49,683 nucleotides of DNA, from NCBI RefSeq assembly GCF_031178505.1, contig NZ_JAPSIW010000002.1, forward strand, positions 1-49,683, in the 5' to 3' direction. The notes under the pieces are model-generated. The model was not told where the DNA came from. It was given only the letters and a program-made list of their open reading frames with translations, and made no database searches. Shown one piece after another: positions 1 through 49,683 of the stretch (the first letter of the stretch is position 1; every line of letters begins with the position of its first letter). The stretch comes from Streptomyces sp. GTDB taxonomy: Bacteria; Actinomycetota; Actinomycetes; Streptomycetales; Streptomycetaceae. The translations under genes were made by a program, and so were the position numbers.

Positions 1-89
1 GCCAGGCTCGCCGAAGGCGACCGCGTAGCGGCTTGGCCTGGCGGCCCGGCGCGGGCTGTGGTCCCCTCCGGGGGCCCCGTCGCGGAGGG
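1..89. repeat. telomere-like terminal foldback palindromes
   Basis: Positions 1-7 (GCCAGGC) pair with 36-42 (GCCTGGC). Inside that stem sit two perfect hairpins: TCGCC-GAA-GGCGA at 8-20 and CCGC-GTA-GCGG at 21-31. A third hairpin follows at 44-56 (GCCCG-GCG-CGGGC), then a 7-bp stem pairing 64-70 (CCCTCCG) with 83-89 (CGGAGGG). Tight 3-nt loops that can form a sheared G-A pair, in a clover-leaf array at an extreme end, are the hallmark of Streptomyces telomeres, where protein-primed patching occurs. The sequence does not match the common CCCGCGGAGCGGG-type telomere, so this would be an atypical class. The start of the window may be a true replicon end or an assembly stop at a palindrome. Confidence 0.6.
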
Positions 90-411
90 AACCCCCCGAC
101 CCCACCCACCCCAGCACCACCCACGGGCCGCAAGATCAAAACGGCCCCCCTCCCCTCTGTGGAGGGCCGGGGGTGTGGGGGCGGAGCCCCCGCGTGCCTG
201 AACCCGCACCCACTCCGTCAGCCCTGCGGCGAAATCACCTCTTAAGAGGTGAGGCGGCGCGGTGGCCGGACGACCGCCGGGTGCACGAGGCACGGCGCGG
301 AGCGGAGCGGAGCGCCGTTCCTCGAGCACCGCCCCCGCCGGCGTCGCCGCCGTGAACGCCGAAGGGCCCGGCGGACGGGTGTCTCGCCGGGCCCCGGTCG
401 GGCTGGTCGGG
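90..411. other. non-coding subterminal region
   Basis: No convincing gene. The stretch is C-rich on the top strand near 100-125, has a small CCCTC/GAGGG foldback near 155-170, contains the 18-bp palindrome listed separately, and carries a short GGAGC tandem (about 298-313) flanked by GGCGC and GCGCC. Reading frames here lack normal GC3 bias. The make-up fits a subterminal zone of a linear replicon. Confidence 0.5.
235..252. repeat. 18-bp perfect palindrome, subterminal
   Basis: TCACCTCTTAAGAGGTGA is a perfect 18-bp palindrome centred on CTTAAG. It stands out in a GC-rich background about 240 bp from the telomere-like end. It could be a dimeric protein-binding site or a telomere-proximal element. 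No gene start lies within 400 bp that it would obviously control. Confidence 0.6.
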
Positions 412-708
412 TCAGTAGAGCTGCACGCGGGTGAGGACGATGTGCGGCGGGTCGGCGTCGGCGGCGATGACGTACTCGGCGATGCCGAGCGAGCCGTCCG
501 CGCCGAGCGGCATGCGCCGCTGCTGCGGCCACTTCGCCGACGCGGTGCTGCCCGGCACTTCCCCCCTCGTCTCGTTGATCACGACCGTGGCGGCCACGAT
601 CGCACCGAACACCGCGCCGGGCAGGCTCTTGTCCATGAGGAGTTCGGTGACCTCCTCCGACAGCACGCAGGGCAGGCCCGCCGGCTCCTCGCCGTACGGC
701 TCACTCAA
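412..708 (-). CDS. hypothetical protein, downstream partner of a two-gene unit
   Basis: About 98 residues. The frame is open further upstream, but coding bias begins where it overlaps the stop of the preceding gene. TTG at 708, overlapping the upstream stop at 701-703, is my preferred start. The N-terminal part contains LPCVLSEEVTELLMDKSLPG followed by a hydrophobic AVFGAIVAATVVI stretch, and the protein ends IVLTRVQLY. I do not recognise the family. The tight overlap implies translational coupling to the 701-991 gene; the size and arrangement resemble a toxin-antitoxin pair, but no toxin motif is visible, so that is only a possibility. Confidence 0.5.
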   Translation of the reverse strand: MSEPYGEEPAGLPCVLSEEVTELLMDKSLPGAVFGAIVAATVVINETRGEVPGSTASAKWPQQRRMPLGADGSLGIAEYVIAADADPPHIVLTRVQLY

Positions 709-991
709 CGGGCAGGCCCGCCTCACGGCGGCGGCGAACCGCGTCGGCCACCGAGGTGATCGGCAACGTGCCGTCGATCGCGGCCGCGACCAGACGGTCC
801 CCTTCGGGGTCGGTGTCGAGCATGGCCTCGCACCACCAGCGACGCAGTACGCCCTCCGCCTCCTCGGGCGCGGCGGCCAGCAGCTCGCGGTAGAACTCCA
901 TGCGGCGGCCGCCGTCCAGCGCGGCCGCAATGCCCTCGGCGTTACGCGGCACCCGCTCCGGGTCGTGCGGGTGGATCGGCTGTGCAGTCAT
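701..991 (-). CDS. hypothetical protein, upstream partner of a two-gene unit
   Basis: A 96-residue acidic protein starting at ATG 991 (MTAQPIHPHDPERVPRN). The longer open frame to 1078 adds an Arg-rich segment that looks non-coding. The pattern of short helices (EGIAAALDGGRRMEFYRELL, then EEAEGVLRRWWCEAML) resembles small conserved streptomycete proteins often paired with another small gene; I cannot name a function. It overlaps the next gene and is the last unit before the left end. The GTGTCAT repeat cluster at 1114-1314 lies directly upstream and may include its promoter. Confidence 0.6.
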   Translation of the reverse strand: MTAQPIHPHDPERVPRNAEGIAAALDGGRRMEFYRELLAAAPEEAEGVLRRWWCEAMLDTDPEGDRLVAAAIDGTLPITSVADAVRRRREAGLPVE

Positions 992-1113
992 CGGGCGACG
1001 CCCCTTTCCGTCTCGTCTGAGTCTGCCCCTTGCGGGGGCTGGGAGTCGACCCGATGCACGGACACCACGCCTTCCCACTCAAGATGCCTTCGTCGTCGTG
1101 TAGGTTCTCGCGG

Positions 1114-1314
1114 CCCGTGTCATCTGCCGGGCCTCTGACCTGGGTGTTCCTTGGCCGTCTCACGCCGTGTCATTCGCTGGAGTCTCAGCTCCGTGTCATT
1201 TCCTCGCCGCTTCGGGCGGACCCGCCCGACGCGGTGAGTCTCTGACCTGCGCTGTCTCACGGGGATGTCATAAATGCCATCCAGATGACACAGCGGCTGA
1301 GAAAATGACACGGG
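1114..1314. repeat. GTGTCATT repeat cluster (iteron-like), 992-1334 intergenic
   Basis: This gap between the dnaB-like stop and the start at 991 has no gene but holds copies of CCGTGTCATT: direct at 1114-1123, 1165-1174 and 1191-1200, inverted at about 1285-1291 and 1304-1314, and a decayed GTGT at 1144-1147. The four forward GTGT cores fall 27, 23 and 26 bp apart. Repeats at near-constant spacing next to a helicase gene suggest a replication-origin or regulator-binding array. A 13-bp GGCTGGGAGTCGA at 1037-1049 recurs at 4393-4405, upstream of the rep unit. Confidence 0.5.
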
Positions 1315-1334
1315 ATTTGAGAACCTACAGCAGG

Positions 1335-2732
1335 TCAGAAGCCCGTACCGAGGTCGCGGGCGCGGGCATAGTGCCCCTGGAAGGCCACGGTGACGGTGCC
1401 CGTCGGCCCCTGCCGGTTCTTGCCGATGATCAGGTCCATCTCGCCCGCCCGCTCGTGCTCCTTGTCGTACGCGTCGGGCCGGTGCAGCAGGATCACGGCG
1501 TTGGCCTCGGCCTCGATCGCGCCCGACTCGCGCAGGTCGGCCATCATCGGCTTCTTGTCCTCGCGCTTCTCAACCTCGCGGTTGAGCTGAGCCGCCGCGA
1601 TGACGATGATCCTGAACTCGCCGGCCAGTTCCTTCAGGCCCCGGCTGATCTCGTCCACCTCGCCGGTGCGGTTCTGCCCGCCCTTGCCGGAGGCCTTCAT
1701 GATCTGGAGGTAGTCCACGATCAGGACGCGCGGGAGCTTGCCCTGCGCCTGGAGCCAGCGCAACCGCGAACGGAGCCGGACGATGGTCGCCGCCGGGCCG
1801 TCGTCCACCACCAGCGGCGAGCCGCCGATGCGCAGTGCCGCGTCGTGGATGCGCTGCCGGTCGTCGTTCTGGTACTCGCGGTCCTTGACCCGGTTCAGCG
1901 GCACGCGGGCCTCGGCCGCGATGATCCGCTCCATGAGCTGGGAGTGGCTCATCTCCATGGACGACACCAGCACCTGGCTGCGGTGCTCGATCGCCACACA
2001 CCGGGCGATGTCGAGCAGCACCACGGACTTGCCGATCGCGGGTCGGGCCGCGATCACGATCAGGTCGCCAGGCTCCATCGGGAGCATGGCCTGAAGGTCG
2101 GCGTACGGCAGGGGCAGACGCTCGGGCGGCGGTGCATCCATGCTGACGAGGTACTCCTCCAGCATGTCGTCCACGGTCGCGACCCGGTCCAGCCCCCCGC
2201 CGGCGCCGAGCTGTGCCGCCGACTGCATCTCGGCCTGCGCCGCGTTGACGACATCGGCGACCTCGCCCTCGGCCGCGTAGCCCATCTGCACAATCCGGGT
2301 GCCCGCCTCGATCAGGCGCCGCAGCTTGAACCGCTCGACCACGATCTCCGCGTAGTACGAAGCGTTCGCCGCCGTCGGCACCGCCTGCACCAGGGTGTGC
2401 AGGTAGGACGCGCCGCCGATCCGCTCGATGTCGCCGGACTTCGTCAGATACGCCGCGACCGTAATCGGGTCGACCGGCTGACCCTTCCCGTACATGTCCA
2501 TGATCGCGTCATGGATGGTGCCGTGCGCGGGGCGGTAGTACGCCTCGCTGGTCAGACCGGTCTCGCTGACCTCGCCGATCGCGTCCTTGGACAGCAGCAT
2601 GCCGCCGAGCGCGCACTGCTCGCCGGGCACGTCGTTCGGCGGAACACGCTCGAATGGAACGGGCTGGGGTCCCTCATCGAACAGTGAGCCGCCCTCGTCC
2701 TCGATGCCGTCGTGCTGAGTGGGTACGCTCAT
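1335..2732 (-). CDS. dnaB: replicative DNA helicase, DnaB-like (Rep2-type)
   Basis: A 465-residue hexameric helicase expected to unwind the replication fork. An N-terminal DnaB domain (about 30-135) and linker precede the RecA-like core. Walker A reads ARPAIGKS (229-236), Walker B VLIVDYLQIM (336-345), with the AAQLNREVEKR loop (about 380-390) and ADLRESGAIEAEANAVILLHR-type motif (398-418) characteristic of DnaB. Length is normal for the family. ATG 2732 is preferred because AGAAGGGA precedes it; the longer frame to 2954 is Arg/Pro-rich shadow. It follows the Rep gene across a 12-bp hairpin. In linear plasmid pSLA2 the second replication gene is likewise a DnaB-like helicase. Confidence 0.93.
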   Translation of the reverse strand: MSVPTQHDGIEDEGGSLFDEGPQPVPFERVPPNDVPGEQCALGGMLLSKDAIGEVSETGLTSEAYYRPAHGTIHDAIMDMYGKGQPVDPITVAAYLTKSGDIERIGGASYLHTLVQAVPTAANASYYAEIVVERFKLRRLIEAGTRIVQMGYAAEGEVADVVNAAQAEMQSAAQLGAGGGLDRVATVDDMLEEYLVSMDAPPPERLPLPYADLQAMLPMEPGDLIVIAARPAIGKSVVLLDIARCVAIEHRSQVLVSSMEMSHSQLMERIIAAEARVPLNRVKDREYQNDDRQRIHDAALRIGGSPLVVDDGPAATIVRLRSRLRWLQAQGKLPRVLIVDYLQIMKASGKGGQNRTGEVDEISRGLKELAGEFRIIVIAAAQLNREVEKREDKKPMMADLRESGAIEAEANAVILLHRPDAYDKEHERAGEMDLIIGKNRQGPTGTVTVAFQGHYARARDLGTGF

Positions 2733-2764
2733 CGGTGAATCCCTTCTGAACTGGGTGATTCGAG

Positions 2765-2802
2765 CGGCGGCAGGGGCCTTTCCACGGGCTCCCCTGCCGC
2801 CG
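2765..2802 (-). terminator. intercistronic hairpin between rep and dnaB
   Basis: CGGCGGCAGGGG (2765-2776) pairs perfectly with CCCCTGCCGCCG (2791-2802) around a 14-nt loop. No U-run follows on the minus strand. It could attenuate or process the transcript, setting the helicase-to-initiator ratio. Confidence 0.5.
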
Positions 2803-2818
2803 TTGTGCTGCGGAGGGT

Positions 2819-4114
2819 CTAGGCCAGCACCGACTTCTTGGCGTTGCTGGGGTGGCTCGGGTGGCACTCGCACCGGACCAGGCGGCCGTCGTCGGCCTCG
2901 CGCATCCGCTGGCCCGGCTGGCGGGGCTCGATGCCGTCGTTGCACTTGCCGCACCAGTCCGGCAGGGCCGGGCGCTGGCCGGGCACCGCGGTCTTCGGCG
3001 GGACGAACTTCTCCAGGTGACGCTCCAGCGAGTACCAGTTGGCCCGGCTGCCCATGTCGGCGGCCGCGGCGACCAGGTGCTCAACGTCGATGCCCTCGGC
3101 GAGCAGCGCGGCCGCGTCGCGGACCATCGCCATCCGACTGCGGGCCGGGACACCGTGCCCGTGCTTCTGGCGAGAGGCGATCCAGGCCTCCGTCACCCGC
3201 ACGTCGTCGTGGGTGTCCGGCTCCTCGGCGGCAGCCGAGGGGGCGGTGTTGTTCTCCGGCGAAGCCGAAGTCTCCTCTCCTCGTCCCGTCCCGGCCTCGG
3301 CCGTGACGGTGGGGTCCGTTGGGGCACCCGAGTCACCAGAGAGAGAGGCTTCTTTGAGAGAGCTTCTTAGAGGGTGATCGTTTTCGCTGGTCAGGGGAAG
3401 ATCCGTTCCAGAAATCTGGGCTGGCGTTCCAGTTTTCTGGAAGGGCGTTCCAGATTTCTGGAACGAAGGGGTCTCAGGGGCTCCGACCTGCGGCGTTCCA
3501 GTTTTCTGGAACGGCTCGCCGTTGGCGTCGACCAGCCGCACCCGGGCCCGGATCTGACCGTTCGGCGTGGTCTCGATGTCGGTGAGGTGGGTGGGCGGCG
3601 CCGGCGGGTTCTCCCGCCAGTCCGGCCGGTAGGCGTCGAGCTTGTCCCACGCGTTGCGCCACCCGGTGTAGGCGGCGTCGGGGGGCAGGTCGTTGACGAT
3701 GAAGCCGCGGGAGATGCCCTTGGCGGCCCGCGCCTTGCCCTTGAGCTGGCTGATGCCTTCCAGCTCCAGCGTGTCCTTGGGTACGACGAGGTTGAGTTCC
3801 TCCAGCGTCCCCAAGACCTCGTACATGGTCGAGACGCTGGTGGGCTTGTCCTTCGGGCCGGGCAACAGCCAGCAGAGCTGGTCGATCGTCATGCGCCGCA
3901 TGCCGTTCCACGACTGGCGGGAGGCTTCGGCGATCATCGACCGCAGCAGGCTGTAGAGCCGGTACGCGGTGTGCGTCATCCCCGGCATCAGCATCAGGTA
4001 GTCGCGGACCTGTGTGTACGACCAGTAGTCGGTGATGGTGCCGGAGAACTCGAACAGCTCGTCGCCGTCGTCTTGCGGGGCAGCAGCGGCCAGGGCCTTC
4101 TTCGGGCGCTTCAC
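2819..4114 (-). CDS. plasmid replication initiator-like protein (Rep1-type) with internal iterons
   Basis: About 431 residues from GTG 4114, which overlaps the stop of a 31-aa leader by GTGA. The N-terminal half (about 25-150) is a well-ordered helical region with winged-helix character (YTQVRDYLMLMPGMTHTAYRLY; MTIDQLCWLLPG). A low-complexity linker with repeated FQKTGTP units is encoded by the DNA iterons at 3406-3511. A helical domain follows (about 325-390), then a likely zinc site, WCGKC with RCEC near the C-terminus. Position before a DnaB helicase, coupling to a leader peptide, and palindromic repeats inside the gene point to an iteron-binding initiator; pSLA2 rep1, as I recall, also contains its origin iterons. 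The family assignment is by context more than sequence identity. Confidence 0.7.
   Translation of the reverse strand: MKRPKKALAAAAPQDDGDELFEFSGTITDYWSYTQVRDYLMLMPGMTHTAYRLYSLLRSMIAEASRQSWNGMRRMTIDQLCWLLPGPKDKPTSVSTMYEVLGTLEELNLVVPKDTLELEGISQLKGKARAAKGISRGFIVNDLPPDAAYTGWRNAWDKLDAYRPDWRENPPAPPTHLTDIETTPNGQIRARVRLVDANGEPFQKTGTPQVGAPETPSFQKSGTPFQKTGTPAQISGTDLPLTSENDHPLRSSLKEASLSGDSGAPTDPTVTAEAGTGRGEETSASPENNTAPSAAAEEPDTHDDVRVTEAWIASRQKHGHGVPARSRMAMVRDAAALLAEGIDVEHLVAAAADMGSRANWYSLERHLEKFVPPKTAVPGQRPALPDWCGKCNDGIEPRQPGQRMREADDGRLVRCECHPSHPSNAKKSVLA
3406..3511. repeat. palindromic iterons inside the rep coding sequence (candidate origin)
   Basis: Four copies of TTCCAG(A/T)TTTCTGGAA lie at 3406-3420 (right arm degraded), 3427-3442, 3448-3463 and 3496-3511. 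The first three start exactly 21 bp apart, two helical turns; the fourth is 48 bp on. The last three are perfect or near-perfect palindromes, so each could bind a dimer on the same face of the helix. They encode the FQKTGTP repeats of the Rep linker. This is the best candidate for the replication origin. Confidence 0.75.
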
Positions 4115-4206
4115 GGCGTCACCGCCTCGGCGGTGGAGTCCGCAGCGGACGCGACCGAGAGGGTCGGCGTCGCGACGCTGCGTGTCGTCAGGTGGATCTG
4201 GAACAT
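4111..4206 (-). CDS. 31-residue leader peptide coupled to rep
   Basis: The short frame MFQIHLTTRSVATPTLSVAS continues to 31 residues and ends in TGA that shares GTGA with the rep start at 4114. GGGGAG lies upstream of the ATG inside a hairpin stem (4208-4246). The arrangement suggests that translation of this peptide is needed to deliver ribosomes to the weak GTG start of rep. No function is recognised beyond that. Confidence 0.5.
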   Translation of the reverse strand: MFQIHLTTRSVATPTLSVASAADSTAEAVTP

Positions 4207-4207
4207 C

Positions 4208-4246
4208 GTCTGGGGTCTCCCCTGGTGGGTTTGGGGAGTCGCAGAC
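4208..4246 (-). promoter_or_regulatory. RBS-sequestering hairpin before the rep leader peptide
   Basis: On the minus-strand transcript, GTCTG and CTCCCC pair with GGGGAG and CAGAC across a loop of about ten bases. GGGGAG is the likely ribosome-binding site of the 31-aa leader starting at 4206. Closing the hairpin would hide the RBS and, by coupling, reduce Rep synthesis. This would be a copy-number control point. Confidence 0.45.
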
Positions 4247-4699
4247 CGGCAAGTGACGGAAAAGAGACGTTGAGCTGGGGCACGCTGCTGCGTGCTGGGC
4301 GCTACTCGTTCTATCCTGGGAGTGGTGACCTCGGGCCTGTGGCAAGGCTCGGGCCCCGGCGTCATCGCCGACCTAACGACTCAAGCTGTGGAGGCTGGGA
4401 GTCGATCTAGATGGCCGTTCTGCTGGCAGGCAGGGCGGCCATCGGCGTATCAGGGCGCGGGTCCGGCCGGGCGGGCGGCCGCGCCGGCGGACGAACCGGC
4501 GACGCGACGGCGCATGTGTACGTGACATCCACCGATCTTGCCTCGCACCCTGCTCTCCGGTGAACGCGTTTTCAGCGAGTCGGAGCGGGGCGGCAGCGGA
4601 CGGGCCGTCACCTTCGACGTGGAGGCGAAGGGCGATGCGGCCGGGGTGCACGTCATGTCTTGGAGCCTCAATTCCGTGGGCTTCACCGCGCGTACGCGG
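4247..4699. other. non-coding region upstream of the rep unit
   Basis: No supported gene in about 450 bases; open frames here are Arg/Pro-rich shadows. It should contain the promoter of the leftward rep transcript (AT-richer GGATAGAACG on the minus strand near 4308-4317) and the second copy of GGCTGGGAGTCGA (4393-4405). I could not define -35 and -10 boxes confidently. Confidence 0.4.
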
Positions 4700-5287
4700 T
4701 TACTCGGATGCGGTGCCATCATGCCCTCTCCCGTTCGGCGATGGGACCGAAGGGGACGTCAGTCGGTGTGTCGCACCGAGACCGGACCGAAACTCGGCCG
4801 GTCGCTGGGCTGCCCAGCCCGAGACCACCTCCGGATCGTCGGCGGTCCGGACGTGGGTGAAGCCGTGTTCGAGGTAGTAGGCCTGGAGCCGCAGGTTCGT
4901 GCTCCAAGCGTCCAGCCGGAGCCACTTGGCCCCGTGCTGGACAGCCTGGTCACCCGCCCAGTCCAGGAGTGCGCTGCCGAGTCCCGTGCCGGCGTAAGCG
5001 CGGTCCACGGCGAGCTTGTGCACGTACAGAGCAGGCTCCGCGATTTCCTCCGGAGTCCACAGGCGGGTGTCAGCGTCGCGATCCAGGGTGATGGTCGCCG
5101 CAGCGTCCGCGTGGGGCTCCTCGCGGATCATGAAGACCTCGCCACGGCGGATCGAGTCAAGAATGTGGTCGGCCGGGAAGGGCTTGGCCCACTGGTCGGT
5201 GCCGAGAGTCCGCAGCCACGCGGAAGCATCTGTGCGGAACTTGATCAGCCGAGGAAGGTCGGCCTCTTCGGCGGGAGCGATGATCAC
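4700..5287 (-). CDS. GNAT family N-acetyltransferase
   Basis: About 195-199 residues with the acetyl-CoA-binding core of GNAT enzymes: motif A LYVHKLAVDRAYAGTGLGSA with the G-x-G pyrophosphate loop near residue 105, and motif B LQAYYLEHGF near 140. GTG 5287 is preferred because it makes a GTGA overlap with the upstream gntR stop and has GGGGGAA just before it; GTG 5299 would add four residues. Coupling to a GntR repressor implies joint control, and the substrate may be related to the inducer. The target (drug, amino acid or protein) cannot be read from sequence. The C-terminal tail after about residue 170 is low complexity. Confidence 0.88.
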   Translation of the reverse strand: MIIAPAEEADLPRLIKFRTDASAWLRTLGTDQWAKPFPADHILDSIRRGEVFMIREEPHADAAATITLDRDADTRLWTPEEIAEPALYVHKLAVDRAYAGTGLGSALLDWAGDQAVQHGAKWLRLDAWSTNLRLQAYYLEHGFTHVRTADDPEVVSGWAAQRPAEFRSGLGATHRLTSPSVPSPNGRGHDGTASE

Positions 5288-6084
5288 GGGTTCCCCCACG
5301 GGATGCGAGGCGCGTCCGTACCAGCCTCGCGGTGGGTCTCGAACACGATCACGTGCCGATCGCCGGGGATGAGGTTCACGGTGACCTGGACCGCGTTGCC
5401 CTCGCTGTCGAAGGTGGTCGACAGGTGCTCGGCGACAGGGACGCCCGCACCGAGCTGAAGCCGCTGCACCTCGTCCGGCATGGGCATCCGGAGGTAGAAC
5501 TCGTGGAAGCCGTAGACCAGCTCGTGGCCCAGTTCGCCCAGCACCGCGTTCGTGCCGCGCGCAACGTCGCCGGGGTGCATGAAGTCGGTCCCCTGAACGA
5601 GGGAAAGGCGCACGTACGAGTCGTTGAGGTTGTACGGGACGTCATCGAGCTTGCGCACTCGCCGGCGGGCGGCCGCCAGCTCGCCCGGCTCAAGGCCCAG
5701 GCGCTCGCGGATCGCGGGGGTGGGGTCCACGATCGAGACTTCGATCTCCTGTGACGGCGTCCGGCCGTCCTCCTCCTGGACCAGGTTCGTGAAGATGTCG
5801 ACCTCGGGCGGCTTCTGCCTCAGCTCCGCCTGGGGGCGGTAGACCAGCCGCTTGCGCTGGATGACGAAGTAGCCCTTCGGGCGGCGAGCCTCGATCAGGC
5901 CTTCGTGCACGAGCACGCCCAAGCCTTGCCGGATGGTCTGCCGGGAGCGGACTCCGTGCAGCTCACCGTACTTCTCAAGGAGTTCAGCCTCGGTGGGCAT
6001 CTGGGAGCCGGGCGGGAACGTGCCATCAGAAATCTGGCGGCGGAGATCATCAGCGATCTGTTGGTAGACGGGCGTGGGCTTCAT
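5284..6084 (-). CDS. GntR family regulator, HutC/UTRA subfamily
   Basis: About 266 residues from ATG 6084 (MKPTPVYQQIADDLRRQISDG). The N-terminal winged helix has the usual pattern PPGSQMPTEAELLEKYG, then RQTIRQGLGVLVHEGLIEARRPKGYFV. A UTRA effector-binding domain follows (about 95-255). An upstream ATG at 6126 is possible, but it would place codons within the operator at 6112-6129, so 6084 is favoured. GntR proteins of this type (KorSA, TraR) control transfer or replication in Streptomyces plasmids. The two palindromes upstream suggest autorepression and perhaps control of the divergent leader at 6315. Confidence 0.9.
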   Translation of the reverse strand: MKPTPVYQQIADDLRRQISDGTFPPGSQMPTEAELLEKYGELHGVRSRQTIRQGLGVLVHEGLIEARRPKGYFVIQRKRLVYRPQAELRQKPPEVDIFTNLVQEEDGRTPSQEIEVSIVDPTPAIRERLGLEPGELAAARRRVRKLDDVPYNLNDSYVRLSLVQGTDFMHPGDVARGTNAVLGELGHELVYGFHEFYLRMPMPDEVQRLQLGAGVPVAEHLSTTFDSEGNAVQVTVNLIPGDRHVIVFETHREAGTDAPRIPWGNP

Positions 6085-6111
6085 GCCGTCATGTGTACAG
6101 CCCTGCCCCGC

Positions 6112-6129
6112 GCATTGTCCAGTCAATGC
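6112..6129. promoter_or_regulatory. GntR operator 1
   Basis: GCATTGTCCAGTCAATGC is an inverted repeat (GCATTG / CAATGC) just upstream of the gntR start. On the minus strand it contains TTGACT, a possible -35 box. It nearly duplicates the site at 6191-6208. Confidence 0.75.
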
Positions 6130-6190
6130 GTGCGGACTGGTTGATGTGCTTGACGTGGCGCCCGGTGGGTGTCAGAGTCGTCCTCGCAAC

Positions 6191-6208
6191 GCATTGTCTG
6201 GTCAATGC
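6191..6208. promoter_or_regulatory. GntR operator 2
   Basis: GCATTGTCTGGTCAATGC, a second copy of the same palindrome with two changes in the middle, lies 79 bp from the first. Two matching dimer sites in the intergenic region suggest looping or control in both directions. Confidence 0.72.
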
Positions 6209-6314
6209 AATTCGACCGGATGATCTGTGTTGCATGAATGATGCGCACTGCTACGCCGCATAGCGGTCCGGAACCAACGTCGAATGACGGAAGGCCGGTG
6301 CGGGAGCGTCCGTT

Positions 6315-6340
6315 CCTTGAGAACTCAACAGCGTGCCAAA
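6315..6340 (+). promoter_or_regulatory. rRNA-leader-like element upstream of the transfer operon
   Basis: The stretch contains GAGAACTCAACAGCGTGCC, a sequence I know from leaders and spacers of actinobacterial rRNA operons, where it is linked to processing or antitermination. Here it precedes a hairpin and a tRNA-like sequence, and the first transfer gene starts 237 bp downstream. It suggests an unusually stable or antiterminated long transcript. Confidence 0.5.
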
Positions 6341-6361
6341 GATGAGTAATTGGGCCGGATT

Positions 6362-6398
6362 CCGCCGGGCCTCCTCCCTATGGAGGGGCGCCCGGCGG
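6362..6398 (+). terminator. strong two-part hairpin in the transfer-operon leader
   Basis: CCGCCGGGC (6362-6370) pairs perfectly with GCCCGGCGG (6390-6398); inside, CCTCC and GGAGG close a CTAT loop. No U-run follows, so it is more likely a leader RNA structure or conditional attenuator than a simple terminator. It lies between the rRNA-leader motif and the tRNA-like segment. Confidence 0.5.
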
Positions 6399-6455
6399 CA
6401 TTCAACGGCACAGGTCATGAGGGGCGTGCCCGACTGGTTCGGGCTCTCCGGAGAC

Positions 6456-6480
6456 AGGGGTTCGAGTCCCCGCTCGCCTA
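6456..6480 (+). other. tRNA 3'-end-like sequence (T-arm plus acceptor strand)
   Basis: AGGGGTTCGAGTCCCC is a good T-arm, with TTCGAGT as loop and four G-C pairs (the fifth is mismatched), followed by CTCGCCTA as a possible acceptor strand and discriminator. I could not find a matching 5' acceptor (AGGCGAG) or normal anticodon arm upstream, so this is not a complete tRNA. It may be a tRNA remnant or the tRNA-identity segment of an attachment site. Confidence 0.35.
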
Positions 6481-6576
6481 CCGCGCCGTCCCCAGTACGG
6501 CGCGACCCCCGACACGGCGTTGCAGCGCCAGATGTGCCGGGGGTCCACGGATCTACCAGCGAAGGAACCGATCCGC

Positions 6577-6963
6577 ATGACCATCATGCCCGCCAACATG
6601 CCCTTCTCCGCCACCGGGATCGCCCAGGAGGTCCGGGAGACCGCCATCGAGGTCTTCCCCCTCTTCCAGTCGATCCAGAAGCTGGCCCGCCTCGGCGTGC
6701 GCATCGCCTTCGAGGTGGCGCCCTCGCGCATCGTCGCCACGATCACGGTCACCGCGGAGGCGGTGAAGGTCCTGCCGGCGCTGCTGGAGGAGATCGACGA
6801 CGCTCGCCCGGGTTCGCTGCCGGACGGGAAGCTCGTCGTCACCGGCTCGATGTGCGAGGGGAACGTCACCCTGCGGGTGCTGATCCCGCAGGAGTGGGTG
6901 ACCGCCGAGGAGCTGGCGGTGCTGACCGGCACCGCCGACGCCGACCCCTCCGACCTGCTGTGA
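6577..6963 (+). CDS. hypothetical protein, first gene of the transfer module
   Basis: 128 residues from ATG 6577 with an upstream AGCGAAGGAA. Mixed alpha/beta character with an amphipathic GIAQEVRETAIEVFPLFQSI helix, hydrophobic strands, and an acidic C-terminus (TADADPSDLL). Not recognised. It ends in a GTGA overlap with the next gene, so three genes to 7495 are translated as a coupled set. Position at the head of the operon suggests a role in plasmid transfer or spread. Confidence 0.75.
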   Translation: MTIMPANMPFSATGIAQEVRETAIEVFPLFQSIQKLARLGVRIAFEVAPSRIVATITVTAEAVKVLPALLEEIDDARPGSLPDGKLVVTGSMCEGNVTLRVLIPQEWVTAEELAVLTGTADADPSDLL

Positions 6964-7079
6964 GCGCCGCGTCCGAGGCCGCCGAGGCGGCCCGCAAGGC
7001 GGAGGAAGCCCGACAGCAGGCACAGGCCGACTTGCAGCGCCACGGCCAGACCATGACCAGGCTCGGAGGACGACGGTGA
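6960..7079 (+). CDS. 39-residue coiled-coil peptide between coupled genes
   Basis: GTG at 6960 overlaps the previous stop, and its own stop overlaps the next GTG at 7076. The peptide is nearly all helix-forming (ASEAAEAARKAEEARQQAQA) and ends in TRLGGRR. The two flanking 4-nt overlaps are the main support that it is translated; without it there would be an unexplained 112-base gap. Function unknown. Confidence 0.6.
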   Translation: MSAASEAAEAARKAEEARQQAQADLQRHGQTMTRLGGRR

Positions 7080-7495
7080 CGATCAACCTGCTCAGTCGGC
7101 CGAAGAAGAAGGCCGTCCAGCACTTCCGCGACCAGCACGGCCCGATGGACGGCTGGACCGCCGATGACTTCGAGCACCTATTGGACCTGCTCGTCGTCGT
7201 GAACACCCCCGGCCCGCTGACCCGGCTCCGTCTGCGGCTGACGCTGCTGATGTGGACCGGCGCGGCGATGCCGTTCTACGCCCTCAGCGAGCTGCTGTGG
7301 GCCACGCAGAACCGGGTCTCCGAGCGGCTGACCACGGTCATGGACCGACTGGACGACCGGTGCTCGAACATCGAGGCCGCGTGCAGGCGGGCCGGTGACT
7401 ACGCGCTGGTCGAGTGCGTCGGCGCCGCCATCGAGTGGATCTCGACCACGGCCAACTCCGTTGGCCGGACCGCCGCCCGCCGCGTGCGGGGCTGA
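7076..7495 (+). CDS. hypothetical protein, transfer module
   Basis: 139 residues, GTG start coupled to the 39-aa peptide. N-terminal basic segment (RPKKKAVQHFRDQHG), a possible short membrane or buried segment (LTLLMWTGAAMPFYALSELLW, about 55-76) and a helical C-terminal half. No family recognised. A perfect 10-bp hairpin separates it from the SpdB-like gene. Confidence 0.72.
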   Translation: MTINLLSRPKKKAVQHFRDQHGPMDGWTADDFEHLLDLLVVVNTPGPLTRLRLRLTLLMWTGAAMPFYALSELLWATQNRVSERLTTVMDRLDDRCSNIEAACRRAGDYALVECVGAAIEWISTTANSVGRTAARRVRG

Positions 7496-7510
7496 CGGAC
7501 CGAACACCGA

Positions 7511-7534
7511 GGTGGCCGCCGTGAGGCGGCCACC
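7511..7534 (+). terminator. intercistronic hairpin
   Basis: GGTGGCCGCC and GGCGGCCACC form a perfect 10-bp stem with a GTGA loop just before the RBS of the next gene. No U-run; likely an RNA processing or partial termination element. Confidence 0.55.
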
Positions 7535-7553
7535 TGCATGAGAGGAGGTCGGT

Positions 7554-9368
7554 GTGGGGGCCCGAAAGCCAGCCCGCAACGCCAACGCCCGGAAGACGAC
7601 GACGCCGCGCCGCCCGGCCAAGGCGGCGGCCCCGCCGCCGAAGCCGGAGGCGCGGGAAGACGGCGAGGCCCTGGGCGCGGATCTCCGTGACCGCGCCGCT
7701 GACGTGATCGACAGCGCACGGTGGACCGGGGCGCAGGAAGCAGCGGCGCTGATCCAGGCCGCCAAGAGTGAGGTGGAGCAGATCCGCCGGGCGGCGGCCG
7801 CCGACGCCAAGCGTGTCCTGGTGGAAGCCGCTGAAGAGGTCGGGGAGCGGCTGCGCCGAGCCGAGCGCGACGCGGACACGATCCGCGCCGGTGCCCGGAG
7901 CGACGCGGGGGCGATCCTCGCCCAGGCCCGGACCGAAGCGGTCGCCGAGACCGAGGAGGTCATGGCGGATGCTGAGGAGCAGGCCAAGAGCCTGATTGCC
8001 GCCGCCGAGAAGCAGGTGAGCGTCGTGCTCGCCGAGGCGGAGGACCGGGCGAACGCTTTGGTGGAGCTGCGCCGCACCTCGGCGGAGGCCGCCTATCGCA
8101 AGGCCCTGGACGACGCCGCCCGCATCGTTGGTGAGGCGCAGGACCAGGCGGTGGAGATCCGCACGGCGCGGGCCGCCCTCGACTCGGAGCTGGAGCTGAC
8201 CCGACGGTCGGCCCGGCTGGACCTGGACGAGGAGCTGAGCGCACGGCGCGCGGAGATCGACGCCGAACTCGCCGCGTACCGCGAGCAGGTGGACGCTGCC
8301 CGGGCGGAGATCGAGAGTCAGTTCCGTCAGCTCGGCGAGCAGCACGAGCGGGAGCGGCAGGCGCAGCGGGCTCGGCTCGCGGCCGAGTTCGAGAACCTGC
8401 GCAAGGAGGCGGAGCGGGAAGCCCGGACCGCCGCCGGCGCGGTGCGCAAGGAGGCGGACGCCAAGCTCGCGGAAGCCAACCGCGAGCTGGATGCCGCACG
8501 CGAGGCCCGCCGCATCGCCGAGAAGCGCGCGGCCAGCCTCAAGCGGACCCGGAACCGGGCGGAGGTCATCAAGCAGGGCAGCATCTGGGTCGCGCTCGCG
8601 GCCGTGATCGCCCTGACCGCCTCCGGCGAGTGGGCCTTCGCCCGGATGGTCGGCCTGGGTGACACCCCGTTCGGAGACCTGGGGTGGGCAATGCCGGTGG
8701 GCCTGGACGTCTACGCGGTCACGGCCTTCCGTATGCGGAAGGACGTGCCGTACGCGCTCGGGCTGATGGCCGCCACCAACATCACGTACCACGTGGCCGA
8801 CATGACGGGCACGGGCGTAACGGTGGTCGACGGCAAGCAGCACCCGAGCATCGGGCTCATCGTCGTCGCGGTCCTTGTCGTTGTCGCCATCGTCTGGCGC
8901 GTTCACCGCCTCCTGGAGGACGACCACGAGGAGAAGGGAACGGCGACCGCCGAGCCCGCGACGGACGCGGCCGACCCGTCCGCCGGACGGGGCGAGCCGG
9001 ACCGTACGGCGAACCCCGAGCCGGACCGTACGGCGAACCCCGAGCCGGACCGTACGGAACCCCGTACGGACCCCGCCCGTACGGGCCGTACGGACGCACC
9101 CCGTACGGACCGTACGGCGGCCCGTACGGCAAAGCCCCGTACGGCCCGTACGCCCGCCCCCCGTACGGGCGGCCGTACGGCGGCTGCCCGTACGGACGAA
9201 CAGGCCATTCAGATCCTGCGGGACCTACCCCGTGGGGCCGACGGATTCGTCACCGTCAACGCCGCCCGTACGGCCGTCGGCTGCAACCGCGACCGGGCCG
9301 TACGGCTGCTGGACGAAGCGGGGCTCCTGAGCCCCGCGGACCGAGAGAAGCACCTCGCCGCTCGCTGA
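7554..9368 (+). CDS. SpdB-like spread protein, DUF2637 with long coiled coil
   Basis: 604 residues from GTG 7554 behind GAGGAGG. A basic Pro/Ala N-terminus leads into a very long Ala/Glu/Arg coiled coil (about 60-335). Four hydrophobic segments follow (about 343-365, 375-395, 400-420, 433-455), including SGEWAFARMVG and PVGLDVYAVTAFRMRKDVPYA, typical of the DUF2637/SpdB proteins of Streptomyces plasmids that act with TraB in intramycelial spread. Next is an Arg-Thr-rich region (about 482-545) encoded by clustered CCGTACGG, then a small helix-turn-helix-like tail (AARTAVGCNRDRAVRLLDEAG). The coil is much longer than in minimal SpdB proteins, and the DNA-binding-like tail suggests it could tether the translocase to DNA. 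Confidence 0.82.
   Translation: MGARKPARNANARKTTTPRRPAKAAAPPPKPEAREDGEALGADLRDRAADVIDSARWTGAQEAAALIQAAKSEVEQIRRAAAADAKRVLVEAAEEVGERLRRAERDADTIRAGARSDAGAILAQARTEAVAETEEVMADAEEQAKSLIAAAEKQVSVVLAEAEDRANALVELRRTSAEAAYRKALDDAARIVGEAQDQAVEIRTARAALDSELELTRRSARLDLDEELSARRAEIDAELAAYREQVDAARAEIESQFRQLGEQHERERQAQRARLAAEFENLRKEAEREARTAAGAVRKEADAKLAEANRELDAAREARRIAEKRAASLKRTRNRAEVIKQGSIWVALAAVIALTASGEWAFARMVGLGDTPFGDLGWAMPVGLDVYAVTAFRMRKDVPYALGLMAATNITYHVADMTGTGVTVVDGKQHPSIGLIVVAVLVVVAIVWRVHRLLEDDHEEKGTATAEPATDAADPSAGRGEPDRTANPEPDRTANPEPDRTEPRTDPARTGRTDAPRTDRTAARTAKPRTARTPAPRTGGRTAAARTDEQAIQILRDLPRGADGFVTVNAARTAVGCNRDRAVRLLDEAGLLSPADREKHLAAR
9002..9196. repeat. cluster of CCGTACGG palindromes
   Basis: About a dozen copies of CCGTACGG or CCGTACG occur within 195 bp, with further copies near 9267 and 9298. 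In frame they encode Arg-Thr pairs using CGT and ACG, codons uncommon in this high-GC3 genome, so selection on the DNA word itself is likely. Spacing is irregular (about 9-24 bp). It could be a recognition array for the TraB translocase or another plasmid protein. Confidence 0.7.
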
Positions 9369-9395
9369 CCCGCGCGGCGCCGTACGTCGCGGGCC

Positions 9396-9429
9396 GGGCC
9401 CGCCACTGCCCCCGAGAGTCGGCGGGCCC
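9396..9429 (+). terminator. intercistronic hairpin
   Basis: GGGCCCGCC (9396-9404) pairs with GGCGGGCCC (9421-9429) across a 16-nt loop, between the SpdB-like gene and the next RBS. No U-run. Confidence 0.5.
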
Positions 9430-9452
9430 TTCCCCCGAGAGGAGATCACCCC

Positions 9453-10013
9453 GTGTCCAACATCGAGCACACGAACAACGACGAGGTCCTGAGCCGTGTG
9501 CCGGCGGAGTTCCGGCCGCTGCTCAACCTGGACCACCTGACCCATTGGACGCTGGACCGGCAGCGCGAGCACAACGCCGACCACGCCGACTACGAGGCGG
9601 CCCGCGCGATGTTCCAGGCCGTACTCCGCTCCCAGCACGTGGAGGGAGACGGCAGGTGGTCGGCCTGGTGGAGGGCCCGGAAAGTCGAGAAGCACCTGAA
9701 CGCCCTGGTCAAGGCCTCGCGGGACCAGGCGCAGGCCGCAGAGGGCCTGCGTACCGCCTACGCCGACCACGTCCGCACCGTCGCCGCGCTGCCCGGTCAG
9801 CGGGCAGCCAAGGCCAAGGCGAAGGCCGACCGGCGCGGCCAGGTGAACACCTTCGCCACGAAGTCGCTGAACAAGACGGTCACCGCGATGACCGCCCGAC
9901 CCGACAGCGACACCGAGGAGAGCGGCGAAACCGCAGGTCAGAGTGCTGGTAAGGCGTCCGGCGGCCGTACGGTCCGGGGCGTCAACGACCTGTTCGACCG
10001 CAAGGGAGCCTGA
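9453..10013 (+). CDS. hypothetical protein, transfer module
   Basis: 186 residues from GTG 9453 with GAGAGGAGAT before it. Mostly helical, rich in Ala/Arg/Lys; aromatic WWRARKVEKHLNALVK near 70-85 and a polar acidic tail (DSDTEESGETAG). No membrane segment or known motif. Cytoplasmic, probably a small scaffold or DNA-associated transfer protein; family not recognised. Confidence 0.72.
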   Translation: MSNIEHTNNDEVLSRVPAEFRPLLNLDHLTHWTLDRQREHNADHADYEAARAMFQAVLRSQHVEGDGRWSAWWRARKVEKHLNALVKASRDQAQAAEGLRTAYADHVRTVAALPGQRAAKAKAKADRRGQVNTFATKSLNKTVTAMTARPDSDTEESGETAGQSAGKASGGRTVRGVNDLFDRKGA

Positions 10014-10016
10014 TCA

Positions 10017-10241
10017 GTGCAGCAGGTGCCCTCGATCTCCGAGGTCCGCCGGGAACGCCGCGCCGCCCACTGGGCGGCGCGGCAGGCCCGGCAGGTCCAA
10101 GCGCGAGGCGACGCGGGTCTGGCCGACGCCTGGTGGGACCGGGCCCGCGCGCTCTGCAAGGCCAATCCGGAATTGTGGAACGACCTCGCGCGGACGCTGG
10201 AGAACTGGACCAGCCGTCACGACGGCAGTCACGGCGCGTAA
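10017..10241 (+). CDS. small hypothetical protein, transfer module
   Basis: 74 residues from GTG 10017, three bases after the preceding stop. Helical, with paired Trp residues (AHWAARQARQVQARGD, DAWWDRARALCKANPELW) giving a TPR-like appearance too short to call. Followed by a histidine-codon run (10243-10260) that is outside the gene. Function unknown. Confidence 0.65.
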   Translation: MQQVPSISEVRRERRAAHWAARQARQVQARGDAGLADAWWDRARALCKANPELWNDLARTLENWTSRHDGSHGA

Positions 10242-10371
10242 GCGTCATCACCATCATCATCACCCGGGGGCGGACCGGTGTTGGGGGGCCAAGGCGGGCG
10301 CGCGGGCGCACGGGCGCGCGGGCGCGCGAGGATCTCCTATCCGGTCACCCTCTGTCAACCCTGGAGAGCAC

Positions 10372-12750
10372 GTGGCTGATGACCCTCGGGACGACAACCG
10401 GAACGGCAACGTCGTCTCCTTCCGATCTCGGGGAGGGGCCCCGCCGGGGCTCCCCCCGATCCCGGGCGCCCCTCCCCCGGCGCCCCCGGCCCCGCCCGCC
10501 GAACCGCCTCCCCCGGCCTCCGGGCCGGAGGGAGGCGGCGGCGACGGAATGGTGGTCCCCTCCCGGCGGCGCCGGTCGGTGGCCGACTCCCTGGCCGACC
10601 TCACCCCGGCGCTCCCGCCGGCGCCCGGGTCGACCGGTACCGCGGGCACCGTCGCTCTCCGTTCGGAGGCGACGGCGCCCGCCCGCCAGGATGGCGGTGA
10701 CGGTGAGGCGGACGGCCCGGGCGTCGCCGCCCTTGGACTCGCGGCGACCCTGGCCATCGCGCTGGCTGCGCTGCGGGGCACTGCGACCGCGCTGACGGAC
10801 TGGCGCCAGCGGCGCCAGGAACGGGCTGAGGAGCTGGCCCCGCTGCGCGAGGCCCGCCTCAAGCACCGGCTCGCGGGCGAGGAGGCTGCCGCCAAACACG
10901 CTGTCGCCATGCAGAGCATCGGCGACAAGGCGGCGCAGCAGCGCAGCAAGTCCATCCCCTCCAGCCAGGACTACGGCCGTAAGGCGCTCGGCGGCGGCCG
11001 CGGCTCCCTCAAGGGAGGCGGCGGCAAGGGCCCGGGCGGCGGGCCCGTCGGCAAGGGTGCCGGCGGGACCGGGCCCGGCCGTGGCGGCAAGGGCGGCTCC
11101 GGCAGCGGGCTGACCCCGGGCGGCAAGAAGACCTCACCGAAGACATCCACCGGGCTGGGCTCGCTCGGCGCCAAGGGCAAGGGCGGCGGCTCGAAGTTGC
11201 CGGGCTCCGGGAAGAACGGCGGCTCGGGGTCGGGGATCAAGTCGCCCTCGGGCGGCAAGTCTCCCAGCTCGAAGAAGTCCAGCCCGGCGCTGGAGCGGGC
11301 CCGCGGCCGCCAGGAACGGGCCGCCGCGCGACAGGACGGCAAGAACCAGCGGCGCGCGGACCGGCAGGCGGCCCGGCGGGAGAACCGGGCCAAGGACCGG
11401 GACGCCGCCCGCGACCGCAAGACCCGCGCGGCGGACGCCCGGCAGGACACCAAGGACCGGGTCCGCAACGCCCGGGCCGACGCGAAGCAGGCTCGCCGGG
11501 AGCAGGTCCGCCAGGACCGGTTCGAGGCCAAGCAGAAGGCGCGCAAGGCCCGGGCCAAGGCCCGCCGCAAGAAGAAGGAGACGGCGGCCGCCGCCGACGC
11601 GGACCGTACGACGCTCGGGCAGGCCGTCGCCAAGGCGGCCCGGCGCCGGTTGAAGAAGCGCCGCAAGAACCTCTCCCCGCCGGTGCTGACCACGGTCAAG
11701 CGCAAGAAGTCGAAGAAGCCGAAGCCCGCCGGCGGGTCCGCGACCGGCGCCGGGCCGAAGGTCGACCTGACCAAGAAGCCCAAGCCGGGGGCCGCGCCGA
11801 AGGTCGACCTCACGAAGGAGCCGAAGCCCGCCGGCGGGTCCGCGACCGGCGCCGGGCCGAAGGTCGACCTGACCAAGAAGCCCAAGCCGGGCGGCGGCGC
11901 TAAGGCCTCCGGGCTCGGCAGGAAGAAGAAGGTCCGGGTGAAGTCGAAGTCGAAGAAGAAGACGCGCGGCTCCGCCTCGGGCACCGGTCCTGCCGACCGG
12001 CGCAAGGCCAGCCGCAAGGAGCGGGCCCGCCGCGCGAGCGAACGGGCCCGGGCTAAGGCGGAGGACGCCAGCGACTCCCCTGGGAGCGGCTGGGAGTTCT
12101 ACACCCCGCCGCCGCGCGGGGAACGGCGCAGCGCCTACGACTCCATGCGGGACACCGACCCGCAGCAACAGGAGGTGTGGGTGGCGGAGCAGGTCTTCCC
12201 GCCCGGCTACCAGGCCTCCTCGCGTGAGCCCCTGACCACTGGGGCCCGCGGCCTTCCCGCCGGAACCGGCAGCCCCGCCACGAACACGAAGGAGACGCCC
12301 GTGGGCAACTCGCCCGCCGTCCCGACCGGAGCCGTCACGACCGCGATGGACGACGGCATGAACCCCGAGCACGCGACGGAGGTCACGCTCGATGACGTCG
12401 TGGACTTCCTGGACGAGGTGGTCTCGGAGGCCTTCGCCGCGCACGACGAATGCCTCCAGCTCTCCACGAAAGCCAAGGAGCTGATGTACGCGCTGGACGA
12501 GGTGGCCGCCCGGCTGGCCGCCAAGCACAACATCATCGGCACCATCACCGCCTGGGCGATGCGCAAGCTCTCCGAGTCGATGGAGGTCCTCTCCCGCAAG
12601 GCCGAGGAGATGTCGGTCAAGTCGCTCCATGCGGCCGAGACCTGCGAGACCGCGAAGACCGAGCTGGACGACGCGTACCGACCGCTCACTCAGGCGACCG
12701 CGGACGCGGGCCTTCGTACCCCGTCCGCCCGCGTGCACAACGAGAACTAG
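10372..12750 (+). CDS. large Lys/Arg/Gly-rich basic protein with one membrane segment
   Basis: 792 residues from GTG 10372 (VADDPRDDNRNG), with CTGGAGAG upstream; the frame open from 9943 is shadow. Order: Pro/Gly-rich N-terminus (about 20-65), a hydrophobic segment GVAALGLAATLAIALAAL (about 123-140), a charged helix, then a Gly/Lys/Ser- and Arg-rich tract (about 205-570) reminiscent of histone-like tails, containing KPAGGSATGAGPKVDLTKK twice. A non-repetitive helical C-terminal domain follows (about 665-790). The combination suggests a membrane-anchored, DNA-binding transfer protein; no family was recognised. It ends 9 bp before the next gene, whose helical region looks loosely similar to this C-terminal domain. 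Confidence 0.78.
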   Translation: MADDPRDDNRNGNVVSFRSRGGAPPGLPPIPGAPPPAPPAPPAEPPPPASGPEGGGGDGMVVPSRRRRSVADSLADLTPALPPAPGSTGTAGTVALRSEATAPARQDGGDGEADGPGVAALGLAATLAIALAALRGTATALTDWRQRRQERAEELAPLREARLKHRLAGEEAAAKHAVAMQSIGDKAAQQRSKSIPSSQDYGRKALGGGRGSLKGGGGKGPGGGPVGKGAGGTGPGRGGKGGSGSGLTPGGKKTSPKTSTGLGSLGAKGKGGGSKLPGSGKNGGSGSGIKSPSGGKSPSSKKSSPALERARGRQERAAARQDGKNQRRADRQAARRENRAKDRDAARDRKTRAADARQDTKDRVRNARADAKQARREQVRQDRFEAKQKARKARAKARRKKKETAAAADADRTTLGQAVAKAARRRLKKRRKNLSPPVLTTVKRKKSKKPKPAGGSATGAGPKVDLTKKPKPGAAPKVDLTKEPKPAGGSATGAGPKVDLTKKPKPGGGAKASGLGRKKKVRVKSKSKKKTRGSASGTGPADRRKASRKERARRASERARAKAEDASDSPGSGWEFYTPPPRGERRSAYDSMRDTDPQQQEVWVAEQVFPPGYQASSREPLTTGARGLPAGTGSPATNTKETPVGNSPAVPTGAVTTAMDDGMNPEHATEVTLDDVVDFLDEVVSEAFAAHDECLQLSTKAKELMYALDEVAARLAAKHNIIGTITAWAMRKLSESMEVLSRKAEEMSVKSLHAAETCETAKTELDDAYRPLTQATADAGLRTPSARVHNEN
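11719..11891. repeat. 71-bp perfect direct repeat within the basic-protein gene
   Basis: Positions 11719-11789 and 11821-11891 are identical over 71 bp, 102 bp apart, encoding the repeated PKPAGGSATGAGPKVDLTKK unit. The identity at silent positions indicates a recent duplication. The intervening copy is a truncated version of the same unit. Confidence 0.85.
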
Positions 12751-12759
12751 GAGGTCACC

Positions 12760-13239
12760 GTGTCCGGAGAACTCGTGCCCGGTCAGGTCGTATCCGGGGA
12801 GATCGTCCCCCGCCAGAGCCACGTCCCCGCGGTCCCTGCCAGCGACGACAACCTCCCGGCGATCCCCGACAGCAACCTGGGTTTCCTCAGCCTCGGTCTC
12901 GCCGTCACCACGCTCGCCGCGCGGGCGCTGTGGCTCAAAGAGAAGATCTGGATTCTCCAGGCGCTCTTTCGCCGCAACGCCGATAAGGCGAGCAACATGT
13001 CGGAGATGTGTGACGCGGCGGAAGTCGAGCCGCGATTCACCGCCCTCATCATGGAGGGCGCCACCTCGCTGCGGGAAGTCGCCGAAGCATCGGGCGACTT
13101 GGTGAATGCCGCCGACCAGATGCAGATGGACGCGCAGGGCTTCGCCGACGCCCACCAGGGCGAATACGGCGGGATCTACGAGACCGTGCAGTCCATGGGC
13201 GTGCAGCAGCCCAAGCCCGGATTCAACGAAGTCAAGTAA
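12760..13239 (+). CDS. hypothetical membrane-associated protein, transfer module
   Basis: 159 residues from GTG 12760 with GGAGG 8 bases upstream. An N-terminal Val/Pro-rich polar region, one hydrophobic segment (LGFLSLGLAVTTLAARALWL, about 40-59), then a long helical domain (about 70-140) containing EVAEASGDLVNAADQMQMDA, suggestive of a coiled coil. It ends just before a tandem hairpin terminator that closes this half of the operon. No family named. Confidence 0.72.
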   Translation: MSGELVPGQVVSGEIVPRQSHVPAVPASDDNLPAIPDSNLGFLSLGLAVTTLAARALWLKEKIWILQALFRRNADKASNMSEMCDAAEVEPRFTALIMEGATSLREVAEASGDLVNAADQMQMDAQGFADAHQGEYGGIYETVQSMGVQQPKPGFNEVK

Positions 13240-13247
13240 CCGAATAG

Positions 13248-13320
13248 CCGCCCCGGCATGAAAGCGCCGGGGCGGAAAGCCCTCGGGAGGGGCCCCGGCG
13301 AAACCGCCGGGGCCCCTCCC
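13248..13320 (+). terminator. tandem hairpins, terminator before traB
   Basis: The first stem pairs CCGCCCCGGC (13248-13257) with GCCGGGGCGG (13266-13275). The second pairs 16 bases perfectly (13285-13300 with 13305-13320) around AAAC and is followed by TTCTTTCC, a fair intrinsic terminator. The RBS of traB begins directly after it, so read-through or a nearby promoter must supply traB. Confidence 0.75.
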
Positions 13321-13341
13321 TTCTTTCCTCCCGGAGGGGAA

Positions 13342-15717
13342 ATGACGATGACGACGACCGACGTCGTGAAAGCCGATGCCGCCGCCGGTGAGCGGGGGCT
13401 GACACGCAAGACCGCCCGCCGCCTCGCCTGGGCGGAGCGCACGGTGTACGCCGCCGCCGGCACCTGGGCCGCAGTCGGCCCGCAGATGGACCTCCCGTGG
13501 TGGGCGCACGGCGCGGCCCTGGCCACCGGCGCCCTCACCGGCGTCGGACTGTGGAAGCGCAGCGACACCGACGACTGGACGCGGCGACTCACCTCGTCGC
13601 TGCGGGCCCTGCCCGTGCTCGGCTGGACGGCCGCCTACACCGGCGGCCTGCTGGTCCCCGTCTTCGACTACCCCAACGGGTGGCCGATGCTGGGCGCGGC
13701 CGCCTGGACGGCCGGGATGATCCCCATGACGCCCTGGACCCGCTCCAAGGGCCTGAAGAGGGCCGCCGACAACCTCCCGGTCCTCGCCGGTGAGCCGGAA
13801 GTCGTGGACGCGGAGCCGGTCACCTTCGCCGACCACATGCGGGCACTGTGGACCCAGTCGCAGGCCACCGGCGACACCACCCTGGAGGGCATCCGCCAGT
13901 ACGACCTCAGCGAGCCCGACTTCGAGGCGATCGTCCTGGCCCCCGCCGGCCACACCGTGCCGCGCACCCTGGACGAACGGGCCATCGCGGGAGTCTTCGA
14001 CGTCCCGGTCGACGCGGTCGCCACGGCGCCGGTCCCCGGGTACGGCCCCGGCCGCCTCGCCATCCAGGTCGCGCCCCGCCTCGCCGAGGCCCGACGCGTA
14101 CAGGAAGCCCTGGAGGTGGAAGCTGAAGACCCGGGCGCCGCCCTGGAACGGATCTGGGCGGAACACGTCAACAACACCGGCGGCGCCGCCCCCGGCGTCG
14201 ACCTGGTCGCGTACGCGATCGGCGAGGACCAGATCCGCCTACGGATCGCCGCTCCGCGCGGCAAGACGCTTCGGGTCAACCACGAGGCCCTGTGCTCCGC
14301 GCTCGGCATTGACGACATCTCCCGCCTCGTCATGGAAGGCGCGGGCCCGCGTGAAGCGGTCGTCTACATCTACCGGGCCAACCCCCTCCTCCACGTCAGG
14401 CCTCCCACGAAGGAGGACCTGACGATGGACGACCGCGGCCGCATCTCCATCGGTGTTGCCCATGACGGCACGGTCGCCCGCATCCAGCTGTTCAACTTCG
14501 ACACGGGTCGGGCCCAACACGGCATCACCGCCGGGACCACCGGCGCGGGCAAGTCCGGCCTGATGCGCCTCCTCGGCGCCGCACAGCGCATCTCGGGCGT
14601 CATCTCCTGGATGGCCGACGTCCAGGGCGGCATGTCGATGCCCGAGATGGAGGGTCGCATCGACTGGTTCGCCAAGGGACCTGAAGAGACGATGCAGCAG
14701 CTCCGCGCCTTGCATGCGGTCAAGCGGTACCGCGAGGACCACAGCAACGGCCGCGGAGACTTCGACTTCCACGGCCCGTGGCGCCTGATCCAGTGGACCG
14801 GCGACGAGATCAACCGCCTCCTGTCCTCCCTGGACCAGGACGTCCGCAGGGAAGCCGCCTGGATGATCGGCGACCTCCAGAAGACCGGCCAGAAGGTCGG
14901 CATCGGCATCGACCTCGCCGTGCAGTCCCTCCACCTGAAGGAACTCGGCGACAACCACGAGATCCGCGAGAAGGGCAAGGAAGGCCACGTCTTCCTGCTG
15001 CGTACCGCCTCCTCCTCCACCCAGGGCATGGGTCTGGACGGCATCGCCCCGATCGGTGCCCACATCTCCCCCATCCCGGAGCGGATCTACGAGGGCGCGG
15101 GCGCCAAGGAGCTGTTCGAGGGCACCGCCAACACCGAGGGCGTACCGACCCCCGGCATGGGCTGGCTGATTACCGAAGGCAAGGCGATCCTCTTCCGCAC
15201 CTTCGTCCTGAAGAAGGTCAACGGCCTCTACCCCCAGCTCCAGGAGCTGATGGACGGCCACCCGATGCCCACCCTCACCGAGGGCGAGGCTCGTGCCGCC
15301 GGCGCCGCGTACGCCCACCGGGGTACCGCGGCCGCCAAGGAGGCAGGAAAGGCCGCAGACGGCCCGTCAACGTCCTATCGGGGCCGGGTCGACATGAATG
15401 CCCTCAATGGCGAGTTGGAGCGCATCACGGGCCTCCTGGAGGCCGATAACAAGGCCAAGGAGCAGGACGCCGAGGAACTGCCCGAAGCGCCGTCGCCCAT
15501 GGCGGCCGCCAAGGCGAAGACCCCGACGATCCGCGAACGGATTCTCGCCGCCCTCCAGGGCCACCCCGAGGGCCTGGCGCTCAAGGAGATCCGCACCGCC
15601 GTCGGCTGCGGCACCGAAGGCGGCCCCGCCACCCGCAGCGTGAACAACGAGGTCAGCACGCTCGCCAACGAAGGTGAACTCGTCGCCCTCGGCAGGGGCG
15701 TCTACCGCCTGCCCTAA
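13342..15717 (+). CDS. traB: FtsK/SpoIIIE-type DNA translocase, TraB-like
   Basis: 791 residues from ATG 13342 behind GGAGGGGAA. Several hydrophobic segments lie in the first 140 residues, as in septal translocases. The motor domain holds Walker A AGTTGAGKSGLM (about 397-408) and Walker B LIQWTGDEI (about 482-490). A C-terminal winged-helix region (about 730-790, IRERILAALQGHPEGLALKEI) resembles the gamma-like DNA-recognition domain of FtsK and TraB. Streptomyces TraB forms a hexameric pore that moves double-stranded plasmid DNA between hyphae after binding short repeats at the clt locus. It is the central gene of the module. The translocase call is firm; the exact name rests on family and context. 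Confidence 0.9.
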   Translation: MTMTTTDVVKADAAAGERGLTRKTARRLAWAERTVYAAAGTWAAVGPQMDLPWWAHGAALATGALTGVGLWKRSDTDDWTRRLTSSLRALPVLGWTAAYTGGLLVPVFDYPNGWPMLGAAAWTAGMIPMTPWTRSKGLKRAADNLPVLAGEPEVVDAEPVTFADHMRALWTQSQATGDTTLEGIRQYDLSEPDFEAIVLAPAGHTVPRTLDERAIAGVFDVPVDAVATAPVPGYGPGRLAIQVAPRLAEARRVQEALEVEAEDPGAALERIWAEHVNNTGGAAPGVDLVAYAIGEDQIRLRIAAPRGKTLRVNHEALCSALGIDDISRLVMEGAGPREAVVYIYRANPLLHVRPPTKEDLTMDDRGRISIGVAHDGTVARIQLFNFDTGRAQHGITAGTTGAGKSGLMRLLGAAQRISGVISWMADVQGGMSMPEMEGRIDWFAKGPEETMQQLRALHAVKRYREDHSNGRGDFDFHGPWRLIQWTGDEINRLLSSLDQDVRREAAWMIGDLQKTGQKVGIGIDLAVQSLHLKELGDNHEIREKGKEGHVFLLRTASSSTQGMGLDGIAPIGAHISPIPERIYEGAGAKELFEGTANTEGVPTPGMGWLITEGKAILFRTFVLKKVNGLYPQLQELMDGHPMPTLTEGEARAAGAAYAHRGTAAAKEAGKAADGPSTSYRGRVDMNALNGELERITGLLEADNKAKEQDAEELPEAPSPMAAAKAKTPTIRERILAALQGHPEGLALKEIRTAVGCGTEGGPATRSVNNEVSTLANEGELVALGRGVYRLP

Positions 15718-15727
15718 CCCCCGAAAC

Positions 15728-15771
15728 GGCAGGGGACCGGCTACTCCGTCAAGACCGGCCGGTCCCCTGCC
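15728..15771 (+). terminator. hairpin after traB
   Basis: GGCAGGGGACCGG (15728-15740) pairs with CCGGTCCCCTGCC (15759-15771) over an 18-nt loop. No U-run. One of the series of hairpins at gene junctions in this module. Confidence 0.6.
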
Positions 15772-15803
15772 CACTCCCCCAACGCATCGAAGGAGCCACC
15801 CCA

Positions 15804-16304
15804 GTGAACCACCCCGACCACCCCGCCGGCCGCGCACTCAGCGAAGCCGAGCAGGAGGCCGCCGCCATCCGCCTGATCGCCGAGGCGTACAGCGACAACA
15901 CCCCGGTCGCCACTCGCTACAAGGACGTGACGCCTGTGCCCGCCACCGGCTATGCCCCGCCCGAGACCCAGCCCGGCCGGGCACCCATGAGCCAGCGTGC
16001 GACCGACATCAGCGGCACCATGCTCGCCGCCGGTATCGCCTCCGTGCCCATCTCCGGCGGCATCTCTCTCGTGATGTGGACCGTCGGACAGGTCAACCCG
16101 GTCGTCGTCGGCATCGTCTGCGTGGCGCCCGTCGCCTTCCTCGGCGCACTCTCCCGCGTCTTCAAGAGCGCCAAGGCGGCCGCGGAAGCCGCCCCGCCCG
16201 TCATCCACCAGCACTACGAGGGCACGGTGATCCAGGACAACACCGAGGTCACCACCCACACCCGCGGCGTCATCGCCCGCACCAACAACCGCTTCGACCG
16301 CTGA
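15804..16304 (+). CDS. small membrane protein, spread-like
   Basis: 166 residues from GTG 15804 (AAGGAGCCACC upstream). Polar N-terminus (1-65), then two hydrophobic segments (about 72-90 GTMLAAGIASVPISGGIS and 98-117 VVVGIVCVAPVAFLGAL) and a polar C-terminus with HQHYEGTVIQDNTEVTTHTRG. Small two-helix membrane proteins next to traB are typical Spd genes of Streptomyces plasmids. Specific family uncertain. Confidence 0.72.
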   Translation: MNHPDHPAGRALSEAEQEAAAIRLIAEAYSDNTPVATRYKDVTPVPATGYAPPETQPGRAPMSQRATDISGTMLAAGIASVPISGGISLVMWTVGQVNPVVVGIVCVAPVAFLGALSRVFKSAKAAAEAAPPVIHQHYEGTVIQDNTEVTTHTRGVIARTNNRFDR

Positions 16305-16318
16305 GGGGGGAACCGACC

Positions 16319-16657
16319 ATGACGCGACCCGGCAACGTCCTGACCACCGTCCTCGAAACGCACGGCGGGCACTGCGCCTGCAACGGCGCCTGCGGCAAGA
16401 CGCACACGGGCGACGGCGAGCGCTGCAACGCCACGAGCAGCGGCAAGAACAAGCCCCTGCTCGCCGCGCCGCGAACCCCGCACGCCACCGACGTGCAGAA
16501 CGCGGCCGCCCCGCTGGAGGAACTGCGGCCCTGGCGCTGGCCCTGCTGGCGCGACGCGCTCGCCGCCGAGCGTGCCCGCGCCAACGACCAGCGCAACCAG
16601 GAACTCGCGGAGATGCAGATCGGCCTGTTCGACGTCGACACCGACGCCGCGGCGTAA
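16319..16657 (+). CDS. small cysteine-rich protein, possible zinc finger
   Basis: 112 residues from ATG 16319, 14 bases after the previous stop. The N-terminus carries HGGHCACNGACGKTHTGDGERC, four Cys with several His that could bind zinc. A Trp-rich middle (LRPWRWPCWRDALAAERARAN) precedes an acidic tail. No family recognised; probably a plasmid accessory or recruitment factor. Confidence 0.65.
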   Translation: MTRPGNVLTTVLETHGGHCACNGACGKTHTGDGERCNATSSGKNKPLLAAPRTPHATDVQNAAAPLEELRPWRWPCWRDALAAERARANDQRNQELAEMQIGLFDVDTDAAA

Positions 16658-16680
16658 CACCCGATCCACCGGGACAGGAG

Positions 16681-16713
16681 CGGCCGCGCACCCCGCGACG
16701 GGATGCGCGGCCG
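16681..16713 (+). terminator. intercistronic hairpin
   Basis: CGGCCGCGCA (16681-16690) and TGCGCGGCCG (16704-16713) form a perfect 10-bp stem around a 13-nt loop. TGTCTCCC follows, giving weak terminator character. Confidence 0.55.
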
Positions 16714-16758
16714 CGCCGTGTCTCCCTTGACCGACTCGGCAACCACGTAAGGGATTCG

Positions 16759-17220
16759 ATGACCACGCCCGACACCCTCGACGCCCGCCTGGACGCGGCT
16801 AACGCCACCGTCCTCGCGGAGATTTCCCGAACGGACGCCAAGTCCGGCGTCCTGCTCACCAGCTTCTCCCTGCCCCTCGCCGCGCTCGTCGCGGTAGTCC
16901 CGGGGCACGACTTACCGCCCGTCGTCGGTCTCCTCGTCGGCGCCGGTGCCCTCGGCCTCATCGTCGCCATGCTCGTCGTGCTCATCGTCGTCCGCCCCCG
17001 GCTGAGCGGCGCCGCGCGCGGCAGCTTCCTCTACTGGTCGTTGTGCACGCCCGAGGACCTGGTGAAGGACCTCCAGACTCCGGACGACCGCGTGGCGCAC
17101 GTCATCCACCTTTCACAGATCGCCCGTCGCAAGTACGCGGGCCTGCGCCTCGCCGGGGACATCACCGGCGTATCGCTCGTTGCCCTCGGCGTCGCACTGC
17201 TCGTCGGCCTCGTCGCCTGA
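16759..17220 (+). CDS. Pycsar-effector-like membrane protein (DUF5706-like)
   Basis: 153 residues from ATG 16759. The N-terminal helix LDAANATVLAEISRTDAKSGVLL matches my memory of the conserved start of Pycsar transmembrane effectors (A-E-I-x-R-T-D-x-K). Two hydrophobic segments follow (about 33-48 and 55-77), then a cytoplasmic part with SLCTPEDLVKDLQ and a third segment at the C-terminus (about 134-152). In Pycsar systems such a protein disrupts the membrane on sensing cCMP or cUMP. No cyclase gene was found next to it, so here it may be an orphan effector or have been adopted for exclusion or transfer. Assignment by remembered pattern only. Confidence 0.55.
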   Translation: MTTPDTLDARLDAANATVLAEISRTDAKSGVLLTSFSLPLAALVAVVPGHDLPPVVGLLVGAGALGLIVAMLVVLIVVRPRLSGAARGSFLYWSLCTPEDLVKDLQTPDDRVAHVIHLSQIARRKYAGLRLAGDITGVSLVALGVALLVGLVA

Positions 17221-17239
17221 CCCGCCCAAGGTGAACTGC

Positions 17240-17548
17240 ATGGCAACCGACCTCGACCCCGTCACTGCCGCCCGCCGCGCCGGGCGCTGGGTGATCGGAA
17301 CCTTCCACGGAGACCACGACGACACCAAGGTCGTCGCCATCTCCACCCGCGACGACTCCGCTCCGCTCCCGTACGGGTGGGAGTGCACCTGCGGGATCGG
17401 CCAGCGCTTCCCCAGCGAGGACGGCGTGTGGCGCAGCGCCCGGCGCCACGTCCACCCGCCCCGCTGGCGCACACGGGCCCGTCGGGTGCCGCTCCTGCGT
17501 CGCCTCGTCCAGCCCACGGCGCGTCTCCAGCACCCCCGGACGGCCTGA
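17240..17548 (+). CDS. small hypothetical protein, transfer module
   Basis: 102 residues from ATG 17240, 20 bases after the previous gene. The central part (PLPYGWECTCGIGQRFPSEDGVWRSARRHVHP) has CTC plus histidines, perhaps a small metal site. The Arg-rich C-terminus (RTRARRVPLLRRLVQPTARL) suggests nucleic-acid binding. Unrecognised; same strand and spacing as neighbours place it in the operon. Confidence 0.62.
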   Translation: MATDLDPVTAARRAGRWVIGTFHGDHDDTKVVAISTRDDSAPLPYGWECTCGIGQRFPSEDGVWRSARRHVHPPRWRTRARRVPLLRRLVQPTARLQHPRTA

Positions 17549-17551
17549 CCG

Positions 17552-17806
17552 GTGACCGACCGCGCGGTGCCCGCCGACCTGTACGCCGCCTTGCAAGTCT
17601 GCTTCCCGCACGGAGGGCTTCCCGGCTGGCTCACCGCCGCCGGCCCCCGGTGCGGGACCGGCGCCGCCCCGATCCCGGTCGGCGCCGGCCAGGAAGACGA
17701 ACTCGCCGACCTGGTCGCCCTCGCCTGGTGGGAACTCCTCCAGGACCCGGGTGGCGATCCGTTCACCAAGCTGTTCACCGCGGCCTGCGCACGGCATCTG
17801 AGCTGA
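17552..17806 (+). CDS. small hypothetical protein, last gene of the transfer module
   Basis: 84 residues from GTG 17552, three bases after the preceding stop. Acidic helical C-terminal half (EDELADLVALAWWELLQDPGGDPFTKLFTAACARHL). Unknown family. Directly followed by the strong bidirectional terminator that ends the operon. Confidence 0.6.
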   Translation: MTDRAVPADLYAALQVCFPHGGLPGWLTAAGPRCGTGAAPIPVGAGQEDELADLVALAWWELLQDPGGDPFTKLFTAACARHLS

Positions 17807-17812
17807 CAAAAC

Positions 17813-17846
17813 GAAGCGGGCCCCGTCCTCGGACGGGGCCCGCTTC
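17813..17846. terminator. bidirectional terminator between the transfer and partition operons
   Basis: GAAGCGGGCCCCGTC (17813-17827) pairs perfectly with 17832-17846 around CTCG. TTTG follows on the plus strand, and the A-rich CAAAACGAAG on the other side gives a T-run for leftward transcripts. It separates converging operons. Confidence 0.85.
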
Positions 17847-17862
17847 TTTGCGTTCGGGGTCG

Positions 17863-18762
17863 TTACGCTGCCGCAGGTTCAGGGTCGTCGGTGGCTGCCT
17901 CCAGGGCCTTCGGCTCCTCCGTGGCCTCAACAGCCTGCTCTTGCACCCCTGCCGCCTCTCCTGAGCCCCGCTTCGGCTTGGCCGGTTCGGCGAGCTGCTC
18001 CCGGCACTTTGCGATTTCGGCTTCGAGTGCATCGAGATAGCGCTCGGCGGCTGCCCTGTCCCTCCTGGCCAAGCGCCGCACCCAGGGCATGGAGACCGCC
18101 TTCTCCGCCCTGGCGGTGATGTCGACCTCCCCCTCGCCCTTCTCGTCGCTCCAGTTGTCCAGGAAGGCATGGATGGCCGCCTTGGCGGCCTCCTTGTTGA
18201 ACTCCTCGCCCTTCGGGAGGGCGTCGACCGCTCCTCGAAGGACCTCGGCCGTGACCGGGACACCCGAAGCGGCCACCGTCGCGTATACGAAGACGGCGTG
18301 CTCCACGTCCCACGTCTCACGGACGGAGACCAGCTCCCATACCTGGGCCTGATTGGCCTTCTTGGCCTGCTCCAGGGACAGGCGAGGCGTTCCAATTGGA
18401 ACTGAATCGTTCGATGCCAAATCGAACAGGGCTTCCGCGACCTGCCACGTGCGGATCAGCTTCCCTGCGTAGTTGGCCTTCATCCCCCAACGGGTCCAGC
18501 AGTAATCCTCGAAGCTGTCGTGCTCTGCGCGGTACAGCCGACTGTCTCGGATGATCTGCAACGCCTTGCCGGCCAGCCAGAAGGCCCACTTCAGAGTGTC
18601 GACGGCCGCCTCGCACTGGGCGAGTGACTGCCGCTCGTCCGAGGTGAGAGTCTTGGGCTGTCCCGAGATGGGGCGGAAGAGATTCGGCAGGGCCCGAGCC
18701 ATGTCGATGGCGCTCTTGAACTCGAAGCGCTCCTGGGCTGACCCGCCGCGCTGGCGTCCCAT
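17863..18762 (-). CDS. parB: ParB-like partition partner protein
   Basis: 299 residues from ATG 18762, sharing TGATG with the parA stop. The central region (about 45-150) has helix-turn-helix-like segments (YCWTRWGMKANYAGKLIRTWQVAEALF) followed by LSLEQAKKANQAQVWELV; the C-terminus is charged, with coiled coil then Ala/Glu/Pro-rich tail. I do not see the classical ParB box, so it is called by its place directly after parA and by DNA-binding character. A 14-bp palindrome (18389-18402) and an inverted repeat (18409-18427) lie within the gene and may be centromere sites. Confidence 0.68.
   Translation of the reverse strand: MGRQRGGSAQERFEFKSAIDMARALPNLFRPISGQPKTLTSDERQSLAQCEAAVDTLKWAFWLAGKALQIIRDSRLYRAEHDSFEDYCWTRWGMKANYAGKLIRTWQVAEALFDLASNDSVPIGTPRLSLEQAKKANQAQVWELVSVRETWDVEHAVFVYATVAASGVPVTAEVLRGAVDALPKGEEFNKEAAKAAIHAFLDNWSDEKGEGEVDITARAEKAVSMPWVRRLARRDRAAAERYLDALEAEIAKCREQLAEPAKPKRGSGEAAGVQEQAVEATEEPKALEAATDDPEPAAA
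18389..18427. promoter_or_regulatory. candidate parS site inside parB
   Basis: GTTCCAATTGGAAC (18389-18402) is a perfect palindrome identical to the one upstream of parA at 19676-19689. Seven bases on, GTTCGAT-N5-ATCGAAC (18409-18427) is a second inverted repeat. AT-rich palindromes like these are rare in this DNA. Confidence 0.6.
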
Positions 18763-19532
18763 CAGATCAGTCCTTCCACGGCCAGGGCCAACTTGTAGAA
18801 GTCCTCGCGCGCCCGGAGCGCAGTGCCGCTCTCCGGGTACTGGATCACGGTCAGGCCAGCTTCGGGTGCCTTCGCGTGGATCTTGTAGCGCCGGATGGCT
18901 TGGGGCATGTACGGGTAGCCGCGCACTTCGCACCACTCCTGCATGTCCTTGAGGTCAGCCCGCGTGCGGTCTGCCCCGGAGTCCCAGTTGTTGATGACCA
19001 CCCGGAACTTGATCCCGTGCGGGCGCAGCAGGCGCTCGATGGTGTACTCGGCTGGGCCGTGGGTCAGGGTTTCCACTGGAACGACCGGCACCAGGGCGAG
19101 GTCGGTGAGGTCCAGAATCTCGCGCATCGCCTCGGCTGCCGGTCCGGTGCCCAGAGGGTCCTCTGCGTCCAGGTCTTTCGTCGGGTCGATGTCGGCGAAG
19201 CCGGGAGTGTCGACCACGATCCTGGTCACTGCGGGGTCCTTCATGAGGGCGGGCAGCTCGCCCAGCTTGCCGCGCGTGATGACGTAGTCGAACGGAAGGC
19301 GTGCCTCTGGCACCTTCCGCGCCCACTCATCAAGAGAGCCCTGGAGGTCGATGCCGGCGGCGACGATCGGGCAGGGGCAGTTGGGGTCGCTTGGGTCGGA
19401 AGGGGGGTTGTTCTCGCCCAGAACGGCCGCCACGTTGACGCCGATGGTGGACTTCCCGGCGCCGCCCTTCTGTTGGAAGGTGGTGATGACCTTGGCGCGG
19501 TGCTCTGGCTCGGGATTGTCATGGGGGGGCAT
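18762..19532 (-). CDS. parA: ParA-family partition ATPase
   Basis: 256 residues. Deviant Walker A FQQKGGAGKSTIGVN (residues 20-34, signature Lys 22 and Lys 28), Walker A' region around DLQGSLDEWARK, and Walker B IVVDTPGFADID (about 105-117). Start chosen at ATG 19532 because GGAGGTCAC stands directly before it; ATG 19577 and the frame to 19817 lack a good RBS. ParA forms ATP-dependent gradients on the nucleoid to position plasmid copies through its ParB partner. Coupled to parB by an overlapping stop-start. Palindromes at 19658-19708 upstream are likely binding sites. Confidence 0.92.
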   Translation of the reverse strand: MPPHDNPEPEHRAKVITTFQQKGGAGKSTIGVNVAAVLGENNPPSDPSDPNCPCPIVAAGIDLQGSLDEWARKVPEARLPFDYVITRGKLGELPALMKDPAVTRIVVDTPGFADIDPTKDLDAEDPLGTGPAAEAMREILDLTDLALVPVVPVETLTHGPAEYTIERLLRPHGIKFRVVINNWDSGADRTRADLKDMQEWCEVRGYPYMPQAIRRYKIHAKAPEAGLTVIQYPESGTALRAREDFYKLALAVEGLI

Positions 19533-19657
19533 GTGACCTCCGTGGGCTTCCCCTGGTGGGTACTCGGACGCGGTCATATTGCCAGAGGTCGAGCCGTCGA
19601 CCGAGCATCGGTCGTCAAGGGTGAGCGGAGCCCGCGAAAACACGCCCGTTGTTCTAT

Positions 19658-19708
19658 TTCGAGTCGAACGAAAGCGTTCCAATTGGAACGGGTGGAAACA
19701 ATTGTTTC
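19658..19708. promoter_or_regulatory. candidate parS/operator cluster upstream of parA
   Basis: Three AT-centred palindromes in 51 bp: TTCGAGTCGAA (19658-19668), CGTTCCAATTGGAACG (19675-19690) and GAAACAATTGTTTC (19695-19708). The middle one repeats inside parB. Clustered palindromes next to parA are the usual form of a plasmid centromere that also acts as operator. The ATGs at 19577 and 19532 lie downstream of it. Confidence 0.65.
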
Positions 19709-19713
19709 TACTC

Positions 19714-20421
19714 TCAGGTCTGCTCGGGGATCTCGGGCTGACTCGCTCCCGTGGCTCGGTCGATCGCGGCGCGGAGCAGGTCTCCGGTGGTGAGGACCTT
19801 GGCGCGGAGGCGGTCACGGATCTCCAGCGCAGACTGTGGTGCGGAAGGCCGCCCGGCTGCGGACATGAGGGAGAGTTCGGCGGGGATGCCGTCGCGTTCG
19901 GCCTCCCGGAGGGCGACGTCGACCCCGTCGCCCCAGCGGTCGGCCCAGTCCTGGAGCGCTTCGACGGCCTCCTTGCTGGTCCAGTACGCGGCGCGGCGGA
20001 CGGTGTCGCCGAGCTTGTACGGCAGGTTCACCGACACGCGATGGGTGTAGCCGCCGTCACCCATGGGTGCACTCGGCGGGGTGCCCCACGGGCGTCCCGG
20101 CGCCTCCAGCTCGCCTTCCGGGGGCTTGGGCCACTCGCGGTCCAGGCCGCGGGCGCGCAGCTCCTCGCGGACGGCGCGGGTCACGATGTCGTCCCGGGTG
20201 CCGCCGAACTCGCCGGTTCGCCGCATCCTCGCGACCCGGGCCCGGATGTCGCGGCGGACGGCTGCGGCCGCACGCCGCGACATGCCGGGCAGGATCAGCT
20301 CCTTCCGGCGGGCGGCGATCCACTCCTCCTCGCGCTCGCGCTCGTCGTTGCGGCGCGCGTTGAGCGCCTTCAGGGCGTTCTCGGTCACCGCCACGTGAAA
20401 CTTCATGTTCACCCTCGCCAT
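19714..20421 (-). CDS. putative ribbon-helix-helix DNA-binding protein
   Basis: About 235 residues from ATG 20421 (MARVNMKFHVAVTENALK). The frame open to 20493 adds nothing convincing. N-terminal basic helices (NARRNDEREREEEWIAARR), then about residues 125-165 YTHRVSVNLPYKLGDTVRRAAYWTSKEA, a beta-strand plus two helices pattern resembling ribbon-helix-helix domains. It is transcribed towards parA from the opposite side of the candidate parS cluster. It could be an accessory partition protein or a regulator of the divergent giant gene. Family not certain. Confidence 0.6.
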   Translation of the reverse strand: MARVNMKFHVAVTENALKALNARRNDEREREEEWIAARRKELILPGMSRRAAAAVRRDIRARVARMRRTGEFGGTRDDIVTRAVREELRARGLDREWPKPPEGELEAPGRPWGTPPSAPMGDGGYTHRVSVNLPYKLGDTVRRAAYWTSKEAVEALQDWADRWGDGVDVALREAERDGIPAELSLMSAAGRPSAPQSALEIRDRLRAKVLTTGDLLRAAIDRATGASQPEIPEQT

Positions 20422-20672
20422 GGTGGAAATGTAGCCAGATAATTGGGCCGCGTGCTGCTGCCGCTGTGACGCGGGGTGCCGTGAGGCAACCACCGGTGCG
20501 GCAGGGGAAATCCGCTGTTGGTGAGTCGTAGGGTCAAAGAGGATGGATCATGTCCGGCCGCTCTTGAGCATCCGGGCGGGGCCGGGGGGCGCCCCTGGTC
20601 CCGTCCGTGGTGACAGTGCGCCGGGCCGGGTCCATGACCTGTGCCCTACCAGCACCACGGGGGAGAACGCGT

Positions 20673-23600
20673 ATGAGCATCGGGGGAGTGGAGCCGCCGC
20701 TCCGCGAGGACGAGGAGAACCGCAGTGACGCAGCTCAGCAGGCACGGGCAGACGGCTCGGGAGTATTGGGAGACGTACCGGCCGCAGGCCCTGGAGTCGC
20801 TGGGGAGCCCCGAGCAGCAGGCGGCGTTCTTCCAGGAGCTGGACCTGCGGGTGACGGAGAAGATCGGGCAGGTGACGACCGAACTCCTCCAGAAGCTCCC
20901 GATGGAGCAGCGCGCGGCGGCCCGGCGGGCGACCAGGTCGCAGGCGCAGGAGCTGGTGTACGCGGAGGAGATCTGGCTGGAGAAGGAGCCGGGGACGGAG
21001 CACCGGGAGATGTAGCGCCTCCTCGCTTCCGGCCGGAGGGGCAGCGGGACCTCGCCCCTGCGGGGCAGGGGGAGCGGGCTCGCGCCAACCTCGCGGCCCT
21101 GGAGACGCTGCGAGTCCTGGAGCGTGAGCAGCGACCGGCCACCGAGGAGGAACAGCGGACCCTCGCGCGCTGGTCCGGTTGGGGCGCCCTGCCCGTCATC
21201 TTCAACCCGCGGCCGGCGCGTGCGGCGTTCGACGCCGACGAGCCCTTCGAGCGGGCCGTAGCGCGCTGGGACGCGGTCAGTGACCTACGCGAGCAGATCC
21301 GGGAACTCCTCTCCGAGGACGAGTGGGCGGCGGCCCGCCACAACACCATCAACGCGCACTACACCGACGCCGACCTGGTCCGCTCGATCTGGGGCGCGGT
21401 CCGCGGGCTGGGCTTCACCGGCGGCCGCGTCCTCGAACCCGGCTCCGGTAGCGGCAACTTCATCGGCTTCGCGCCGATCCTGACCTCGACCCCGGTGCAG
21501 ATGACCGGCGTGGAGGTCGAGCCGACCACCGCGGCCATCGCCCGCCACCTGTACCCGGACGCCGAGATCATCACCAGCGGCCTGGAAGAGGTCCCGCTCG
21601 CCGACGGCGGCTTTGATGGCGTCGTTGGCAACGTGCCCTTCGGTCGCTACAAGCGGTTCGACAAGGTCCACAACGCCGACCTGTCGCTCTCCATCCACGA
21701 CCACTTCGTGCTGAAGTCGCTGTACGCCACCCGGCCGGGCGGCGTCGTCGCGCTCATCACCTCGCGCTACACCATGGACGCGGAGAAGCCGGACGCGCGG
21801 GAGCGCATGTACCAGCTCGGCGACCTGGTCGGCGCGGTCCGTCTGCCCGCCCGGGCGCATATGGCGGCGGCCGGGACGGACGTCGTCACCGACGTGCTGT
21901 TCCTGCGGCGCCGGATGCCCGGCGAGGAGCCGGGGGACAAGACGTGGCTGACGTCCCGCAAGCGGGTGCTGCCCGGCCACGACGACGAACTGGCGGTGAA
22001 CTCCTACTTCGACGCGCACCCCGAGTACGTGCTCGGCGAGCTGCGCGCGGGCTCCCGGGAGTGGGGGCCGGAGGTCACCGTCGTCGGCCGTACCGACCAG
22101 ACGCCGGCGGAGTCCCTGGCGGCCGCGGCCGCCGCCATTGCGGTGGAGGCCCGGGCCGCCGGGCTCACCGCGGCCGCCGACCAGCGCACCGAGCCGGTGC
22201 AGACGATCGTCACCGGCGGCACCGAGGGAGCGCTCGGGCTGGACGCCGAGGGCAACCCCACGATCATCGACGGCGGCCGCCCGGTCCCGCTGGAGATCCA
22301 CCCCGACCAGCGCGACCAGCTTGTCCAGCTCATCCGCCTCAAGGGCCTGACCCTGAAGCTGTACGAGACGGAGGCGGACACCCCCGAGCCGGGGGAGACT
22401 CCGCAGCTCGCGGCGCTCCGCGCGGAGCTGCGGGTGGCCTGGCGGGACTACCGCAAGAAGCACCCGCCGCTGACCAAGCCGCGCCAGCACTACGTCTTCA
22501 CGCCCCCCGAGGCCCGCGAGCAGGCCAAGGCGCAGGGCCTGAAGGAAGTCCCGGCCGCGTGGAAGCAGCGCACCGCGTTCGCCTGGATTGACGACGACCC
22601 CGACGCCTCGCTGCTGTTCGGCCTGGAGGAGTGGGACGAACGCACGGGCAAGGGCACCGAGCAGAAGGTGCTGCTGACCCGCGTCCTGGAGCCGCGCATC
22701 CTGCCGGCCCGGGCCAACAGCCACGAGGACGCCATCGCCCTGGCGATGGAGTACGACGGCGGGCGCCTGGACATGAGCCGGGTCGCCAGCCTCCTGGGGC
22801 TGGACGAGGAGAGCGCGGCCGCGCAGTGCGCGGACGCCGGGCTCGCCTACCGCGACCCGCTCCAGGACGACGCGTGGGAGCCCCGGCACCGCTACCTGTC
22901 CGGCAACGTCCGCGCCAAGCTCGCGGCCGCCCGGGAGCGGGCCGCCGAGGACCCGACGTTCCAGGGCAACGTCTCCGCCCTGGAGCGGGTCCAGCCCGCC
23001 GACCTGGCGCCCTCCGAGATCAAGGCGAAGATCGGCGCCCCGTGGATTCCGGTCGAGACCTACAACGACTTCCTCGCTCACCTGGGCTTCGAGGACGCCA
23101 GTGTGCTGCACGCGGGCGGCACCGTGTGGGAGGTCCGCGGCGCGAAGAACGGGGACCTGGCGCGCACCGAGTGGGGCACCAGCTCCCGGCCGACGCAGGA
23201 CCTGTTCAGTGCACTGCTGCGGCAGGCCGACTCGACCATCCAGGTCACCTACCGCGACAACGAGGGCCGGACCTACGTCGACAAGGCCGCCACGGACGAG
23301 GCGCAGGAGAAGGCCCGGCTGATCGCCGAGGCCTTCGAGGACTGGGTGTGGGCCGACGAGACCCGCGCGGCCAACCTCGCGAAGATCTACAACGAGCAGT
23401 TCAACAACCTGGTGCTGCCCGAGTATTCGGGCTCCGCGCTGACCCTTCCCGGCCTGATCAGCGGCTGGACGATGAAGGAGCACCAGAACGCCGCGATCCG
23501 CCGGATCGTCAACGAGCCGACGGCGCTGCTCGCCCACGTCGTCGGCGCGGGCAAGACGGCGACCATGGCCGCCGGCGCGATGGAGCTGCGCCGAACCGGA

Positions 23601-26600
23601 CTGGCGAAGAAGCCGTGCCTGATCGTGCCCAACCACATGCTCAAGCAGTGGTCGCGCGAGTTCCGGCAGCTCTACCCGAACGCGAAGATCCTGGCGATCA
23701 CCGCGAGCGACCTGAGCAAGAAGCGCCGCGCCAAGTTCATGGGCCGGATCGCGGGCGGCGACTGGGACGCCGTGATCCTCACGCACGAGGCGTTCAACCG
23801 GGTGCCCCTGCGGCCGGACACCCAGCGCAACTACCTCGACCACGAGATGCAGTCGCTGCGCGACCAGCTCGACATCGCCGCTCAGGCCGGGATGCACCGC
23901 AACACGGTCAAGCAGATCGAGGAGAGCTTGGCCAACGCGGAGGCCAAGCTCCAGCAGCAGATCGAGTCCATGGGCGACGACAACGGCGTCTACCTGGAGG
24001 ACACCGGCGTCGACTACGTCTTCCTGGACGAGGCGCACGAGTACAAGAACCTGCGCACCGTCTCGGCGATCCCCGGCGCCGCGATCCAGGGCTCGGCGAA
24101 GGCCACCAAGCTCCACATGGTGCTGGACTACCTACGCACGACCAACGAGTCCAACCGCGTGGCGACCCTGGCCACCGGCACCCCGATCGCCAACTCGGTG
24201 ACCGAGGCCTACGTCCTCAAGCGCTACCTCGCCCCTCAGATCTTGGAGGAGATGGGGCTCGACGCCTTCGACAACTGGGCCGCCACCTTCGGTGAGGTCG
24301 TCTCCCAACTGGAGCCCGACCCCAAGGGCGACGGGTACAAGTACAAGGCGCGCTTCAGCCGCTTCTTCAACGTGCCGGAGCTGATGGCGGCATACAGGAC
24401 GTTCGCCGACGTGCAGATGGCGGAAGACCTGGACCTGCCCACGCCGCCCGTGCTGGAGAACGAGGACGGGCAGCGCGGCGAGACCGTCCTCATCCCGCCC
24501 ACCCCGGCGCAGCGCCAGTTCATCAAGGAGCTGCCGCACAAGCCCTGGGTGCGTAAGCCCGGCGGCGTCCTGAAGGCCCTCGGCGAGGGCCTGCGCGCCT
24601 CCGTCGACCTGGACCTGGTCGACGCCACCGAGGCGCTGCGCAACCTCGGCTTGAGCATCACGGCCGAGCAGATCTCCAGCGAGGACCCGGCGGGCGGCGG
24701 GCGCGTGCTGGACATGGAGAAGGTCGCCGACCTCGCCGACGCTGCCGCCGTCGACATGCGCAGCGTCGGCGGCAGCAAGGAGATGGGCAGCAAGATCCCG
24801 TATGCGGCCGAGAAGATCGCGGAGATCTGGCAGGAGACGAAGGACATCGTCTACCCGGTCTCCGGGGACGATCCGACCCCGCAGGAACTGCCCGGCGGCC
24901 TCCAGCTCGTCTTCCTGGACGAAGGCACCCCCGGCAGCACCGCCAAGCACGCCGCCGACCTGTACGCGGACCTGCGCGACGAACTGGTGCAGCGGGGGAT
25001 GCCGCGCGAGTCCATCCGCTTCATCCACGAGGCGTCCACCGACCGCAAGAAGGAGAAGCTGTTCGCCGACTGCCGCTCCGGACGCGTCCGCGTTTTGGTC
25101 GGATCTACGCAGAAGATGGGCACCGGCACGAACATCCAGGACAGGGCGGTCGCACTGCACCACCTGTCCTACCCGTGGCGGCCGGCGGACATGGCCCAGC
25201 GCGACGGCCGTATCGAGCGGCGCGGCAACCTCAACGCCCCGTGGATCGAGAACACCCCCGACCACGTCCGCATCCTGTACTACATCACCGAGCGCACCTT
25301 CGATGAGTTCCGGCTGACCACCCTCGCCCGCAAGGCGAGGTTCATCGGCCAGATTCAGCGCAAGGACTTCAGCGCCCGAGAGATCGAGGACATCGGCGCC
25401 GACGCCATCAACCTCGGCATGCTCTCCGCCCTGGCCTCCGGTGACCCGGCGATCCTGCAACTGGCTGAGGCCACCGCCGAACGCGCCCGGCTTCAGGGCC
25501 TGGCCCGAAGCTGGGACCGCCAGCAGGACACCCGCACGCAGCAGCTCGGCGACATTGACGACTTCCTCGCCCGCGCGGACACCGCCCTGGAAGGCATGCG
25601 GGCGGCGGCCCCCAACCGGCGCCCGACCACCGGCGACGACTTCGCCATGACCGTGGGCGACGCCACCTACCGCAGCCGCGACGCGGCCGCGAACGCGCTC
25701 GGGGCCAAGATGGTCGCCATCGCCCAGGACCAGTCGCTGCGGCCCGGTGAGCGCGTCCCGGTCGGCACCTTCGGCGGGCAGGACTTCCACGCGGAGGTCG
25801 CCTACGGGGCCAGCGGCCGCCGCCAGATGCGCCTGCGCTACGCCTGGGGGTACGTCGTACCGCTGGGCCAGCGCGAGGACCGTGCGCAATGGCAGGCCTC
25901 ATCCGTCACCCAGTCCAACGGCCGCGGCGCCATCCAGAGCCTGGAGCACTTCCTCAACCACCTGGACGACGACCTCGTCAAGCTGGAGCAGTCGGCCGAG
26001 TCCCTGCGGGCCCGCCGCGAGGAGATCGCCTCCAACCTCCGCCCGAAGGACGAGAACCCCTACCGCATCCAGGCCCGTTCCAAGGAACGGGAGGAGAAGG
26101 CGCTGGGCAAGCTGGTCGTCGCCAACGAGAAGGAGGCCGCCCTCGCCGAGCGGATCGAACGGGCCGCGAGCGTCAACGAGGACGCCGCCGAGGAGGTCAA
26201 CGAGGAACTCGAAGCGCTGCGCGAGCACATCGCCAACCTGCGCAAGACCATCGCCGACGAACACCAGATCCAGGCCCGGGCCCGGGGCCTGACGCAGGAC
26301 GAGAGCAGGTCCGACGACGCGCCCAACCCTAATGCGCCTACCCCTGCGGAGAAGGCCGCACTGGAAGCGTTGGCACAGGACATGGCCGATGCGTTCTTTC
26401 CCGAGGACAGTGCCCAACGGCCGACTGCGCGGTCGTCCGCAGGCGGTGCCGAGCCCGGGCAGGAGGACCCGCCGGCCGAAGCGCAGGACCAGTCCAGCCC
26501 GGACGCGGGGACCGGACAGAGCACCCCTGAACCCGATGCTCCCGGTGAACCCGAGGCGGAGCCGTCCCCCGGCCCGGTGACGCCCGAGGCCTCGGGCGAC

Positions 26601-29600
26601 GGTGCGGCCGACGACGAAGAGGACAGGGAACAGCGGTTCAGGGAAGAGGTGGACAACCTCTTCTCCGGCGCCGTACCGGAGCCGGAGGGGCCTGACTCGC
26701 CCGAGGAGACGGCACCGCTCCAGGAAGTGGTCGACCTGTTCGGCGACCGGGTGTCGGTGACTCACATCGGCGGCCCGCAGCCTCCGGCGGAGTCTGCCAC
26801 CGAGGTGCCCGCCGGTGAGCCGGACACCCCTGCCCCGCAGTCGGAGCCGGAGCCGGAGCCGGAGTCGGAGCAGCAGCAGCCGGAGCCGGAGCCGGAGCCG
26901 GAGCAGCACACCGGCCCCTCGCCGGCCATGGCCCGGTGCGCGGCTGTCCTGCGGTACTACGAGCCGCTGTTGCAGCGCCACAAGCTGTCCGGCCGCGACG
27001 TCGTCGCCTACATCGACCGGCCCGGCGTCGGGTTCTCCTACGACCCGGACAACCCGCTGCCCGAGCTGATCCACCAGATCGGCAAGGTCGCCGAACGCGT
27101 CGGCGGCTCCTACCGCGTCAGCTACAACGAGTGGGTCAACTACCAGGTCGGCGAGCGCCGCCAGCAGCAGAGCGACGACCTGACCAACCTGAACCTGGAC
27201 CTGCTCACCCTGTACCAGGGGGAGACCGATCCCCTGTTCATGGTCGACCTGGAGGCGATCCTCGCCGCCCCGCCCGGCACCGTCATCGAGCTGCCGTCCG
27301 AGGCGCAGATCGAGGCGGAAGAGGCGGCCGCGGCCCGCATCGTGATCGACCACGACGCGGAGGGCACCGAGGTCCGCAACACCCCGCGCGGCGGGGACCA
27401 GCGCATCCGGGACGCGCTGAACGACCTGGACTTCAACTGGTCGCGCCGTCAGCAGAAGTGGTACCAGCGTCGCGGCACCCCCTTCGAGGACCGTGACACG
27501 GCCGTACGCGGCCTGCGCGCCGCCTTCGAGCGGCTGGGCGTCCCCTACACCTACAACGGCCCCGACCAGCAGGACACAGAAGAGACCACGGAGGCCACCC
27601 CGCAGGAGACCGACGCCCCGGCTGGGCCGGTGCAGACCGAGCCCACTGCGGACGTCTCCGCCACACATGGCGCGGCCCTCGCCCCCGTCCGCCAGTCCGC
27701 CGGATGGGCCATCATGGCGGTCCTCAGCGAAGACCAGGTGCGCGGACTGGTCAGTGCCGTCGCGGTCGACGGCCAGCCGGTCAGCACCCAATCCCGGCGC
27801 CTGCCGGGGGACCGGGTACGGGAGTGGATCGCCGAGCAGCGGCAGACGCCGACGACAGCCTTCTACGCCTCGGACAGCAGTGAGCTGCCCTCCGCCCTGC
27901 GCGGCGCCGGCGACGTGCGCCTGTCGGCCCACATCAACGGGCTGACCATCGACCAGGGCGACGTGTCCTTCCGGACCCCGTGGGAACACCTCCCCGCCTG
28001 GATCGACGCCGCCGTCGCGCACGACACCGCCACCCGCTCCAGTGACCTGCCTGCGTGGCGCTACGGCCGTCTGGACCACGAAATCCATTTCCGGATCGAC
28101 GAGCGCAACGAGTCCGCGGCCCTGGCGCTCCGCGCCCTGGCCACCGCGCTGCGCGAGACCGCCCCGCCCACCGACGAACAGTTCGCCGAAGCACGGGCCA
28201 GATTCGCCCCGGTGGCTGCGGCCGCCGACGCGGAGCCCGAGCCGGGCACGGTCAGCCCTGAGCCCGCCCCGCCGGCCGCCGCCGAAACGCAGACCGAGCC
28301 CGCCGCACCCGGTGACACCGGGGTGCCGGAGAACGAGCCGGAAGACCCGGAGGCCGACGACACCGACACCGACACCGTCCCGGCGGCCGAGGACGCGGTG
28401 GTCGTGCAGACGCCGGACGGGCCCGGCACGGTCATCGGCACCGACGACGGCGACCTGGTGCTGGTCACCACCGAGTCCGGCACCCGCGTCTGGGAACGCG
28501 GTGAGGTGCAGTGGCCCGACGGTTCGGTCCAGCCGGAGAACACCGACCGGGCCGCCAAGGAACGACAGAACGCCGCGGACGCCGCGCAAGCCGCGACCTC
28601 CGAGGGCATCGAGCTGCGCTACGGCAACGGCAACCGGCTGGTCGACCTGGACACCGAGGCCGGACACGGCACCGTGGTCGACGCCGACGGCGCGGTGATC
28701 GGCTGGGTCCGTGCCCGCATCGGCGACGACGGCCGCCGCTACTGGTGGGCGCAGGACGCACGCGGCGGTTCCCCCGACGACATGCCTTACCACGAGTCGC
28801 TGCCGCCCACCGCGGGCGTACCGGCGATCCGGGCGGCCGGGAGTATCCGCTCCGAGCTGCACGCGGTGAAGGAACCGGCACACCGCAGCCCCATCCCTGC
28901 CGAGTACGCCGCCCGCGAGGTGCGGCTGACCACGGCTCAGGTCCGGGAGCTGCGCCGCCTGGTGCTCGATGCCACCTACTCGGACGGCACCCCGATCGAG
29001 CCGCCGGAGTGGGTGGCCTCGCACCGCAAGTACGTCCTGACCGTCGGGCAGATGCAGGCCCTCGGCGACGCGGCGCAGGCCGCCGCCGACGCCTTCCCCG
29101 GCGTCACTGCCGAGGAACGGCGCACCGCCCGCGTGCTGCGCAACGCCGCCGAGCGCTTCGAGTTCGAGGTGTACGACACCGCCCGGTGGCGGGCCACCAT
29201 CCCGCCGATCGGAGAGACGGACCCCTACGCCGGGCCCTACCAGCCTCGCCCCCGGCCCGAGGCGCCCGAGGCGGAGCAGCAGACGACGGAGGCGCCCGCC
29301 CCGGCCCCTGAGCCCGCGGACACCGAGACGCAGGACTCCGCCGCGAACGAGGCGGACCCTGCGGCCCCGGCGGACACCGGCGCCCCGGCACCGGCCGAAA
29401 CTCCGGAGGAGGCGGCCCCCGCCGACCCGCAGCCCGAGGACAGCACTCAGGCGGCACCGGCCACCGCAGCGGGGGACACTCCCGCGCCGGACCCCGCACT
29501 CACGGAGGCCGCCGCGCCCGGGCCGCCGACCGACGCAGCACCGGACAGTGAGGGAGCCGAGGACGACGAGACGCAGCTCGACCTCTTCCCCAGCGAGACG

Positions 29601-32600
29601 CCGGAGCCCCCGGCGACCACACGTCGGCCCGGCGGCCGGCGACGCGTCAGCCGGAGGGAGCCCGCCATCCACCCGGGCGCCGAGGGCGGCCCGGAAGACG
29701 GACGCCTGGGCGTCTACGGGCACGCCGGGCACGGCGAGTGCGACCGGTGCGGCACCCCCGACACCGACCGCTACACGATGGTGTGGACCTGGTACACCGG
29801 CACCGAGACCGGCGGCGCCATGGCCGCCGAGTGCGGGAGCTGTGTCGAGCTGACCACCGGCCTGACCTACAAGGAGTACCGGCGCCTGGCCGACGTCGCC
29901 GAGGCCCGGCGCGGCGGCCGGCGCATCGTGCCGACCCCGTACGCCAAGGGTGACGTCACCGGCAGCCGCACGGCCGAGAACGAGTGGACCTACGTCCACC
30001 AGCCCACCGGCAAGCGGTACCGGCTCGCCGAGGAAACCCCGAGCGGATACCGGGGCTTCGTCCTGCGGGACCTGTACGGCATCTCCCAGGGCACGGGCGT
30101 CTCCACGAGTTCCGGCTACGAACTGGCCGAGCGGGCGGCCCTGGGGCGCACGGCGGAGACCCACCCGAACGACAGCGACGACTGGGTGTTCTTCGGCTAC
30201 CGCTCCGACGCGGGCAAGCTGACGCTCCACGAGGGCGAGAGCATCAACACCGACCATCCCAACGGGCCCCGCCGCAGCGATGCCCCGTTCGAGCACGGAC
30301 CGCGCTGGGACATCACCGTCGGCGGCTCCGACTACCAGGTGGAGATGGTCTACCAGCAGGGCCCGCCCGGGCAGGACGGCCACCGGCTGGAGGTCACCGC
30401 CCCCGACGGCACGAGCGCCCGCCACGTCCAGTGGGACGGCGTGCTGGAGTGGGCGCGCGAACGTGTCCGCGCGCCTGAGCCGGAGCGGGCGGCCACAGCA
30501 CTGGCCGCGCCGCTGGCCGAGGTGGAGGAAGCCCTCACCGCCGCAGAGGGCATCCGTGAAGCCGTCCAGCGCCGCAGCACCACCACGGCCCTGGTCCAGG
30601 CGCGCGAGGCCTGGGAGCGGGCACGGTCCCACTACGAGGCCGGTCGGCTCGCCGAGGGAGACGGCCACCTTGCCACGGCGCGCAGTCACGCGATCCTGGC
30701 CCGGTACCGGGAGAGCAGTCACGCCGACTTCCAGCCGCTCATGGACGCCGTGCGCCGGTTCCACGACGCAGTGGACGAGGTCCTCTACCCGGGCGGCGCG
30801 GGCTGGCGGCCGGCGGTGGGCGACTACGTCCGCGCCCGACACCGCTTCGTGCCGGAATCCGAGGGCTTCTGGATGAAGGTCACCGCGATCGGGGCCGACG
30901 GCATCCACGTCGAGTCCGGTTCGACCGGCGACGCCAAGACCGTCGTGCAGCCCACCGACCTCGGGCCGCACGCTGATCTGCCCTGGCAGGAACAGCCCTC
31001 CCGCGCCCCCGGCGAGCCGAGGGCGTCGGACCAGGAACGGCGGGACCTCCTCGGCATGCCGCCGCAGCCGGTGCCCGACCCCGCCCCCGCGCGGCCGCAG
31101 AGCCCGCCCGCCGACCTGGACGAGGAGCAACTGGACCTCTTCGCCGCCGGGGCCCCGGAGCCGCCCGCCGCCCTGGAGGAGGCCGCACCGGCGGCCGACC
31201 CGGTCGACACCACGGCGTCCGACACCGAGGCGCCACGCGAGGGCAGTCTGGGCCTGGTCGACGGCGAGACGCTGACGTACCGCGGCCACTGGGACGGCCG
31301 CTACGAGATCACCCTCCCGGGCACCAGCTACCTGCTGTTCCTGCCCTCCATCGAGTACCGGCGCACGAAGTTCGCCGTCGCATCGAACGAGGACCCGGAC
31401 GCCATGTCCCCGAAGCGGCTGCGTCGGTTCGAGGAGGCGGAGGAGATCATGCCCTGGCTGCGGGCCCATGCCTCCAGGCAGCAGACCGGCTACGTCTTCC
31501 GTGACGGTGCGTGGAGTGAAGCCCCGCAGACCGCCGCACCGGAGCCGCCGGCGGACACCGCGGCCGCCGAGGACGAACAGCTCCCCCTCCTCGGGACCGA
31601 CGACACCGCCCCCGGCCCGGACACGGCGGCCGGAGAGAACCCGGCCGCCCCCGAGGCCTCGCCCGCCGAGGAGACCGCCCCCGACGCGTCGCCGGACGGT
31701 GCCCCCGCGCCGCAGGATGCAGACCAGGAACCCGACCAGCAAGACCAGGAGGAATCAGTGGCAGACGAGCCGGAACCCACCTCCGTCGCGACGGACGTCC
31801 CGGCCGTCACCCCGGCCGTGGAAGACCTCCCGGCGGAAGCCGACGTGCAGGAGGAAGCAGAGCCTGCCGTGGACGTCGAAGACCCGCCCGCCCCCCGCAC
31901 GTTCACGGAGGCGTTCCCGCTCGCCGCCGATGCCCGGTACCGGCTCCGGCTGACCACGGTGGAGGGCGAGGGCCCCCGCGACGGCGAGCTGCTGTACGGC
32001 GAGGTCACCGTTGCCGCCGTGCGCCTGTCCGCCTCCGGTCGCTGGTTCGCCCGGCTGGCGGTCGACGGCATGCCCGCCGACGTCACCGAACTCAACGGCT
32101 CGCCGATGGACGCCGCACGGCAGGGTGCGGTGATGTTCGCGGTCGTCACGGGGGAGCCGTACGGCGACCCACCGGCCGCGGTCAACGTCCGGGGGCCGCA
32201 GTCGCGGGCGGACGCGCTGCGCGTCGAACTGCGCACCGCCGCCGAGCAGCACCTGCGCACCATCACCGCAGCGGCCGCGCGAGCGAGCGAGAACTACGGG
32301 CAGAACCCCCTGTTCCAGGCCCTGAGCGTCCAACTCGGTCGCCTCGGTGCCGCCGACGTGGAAGACCACGGCTCGCAACAGATGGCCGCGAACCTCCGCG
32401 CCGTCCAGGAAGCGGTCAACGCCTGGGGGACCGCGCTGCCGGCGGACCCCGCCCTCGATGAGCGGCAGCACTTGGCCTTCCCGCTCATGAACCTGCTGCA
32501 CGAGACCAGGCGCATGCAGGTGCGCCTCCAGGCCACCCTGGACGCGATGGTGGCCGACCGTGCCGCCGCCCGGGAGCGGGAGGCCGCGGCCGCCGCAGCC

Positions 32601-33926
32601 GCCGCGCAGGCCGAACCCGTCCGTGACGACACCGCGCAGCAGGAGGCGGCCCCGGCGGCGGAGCCGGAGCCCGCTGCGGACCCGGCGGCCGCCGAGACGG
32701 CGGAACCGCCCGAGCCTGCCGACACACCCGGCCCGGAGCGGACTCCCGACGCGCCCGACCAGCCCGCCCCGCTCCCCGACGCCCCGGAGGACACCGAGAT
32801 GGCCACGCCCGCCCGACCCGCCACACCCGAGAGTCCGGCGGCCCCCGGCCCGGACGGCGCCGCCGAACCGGGTGAGGACCAGGCACCGGCCGACATCACG
32901 CAGCGCGAGGGACGCGTCGAACGCACCGGGCCCGACGAGCCCACGCCGCCCGCCGTCCCGGAGCCGGAGGCCGACCTGCCGCTGTGGACCGGCCCGACGG
33001 AGGCCTCCGTCCCGGAGACGGACCGCCCCCTCGGCGTCGTCGCCGACTTCGCGGCCGTCCAAGAGGCGTGGGACGAGCACGTGCCCGCAGACAAGGGCAC
33101 GGGCGCGGACCTGTTCGCCACCGTGGAGGACGAACTCCAACGGCTGGAGGCACTCTTCGCCGAGGCCGTGGCCAACCTGACCCCGCCCGCCGAACCGCAG
33201 CCCGCCCCCGCGCCGACACCGGCACTGGCCGCCGAGCCGCCGCAGCCCGCCCCCGCCTCCCCGCCGGCCGCCATGCCAGAGAAGGCGCCGGACCGCGACC
33301 CGCAGCAGGCGGCGGACGCAGTCAACGCGGCGCTGCGGGAGGCGGACGCCCACGCGCCCGCGCTCCAGGACCTGCCGGAGTGGCAGCGCATCCAGAGCGT
33401 GCGGGGAGCCTTCGGCCACCTGGTGCGCGTCATGAAGGAGCGGGCAGGCGAGCACTTCGGCAAGCTCATGGCCGACGGGCGCGTCGGCGACTTCGTACGC
33501 CGGGCCTCGATCGCCGCGTGCGAGAAGGTCGCCGGGTGGGCGCAGGCCGCCGCCGACAAGCTGCGCCGCCCCGACGAACGCGGCACGGACAAGCGCGAGG
33601 AGCTGCCCACCGCGGAGGCGCTGCTGCGGCTGGGAGACGCGGCCCTCGAGTACCGGGGACCGCGACGGGCGGGCGGCAGCACCCCGCCGCCGACGGCGAA
33701 CGGCGCCGCCCCGGTGGACATCCCGGCGATGCGCAAGATGGGGGAAGCCTTGAACCGGCCGATGCCCGGGGCCAAGCGCGGTGTGTCCGCGGCCGCCGCC
33801 CGGGGACGGTCGACCACCACGAAGCGAGGGAAGAAGCCCGCACCCGGCGCCAGCGCCGAGCAGGCCGGACACCTCCGCCGCGGCAGCACCGAGCAGCTGC
33901 CATCACGCAAGCCCACCCAACGCTGA
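20673..33926 (+). CDS. giant adenine-methylase plus DEAH/SNF2 helicase protein
   Basis: About 4,417 codons from ATG 20673, which has GGGGGAG upstream, but true coding bias in this frame begins only near 21013 (see the small gene at 20725). Conserved reading starts FRPEGQRDLAPAG. Domains by residue from 20673: methylase motif I LEPGSGSGNFIGFAP (about 254) and motif IV VGNVPFGRYKR (about 317); helicase Walker A VVGAGKTATM (about 958), DEAH in VFLDEAHEYKNL (about 1118), motif VI QRDGRIERRGN (about 1510); long coiled coil (1690-1890); Ala/Pro/Glu linkers; RGGDQRIRDALNDLDFNWSRR domain (about 2230); a Cys zinc-ribbon region (about 3020-3060). N12-class methylase-helicase fusions are carried by conjugative elements, and phage P1 DarB, which combines such domains, protects DNA from type I restriction. 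Confidence 0.8.
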   Translation: MSIGGVEPPLREDEENRSDAAQQARADGSGVLGDVPAAGPGVAGEPRAAGGVLPGAGPAGDGEDRAGDDRTPPEAPDGAARGGPAGDQVAGAGAGVRGGDLAGEGAGDGAPGDVAPPRFRPEGQRDLAPAGQGERARANLAALETLRVLEREQRPATEEEQRTLARWSGWGALPVIFNPRPARAAFDADEPFERAVARWDAVSDLREQIRELLSEDEWAAARHNTINAHYTDADLVRSIWGAVRGLGFTGGRVLEPGSGSGNFIGFAPILTSTPVQMTGVEVEPTTAAIARHLYPDAEIITSGLEEVPLADGGFDGVVGNVPFGRYKRFDKVHNADLSLSIHDHFVLKSLYATRPGGVVALITSRYTMDAEKPDARERMYQLGDLVGAVRLPARAHMAAAGTDVVTDVLFLRRRMPGEEPGDKTWLTSRKRVLPGHDDELAVNSYFDAHPEYVLGELRAGSREWGPEVTVVGRTDQTPAESLAAAAAAIAVEARAAGLTAAADQRTEPVQTIVTGGTEGALGLDAEGNPTIIDGGRPVPLEIHPDQRDQLVQLIRLKGLTLKLYETEADTPEPGETPQLAALRAELRVAWRDYRKKHPPLTKPRQHYVFTPPEAREQAKAQGLKEVPAAWKQRTAFAWIDDDPDASLLFGLEEWDERTGKGTEQKVLLTRVLEPRILPARANSHEDAIALAMEYDGGRLDMSRVASLLGLDEESAAAQCADAGLAYRDPLQDDAWEPRHRYLSGNVRAKLAAARERAAEDPTFQGNVSALERVQPADLAPSEIKAKIGAPWIPVETYNDFLAHLGFEDASVLHAGGTVWEVRGAKNGDLARTEWGTSSRPTQDLFSALLRQADSTIQVTYRDNEGRTYVDKAATDEAQEKARLIAEAFEDWVWADETRAANLAKIYNEQFNNLVLPEYSGSALTLPGLISGWTMKEHQNAAIRRIVNEPTALLAHVVGAGKTATMAAGAMELRRTGLAKKPCLIVPNHMLKQWSREFRQLYPNAKILAITASDLSKKRRAKFMGRIAGGDWDAVILTHEAFNRVPLRPDTQRNYLDHEMQSLRDQLDIAAQAGMHRNTVKQIEESLANAEAKLQQQIESMGDDNGVYLEDTGVDYVFLDEAHEYKNLRTVSAIPGAAIQGSAKATKLHMVLDYLRTTNESNRVATLATGTPIANSVTEAYVLKRYLAPQILEEMGLDAFDNWAATFGEVVSQLEPDPKGDGYKYKARFSRFFNVPELMAAYRTFADVQMAEDLDLPTPPVLENEDGQRGETVLIPPTPAQRQFIKELPHKPWVRKPGGVLKALGEGLRASVDLDLVDATEALRNLGLSITAEQISSEDPAGGGRVLDMEKVADLADAAAVDMRSVGGSKEMGSKIPYAAEKIAEIWQETKDIVYPVSGDDPTPQELPGGLQLVFLDEGTPGSTAKHAADLYADLRDELVQRGMPRESIRFIHEASTDRKKEKLFADCRSGRVRVLVGSTQKMGTGTNIQDRAVALHHLSYPWRPADMAQRDGRIERRGNLNAPWIENTPDHVRILYYITERTFDEFRLTTLARKARFIGQIQRKDFSAREIEDIGADAINLGMLSALASGDPAILQLAEATAERARLQGLARSWDRQQDTRTQQLGDIDDFLARADTALEGMRAAAPNRRPTTGDDFAMTVGDATYRSRDAAANALGAKMVAIAQDQSLRPGERVPVGTFGGQDFHAEVAYGASGRRQMRLRYAWGYVVPLGQREDRAQWQASSVTQSNGRGAIQSLEHFLNHLDDDLVKLEQSAESLRARREEIASNLRPKDENPYRIQARSKEREEKALGKLVVANEKEAALAERIERAASVNEDAAEEVNEELEALREHIANLRKTIADEHQIQARARGLTQDESRSDDAPNPNAPTPAEKAALEALAQDMADAFFPEDSAQRPTARSSAGGAEPGQEDPPAEAQDQSSPDAGTGQSTPEPDAPGEPEAEPSPGPVTPEASGDGAADDEEDREQRFREEVDNLFSGAVPEPEGPDSPEETAPLQEVVDLFGDRVSVTHIGGPQPPAESATEVPAGEPDTPAPQSEPEPEPESEQQQPEPEPEPEQHTGPSPAMARCAAVLRYYEPLLQRHKLSGRDVVAYIDRPGVGFSYDPDNPLPELIHQIGKVAERVGGSYRVSYNEWVNYQVGERRQQQSDDLTNLNLDLLTLYQGETDPLFMVDLEAILAAPPGTVIELPSEAQIEAEEAAAARIVIDHDAEGTEVRNTPRGGDQRIRDALNDLDFNWSRRQQKWYQRRGTPFEDRDTAVRGLRAAFERLGVPYTYNGPDQQDTEETTEATPQETDAPAGPVQTEPTADVSATHGAALAPVRQSAGWAIMAVLSEDQVRGLVSAVAVDGQPVSTQSRRLPGDRVREWIAEQRQTPTTAFYASDSSELPSALRGAGDVRLSAHINGLTIDQGDVSFRTPWEHLPAWIDAAVAHDTATRSSDLPAWRYGRLDHEIHFRIDERNESAALALRALATALRETAPPTDEQFAEARARFAPVAAAADAEPEPGTVSPEPAPPAAAETQTEPAAPGDTGVPENEPEDPEADDTDTDTVPAAEDAVVVQTPDGPGTVIGTDDGDLVLVTTESGTRVWERGEVQWPDGSVQPENTDRAAKERQNAADAAQAATSEGIELRYGNGNRLVDLDTEAGHGTVVDADGAVIGWVRARIGDDGRRYWWAQDARGGSPDDMPYHESLPPTAGVPAIRAAGSIRSELHAVKEPAHRSPIPAEYAAREVRLTTAQVRELRRLVLDATYSDGTPIEPPEWVASHRKYVLTVGQMQALGDAAQAAADAFPGVTAEERRTARVLRNAAERFEFEVYDTARWRATIPPIGETDPYAGPYQPRPRPEAPEAEQQTTEAPAPAPEPADTETQDSAANEADPAAPADTGAPAPAETPEEAAPADPQPEDSTQAAPATAAGDTPAPDPALTEAAAPGPPTDAAPDSEGAEDDETQLDLFPSETPEPPATTRRPGGRRRVSRREPAIHPGAEGGPEDGRLGVYGHAGHGECDRCGTPDTDRYTMVWTWYTGTETGGAMAAECGSCVELTTGLTYKEYRRLADVAEARRGGRRIVPTPYAKGDVTGSRTAENEWTYVHQPTGKRYRLAEETPSGYRGFVLRDLYGISQGTGVSTSSGYELAERAALGRTAETHPNDSDDWVFFGYRSDAGKLTLHEGESINTDHPNGPRRSDAPFEHGPRWDITVGGSDYQVEMVYQQGPPGQDGHRLEVTAPDGTSARHVQWDGVLEWARERVRAPEPERAATALAAPLAEVEEALTAAEGIREAVQRRSTTTALVQAREAWERARSHYEAGRLAEGDGHLATARSHAILARYRESSHADFQPLMDAVRRFHDAVDEVLYPGGAGWRPAVGDYVRARHRFVPESEGFWMKVTAIGADGIHVESGSTGDAKTVVQPTDLGPHADLPWQEQPSRAPGEPRASDQERRDLLGMPPQPVPDPAPARPQSPPADLDEEQLDLFAAGAPEPPAALEEAAPAADPVDTTASDTEAPREGSLGLVDGETLTYRGHWDGRYEITLPGTSYLLFLPSIEYRRTKFAVASNEDPDAMSPKRLRRFEEAEEIMPWLRAHASRQQTGYVFRDGAWSEAPQTAAPEPPADTAAAEDEQLPLLGTDDTAPGPDTAAGENPAAPEASPAEETAPDASPDGAPAPQDADQEPDQQDQEESVADEPEPTSVATDVPAVTPAVEDLPAEADVQEEAEPAVDVEDPPAPRTFTEAFPLAADARYRLRLTTVEGEGPRDGELLYGEVTVAAVRLSASGRWFARLAVDGMPADVTELNGSPMDAARQGAVMFAVVTGEPYGDPPAAVNVRGPQSRADALRVELRTAAEQHLRTITAAAARASENYGQNPLFQALSVQLGRLGAADVEDHGSQQMAANLRAVQEAVNAWGTALPADPALDERQHLAFPLMNLLHETRRMQVRLQATLDAMVADRAAAREREAAAAAAAAQAEPVRDDTAQQEAAPAAEPEPAADPAAAETAEPPEPADTPGPERTPDAPDQPAPLPDAPEDTEMATPARPATPESPAAPGPDGAAEPGEDQAPADITQREGRVERTGPDEPTPPAVPEPEADLPLWTGPTEASVPETDRPLGVVADFAAVQEAWDEHVPADKGTGADLFATVEDELQRLEALFAEAVANLTPPAEPQPAPAPTPALAAEPPQPAPASPPAAMPEKAPDRDPQQAADAVNAALREADAHAPALQDLPEWQRIQSVRGAFGHLVRVMKERAGEHFGKLMADGRVGDFVRRASIAACEKVAGWAQAAADKLRRPDERGTDKREELPTAEALLRLGDAALEYRGPRRAGGSTPPPTANGAAPVDIPAMRKMGEALNRPMPGAKRGVSAAAARGRSTTTKRGKKPAPGASAEQAGHLRRGSTEQLPSRKPTQR
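20725..21015 (+). CDS. small conserved protein overlapping the giant gene 5' end (TnpV-like)
   Basis: 96 residues from GTG 20725 with GAGGACGAGGAGAA upstream. Its frame has strong GC3 bias throughout, while the giant frame over the same bases does not, so this is the truly coding frame for 20725-21012. The sequence HGQTAREYWETYRPQALESL and later QAQELVYAEEIWLEKEPG resembles TnpV-like small proteins that I recall upstream of such helicases. It stops at TAG 21013-21015, exactly where the giant frame becomes coding; the giant frame is -1 relative to it. It may be a separate gene or the N-terminus of the giant protein by frameshift. Confidence 0.62.
   Translation: MTQLSRHGQTAREYWETYRPQALESLGSPEQQAAFFQELDLRVTEKIGQVTTELLQKLPMEQRAAARRATRSQAQELVYAEEIWLEKEPGTEHREM
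26841..26906. repeat. GGAGCC tandem microrepeat
   Basis: A run of GGAGCC hexamers with GGAGTC and CAG interruptions encodes alternating Glu-Pro in a linker of the giant protein. Such tracts are prone to slippage, so linker length probably varies between relatives. Confidence 0.75.
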
Positions 33927-33939
33927 CCCGCCCGGGCCT

Positions 33940-33970
33940 GAGTCCGGGCGCTTACGAGGCGCCCGGGCTC
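33940..33970. terminator. bidirectional terminator after the giant gene
   Basis: GAGTCCGGGCGC (33940-33951) pairs, with one mismatch, with GCGCCCGGGCTC (33959-33970) over a 7-nt loop. It lies between the convergent giant gene and deformylase gene. Confidence 0.6.
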
Positions 33971-34004
33971 CGATCCGTCCTCGTTCGTGGGAGCGTCGGG
34001 CCCG

Positions 34005-34574
34005 CTACTGCTTGTACGCCCACGTCCGGCCGGTCTGCCGGTACTCCTCCACGGGGATGGGCTCGACGCCGGGCTGCATCCGGTGTACGTACAGGTGTCC
34101 CTCAAGATGGTCGATCTCGTGGGCCACGAGACGGGCAAGGCCTCGCTCGTACACCGTGGTGGCGGTTGAGCCCTCGATCGTCGTGGTCTCGACCGTGATG
34201 CACAGGGGGCGGGGAACCATGCCTCGGACGTCGAAGAAGCTGAGGCATCCCTCGTACTGCTCGTCGGTGTCGTCGGAGATCTCGGTGACGCGGGGGTTGA
34301 GCAGCACGATGGCGCCGGCGCCCTGCTCGGCGGGCTGGACGACGGCAGCCGCGCGGCTGATGCCGATCTGCGGGGCGGCGATGCCCATGCCCTTGGCGAA
34401 GGTGTGGACGCGTGAGATGCGCTCCATGGAGGCGAACAGTGCGTCCACGGTCTGCTCGGCGGCCTCCCGTTCGGTGGGTAGCTCGAACCGGCGCGCTACC
34501 TCGGCAAGGACAGGGGCGCCCTGCTGGACGACGCCGAGGTTGCGCATCTGCTCGCTGGGCCGCACGACGGTCAC
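34005..34574 (-). CDS. def: peptide deformylase
   Basis: 189 residues with all three family motifs: GMGIAAPQIG (62-71), EGCLS with the metal-binding Cys 110, and HEIDHLEG with His 152, Glu 153 and His 156. It removes formyl groups from nascent protein N-termini in the cytoplasm. Chromosomes already encode deformylases, so a plasmid copy may confer resistance to a deformylase inhibitor or act on a special substrate. GTG 34574 overlaps the stop of the XRE regulator (GTGA), so the two are a coupled unit. All catalytic residues look intact. The N-terminal 50 residues are longer than in minimal enzymes. Confidence 0.93.
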   Translation of the reverse strand: MTVVRPSEQMRNLGVVQQGAPVLAEVARRFELPTEREAAEQTVDALFASMERISRVHTFAKGMGIAAPQIGISRAAAVVQPAEQGAGAIVLLNPRVTEISDDTDEQYEGCLSFFDVRGMVPRPLCITVETTTIEGSTATTVYERGLARLVAHEIDHLEGHLYVHRMQPGVEPIPVEEYRQTGRTWAYKQ

Positions 34575-35545
34575 TTGAACTCCCCTTGATTCACGTTCGG
34601 TTCAGGCCGGGCCCGGAACCTCCATTCGAGACGATAGCGAGCGTGCAGGGCCGGGCGGGCGGTCGACCAGGTGAACAGGCGCATCCCGTTCTCCTCGCGT
34701 CGCGCGGGGGCACTGGGCAGCGGGGACGCCTCGGCGGTCATCGACGTCTCTGTGCCCCACACCACCGGATCGAGCGCGGCGGGGAAGGCGAGAGCGACCT
34801 CCAGGTGCTCGGTGGGCAGCCGTACGGCCCGCTGGAACCACCGGCCCCACTTGGTGTCGCTGACGGTGTAGGCGTACTCGATCCACACCGAATCGCCGGG
34901 GTAGAGCGGGAAACGCCCCTGGTCGTTGTCGAACAGCAGCCACACCTCCTTGAAGGCGTCCCGGTCGTGCTTGGCCTCCCAGCGCATGGCCTCCCCCCGG
35001 CACGTCGCGGTGAGCGCGAGCTCGTCCCACGTCAGCGGATGCTGCCGGTAGTGGGCGTTGGAGCGTTCGGGGTCGCCGGGGTAGCAGTCGACGGAGATGC
35101 GGATCAGGTAGCGGGTGATCGGTGCCGTGCCGGTGTTGCGCAGCAGGCGGCGCATGGTGAGCCGGTAGGCGCGGCCGTCGTAGTCGAGCCGGGCGGCGTC
35201 GTGAGCGACGACGATCGCCGACCCGGCGGCGTACGGCTGCTCGGGTCCGCGTGCCGGGGGCACTGCGGCTGCCGCGGTGGTCTGGCGGGCGCGGGCCGAT
35301 TCGTACTCGCCCCACCGGTGCCAGATCGCCTTGCCGGCGTTCAGGGTCTCGTCCGCACGGCGGGCGAAGTCCTCGGTCGGCTTGTGCCGACCGGATTCCA
35401 TGTGGCTGACGTAGCTGGGGTGAAAGCCCATCAGCTCGGCGAGAGCCTTCTTCGACATGCCGCGCACCTCGCGCCAGTAGGCGACCTCGGCGGCGAAGTG
35501 CCCGGTGGCCTGTTCCACGGTGATCGCGGCGTCCTGCGCGTCCAT
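34571..35545 (-). CDS. XRE-family regulator coupled to peptide deformylase
   Basis: 324 residues from ATG 35545 (GGGAG upstream). An XRE helix-turn-helix lies at about 20-70 (YWREVRGMSKKALAELMGFHPSYVSHMESGRHKP). The rest (about 110-320) is a beta-rich domain with RYLIRISVDCYPGDPERSN and EVWLLFDNDQGRFPLYPGDSVWIEYAYTV split across it, which I recognise only as a domain found behind such HTH modules in streptomycetes. It probably senses a ligand and controls itself, the deformylase, and possibly the divergent glycosyltransferases through repeats at 35578-35607. Confidence 0.82.
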   Translation of the reverse strand: MDAQDAAITVEQATGHFAAEVAYWREVRGMSKKALAELMGFHPSYVSHMESGRHKPTEDFARRADETLNAGKAIWHRWGEYESARARQTTAAAAVPPARGPEQPYAAGSAIVVAHDAARLDYDGRAYRLTMRRLLRNTGTAPITRYLIRISVDCYPGDPERSNAHYRQHPLTWDELALTATCRGEAMRWEAKHDRDAFKEVWLLFDNDQGRFPLYPGDSVWIEYAYTVSDTKWGRWFQRAVRLPTEHLEVALAFPAALDPVVWGTETSMTAEASPLPSAPARREENGMRLFTWSTARPALHARYRLEWRFRARPEPNVNQGEFK

Positions 35546-35577
35546 CAAAGCTCCCGCCCTGCTTGGCCGTTGAGTGC

Positions 35578-35607
35578 GTGAGTGAACCGTGAGTGAGGAC
35601 AGTTCAC
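35578..35607. promoter_or_regulatory. candidate divergent promoter/operator
   Basis: CGTGAGTGA occurs twice, the cores at 35578-35585 and 35589-35596 being 11 bp apart. GTGAAC (35582-35587) and GTTCAC (35602-35607) form an overlapping inverted repeat. This sits between the divergent XRE-deformylase and glycosyltransferase units and is the likely operator of the XRE protein. Confidence 0.45.
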
Positions 35608-35687
35608 CATTCTGTCGCCATCCCCGGTGCCGGTTTGCTCCCACTCACCGGCCCGACCCTCGCGGCCGCTGAGAAGGGGATCTCGCC

Positions 35688-36842
35688 ATGCGCGTGCTGT
35701 ATCTGCTCAACGTCTCCAACCCGCACAAGTTGTCCGCCGACTCCGGCTTCACGTTCGCCGAGCTGCTCGCCCCGGCCCTGACCGACGCCGGAGCGAAGGT
35801 AACGGTGGCGGCGCCGGTCGCCACGGGGGACGGCCGTGTGGGCTTCGAGCCCACCACGGCGCCGGCCACGAAATACAGGGCGCGCTTCGACCCGGGCGTG
35901 AACGAACTGGCGGCGCTGATCCGGCGCACGAAGCCGGAGGTGGTGGTGGCCAACCAGATCGAGGCGGCCCCCGCCATCCGGGCCGCCCTGCTGGAAGCCG
36001 GTACGGACGCGCTGATCGCGGGATACTGCCACTACCTGCCGTTCTCGTTCACCGCCGACGGGCGGCTCGTCACGGACCCGTCCCTGGACGACGGCGGACT
36101 CGGGGACAGCGTGCTGCTGGCCTTCGCCGCCGGGCTCGCGGCCTGCGACCGCCTCCTGGCGCACTCCTCGACCGCCGCGTCCTGGATCACGGCCGCCGCC
36201 GCGCGCACGGGCGTGGACCTGGGGGTGAAGCTGCACGTCGTGCCCGCCCCGCGGGATGAGCGCCTGGTCCGCGACCCTGCCGACGTTGCCGTACCGGACG
36301 GCACGGCGGCCGCGCTCTACAACCACCGGCTCTACGCCCACTACGGCACCGCCGCATTCACCGCCCTGGCCCGCCGCCTGGTGACGGAAGCGCCCGTCAC
36401 GCTCACCGTGATGGACCTGTTCGGCACCCGCAGCCCGGAGCGCATCCGGCTGGACCCCAGCCCGGAGCGGCACCGCGACGAACTCGCCGCCCTCGATGGC
36501 ATCACCATCGCTTCCGACCGAGGCGACCGCATCCGCTACCGCAACCTGCTGGCCGACGCACACTTCGGGATCGCACCGTTCAGGCCGGGCTGCCCCTGGT
36601 CGATGTCCGTCATCGACTGCCAGGGCATGGGCCTGCCGGTCATCGCCCCGCGCACCGGATGGCTCGCCGAGCACATCGACGACGATCTCCTCTTCGACAC
36701 CCCCGACCAGGCCGTGGCCATCGCCACCCGGCTCGCCACCGACGCGGAGTTCTACCGGGTTCACGCCAAGCGCGCCCACGCCGCCACCGCCGACCTCGCC
36801 CCCGCCGCCGTGGCGGCCCGCTACCTGGAGGCCCTGCGATGA
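35688..36842 (+). CDS. glycosyltransferase, GT-B fold (GT4-like)
   Basis: 384 residues from ATG 35688 (GAAGGGGA upstream). N-terminus MRVLYLLNVSNPHKLSADSG is the nucleotide-fold start usual in GT-B enzymes, and the C-terminal half has the donor-side pattern: YRNLLADAHFGIAPFRPG, then MSVIDCQGMGLPVIAPRTGW, corresponding to the conserved Glu/Gly-rich loop, though the usual Glu is replaced by Asp/Cys. Probably transfers a sugar in the cytoplasm. First of four coupled glycosyltransferase-like genes; acceptor unknown. Confidence 0.78.
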   Translation: MRVLYLLNVSNPHKLSADSGFTFAELLAPALTDAGAKVTVAAPVATGDGRVGFEPTTAPATKYRARFDPGVNELAALIRRTKPEVVVANQIEAAPAIRAALLEAGTDALIAGYCHYLPFSFTADGRLVTDPSLDDGGLGDSVLLAFAAGLAACDRLLAHSSTAASWITAAAARTGVDLGVKLHVVPAPRDERLVRDPADVAVPDGTAAALYNHRLYAHYGTAAFTALARRLVTEAPVTLTVMDLFGTRSPERIRLDPSPERHRDELAALDGITIASDRGDRIRYRNLLADAHFGIAPFRPGCPWSMSVIDCQGMGLPVIAPRTGWLAEHIDDDLLFDTPDQAVAIATRLATDAEFYRVHAKRAHAATADLAPAAVAARYLEALR

Positions 36843-37543
36843 CCACGTTCGACGCGGTGATGCTGTCCTACGACGAACCCCTCGCCGACCGGCTCCACGC
36901 CCGGCTCCAACGGGTTCTCGGGGTGCAGGTGAAACGGCTGCACGGAGTCCAGGGGATGCGCCGGGCCTACCGGCTGGCCGCCGAGGTAGTCGAGACCGAA
37001 CAGTTCCTCCTCGCCGACGGCGACTTCGTTCTGGCCACCGAGTTCACCCTGTCCGCCGTCGAACCGCTACCAGAAGGGACGTCGATGCGGGTGTGGCGAG
37101 CCCGCAACCCGCTCAACGGACTGATCTACGGCTACGGCGGGCTCAAGCTGATCCGCCGCTCGGCGCTGCGGGACCTCGGCGACGCAGTCGACGTGCTGGC
37201 CGCGCTGCCAGGCCGGTGCGAGTTCACCGCCAACATCGCCGGGACCACACGGATCAACCAGTCCCCGTACCACGCCTGGAAGGCAGGCTTTCGGGAGTGC
37301 GCGATGCTCGCGCGCGGCAGCGAGTACGGCATGGACGACGCCGAGGCCACCGAACGGATCGCCGCGTGGACCGCGGGCGGGGACGGGGAGTTCGCCGAGT
37401 TCGCCGTCTCCGGCGCCCGCGAGGGCGTCGCCTTCGCCCACGAAGCCGCCCGCGTCCCCGCCCTGTTCGACAAGCTCAACGACCCCGGATGGCTGTACCA
37501 GCGGTTCACCGCCGGCCACGGCGAACAGGCCATCGCCGGATGA
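36839..37543 (+). CDS. putative glycosyltransferase, GT-A-like with DGD motif
   Basis: 234 residues, ATG overlapping the previous stop (ATGA). The segment FDAVMLSYDEPLADRLHARL then EQFLLADGDFVL (about 55-70) looks like a nucleotide-sugar fold with a D-x-D-type metal motif (DGD). WLYQRF near the C-terminus. The context of three other transferases supports the call; sequence evidence alone is moderate. Confidence 0.62.
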   Translation: MTTFDAVMLSYDEPLADRLHARLQRVLGVQVKRLHGVQGMRRAYRLAAEVVETEQFLLADGDFVLATEFTLSAVEPLPEGTSMRVWRARNPLNGLIYGYGGLKLIRRSALRDLGDAVDVLAALPGRCEFTANIAGTTRINQSPYHAWKAGFRECAMLARGSEYGMDDAEATERIAAWTAGGDGEFAEFAVSGAREGVAFAHEAARVPALFDKLNDPGWLYQRFTAGHGEQAIAG

Positions 37544-38755
37544 CCGCCACGCCGCCGCTGGTACTCGTAGAACCCAGCGCCCGCCCGGCCGGGCGGGCAC
37601 CGCGACCACGCCCTGACCGCACTGGCGGCCGCGCACGGCAACGCGATCGTCGTCGCTCCGTACGGCGTCGCGGGCCAGACCCGGGCCGCCCTGGAGCGCG
37701 CCGGGGCACGCGTCACCGGCCCCGCCGGGACGCTGCCCGCGCTGCTGGCGGCCGCCGGGACGTACACCGCGACCGCTGCGGCGTACGGGCAGCGGGCGTT
37801 CACCTCCCGCCGCTGGCCCGATGCCGTGCGTCGCCTCCCGCACCAGGTCACGCTGGCCGCCCGCTGCCTGACCGAAGCCGCCTGCGTCCGCACCGGCCGC
37901 CGCCTCACCGGCGGCGGCACGGTGGTGGTGCTCAGCGCAAGCGAGGCCCTGCACGGTGCCGCCGGGCTGCTCGGCGGACCGCACCTGCGGTTCGTGCACG
38001 AGCTGGTCACCACGGAGGACGCCGCGCTCAGGACACTCGGGCGGCTGACCCGCCGGGGGGAGCGGCGGGTGATGGCACTCGCCCCCACCGGCGCAGTACG
38101 CGACGACCTGGCGGCCCGCTTCCCCCGTCTGCCGGTGACGGTGCGGCCATTCGCCGTCGCCGACCCCGGCGACCGCCTCACCGACACCGACCGCCGACGG
38201 GCACGGGAAGCCTTCGGTATCCCCTCCCACGAAGCGGCCGTGTGCCTGGTCGGCGGCTGGTGGCCCTACAAGGACCCCGCCACCGTCGGCGCCGCGCTCG
38301 CCCGGCTCGACATCCCCGTGCACGTCCTGGTCGTCGGCGGCCCGGCCACCCACCGCCTGCTCAAGACGTGGGCGGCCCTGCCGCACGTCCGCCTGCACAC
38401 CCGCCCCGGCCCCGTCCCCGAGACGCTCGTCCAGGAGGCGTACGCAGCCGCCGACGCGGCCCTGGTCGCCCGCCACCCGGGGGTGGCCAAGGAATCAGGG
38501 CTGGTGGTCGACGCCGTACGCCTGGGTATCCCGCTGATCTGCTCCGACCACGACCCTCAACTCACCAAGGCCCTGGCCGGGCACGAATGGGTGCGCCTCT
38601 TTCCGGTCGGCGACAGTGCCGCCCTCGCCGACGTCCTGCGTGATCTGGCCTGGTGCCCACTGCCGAGGCCCGCCGCGTGCGCGGCCGCCGACCTCGGCGT
38701 GCCCACCGCCGCCGGACAGACCGCCTTCCTCACCAACCTGAAGGAGCCATGCTGA
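37540..38755 (+). CDS. glycosyltransferase, GT-B-like, frameshifted near 37590
   Basis: The ATG at 37540 overlaps the previous stop (ATGA) and encodes MTATPPLVLVEPSARPAG, then coding bias moves to the +1 frame around 37590-37600 (GHRDHALTALAAAHGNAIVV). That frame stays open to 38755; inside it the first ordinary start is GTG 37826. Joined, the product would be about 405 residues with a donor-binding half containing VCLVGGWWPYKDP, HVLVVGGPATHRLLKTW and KESGLVVDAVRLGIPLICSD, as in GT4 enzymes. Either a sequencing error in a GC-only stretch (CCGGCCGGGCGGGC) or a real inactivating or slippage event. Without repair, only residues from 37826 may be made. Confidence 0.72.
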
Positions 38756-39654
38756 TGTCTGCCCTGCCCCCGCTGATCGCCGTCGTCGGCCCCGTCGAAC
38801 CCGCCCTGCTCACCGCCTGGATCACCCACTACCGCGGCCTCGGCATCGAGCGGTTCCACCTCGCCTTCCACTTCCCCGACCACGTCACTGCCGACCGACG
38901 CCACCAGGTGCAGGCCGCCTGCCGCGAACTCGGCATCGCCCCGGCTGCGGTGAGCGACGGGCCGTGGCACGAGCACACCAACCCTCAGCTGAGAGACGCC
39001 CTGCGCGAGCGCGCCGGCGCCGGGTGGCACCTGCTCGCCGACTCCGACGAACTCCACTCCTACCCCGCCCCCCTTCAGGAGGTGATCGCTGAGGCAGAGG
39101 AGTCCGGGACTGGCACGGTGGGCGGGCTGATGCTCGACCGGGTCACCGCGGACGGTTCCCTGGCCGGCTGGGAGCCGGATCAGGGCCTGGACGCCGCCTA
39201 TCCGCTCGGCGCGTTCCTGACCCACCACCTGCTGCGGGGCGACCCCCGCAAGATCGTGCTCGCACACTCCAGCGTGCCTGTGGCCTCCGGCAACCACCGG
39301 GCGCCGGGCCACCGCCCTGTCAACCGGCCGCCCGTCATCGTCCACCACTTCAAGTGGCGCGACGGCGTGCGCCGGGATGTCGAGAGGCGTGCGGAGCACT
39401 CGGCGGACGGCACCTGGAAGACCGCCTCACCGGCCCGTCTGGCGGAGGCCCGATGCGTCTTGGAGCATCTTCAGCGGCACGGCGGCCGGATCGCCGTCGA
39501 CTCAGCCCGGCTGGGCTTCCGGCCCGTCTCACTGGCCACCGTGCCCGACTGGTGGGCAGCGGAGGCCACGCGGCTGGTCACCACCTGGCAGCCGCCGACC
39601 CCGGCGCCGCGTCAGAACGAGCCGGGCTCGATGATCTCCTCGCCCTCGTCATGA
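38755..39654 (+). CDS. glycosyltransferase, GT2/GT92-like
   Basis: 299 residues. ATG 38755 shares TGATG with the previous stop and has AAGGAG 8 bases before it; ATG 38749 is too close to that RBS. LTAWITHYRGLGIERFHLAFHF (about 18-40) and HLLADSDELHSYP with the metal-binding D-x-D (DSD, about 90) are typical of GT2/GT92-like enzymes, as is VHHFKWRDGV later (about 200). Its 3' end overlaps the convergent kinase gene by 43 bp. Fourth of the coupled transferases; a plausible role is glycosylating an exopolysaccharide, cell-wall polymer or natural product. Confidence 0.78.
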   Translation: MSALPPLIAVVGPVEPALLTAWITHYRGLGIERFHLAFHFPDHVTADRRHQVQAACRELGIAPAAVSDGPWHEHTNPQLRDALRERAGAGWHLLADSDELHSYPAPLQEVIAEAEESGTGTVGGLMLDRVTADGSLAGWEPDQGLDAAYPLGAFLTHHLLRGDPRKIVLAHSSVPVASGNHRAPGHRPVNRPPVIVHHFKWRDGVRRDVERRAEHSADGTWKTASPARLAEARCVLEHLQRHGGRIAVDSARLGFRPVSLATVPDWWAAEATRLVTTWQPPTPAPRQNEPGSMISSPSS

Positions 39655-40142
39655 GGGGGCTCGAACCGGGCGTAGAAGTCGTCCAGCGCCTGCGGGGTGA
39701 CGGTCAGCGCGTTGGCGTCCTCCCGCTCGTTGCGCTCGTTCAGCCGCCGCAGCAGCTCACCGCGGGGCACCGGGAAGTACAGCAGCCTCGGACGGCCGCC
39801 CGCCTCGATGACGAGCTTCGTCCACTCCTCGCGGTCCGAGCGCAGCCACAGCCCGTGATCCAGCACCGCATCCCGTCCGGCCGCGACCAGGCTGACCAGC
39901 TCCTCGCGGACCTCGGCGACCACCGGCGCCTCCAGCTCGAAGTACTGACGTTCCGGGTAGTCGACGCCGTAGCGGCCGTGCCGGGCGTGCACCCGCTCGT
40001 CCACCGACAGCCGCACCGCACCGGCGGGCTCGAGCCGCCGCTTCGCGAACGTGGTCTTGCCCGACCCCGTCAGCCCCACCAGCAGAAACACCACCGGCCC
40101 CGACCGCTGACCATGGGTCGATCGGTCGGACACTGCCGCCAT
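39612..40142 (-). CDS. P-loop kinase-like ATP-binding protein
   Basis: 176 residues from ATG 40142 (GGAGGAGC upstream). Walker A VGLTGSGKTTFA (22-33), SVDERVH (46-52) and DAVLDHGLWLRSDREEW (91-107), the layout of AAA_33/zeta-like small-molecule kinases. C-terminal acidic helix. It probably phosphorylates a small molecule such as a sugar, nucleoside or antibiotic; substrate unknown. It converges on and overlaps the last glycosyltransferase by 43 bp. The closest functional guess is a metabolite or aminoglycoside-type kinase. Confidence 0.8.
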   Translation of the reverse strand: MAAVSDRSTHGQRSGPVVFLLVGLTGSGKTTFAKRRLEPAGAVRLSVDERVHARHGRYGVDYPERQYFELEAPVVAEVREELVSLVAAGRDAVLDHGLWLRSDREEWTKLVIEAGGRPRLLYFPVPRGELLRRLNERNEREDANALTVTPQALDDFYARFEPPHDEGEEIIEPGSF

Positions 40143-40918
40143 CACCGACGCTCCTCCTTCGCCGCGGGAACTACTCTCCACTCCAGCGTGTCACCCTCAG
40201 CGCTGCAGCGCGGCCCGATCACCGAGCCTCACCCACGTGACGGTTGCCTCGGAGATCCCGCCGGGACGTCGGTTACCGGGTGACGAGCAGCGCACGGGCC
40301 CGCGACGGGCCAGGTAAAACATCGCGCGGGGCACGCCTTGGGCGCAGTAGCCCGCAGCGCAGCTCGTAGCCCCTCCAGTGAAGCGACCCGTTCTGGAGTC
40401 GGGTCGCTTCACTGTGCGCCACCAGTCTTCAGCCGCATGGCGTCCGGCCAGGCCGCGATCCTCGAACAGAGCTTGGCGAGGCGGTAAGTCTTGACGCTGC
40501 CCAAGCTGCCGGTGATCTCCAGTCAGTCAGCCTCAAGCAGTTCCTTGCGGGTTCGGGAGAGCACCGGCTGTGTCATGGGCTTCCGCAAGTGTCGTTCCTC
40601 GGGCGTATTGGGGCCATACCGTCAGCAAGGCCTGCGTCGACAGGGGCCAGGTGGTGGAGCTATAGGAAAGCGTGGTTGATGCCATCTGCGGTTGAGGTGG
40701 CATACGCGCACCTGCACGGCTGCCTGACCCGCCACCGTGGCGGGCTGGTTTCCAGCTGAGGTCGAGCAGGGTTTGTGACTAGCGCTGCCCGAAGGCAGAA
40801 GGCTTGGAACTCAAGTGTTCACGTCGACGTTCATCGCGTCGGGGCCGTCGGATGTACCGGCGCTTCAGCGAGCGTGGGGCCCCAGGCGGACGTAGGCGTA
40901 GTGGGCAGGGGGAAAACC
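40143..40918. other. non-coding region of about 780 bases
   Basis: No supported gene. Notable content: the 15-bp hairpin at 40376-40414, a lower-GC patch with AGCTATAGGAAAGCG near 40658-40672, and the probable promoter and RBS (GGGGGAAAACC) of the AbiGi-like gene at the right edge. Codon bias is absent in all frames. It may be the scar of an insertion or deletion. Confidence 0.5.
40376..40414. terminator. perfect 15-bp hairpin
   Basis: CAGTGAAGCGACCCG (40376-40390) pairs with CGGGTCGCTTCACTG (40400-40414) around a 9-nt loop. No U-run on either side. It stands alone in the intergenic region, over 200 bp from the nearest gene, so it may be an orphan terminator or remnant. Confidence 0.55.
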
Positions 40919-41614
40919 ATGTCGATACTCGGGCCAGCAGGACCTGCGCAGAGCGAGTACCTGTATCACTTCACGGGGCGCACTGGGGGACGGCCGATCT
41001 GGGTCCCAGATGAAATCCGCACCTCGAGCCCAGAGCAGAGACTTGACGCGATCCTCCGGGAGGAGCAGTTCCGGGCGTACCCCCCGTTCGGGGCCGCGGC
41101 TCCGGGTGCCGGGGCAAGCGGGATGCCCTGCCTGTGCCTGTCTGAGTGCCCGGTCGAACACCTCGATCACCTGATCCAGACCGGGCGCTTCAAGCCGTGG
41201 GGCGTGGTGACCACGAGGGAGAAGGTGCACCAGAAAGGGGGCGGAGCAGTGGCCTACGTGCCCGAGAAAGTCCATGAGGCTTTCATCCGCGCCAAGCTGG
41301 GGCACTGGGGGGTACGGACCGGGGAAGGTTCCTCCTGGCTTCACGAACGAGAGTGGAGGCTCCCCATGCCGCAAGGCGTAGCGCCCATTGGGAGCGTGCA
41401 GGCGATCATCGTCGAGAGCGCCGATTGGCGGCCGTCCAAGGTTCCGACTGGCCGATGGCAGGACGGTCACACGGGGGTGGAAGGGCCTGGCCCTGTTTCG
41501 CCGGAGTCGGTTGAGTTGGAGGACTATCCACGGCTCTGGCGCGAGTCGCCGGTGTGGGTCTGGCTTCCGGACGCTGGGGACATTTCGGTGTACGAGCCGG
41601 GGGAACTCTGCTGA
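40919..41614 (+). CDS. AbiGi/DUF2971-like protein, candidate phage-defence gene
   Basis: 231 residues from ATG 40919 (GGGGGAAAACC upstream). The order YLYHFTGR, LDAILREEQFRA, MPCLCLSECPVEHL, GRFKPWGVVTTRE, GGGAVAYVPE and SSWLHEREWRLP follows the pattern of DUF2971 and AbiGi-type proteins (YHFT at the start, C-x-C-x-S-E in the middle, EREWR near the end), some linked to abortive infection and often likened to ADP-ribosyltransferase folds. Lower GC bias than neighbours hints at transfer. The biochemical activity is unknown. Not part of an operon. Confidence 0.5.
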   Translation: MSILGPAGPAQSEYLYHFTGRTGGRPIWVPDEIRTSSPEQRLDAILREEQFRAYPPFGAAAPGAGASGMPCLCLSECPVEHLDHLIQTGRFKPWGVVTTREKVHQKGGGAVAYVPEKVHEAFIRAKLGHWGVRTGEGSSWLHEREWRLPMPQGVAPIGSVQAIIVESADWRPSKVPTGRWQDGHTGVEGPGPVSPESVELEDYPRLWRESPVWVWLPDAGDISVYEPGELC

Positions 41615-41623
41615 GCCGATGCA

Positions 41624-42559
41624 CTATGGGGTCCCTGGGTGGGCGCGGCCTGGCCGGCGGTCACTGCCCGCGGTGCTCAACCCGTCAGCGAACGGACTTG
41701 GAGAGTGCGCGACGGCGTCCGGTAGCAGCGATGACGAGATATCGGCGAGGTCGGGATGGGTGGCGGCGACGTCGCGCAGCATCTTGGGGAAGGTGACCCG
41801 GTCCAGGCCGCGCCCGGTGCGCGAGAGCAGCAGTGGGCCGGTCGTCTCGGTGGAGTGCGGGGTTTTGTGGGTACGTACCGGCAGGTACTCGTCCAGTGCC
41901 CACACGACCTGCCGGGGGATGGGCTGGAGGTGGGTGACGGCGGAGGTGCTGTTGTTCTTCGCCGGCAGGCGCCAGGTGGGTCCGGCCTGGTTGTGGCGCT
42001 GGATGTGCTGGACGACGACAGCGATGGACTGGCCCGGGCGCAGGCCTGCGAGGGTCATGTAGACGGCGAGCCGGGCGCGTTCGGCGTGAGGGCCGCGGTA
42101 GCGGTCGGCAGCGGTGCGCAGGGCGTCCATCTGGAAGCGGGTGAGCTGCTGGCGCGGGGATGGCGGGGTGGGCCCGGCAAGTACGCGGCGCGGCGGGAGA
42201 TGCCAGCGGGCGGCGCCGAGGTCCTCTTCGCAGTGGGTGTAGAAGCTACGGACGGCGGAGACGGCGCGGCCGCGGGAAGCGGCCGCCATCGGGCTGCTGT
42301 CGAAATTGGTGAGGCGGGCAGCCCAGTCCTGGATGTGCAGGGGCTCGAAGTGCCAGACGAGATCGCCGATGTAGGTGAACCAGTCGCCGCGCCATCCTGC
42401 GGGTGCGTCGATCCCGGCGAGGAGCAGGCCGTAGCGGTAGCGGGTGTCCTCGTCCCACGCGCGGCCGCGAACCTCCTGGCCGTCGGGACGGTGGTACGCC
42501 CCGGCCAGCCAGTTGCGCAGGATCGCGTACGGGTCGGGGGCCTGGTTCGCTGTGCTCAC
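41624..42559 (-). CDS. degenerate tyrosine recombinase/integrase-like protein
   Basis: 311 residues from GTG 42559. An N-terminal core-binding-like region (WLAGAYHRPDGQ to about 130) and a C-terminal region with LAVYMTLAGLRPGQ, matching the first catalytic Arg box, then PAKNNSTSAVTHLQPIPRQV. The expected H-x-x-R box and final Tyr are not visible (LLPDAVAHSPSPFADGL instead), and the last 40 residues look like frame-changed sequence. Likely inactivated or a divergent relative. If functional it would cut and rejoin DNA at an attachment site; the tRNA-like segment at 6456-6480 could be connected, but that is speculative. Confidence 0.55.
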   Translation of the reverse strand: MSTANQAPDPYAILRNWLAGAYHRPDGQEVRGRAWDEDTRYRYGLLLAGIDAPAGWRGDWFTYIGDLVWHFEPLHIQDWAARLTNFDSSPMAAASRGRAVSAVRSFYTHCEEDLGAARWHLPPRRVLAGPTPPSPRQQLTRFQMDALRTAADRYRGPHAERARLAVYMTLAGLRPGQSIAVVVQHIQRHNQAGPTWRLPAKNNSTSAVTHLQPIPRQVVWALDEYLPVRTHKTPHSTETTGPLLLSRTGRGLDRVTFPKMLRDVAATHPDLADISSSLLPDAVAHSPSPFADGLSTAGSDRRPGRAHPGTP

Positions 42560-42769
42560 CCGGCCACTCTATGAACCTTCGGAGCCTCACGAATCGGGTC
42601 CGTTGCGCTACGGTGCTCTCGGCTGGACGCGCACCGCCACCCGCCGCAGGCCGACGCCCACGCCGTCGTCCCGCGATCGGCCAAGGTCCTACGGGGCCCG
42701 CGACGCCCTGACGCTGCTTCTCCTCGTCGACGGGCGGCGTGGGTATGCCCGTCGAGCTGGGAAGACTCG

Positions 42770-43666
42770 ATGCCCCGTCATCAAAGCACCGCTGCTCAGC
42801 GCGCCCGAGAGGCGCAGCGCGAATCCGGCGGCAAGTACACCGCCGCGCTTCGCGAAGCTTCCCGGGGCCGCGCCTCGGCGGCCGCGTTCCCCTTGAGGGA
42901 ACTGCTCGCCGAGTGCACGACCTGCCCCGAGTGGAGCGGAGACCATCCGGAGGTCGACGCCGAATGGGCACCGCGCATGTTCGACTCGACTCTGCTGGGC
43001 GGCCCGGTGCCGCATTCGGCGGTCCTGATGCTGGCCGGTGAACTCGCCGGGGAAGGCCTTACTGCCGCAGTGCGGATGGAATCGCGCGACGCCGTCCGGA
43101 CCGTGGTGCTCGTGTGCGGCAGCCGCCGCTTCCAGCTCGTCCTCTCGCAGGACAACCTGGTCTACGAGCTATGCCTGATCCCGGGGTGCGGGCACCAGCC
43201 GGTTGCCGCGTCCCTCATCCCCTACTGCGCTGACACGCACCTCACAGCACGCCCCGGGAAGGAACTCGCACAAATGGCCTGGCGATGGGGGAACTGGCGG
43301 CGAGAGCTTGCCCGTACGCCGGGGGCTGCGGATGCAGGAGACGAAGGCGACGCGCTGATCGCGGCCGCCGTCGCTCAGGGCGCCTTCTCCGCAGTCATCG
43401 GCCAGCTGCTGGACGGCTGCTACGGAGATCCCGACCTGATTGACGAAGTCTGCTTCACCAGCGAGGACGCCGTGGCGCTGCGGCACGCCATCGATCACGA
43501 ACGCCTGCTCCTGACGAACAGGGCCAGGGCCGCCGCCACCCGTATCCGCGTGCTGGCCGGCGGACAGTGCGACTGCGGAAGGCGGCTGATCCTCGCCCCG
43601 GAGACGAACGTACCCGCCCGCTACTGCTCAGCCCGGTGCGCCCCGGTCGAGCGGCAACCGGCGTGA
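42770..43666 (+). CDS. hypothetical protein with C-terminal Cys cluster
   Basis: 298 residues from ATG 42770 (GAGCTGGGAAG upstream). The N-terminus MPRHQSTAAQRAREAQRESG is a pattern I associate with conserved plasmid proteins of streptomycetes. There is LAECTTCPEW near 47-56, a central mixed domain, PGCGHQP (about 140), and a C-terminal possible zinc site (GGQCDCGRRL, then ARYCSARC). Probably nucleic-acid-associated; function unknown. Confidence 0.72.
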   Translation: MPRHQSTAAQRAREAQRESGGKYTAALREASRGRASAAAFPLRELLAECTTCPEWSGDHPEVDAEWAPRMFDSTLLGGPVPHSAVLMLAGELAGEGLTAAVRMESRDAVRTVVLVCGSRRFQLVLSQDNLVYELCLIPGCGHQPVAASLIPYCADTHLTARPGKELAQMAWRWGNWRRELARTPGAADAGDEGDALIAAAVAQGAFSAVIGQLLDGCYGDPDLIDEVCFTSEDAVALRHAIDHERLLLTNRARAAATRIRVLAGGQCDCGRRLILAPETNVPARYCSARCAPVERQPA

Positions 43667-43714
43667 TCCGGTAGGCGCCCCCCCCCGGCCCCCCGGCCCC
43701 GGGCGGGCGCCCCC

Positions 43715-43860
43715 GGTTTCCTGAGCTTGTTCAGGTCCCGCTGGCTCATGCCGAACAGCACGTTCGGCTCGTCGTACCGGAAGGGGTACCCGACGATGAA
43801 CGCGGAGGCGATGAAGACCCCGTTCCGAAATTTGACCGCGCCCGAGGTTAAACGCTTGTC
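43715..43860 (-). pseudogene. short gene remnant, function unknown
   Basis: Translating from just after a stop gives DKRLTSGAVKFRNGVFIASA continuing into FIVGYPFRYDEPNVLFGMSQRDLNKLRKPG (split here). This is protein-like sequence with no start codon, ending in a C/G tract. It may be the tail of a deleted gene, perhaps a transposase C-terminus, but identity is unclear. Confidence 0.35.
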
Positions 43861-44045
43861 TCATCGTCTCCTGGGGTGCGCGGCTCCCGCCACGCCATGC
43901 GAGCCGCACTCAGGGCGCGGCGACTCCGTGCCAACGTACGTCGCCCGCGCCGGCGGAGGGCGGCCGCCGCCATGAGGGTGACCGCGGCACCCAAAGAACC
44001 AAGGAATTCCGGCACAGCAGAGCGGAGCAGCTCGAACACGGGCAC
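43848..44045 (-). CDS. possible small membrane protein
   Basis: 65 residues from GTG 44045: MPVFELLRSAVPEFLGSLGA, then a hydrophobic AAVTLMAAAAL and an Arg-rich tail. One membrane segment followed by basic residues is a common form of small streptomycete membrane peptide. No clear RBS, so support is weak. Confidence 0.35.
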   Translation of the reverse strand: MPVFELLRSAVPEFLGSLGAAVTLMAAAALRRRGRRTLARSRRALSAARMAWREPRTPGDDETSV

Positions 44046-44368
44046 ACCGACGCGCCAATGGGGCCGACCGCGCGCCTACTCCCTCGTGTCCTGGCTTGTC
44101 ATTTCCTTGTCGCAGTGACACCGACGTCCGGGCCCGCGGACGTCCCCCTAGTAGCCCGAGCTTGGCGGTATCGGGCCACTTCGCAATGCCATGTGTCGCG
44201 TATCAGTGTTCCAGGCGAGAAGGCCGGAGGGGCGCGTTCCATCCGATCGGGCGCCCCTCCCGGAATCACGGCGGGCTGCCGCCCGTCAGGGCAACGGCAC
44301 CGCTGCTTGCGACCGGCTTAGGCGGGGGACGGAGCGGTGCGTGACCGAGGGCCCCGGCCTAGCGATCC

Positions 44369-44502
44369 AACTTTACGGAACAGACAAGCCGCCTCCGCCA
44401 AGAGCCAAGGGGGTGGTCAAGGTCCGTGGAACAGTGCGGAGCACGGCGCGGCGCCGCCCTGCCCGAGCCTTTGGCGAGGGAGCTGGTCTGTTCCGTAAAG
44501 TT
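44369..44502. mobile_element. MITE-like element with 17-bp terminal inverted repeats
   Basis: AACTTTACGGAACAGAC (44369-44385) and GTCTGTTCCGTAAAGTT (44486-44502) are perfect 17-bp inverted repeats bounding 134 bp with no gene. The AT-richer ends in GC-rich surroundings suggest transposase-binding termini. No obvious target duplication was seen. It would need a transposase from elsewhere in the host. A long-range transcription hairpin is the alternative. Confidence 0.55.
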
Positions 44503-44638
44503 CATAACCCAAGGTCTGATCCCCTGTGCGTCCAGGGATACACCGCAGTGCTCCCGCACCGGCGGAAGACCGTCCCTCATCGGTGTGGTCGCGCCCCCTC
44601 AGCCGTGACGGGCGACCTGTACCGCAGTTGCAGGGATC

Positions 44639-44998
44639 ATGAAGCGATTCGTGAAGACGCTGGTCCTGGCCGCCGCCGTGACGGCACTCGTCGGACAGTC
44701 CGCCGTTGCCCTCCCCGCAGCCCCGGCCACGGCACCGGCGGCTGCGGCATGCACGAAGAAGTGGGAGGTCACCGGCAAGAAGGTCGCCGTCCGGATGCCT
44801 CGCGGCAACGCGCCGGTTGCGTCACCAGACTCGCCGGTCGTGCGCTACCTGCACCGCGGGGACGTGGTGACCTCATGCGTCGAGGCCATCGCCCGCACGC
44901 AGAGCGGCCCGGCCTACCGCAAATGCGGCCGCGAAGGACACGTCTGGAGGATCGTCCGGGGCGGCCAGGTGCCCGCCACCTGCCTGAAACGTGCTTAA
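44639..44998 (+). CDS. small secreted protein
   Basis: 119 residues from ATG 44639. A classical signal peptide: MKRFVK, hydrophobic TLVLAAAVTALVGQSAVAL, Ala-rich cleavage region ending near residue 36. The mature part of about 80 residues has three or more Cys (ACTKKW, SCVEAI, RKCGREGH, TCLKRA) and VRYLHRGD, reminiscent of small SH3-like secreted proteins of streptomycetes. Probably disulphide-stabilised outside the cell; function unknown. Confidence 0.75.
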   Translation: MKRFVKTLVLAAAVTALVGQSAVALPAAPATAPAAAACTKKWEVTGKKVAVRMPRGNAPVASPDSPVVRYLHRGDVVTSCVEAIARTQSGPAYRKCGREGHVWRIVRGGQVPATCLKRA

Positions 44999-45041
44999 TT
45001 GCATCCAATGCAACATGACGCAGAATGGCGAGCCGGGTGAT

Positions 45042-45233
45042 CTAGGACGCGCGCAGGCGCTTGCCCCACCTCTGCACAGCCAGCGGGTCGCAGTAGTCGC
45101 ACAGCGGGGAACGGGCGCCACGCCCGTACTTGTGGGTCGGACGACGGCACGTGGCACACGGCCCGACCTCGTCTCCGGGGCAGGTGCGGGCCGATACGTC
45201 TGGTTCCGTTACGGGGGGCACAGGGACTGTCAT
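45042..45233 (-). CDS. 63-residue zinc-ribbon protein
   Basis: From ATG 45233, overlapping the upstream stop by ATGA. GPCATCRRPTHKYG and SPLCDYCDPLAVQ give a C-x2-C / C-x2-C zinc ribbon. Small proteins of this type often pair with another zinc-finger protein, as here. Unknown role, possibly regulatory or protein-protein. Confidence 0.68.
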   Translation of the reverse strand: MTVPVPPVTEPDVSARTCPGDEVGPCATCRRPTHKYGRGARSPLCDYCDPLAVQRWGKRLRAS

Positions 45234-45598
45234 CGTCGGTCCTCTTCTCGGCGGCCGCCGCCGGCCGCCTCGAACAAAGAATAGAACGCCACTCGCGGCA
45301 GTCCCGCCTCCCCGGCCGCTGCGCGCAGGTCGGCGGCGATGCCCTCCAGCGCCGCCGGGACGCTGGAGGGGCGGCGTACCGCGAGGGCATGGTCCCGGCA
45401 CAGGTCCACCCAGCGCGGTCCGGCGTCGGCGAAGGTGACCGCCCGGGCGGTCACGGAATCCGACCCGCAGACGGAACAGAGGCGTGGCGGCCACGCCGCA
45501 ACCCGATCGACAGTCTCCCGGCGTGCGGGCGGAGGCGGGGCAGGCTCCAGCAGGGCGGGGTCGACCCCACGTTGCGCGAGCAGGTCTGCGGGCTCCAT
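45230..45598 (-). CDS. hypothetical protein with CxxC motif, coupled to the zinc-ribbon gene
   Basis: 122 residues from ATG 45598 (MEPADLLAQRGVDPALLEPA). Central LCSVCGSDSVTARAVTFADAGPRWVDLCRDHA holds C-x2-C and a further C-x2-H-like pair, split here from a longer stretch, a likely zinc site. The C-terminal region is helical. Translational coupling to the 63-aa gene implies a common function. Confidence 0.66.
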   Translation of the reverse strand: MEPADLLAQRGVDPALLEPAPPPPARRETVDRVAAWPPRLCSVCGSDSVTARAVTFADAGPRWVDLCRDHALAVRRPSSVPAALEGIAADLRAAAGEAGLPRVAFYSLFEAAGGGRREEDRR

Positions 45599-45663
45599 TG
45601 CTGTGCGCTCCGTTCTCCACCCCTGGGATTGCAGTGTGACCAGCAAATTCTAAAATCGAACCT

Positions 45664-46002
45664 ATGAGCGATCCATCCGTGCCGCGTCTCGCGCAGCTCC
45701 GCTTCCTGGAAGCGGTACAGGAGCGGGACCTGGCGCGCACCCGGCGCTGGATCGGCGACGAGGAACGCCGTCTGGCCGAACGCCGCCGCGCACATGCAGT
45801 GCGGCCACCTGAACCGGACTGGCTGCTGGAGCAGGGCCTCAGTGGGCGAACGCCTCCGGTCTACGTCCACGCTGGCGGCTGCTGGAATGCGGGCAAGCGG
45901 TCCGCGGGGATCTCCCGGGACGAGGCGCGGCGGGCGCTCGCCGAGGGGGTACCCGCATGCTCGCACTGCCGCCCGGACACTGAGCTGCGGGTGGAGGGCT
46001 GA
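45664..46002 (+). CDS. DUF6233 family protein
   Basis: 112 residues from ATG 45664, probably leaderless or nearly so (TAAAAT lies about 12 bases upstream). LRFLEAVQERDLARTRRWI, EPDWLLEQGLS, YVHAGGCW and EGVPACSHCRPDTEL are the recognisable features of DUF6233, a family found in many copies in streptomycetes. Contains C-x2-C. Role unknown. Confidence 0.85.
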   Translation: MSDPSVPRLAQLRFLEAVQERDLARTRRWIGDEERRLAERRRAHAVRPPEPDWLLEQGLSGRTPPVYVHAGGCWNAGKRSAGISRDEARRALAEGVPACSHCRPDTELRVEG

Positions 46003-46029
46003 ACCTGCGCGGGTGGAAGGGGTTGCCGT

Positions 46030-47010
46030 ATGTGGACGCTGCCCGAGCCGATGCTCGCCGCCCCTGTGTCCGATCGTGCTCTCCCTGCGGGGTGGGCGGC
46101 AGAGGTGAAGTGGGACGGATGGCGGGCACTTCTGTCCTGGGACGCCGGGGACCTGGTGCTGCGCTCCCGCCAGGGCACGGCCCTCGCCGATTCCTTCCCG
46201 GAGCTGCGTGCCGGCGCCTCTCAGCTCCCGGACGCGACCGCTCTCGATGGGGAGGTCGTCGTATGGGAGGACGACAGGCTCGCCTTCGAGCGGCTTCAGG
46301 GGCGGTTTCAGCGGCGCGGCGCCGGCGCGGCCCGGCTCGCCGCCGAGTATCCCGCCCACTTCGTCGCCTTCGACCTGCTGCGCCTGGCGGGCGCCGAGAC
46401 CACCGCATGGCCCTACTGGCGGCGCAGGGCCGCCCTGGAGGCCCTCTTCGCCGAGCACCGGCTCACCGCCCCGTGGGCTCTGTGCCCGTCGACGACCGAC
46501 CCGGACACAGTGCGCGAGTGGCTGAGCAGTTGGACGGCCGTCGGTCTCGAAGGGGTGGTCTTCAAGAGGTTGGAGAGCGTCTACCAACCGTCCGTGCGCG
46601 GGTGGCGAAAGCACAAGGTCAGGGCGACCGAAGACGCCGTGGTGGGGGCGTACACGGGCCCGGCGGCCGCCCCGCGCACGCTACTGCTGGGCCGGTACGA
46701 CACCGCCGGGCGCCTGCGTTACGTCGGGCGCAGCACGACGCTCCCGCAGGCCTCGGGCCGGTCGGTCGCCGGGTTTCTCGCCCCGGCCGGAGACCGGCAC
46801 CCCTGGGCAGGGTGGTCGTTCTCTGCCGGGTGGGGGTCACGCGAGAGTCTGCACGTCACCCTGGTCGTCCCGGAGCTGGTGGTGGAGGTCGGTGTCGACG
46901 TGGCCCGGGATGGGGCCGGGCGGTGGCGTCACCCGGCGCGCTGGCACCGATCGCGTCCGGACCTGTCCGCGGCCGACGTCCCGGACTTCGAGTCCGGGAC
47001 GTCGGGCTGA
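46030..47010 (+). CDS. ATP-dependent DNA ligase, LigC-like
   Basis: 326 residues from ATG 46030. Motif I EVKWDGWRA with the adenylated Lys 27, motif III LDGEVVVWED (about 73-82), motif IV EGVVFKRLES (about 175-184) and motif V WRKHKVRAT near 195, then an OB-fold C-terminal domain. These small actinobacterial ligases seal nicks in repair or end joining. A plasmid copy could help process ends or incoming DNA. Convergent with the neighbouring minus-strand gene, one base apart. Confidence 0.9.
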   Translation: MWTLPEPMLAAPVSDRALPAGWAAEVKWDGWRALLSWDAGDLVLRSRQGTALADSFPELRAGASQLPDATALDGEVVVWEDDRLAFERLQGRFQRRGAGAARLAAEYPAHFVAFDLLRLAGAETTAWPYWRRRAALEALFAEHRLTAPWALCPSTTDPDTVREWLSSWTAVGLEGVVFKRLESVYQPSVRGWRKHKVRATEDAVVGAYTGPAAAPRTLLLGRYDTAGRLRYVGRSTTLPQASGRSVAGFLAPAGDRHPWAGWSFSAGWGSRESLHVTLVVPELVVEVGVDVARDGAGRWRHPARWHRSRPDLSAADVPDFESGTSG

Positions 47011-47011
47011 T

Positions 47012-47737
47012 TCACAGCAGGTCGGCAACCCAGCGTGCGATGACCTGCTCATCGAGGCCGTAGGCGCCCTTGGCGCCCATGCTGTTGGTCGCCTCGGCGT
47101 CGTAGCGGGTGGGCCGAGGGCGTTCGCCTCCGGCGAGGCGCTTCCATCGGCGTTCTGTGGTCTGCACCGCCACCCGGTGCTTGCTTGCACCGGGGAAGGC
47201 GCGCTCCAGGGAGATGCCTGCCGACACCGGCAACAGCTCCTCCACGGCGTACGACGGCTGCTCGGCGGGCTGTGCCTCGACGGCCTGCATGAGGGCCACT
47301 GTGACCGGGGCGTCGTCCAGGAGGGCGGCGACGTCGACGTGGACCATGACCGCGCCCGCGCGGGAGAGGTACCAGGCTTCCTGTTCGTTACGGACGACGC
47401 GCCAGCCCCGGGCGTGCAACGTGGCAAGCATCCGTGTCCAGAAGTCTTCGCCGAACCCCGGGGCCCGCAGGTAGACATGAACGGGGAGGACAGGTTCGGC
47501 GATGGCGGCCGCGTCCTCCGGGTCCAGCCGGTCCGCCCGCAGAGCGCGGACGATGCCGGTGCGGTCCTTGAGGCCGAGTTCGTCCCTGATCCACGAGACC
47601 TTCATTCCGGCCTCGTAGGCGTCCCGGACGGTCTGTTCGTGGACGAGGGCGGCGGTCTCCTTGGCCGCGCGGGAGTCCCGCAGGCGCGATCCCCAGGACT
47701 CCTTCAGCGCGTCGGCAGCGGTCTTCTGCTCGCTCAT
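47012..47737 (-). CDS. hypothetical protein with N-terminal HTH-like region
   Basis: 241 residues from ATG 47737, sharing ATGA with the upstream gene's stop. An N-terminal helix-turn-helix-like stretch (HEQTVRDAYEAGMKVSWIRDELGLKDRTG, about 33-61, split here) is followed by a mixed domain and a C-terminal part with RRWKRLAGGERPR. Possibly a regulator acting with the 48321 gene through the TGTATG operator. Confidence 0.66.
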   Translation of the reverse strand: MSEQKTAADALKESWGSRLRDSRAAKETAALVHEQTVRDAYEAGMKVSWIRDELGLKDRTGIVRALRADRLDPEDAAAIAEPVLPVHVYLRAPGFGEDFWTRMLATLHARGWRVVRNEQEAWYLSRAGAVMVHVDVAALLDDAPVTVALMQAVEAQPAEQPSYAVEELLPVSAGISLERAFPGASKHRVAVQTTERRWKRLAGGERPRPTRYDAEATNSMGAKGAYGLDEQVIARWVADLL

Positions 47738-48321
47738 GACGTGGTGCCTCCGTGCTCGGTCAGCTTCCGGTCGACGTCGGCGAGTTCGGCCAGGAGCCTC
47801 TCCCGCTTAGCCTTGAGGGCGTCGATGTCCACCGTCTCGCCCACGACCGTCAGGTGCGGTTCGCCCTCGATGGCGGCCCGGGGTAGGTCCCGGATCTCCA
47901 CCACGGTCCCCTCCTCGGGCGCCACGGCGGGGTACTGCATCGACCCGGCACCGCCGGGGAAACCGCCGGAGACGAGGACGACGCCCTCCCCGAGTCGGAC
48001 GTCCGCGTCCCGACTGGAGCGGCTGACAATGGTCCGCCCGGCGAGACGGATCTTGTTGTCCCCCTTGGTGTGGCCCAGGTTGCTGATGTTCCAGCGGACG
48101 GTGACGAGGTCGGCTTGGTCCTCCGGGCTGCCGTCGGTGCCGTAGACCTCACGGAGCAGGTCACGCACGCGTTCCTCGTCGCGCGGGTCGAAGGTCCAGC
48201 AGCGGGACGCCCGGTCCCACTGTCCGCCGATGTACTTCGCCTCGGCGACGAACTCGTCGTCGTACGGGCTCGTGACCGCGAGGCGCCCCCGCTCGTTCGT
48301 CGTAATCCCGATGTCGTTCAC
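47734..48321 (-). CDS. hypothetical protein, first gene of an operator-controlled pair
   Basis: 195 residues from GTG 48321 with GGGGGAGG upstream. The N-terminus VTSPYDDEFVAEAKYIGGQW then DRASRCWTFDPRDEERVRDL (about 18-55) is a motif I associate with plasmid helicase-like and regulatory proteins (sequence comparing a gene-encoded patch with its calculated match). A beta-rich middle and a C-terminal coiled coil (IDALKAKRERLLAELADVDRKL). No named family. Its promoter region carries the phased palindromes at 48357-48394. Confidence 0.66.
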   Translation of the reverse strand: MNDIGITTNERGRLAVTSPYDDEFVAEAKYIGGQWDRASRCWTFDPRDEERVRDLLREVYGTDGSPEDQADLVTVRWNISNLGHTKGDNKIRLAGRTIVSRSSRDADVRLGEGVVLVSGGFPGGAGSMQYPAVAPEEGTVVEIRDLPRAAIEGEPHLTVVGETVDIDALKAKRERLLAELADVDRKLTEHGGTTS

Positions 48322-48356
48322 AGTTCTGGCCTCCCCCGAGCGGGCATCTCCCGCTC

Positions 48357-48394
48357 TGTATGCACAACATACAACACTGTATGTGAGCCATACA
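48357..48394. promoter_or_regulatory. phased TGTATG/CATACA operator array
   Basis: TGTATG (48357-48362), CATACA (48368-48373), TGTATG (48378-48383) and CATACA (48389-48394) alternate with starts 11, 10 and 11 bp apart, making two TGTATG-N5-CATACA palindromes 21 bp apart. All half sites fall on one face of the helix. It lies just upstream of the minus-strand pair starting at 48321 and is AT-rich compared with flanks. Confidence 0.75.
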
Positions 48395-48530
48395 ATGCAT
48401 GGGGAGAGGGTTGGCCGGTTCTTGGGGTGCCGGTAAGAATGCTGTCACCAGCCGCAAACGGCGAGGTTCTTGCTGAGCGGATGACACCGGCCGTGGCTGC
48501 GACCTTCGTGCGGTGTCAGAGAGCGCGGCT

Positions 48531-49217
48531 TCAGCCAAATGCGGCGGCGCCGCGCTCTTGCTGAGACGTGCCGCGACGCCACTCCCTACAGCCGGTGCCC
48601 CTGCACGCGGGACGAGGCGCCTCGCCCCGCTCATTGCCCCGGTACCCGCCGGCCGTGCTGCACTGTGGATCGTCCTGGCCCAGCACGCACAGAGACCATG
48701 CGGCTTCGTCCAGCTCCTCGGCGAACGCCGCGTCCCAGTTCGCCCGGCCGTAGACCTGGTGCAGGGTCACCCCGGCCTTCGTCGCCGCCTCGGCGACGGG
48801 CGTCTGTGCCGCGACCAGGTCCAGCACGAGCCTGCGCTGCTCTGCGGTGAACGCGTCCTCCGCCAGGGCTCGCCGGCGTTCCCGGCTCTCGGCGCTGTGG
48901 GCGTCCACGCAGGCGGCGCACCGGCAGCCGACCCGGTACAGGGTCGCCGGGGAGAACTTCTCGTGGTCGTACTGCACGCGCACGGGCCGCTTGGCAAGCC
49001 GGAGCAACTGCTTGCCGGTCCACACGTGTTGTCGGCCCCCGCGGGCGTGGGGGCGCAGTCTGCTGCCGGGCAGAAGGCCATGGGTGGCCATGCCACTGAC
49101 GCTGGTGGGCGCCATACCCAGCAGAGCGGCGACCCGGCGGACCGTGTAGGTCTCCTGGGGGTCGATCTGGTCGGCGTACGGCGCCAGGGGATGGGGCTGT
49201 GTAGTCGAGCGGGACAC
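48531..49217 (-). CDS. helix-turn-helix protein (MerR-like N-terminus)
   Basis: 228 residues from GTG 49217 (AAAGGTGA upstream). TYTVRRVAALLGMAPTSVSG and HVWTGKQLLRLA (about 24-70) form a MerR/excisionase-like winged HTH. A second helical region with VGCRCAACVDAHSAESRERR has a CRC-x2-C cluster, and VAEAATKAGVTLHQVYGRAN resembles another HTH. The extreme C-terminus is Arg-rich and may be frame noise. Likely a DNA-binding regulator; adjacent to the decayed CRISPR repeats but not a Cas protein. Confidence 0.7.
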   Translation of the reverse strand: MSRSTTQPHPLAPYADQIDPQETYTVRRVAALLGMAPTSVSGMATHGLLPGSRLRPHARGGRQHVWTGKQLLRLAKRPVRVQYDHEKFSPATLYRVGCRCAACVDAHSAESRERRRALAEDAFTAEQRRLVLDLVAAQTPVAEAATKAGVTLHQVYGRANWDAAFAEELDEAAWSLCVLGQDDPQCSTAGGYRGNERGEAPRPACRGTGCREWRRGTSQQERGAAAFG

Positions 49218-49232
49218 CTCGGATCACCTTTC

Positions 49233-49470
49233 GAGTCGCCCCCGCAGGCACGGGGAGCACGCGAGATCATCACTGCCGTTGGGGCGGCGGATCATCCCCG
49301 CAGGGGCGGGGAGCAGATGGCGCTTCATCCCCGCAGTGGCGGGGAGCACTTCCCGAGGGGAAGGCCTCTGCGTGTCCGTGAAGGACCACCCCCGCGTCGG
49401 CGGGGACAAGGTGCGTTCGACCTGCGCGACTGAGTGATCACGGGTCCACCTCCGCTAGCGCGGAGAGCAC
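49233..49470 (-). CRISPR. degenerate type I-E CRISPR array
   Basis: Five diverged 28-bp repeats end at 49260, 49316, 49349, 49410 and 49470. On the minus strand they approximate GTGCTCCCCGCxxxTGCGGGG followed by ATGATCC, the streptomycete I-E repeat. Spacings are 56, 33, 61 and 60 bp; the I-E period is 61, so one unit has been shortened to a 5-base spacer and another by 5. The repeat at about 49443-49470 keeps its stem through paired changes (CTCCGC/GCGGAG). No two repeats are identical and no cas gene is present. Confidence 0.78.
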
Positions 49471-49683
49471 GACCTCACTGTAGCGATCCGACGCGGCCGG
49501 GTGCCCGACTCCCCGCCCACTGCAGCCCTGTACGGCGTGGCTCTGTGCGCGGTGCTCTGGGGCTTCTACGGGCGAAGGCCTCGCACGATGCGCCTGCGGT
49601 AGCCCGGGGCGGTCACGCGGAAGGGGCGGTCACCTCGTCGGAGGTGTCCCCCCCAACACGGTTCACCCCCGGGGGCCCGGGCG
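49471..49683. other. right-end region, no gene
   Basis: No supported gene. Contents: a GGGCGGTCAC direct repeat near 49606 and 49625, a hairpin CACCTC-GTCG-GAGGTG (49631-49646), a C-run, and terminal GC-only palindromes (CCCCCGGGGG and GCCCGGGC overlapping near 49666-49682). The terminus shares no visible inverted repeat with the left end. It may be a different telomere type or a contig break at a palindrome. Confidence 0.4.

Follow-up and report, generated by a model that had tools for sequence, protein, structure and literature searches.

The closest described relatives of the RNA leader studied here are the antitermination signals of rRNA operons (boxB-boxA-boxC). Like these, the leader carries a sequence nearly identical to that of a 16S leader or, in some of its relatives, similar to the 16S-23S spacer; unlike them, the copy in the window (the whole 49,683-nt stretch of Streptomyces sp. 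DNA analyzed) precedes a plasmid protein operon and not rRNA. According to the available part of one study, NusA of Mycobacterium tuberculosis binds boxC-like RNA, with a function in rRNA antitermination (PMC6614801). A second related system is conAn of plasmid pLS20, described in the accessible passages of its report as processive antitermination at Gram-positive conjugation operons by a plasmid protein and its own RNA (PMC8955417). Common to both is an RNA element heading a conjugation operon (a likely one in our case) that has terminators inside it. The conAn system, however, consists of the ConAn1 protein and the conAn2 RNA, whereas the RNA of the window leader would be borrowed from host rRNA operons. 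The text of that paper makes no mention of rRNA, tRNA or Actinobacteria, and Streptomyces occurs there only in a reference title (PMC8955417).

For the second half of the leader, comparison has to be made with tRNA-like RNAs. Mitochondrial transcripts are punctuated by tRNAs, which serve as tRNA-shaped cut sites between genes; the elements described here differ in having no anticodon arm or only a remnant of one, and ARAGORN called none of the plasmid or phage elements a tRNA gene. The mascRNA and menRNA, whose maturation includes an RNase Z step, are likewise tRNA-like with shrunken arms, and they form the second of the weak Rfam matches of our leader by E-value. These are tRNA-like parts of long noncoding RNAs and substrates of RNase P, as stated in the available part of PMC4919913. 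The window and phage elements differ from them in being bacterial and in lying in 5' leader and intergenic positions, and the leader of the window scores far below the family threshold. Finally, the SAS/ESAS of cluster K mycobacteriophages are also repeated elements just before gene starts, but the available description presents ESAS as conserved repeats of 17 bp, and its authors find hairpins poorly supported (PMC3203893). Our elements have covarying stems and a kept T-loop, and we judged them different from ESAS by that partial published description.

The leader in the window has three parts, namely a 16S-leader copy, a strong hairpin and a tRNA-like element, and two more hairpins follow before the start codon at 6577. 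Its features and those of the surrounding locus are the following:

5284 to 6126, minus strand: divergent gene for a GntR-UTRA regulator (Pfam GntR and UTRA; a GntR gene lies in the same place in several relatives)
6112 to 6129, no strand: palindrome GCATTGTCCAGTCAATGC, probable operator 1 of the regulator (repeats D1/I1; operator role presumed)
6150 to 6178, plus strand: candidate promoter TTGACG-17-CAGAGT (by eye; TTGAC kept in several relatives)
6191 to 6208, no strand: palindrome GCATTGTCTGGTCAATGC, probable operator 2 (repeat search; role presumed)
6304 to 6340, plus strand: copy of the antitermination region of the Streptomyces 16S rRNA leader, with the core CTTGAGAACTCAACAG at 6316 to 6331
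6359 to 6401, plus strand: strong hairpin between the rRNA motif and the tRNA-like element, arms 6359 to 6370 and 6390 to 6401
6422 to 6429, plus strand: 5' acceptor strand, 8 nt, GGGCGTGC (RNAalifold without prior on relatives; covariation)
6430 to 6454, plus strand: linker, made up of a D-arm-like hairpin whose loop contains GG (6429 to 6443) and a tiny second hairpin (6444 to 6454); role presumed
6457 to 6471, plus strand: T-arm GGGG-TTCGAGT-CCCC, GGGGTTCGAGTCCCC, with the canonical T-loop TTCGAGT
6472 to 6482, plus strand: 3' acceptor strand GCTCGCCT (6472 to 6479), then A6480 (position 73) and CC
6482 to 6504, plus strand: hairpin directly behind the tRNA-like element
6504 to 6545, plus strand: second hairpin, CCCCCGRCACGGCG...GTGCCGGGGG, kept too in leaders without rRNA motif or element
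6561 to 6566: GAAGGA, probable ribosome site of the first gene
6577 to 6963, plus strand: first gene of the operon, 128 aa, start codon 6577
13285 to 13320, plus strand: terminator-like hairpin of 16 bp within the operon

The GntR-UTRA gene faces a series of plus-strand genes, and the candidate promoter lies between the two palindromes; a consensus promoter scan called none, including this by-eye candidate. The first gene has no family in Pfam or NCBIfam. The first-pass annotation had spoken of a transfer operon, which is likely but not proved, since one gene of the same series is annotated as TraB, a conjugal transfer protein, in one relative and the window gives a weak HerA/EccC profile match. 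An open reading frame at 6333 to 7079 was rejected as a coding leader because the indels in relatives are not multiples of three. Further along, a 4439-aa open frame at 20607 to 33926, with SNF2/ResIII helicase and Helicase_C matches, encodes a giant plasmid protein.

The rRNA-leader motif that had been noticed from the letters was confirmed. The segment 6304 to 6340 is 97.4% identical over 39 nt to a 16S rRNA leader (in L021, 16S rRNA comes next), and within its own genome it matches contig C741 at 90% over 42 nt (E 2.7e-9). Judged by sequence, this similarity is not due to chance, and the segment belongs with the rRNA-type nut sites of the actinobacterial leader boxA/boxC region; which of its letters are boxA and which boxC is our assumption. 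Of the 31 plasmid leaders in our table, 19 contain the motif by one fixed pattern, at a distance of 224 to 309 nt upstream of the start codon, and two others, L012a and L029, show a shorter core, GAACTCNACAG. In L013 we found a 16S-23S spacer signal instead (89% over 46 nt; in L052, 23S rRNA comes next); by eye, this part of the spacer can also be aligned with L014 and L016. Divergent plasmids thus keep an rRNA motif at the same place, some in the 16S-leader version and others in the 16S-23S-spacer version. These look like two separate captures, and they are the best hint that the motif works as a control signal. The proposal of an antiterminating leader is supported by this homology and by the layout, namely the kept motif, its two versions and the hairpin at 13285 to 13320, the like of which is seen in relative L009.

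A search with a 50-nt motif gave matches in 29 plasmid records, a number that may include true rRNA operons. In five further plasmids (L351 to L354 and L022), the rRNA motif lies within about 1.2 kb of a GntR gene, with at most two small genes between, before a plus-strand gene series. The tRNA-like element was not found in four of these five further leaders (L022, L351, L352 and L354). These four are Streptomyces or Kitasatospora plasmids with the motif near GntR at the head of the series and a long leader.

The strong hairpin at 6359 to 6401 was also borne out, and by eye the relatives have a hairpin with other letters in its place. Behind it, the T-arm and "tRNA 3' end" of the first-pass annotation turned out to be part of a larger tRNA-like element (6422 to 6482), which has an acceptor stem, a T-arm and an ACC end without a normal anticodon arm. 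It is not a tRNA gene, since ARAGORN found none in the window or at the elements of the relatives and Rfam at the gathering threshold reported neither a tRNA nor any other family in the window; against tRNA-Sec, the leader scored 13.2 bits (E 7.5, threshold 47). The other matches of the leader, all below threshold, were mir-1540 (E 0.15, on the hairpin 6359 to 6401), mascRNA-menRNA (RF01684; 14.0 bits, E 3.8, threshold 42.5, hence outside the family and possibly chance) and Yfr1 (E 6.2). On five related loci, too, the Rfam matches were only weak and below threshold.

Single-sequence folding gives little support for the window element. Its acceptor stem has a U-U mismatch, and its pairing is equaled by shuffled 3' strands in 27.6% of trials, as against below 5% for 7 of 13 leaders in the same test. 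The minimum-energy fold of the window forms another stem, with the acceptor absent (z -0.64), whereas the acceptor does form in the folds of L013 (z -3.8) and L033 (z -3.0). Two phage-type elements folded singly are ordinary (z about -0.9). Elsewhere in the window, a descriptor for the plasmid leaders (12-bp stack, T-loop consensus, at most one mismatch) matched twice on the plus strand and nowhere on the minus strand.

Evidence for the element comes from the relatives. Of the 31 tabulated leaders, 22 have the tRNA-like element and 17 both element and rRNA motif, and in 22 of 22 the element ends about 92 to 107 nt before the start codon. Of 26 matched plasmid records, 17 were examined, and the table includes the near-duplicates L032/L037 and L033/L039; L024, which shares its locus with L038, was left out together with L027 and the short matches L041 to L045, and L022 and L351 to L354 were judged apart from it. 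Motif and element are separable. By pattern, five leaders have the element only, L033 and L012b being among the examples, and two the motif only: by eye, L016 retains the acceptor and has a hairpin inserted in the T-arm, and L015 has a shrunken form. Neither was found in L017 to L020, L040, L048 and L049. All of these seven except L040 come from linear plasmids, most with an annotated whiB upstream. Ahead of the first gene that follows whiB they keep the same final hairpin, but in front of it another similar stretch (CCTGT...ACAGG in most) replaces the tRNA-like element. Two tRNA-like elements with different stems occur in the S. albidoflavus plasmid p81 (L012; from 706 and from 1466), each preceding its own small gene with the same hairpin module.

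The acceptor stems differ in letters and keep pairing. They read GAGCGGAT/RTCCGCTC in L013, L014, L029 and L046, GAGTGAG/CTCACTC in L033 and L039, and GGGCGGG/CCCGTCC in the MOBF-type plasmid L047, whose leader differs from the others. We aligned 17 of the 22 element-bearing leaders with MAFFT (alignment A1; L009, L037, L038, L039 and L047 left out), and RNAalifold predicted the acceptor stem unprompted, with changes from G-C to A-U at two pairs and from C-G to U-A at others. Over the 16 distinct rows, 92.1% of the cells pair (shuffled, 87.4), double changes occur in 6 pairs (3.1) and 16 cells (5.7), and covariation is 0.292 (0.198), a value reached by none of 500 shuffles; slid versions of the structure pair in 38 to 61%. 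Further pair types were no higher than in shuffles (9 vs 10.7; 496 of 500 shuffles at least as high). Structure is conserved in the relatives, as seen in the acceptor covariation; its absence was among the refuting outcomes named in the first-pass annotation. By these sequence comparisons, the element of the plasmid family is a tRNA-like acceptor/T-arm stack of 12 bp with a T-loop and a purine-C-C end.

A covariance model, R1, was built from the plasmid leaders with no tRNA in its training set. Run over 394 genomes of the class, it returned its own match (153 bits) and matches in 12 genomes outside (31 to 39 bits); at 12 of 12 of these sites ARAGORN finds tRNA-Leu. In four alignments the model lies on the T-arm, the 3' acceptor strand and a GC-rich hairpin behind, and its 5' acceptor strand falls inside tRNA-Leu and not on the true 5' acceptor strand. 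As modeled, the matches support a likeness to the 3' half of a tRNA plus hairpin, not to the whole fold. On sequences outside its training set, R1 gave 110 bits for L038, a member of the plasmid family, and 23 bits (E 8e-4) for L047. Of the 12 phage elements that L218 and L219 contain, it weakly finds 9 on the operon strand (E 0.002 to 0.68). Among its 17 matches at E up to 1, those off target are one in L353 and three antisense ones, and it misses the tRNA-like element of L353. The weaker argument from tRNA-Leu is balanced by this recognition of phage elements.

Searching with the rRNA motif led to Camvirus phages and IMG/VR contigs, with at least 120 matches in the scan of IMG/VR contigs, many of which may, by estimate only, be chance. 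In the Streptomyces phage Endor1 (IMG/VR copy, L107), the rRNA motif heads a leftward gene series. With a strict descriptor, Endor1 gave nine perfect elements, each about 44 nt long, and 49 kb of mycobacteriophage Konstantine gave seven; every one of them lies on the operon strand (9/9 and 7/7). Twenty shuffles of the two phages gave none and shuffles of the GC-rich window 0 to 2; the window's own element is not found by this descriptor. The arrays of perfect tRNA-like minihelices stand before early genes at 43485 to 48599 of L220 (Endor1) and 18877 to 24779 of L221 (part of Konstantine), and they are probably a new RNA class in their own right.

An annotated start codon follows 32 to 51 nt after the end of each of these 16 elements. 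In 11 of the 16, a hairpin with 5 bp or more starts at most 4 nt from position 73 (random positions, 14 to 16%), and in 15 of the 16 at most 14 nt from it (37 to 38%). The offset behind the element is 2 to 11 in phages and 0 to 3 in plasmid elements, 8 of 9 of which have such a hairpin. We then aligned 27 phage elements chosen by perfect pairing, including six of the seven from Konstantine (alignment A2). Because of this choice, their 97.6% pairing is partly by construction; the stems covary at 0.727 vs 0.157. Two features not selected for are invariant in 27 of 27, namely the linker GG at the place of tRNA G18-G19 and a purine at position 73 followed by C. Purine-C is also found in 15 of 16 of the Endor1 and Konstantine set, the left-out Konstantine element reading C at position 73 in the register of the descriptor. 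The phage versions lack C75.

Among the matches listed, 26 viral loci with the rRNA motif carry at least two strict elements, and in these 171 elements lie downstream on the same strand, with none upstream and none on the other strand; many of the 26 show similar stems and look like close relatives. At least two elements are carried by 12 of 33 contigs with the 18-nt rRNA motif. With the selection reversed, the association was one-way in the DNA examined: among the matches listed, the rRNA motif was seen in 0 of 30 viral loci that had been chosen for the element and carry two or more copies of it, although several of these loci may not reach back to a leader. Konstantine likewise has no rRNA motif in the 1.7 kb searched before its array. 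From the 0 of 30 it seems that the tRNA-like element is a wider class, to which the rRNA motif was added in some lineages. An early descriptor with a fixed 12 bp found the short element downstream at 6 of 110 viral sites, with none upstream and none antisense, and full-tRNA-like matches numbered 11 vs 5. Seven viral contigs (L054, L059, L077, L126, L130, L154 and L177) have full-size tRNA-like matches directly downstream of an rRNA-type motif; these may be real tRNA genes under an rRNA-type signal, or non-viral DNA. In the plasmid leader L353, the rRNA motif precedes an element of the phage type, whose 12-bp stack is perfect and whose linker measures 10 nt, a layout which links the plasmid and phage worlds. 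At 3195 to 3259 of L353, just behind the tRNA-like element, there is a weak Rfam match to sodF sRNA (30 bits, threshold 46).

We propose that the leader combines an rRNA-type antitermination site with an excision element of the RNase P/RNase Z type that leaves hairpin-first mRNAs, a reading to which we give an even chance. By homology, the nut-like site copied from an rRNA operon would load NusA, NusB-S10 and their partners on RNA polymerase, which could then read through the long leader, untranslated and rich in hairpins as it is, and through the terminator-like hairpin at 13285 to 13320. The tRNA-like element is predicted to fold as an acceptor/T-arm stack and would be cut as in a tRNA precursor, with RNase P acting just ahead of 6422 and RNase Z or exonucleases acting behind about A6480; RNase P measures from the elbow along the stack. 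Cutting would separate the antitermination leader from the coding mRNA, much as RNase III removes the nut site from the mRNA in the lambda N leader, and the product would begin with a few bases and a hairpin at its 5' end, followed by the ribosome site. In the available passages, RNase P needs a T-loop or a similar loop and the D-loop is dispensable (PMC4919913), and boxC in rRNA operons is likewise tied to maturation (PMC6614801). A role as processing signal is plausible and is our main hypothesis. This explanation is backed by the rRNA-derived sequence, the covarying fold in relatives, the nearly fixed distance to the start codon, the hairpin behind the element and the same arrangement in phages.

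In phages as in plasmids, the start codon lies at a nearly constant distance, which would also be expected if the element stayed uncut and acted in place, either by stabilizing the mRNA or by recruiting a partner that binds the tRNA elbow, such as the ribosomal L1 stalk, to help translate the next gene. This is in agreement with the presence of the element without rRNA motif in L033 and L012b and with the kept elbow features (T-loop, linker GG), and the L1 stalk, like RNase P, binds the tRNA elbow, according to the accessible part of PMC4919913. However, the purine and C after the acceptor and the hairpin directly behind are expected of a processing site and are not needed for an element acting in place, which we consider possible but rather unlikely. 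Chance or decay offers another account, in which a fragment of an rRNA leader and a broken tRNA gene would be functionless cargo. The imperfect acceptor and ordinary single-sequence fold of the window would fit such remnants, but the compensatory changes across relatives, the nearly fixed spacing in 22 leaders, the two kinds of rRNA signal at one place and the phage arrays do not, and we give it very little credence.

Since 3' ends of tRNA genes are common attachment sites, the tRNA 3' end could be an attachment site, as the first-pass annotation had suggested, with the plasmid integrating there into a tRNA gene of its host; integrases are annotated near L014 and L046. We rejected this role, to which we assign hardly any probability at all. 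A search for a 25-mer of the element with at most three mismatches in the window's own genome (84.6% complete) returned only the window copy, and the element varies by compensatory change, its paired upstream acceptor strand covarying; the relatives, moreover, are deposited as plasmids. It is also very improbable that the conserved inverted repeats at 6482 to 6545 act as DNA, for instance as an origin of transfer. The MOBP type of several relatives would fit, but a start codon follows about 33 nt after the second repeat, L012 has the module in front of two genes, and plasmids typed non-mobilizable keep it as well.

Cutting at the tRNA-like element thus remains our preferred reading. The parts of the leader are of known kinds; their combination and the element class shared by phages and plasmids appear to be new. 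In agreement with the first-pass annotation, which knew of no description of this combination, our literature searches, outside whose scope most subscription papers fell, found no report of an rRNA-derived signal or of tRNA-like elements in such leaders. The available part of the Endor1 genome paper (PMC7650747) has no mention of intergenic elements, hairpins or terminators, its tRNA passages concerning phage Coruscant, and that of the Vanseggelen/Verabelle paper (PMC10656467) contains no matching passage.

Overall, the data suggest that mobile elements dress their mRNAs as ribosomal and transfer RNA transcripts. More tentatively, we hypothesize a common device of actinobacterial plasmids and phages, in which a minimal tRNA-like RNA of about 44 to 60 nt before protein genes is cut and leaves a capping structure, in some cases behind a host-rRNA antitermination site. 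The device would have been assembled more than once, given the 16S-leader and 16S-23S-spacer signals and the plasmid and phage versions of the tRNA-like element, and protein operons would thereby be handled by the host as stable-RNA operons. If this is true, mobile elements hijack two stable-RNA pathways of their hosts, rRNA antitermination and tRNA maturation, and the leader would offer a small portable 5' module for Streptomyces. The elements before phage early genes would then form a class of structured RNA, one without a gathering-level Rfam match on the window, and the cutting of phage mRNAs between genes by RNase P would become directly testable.
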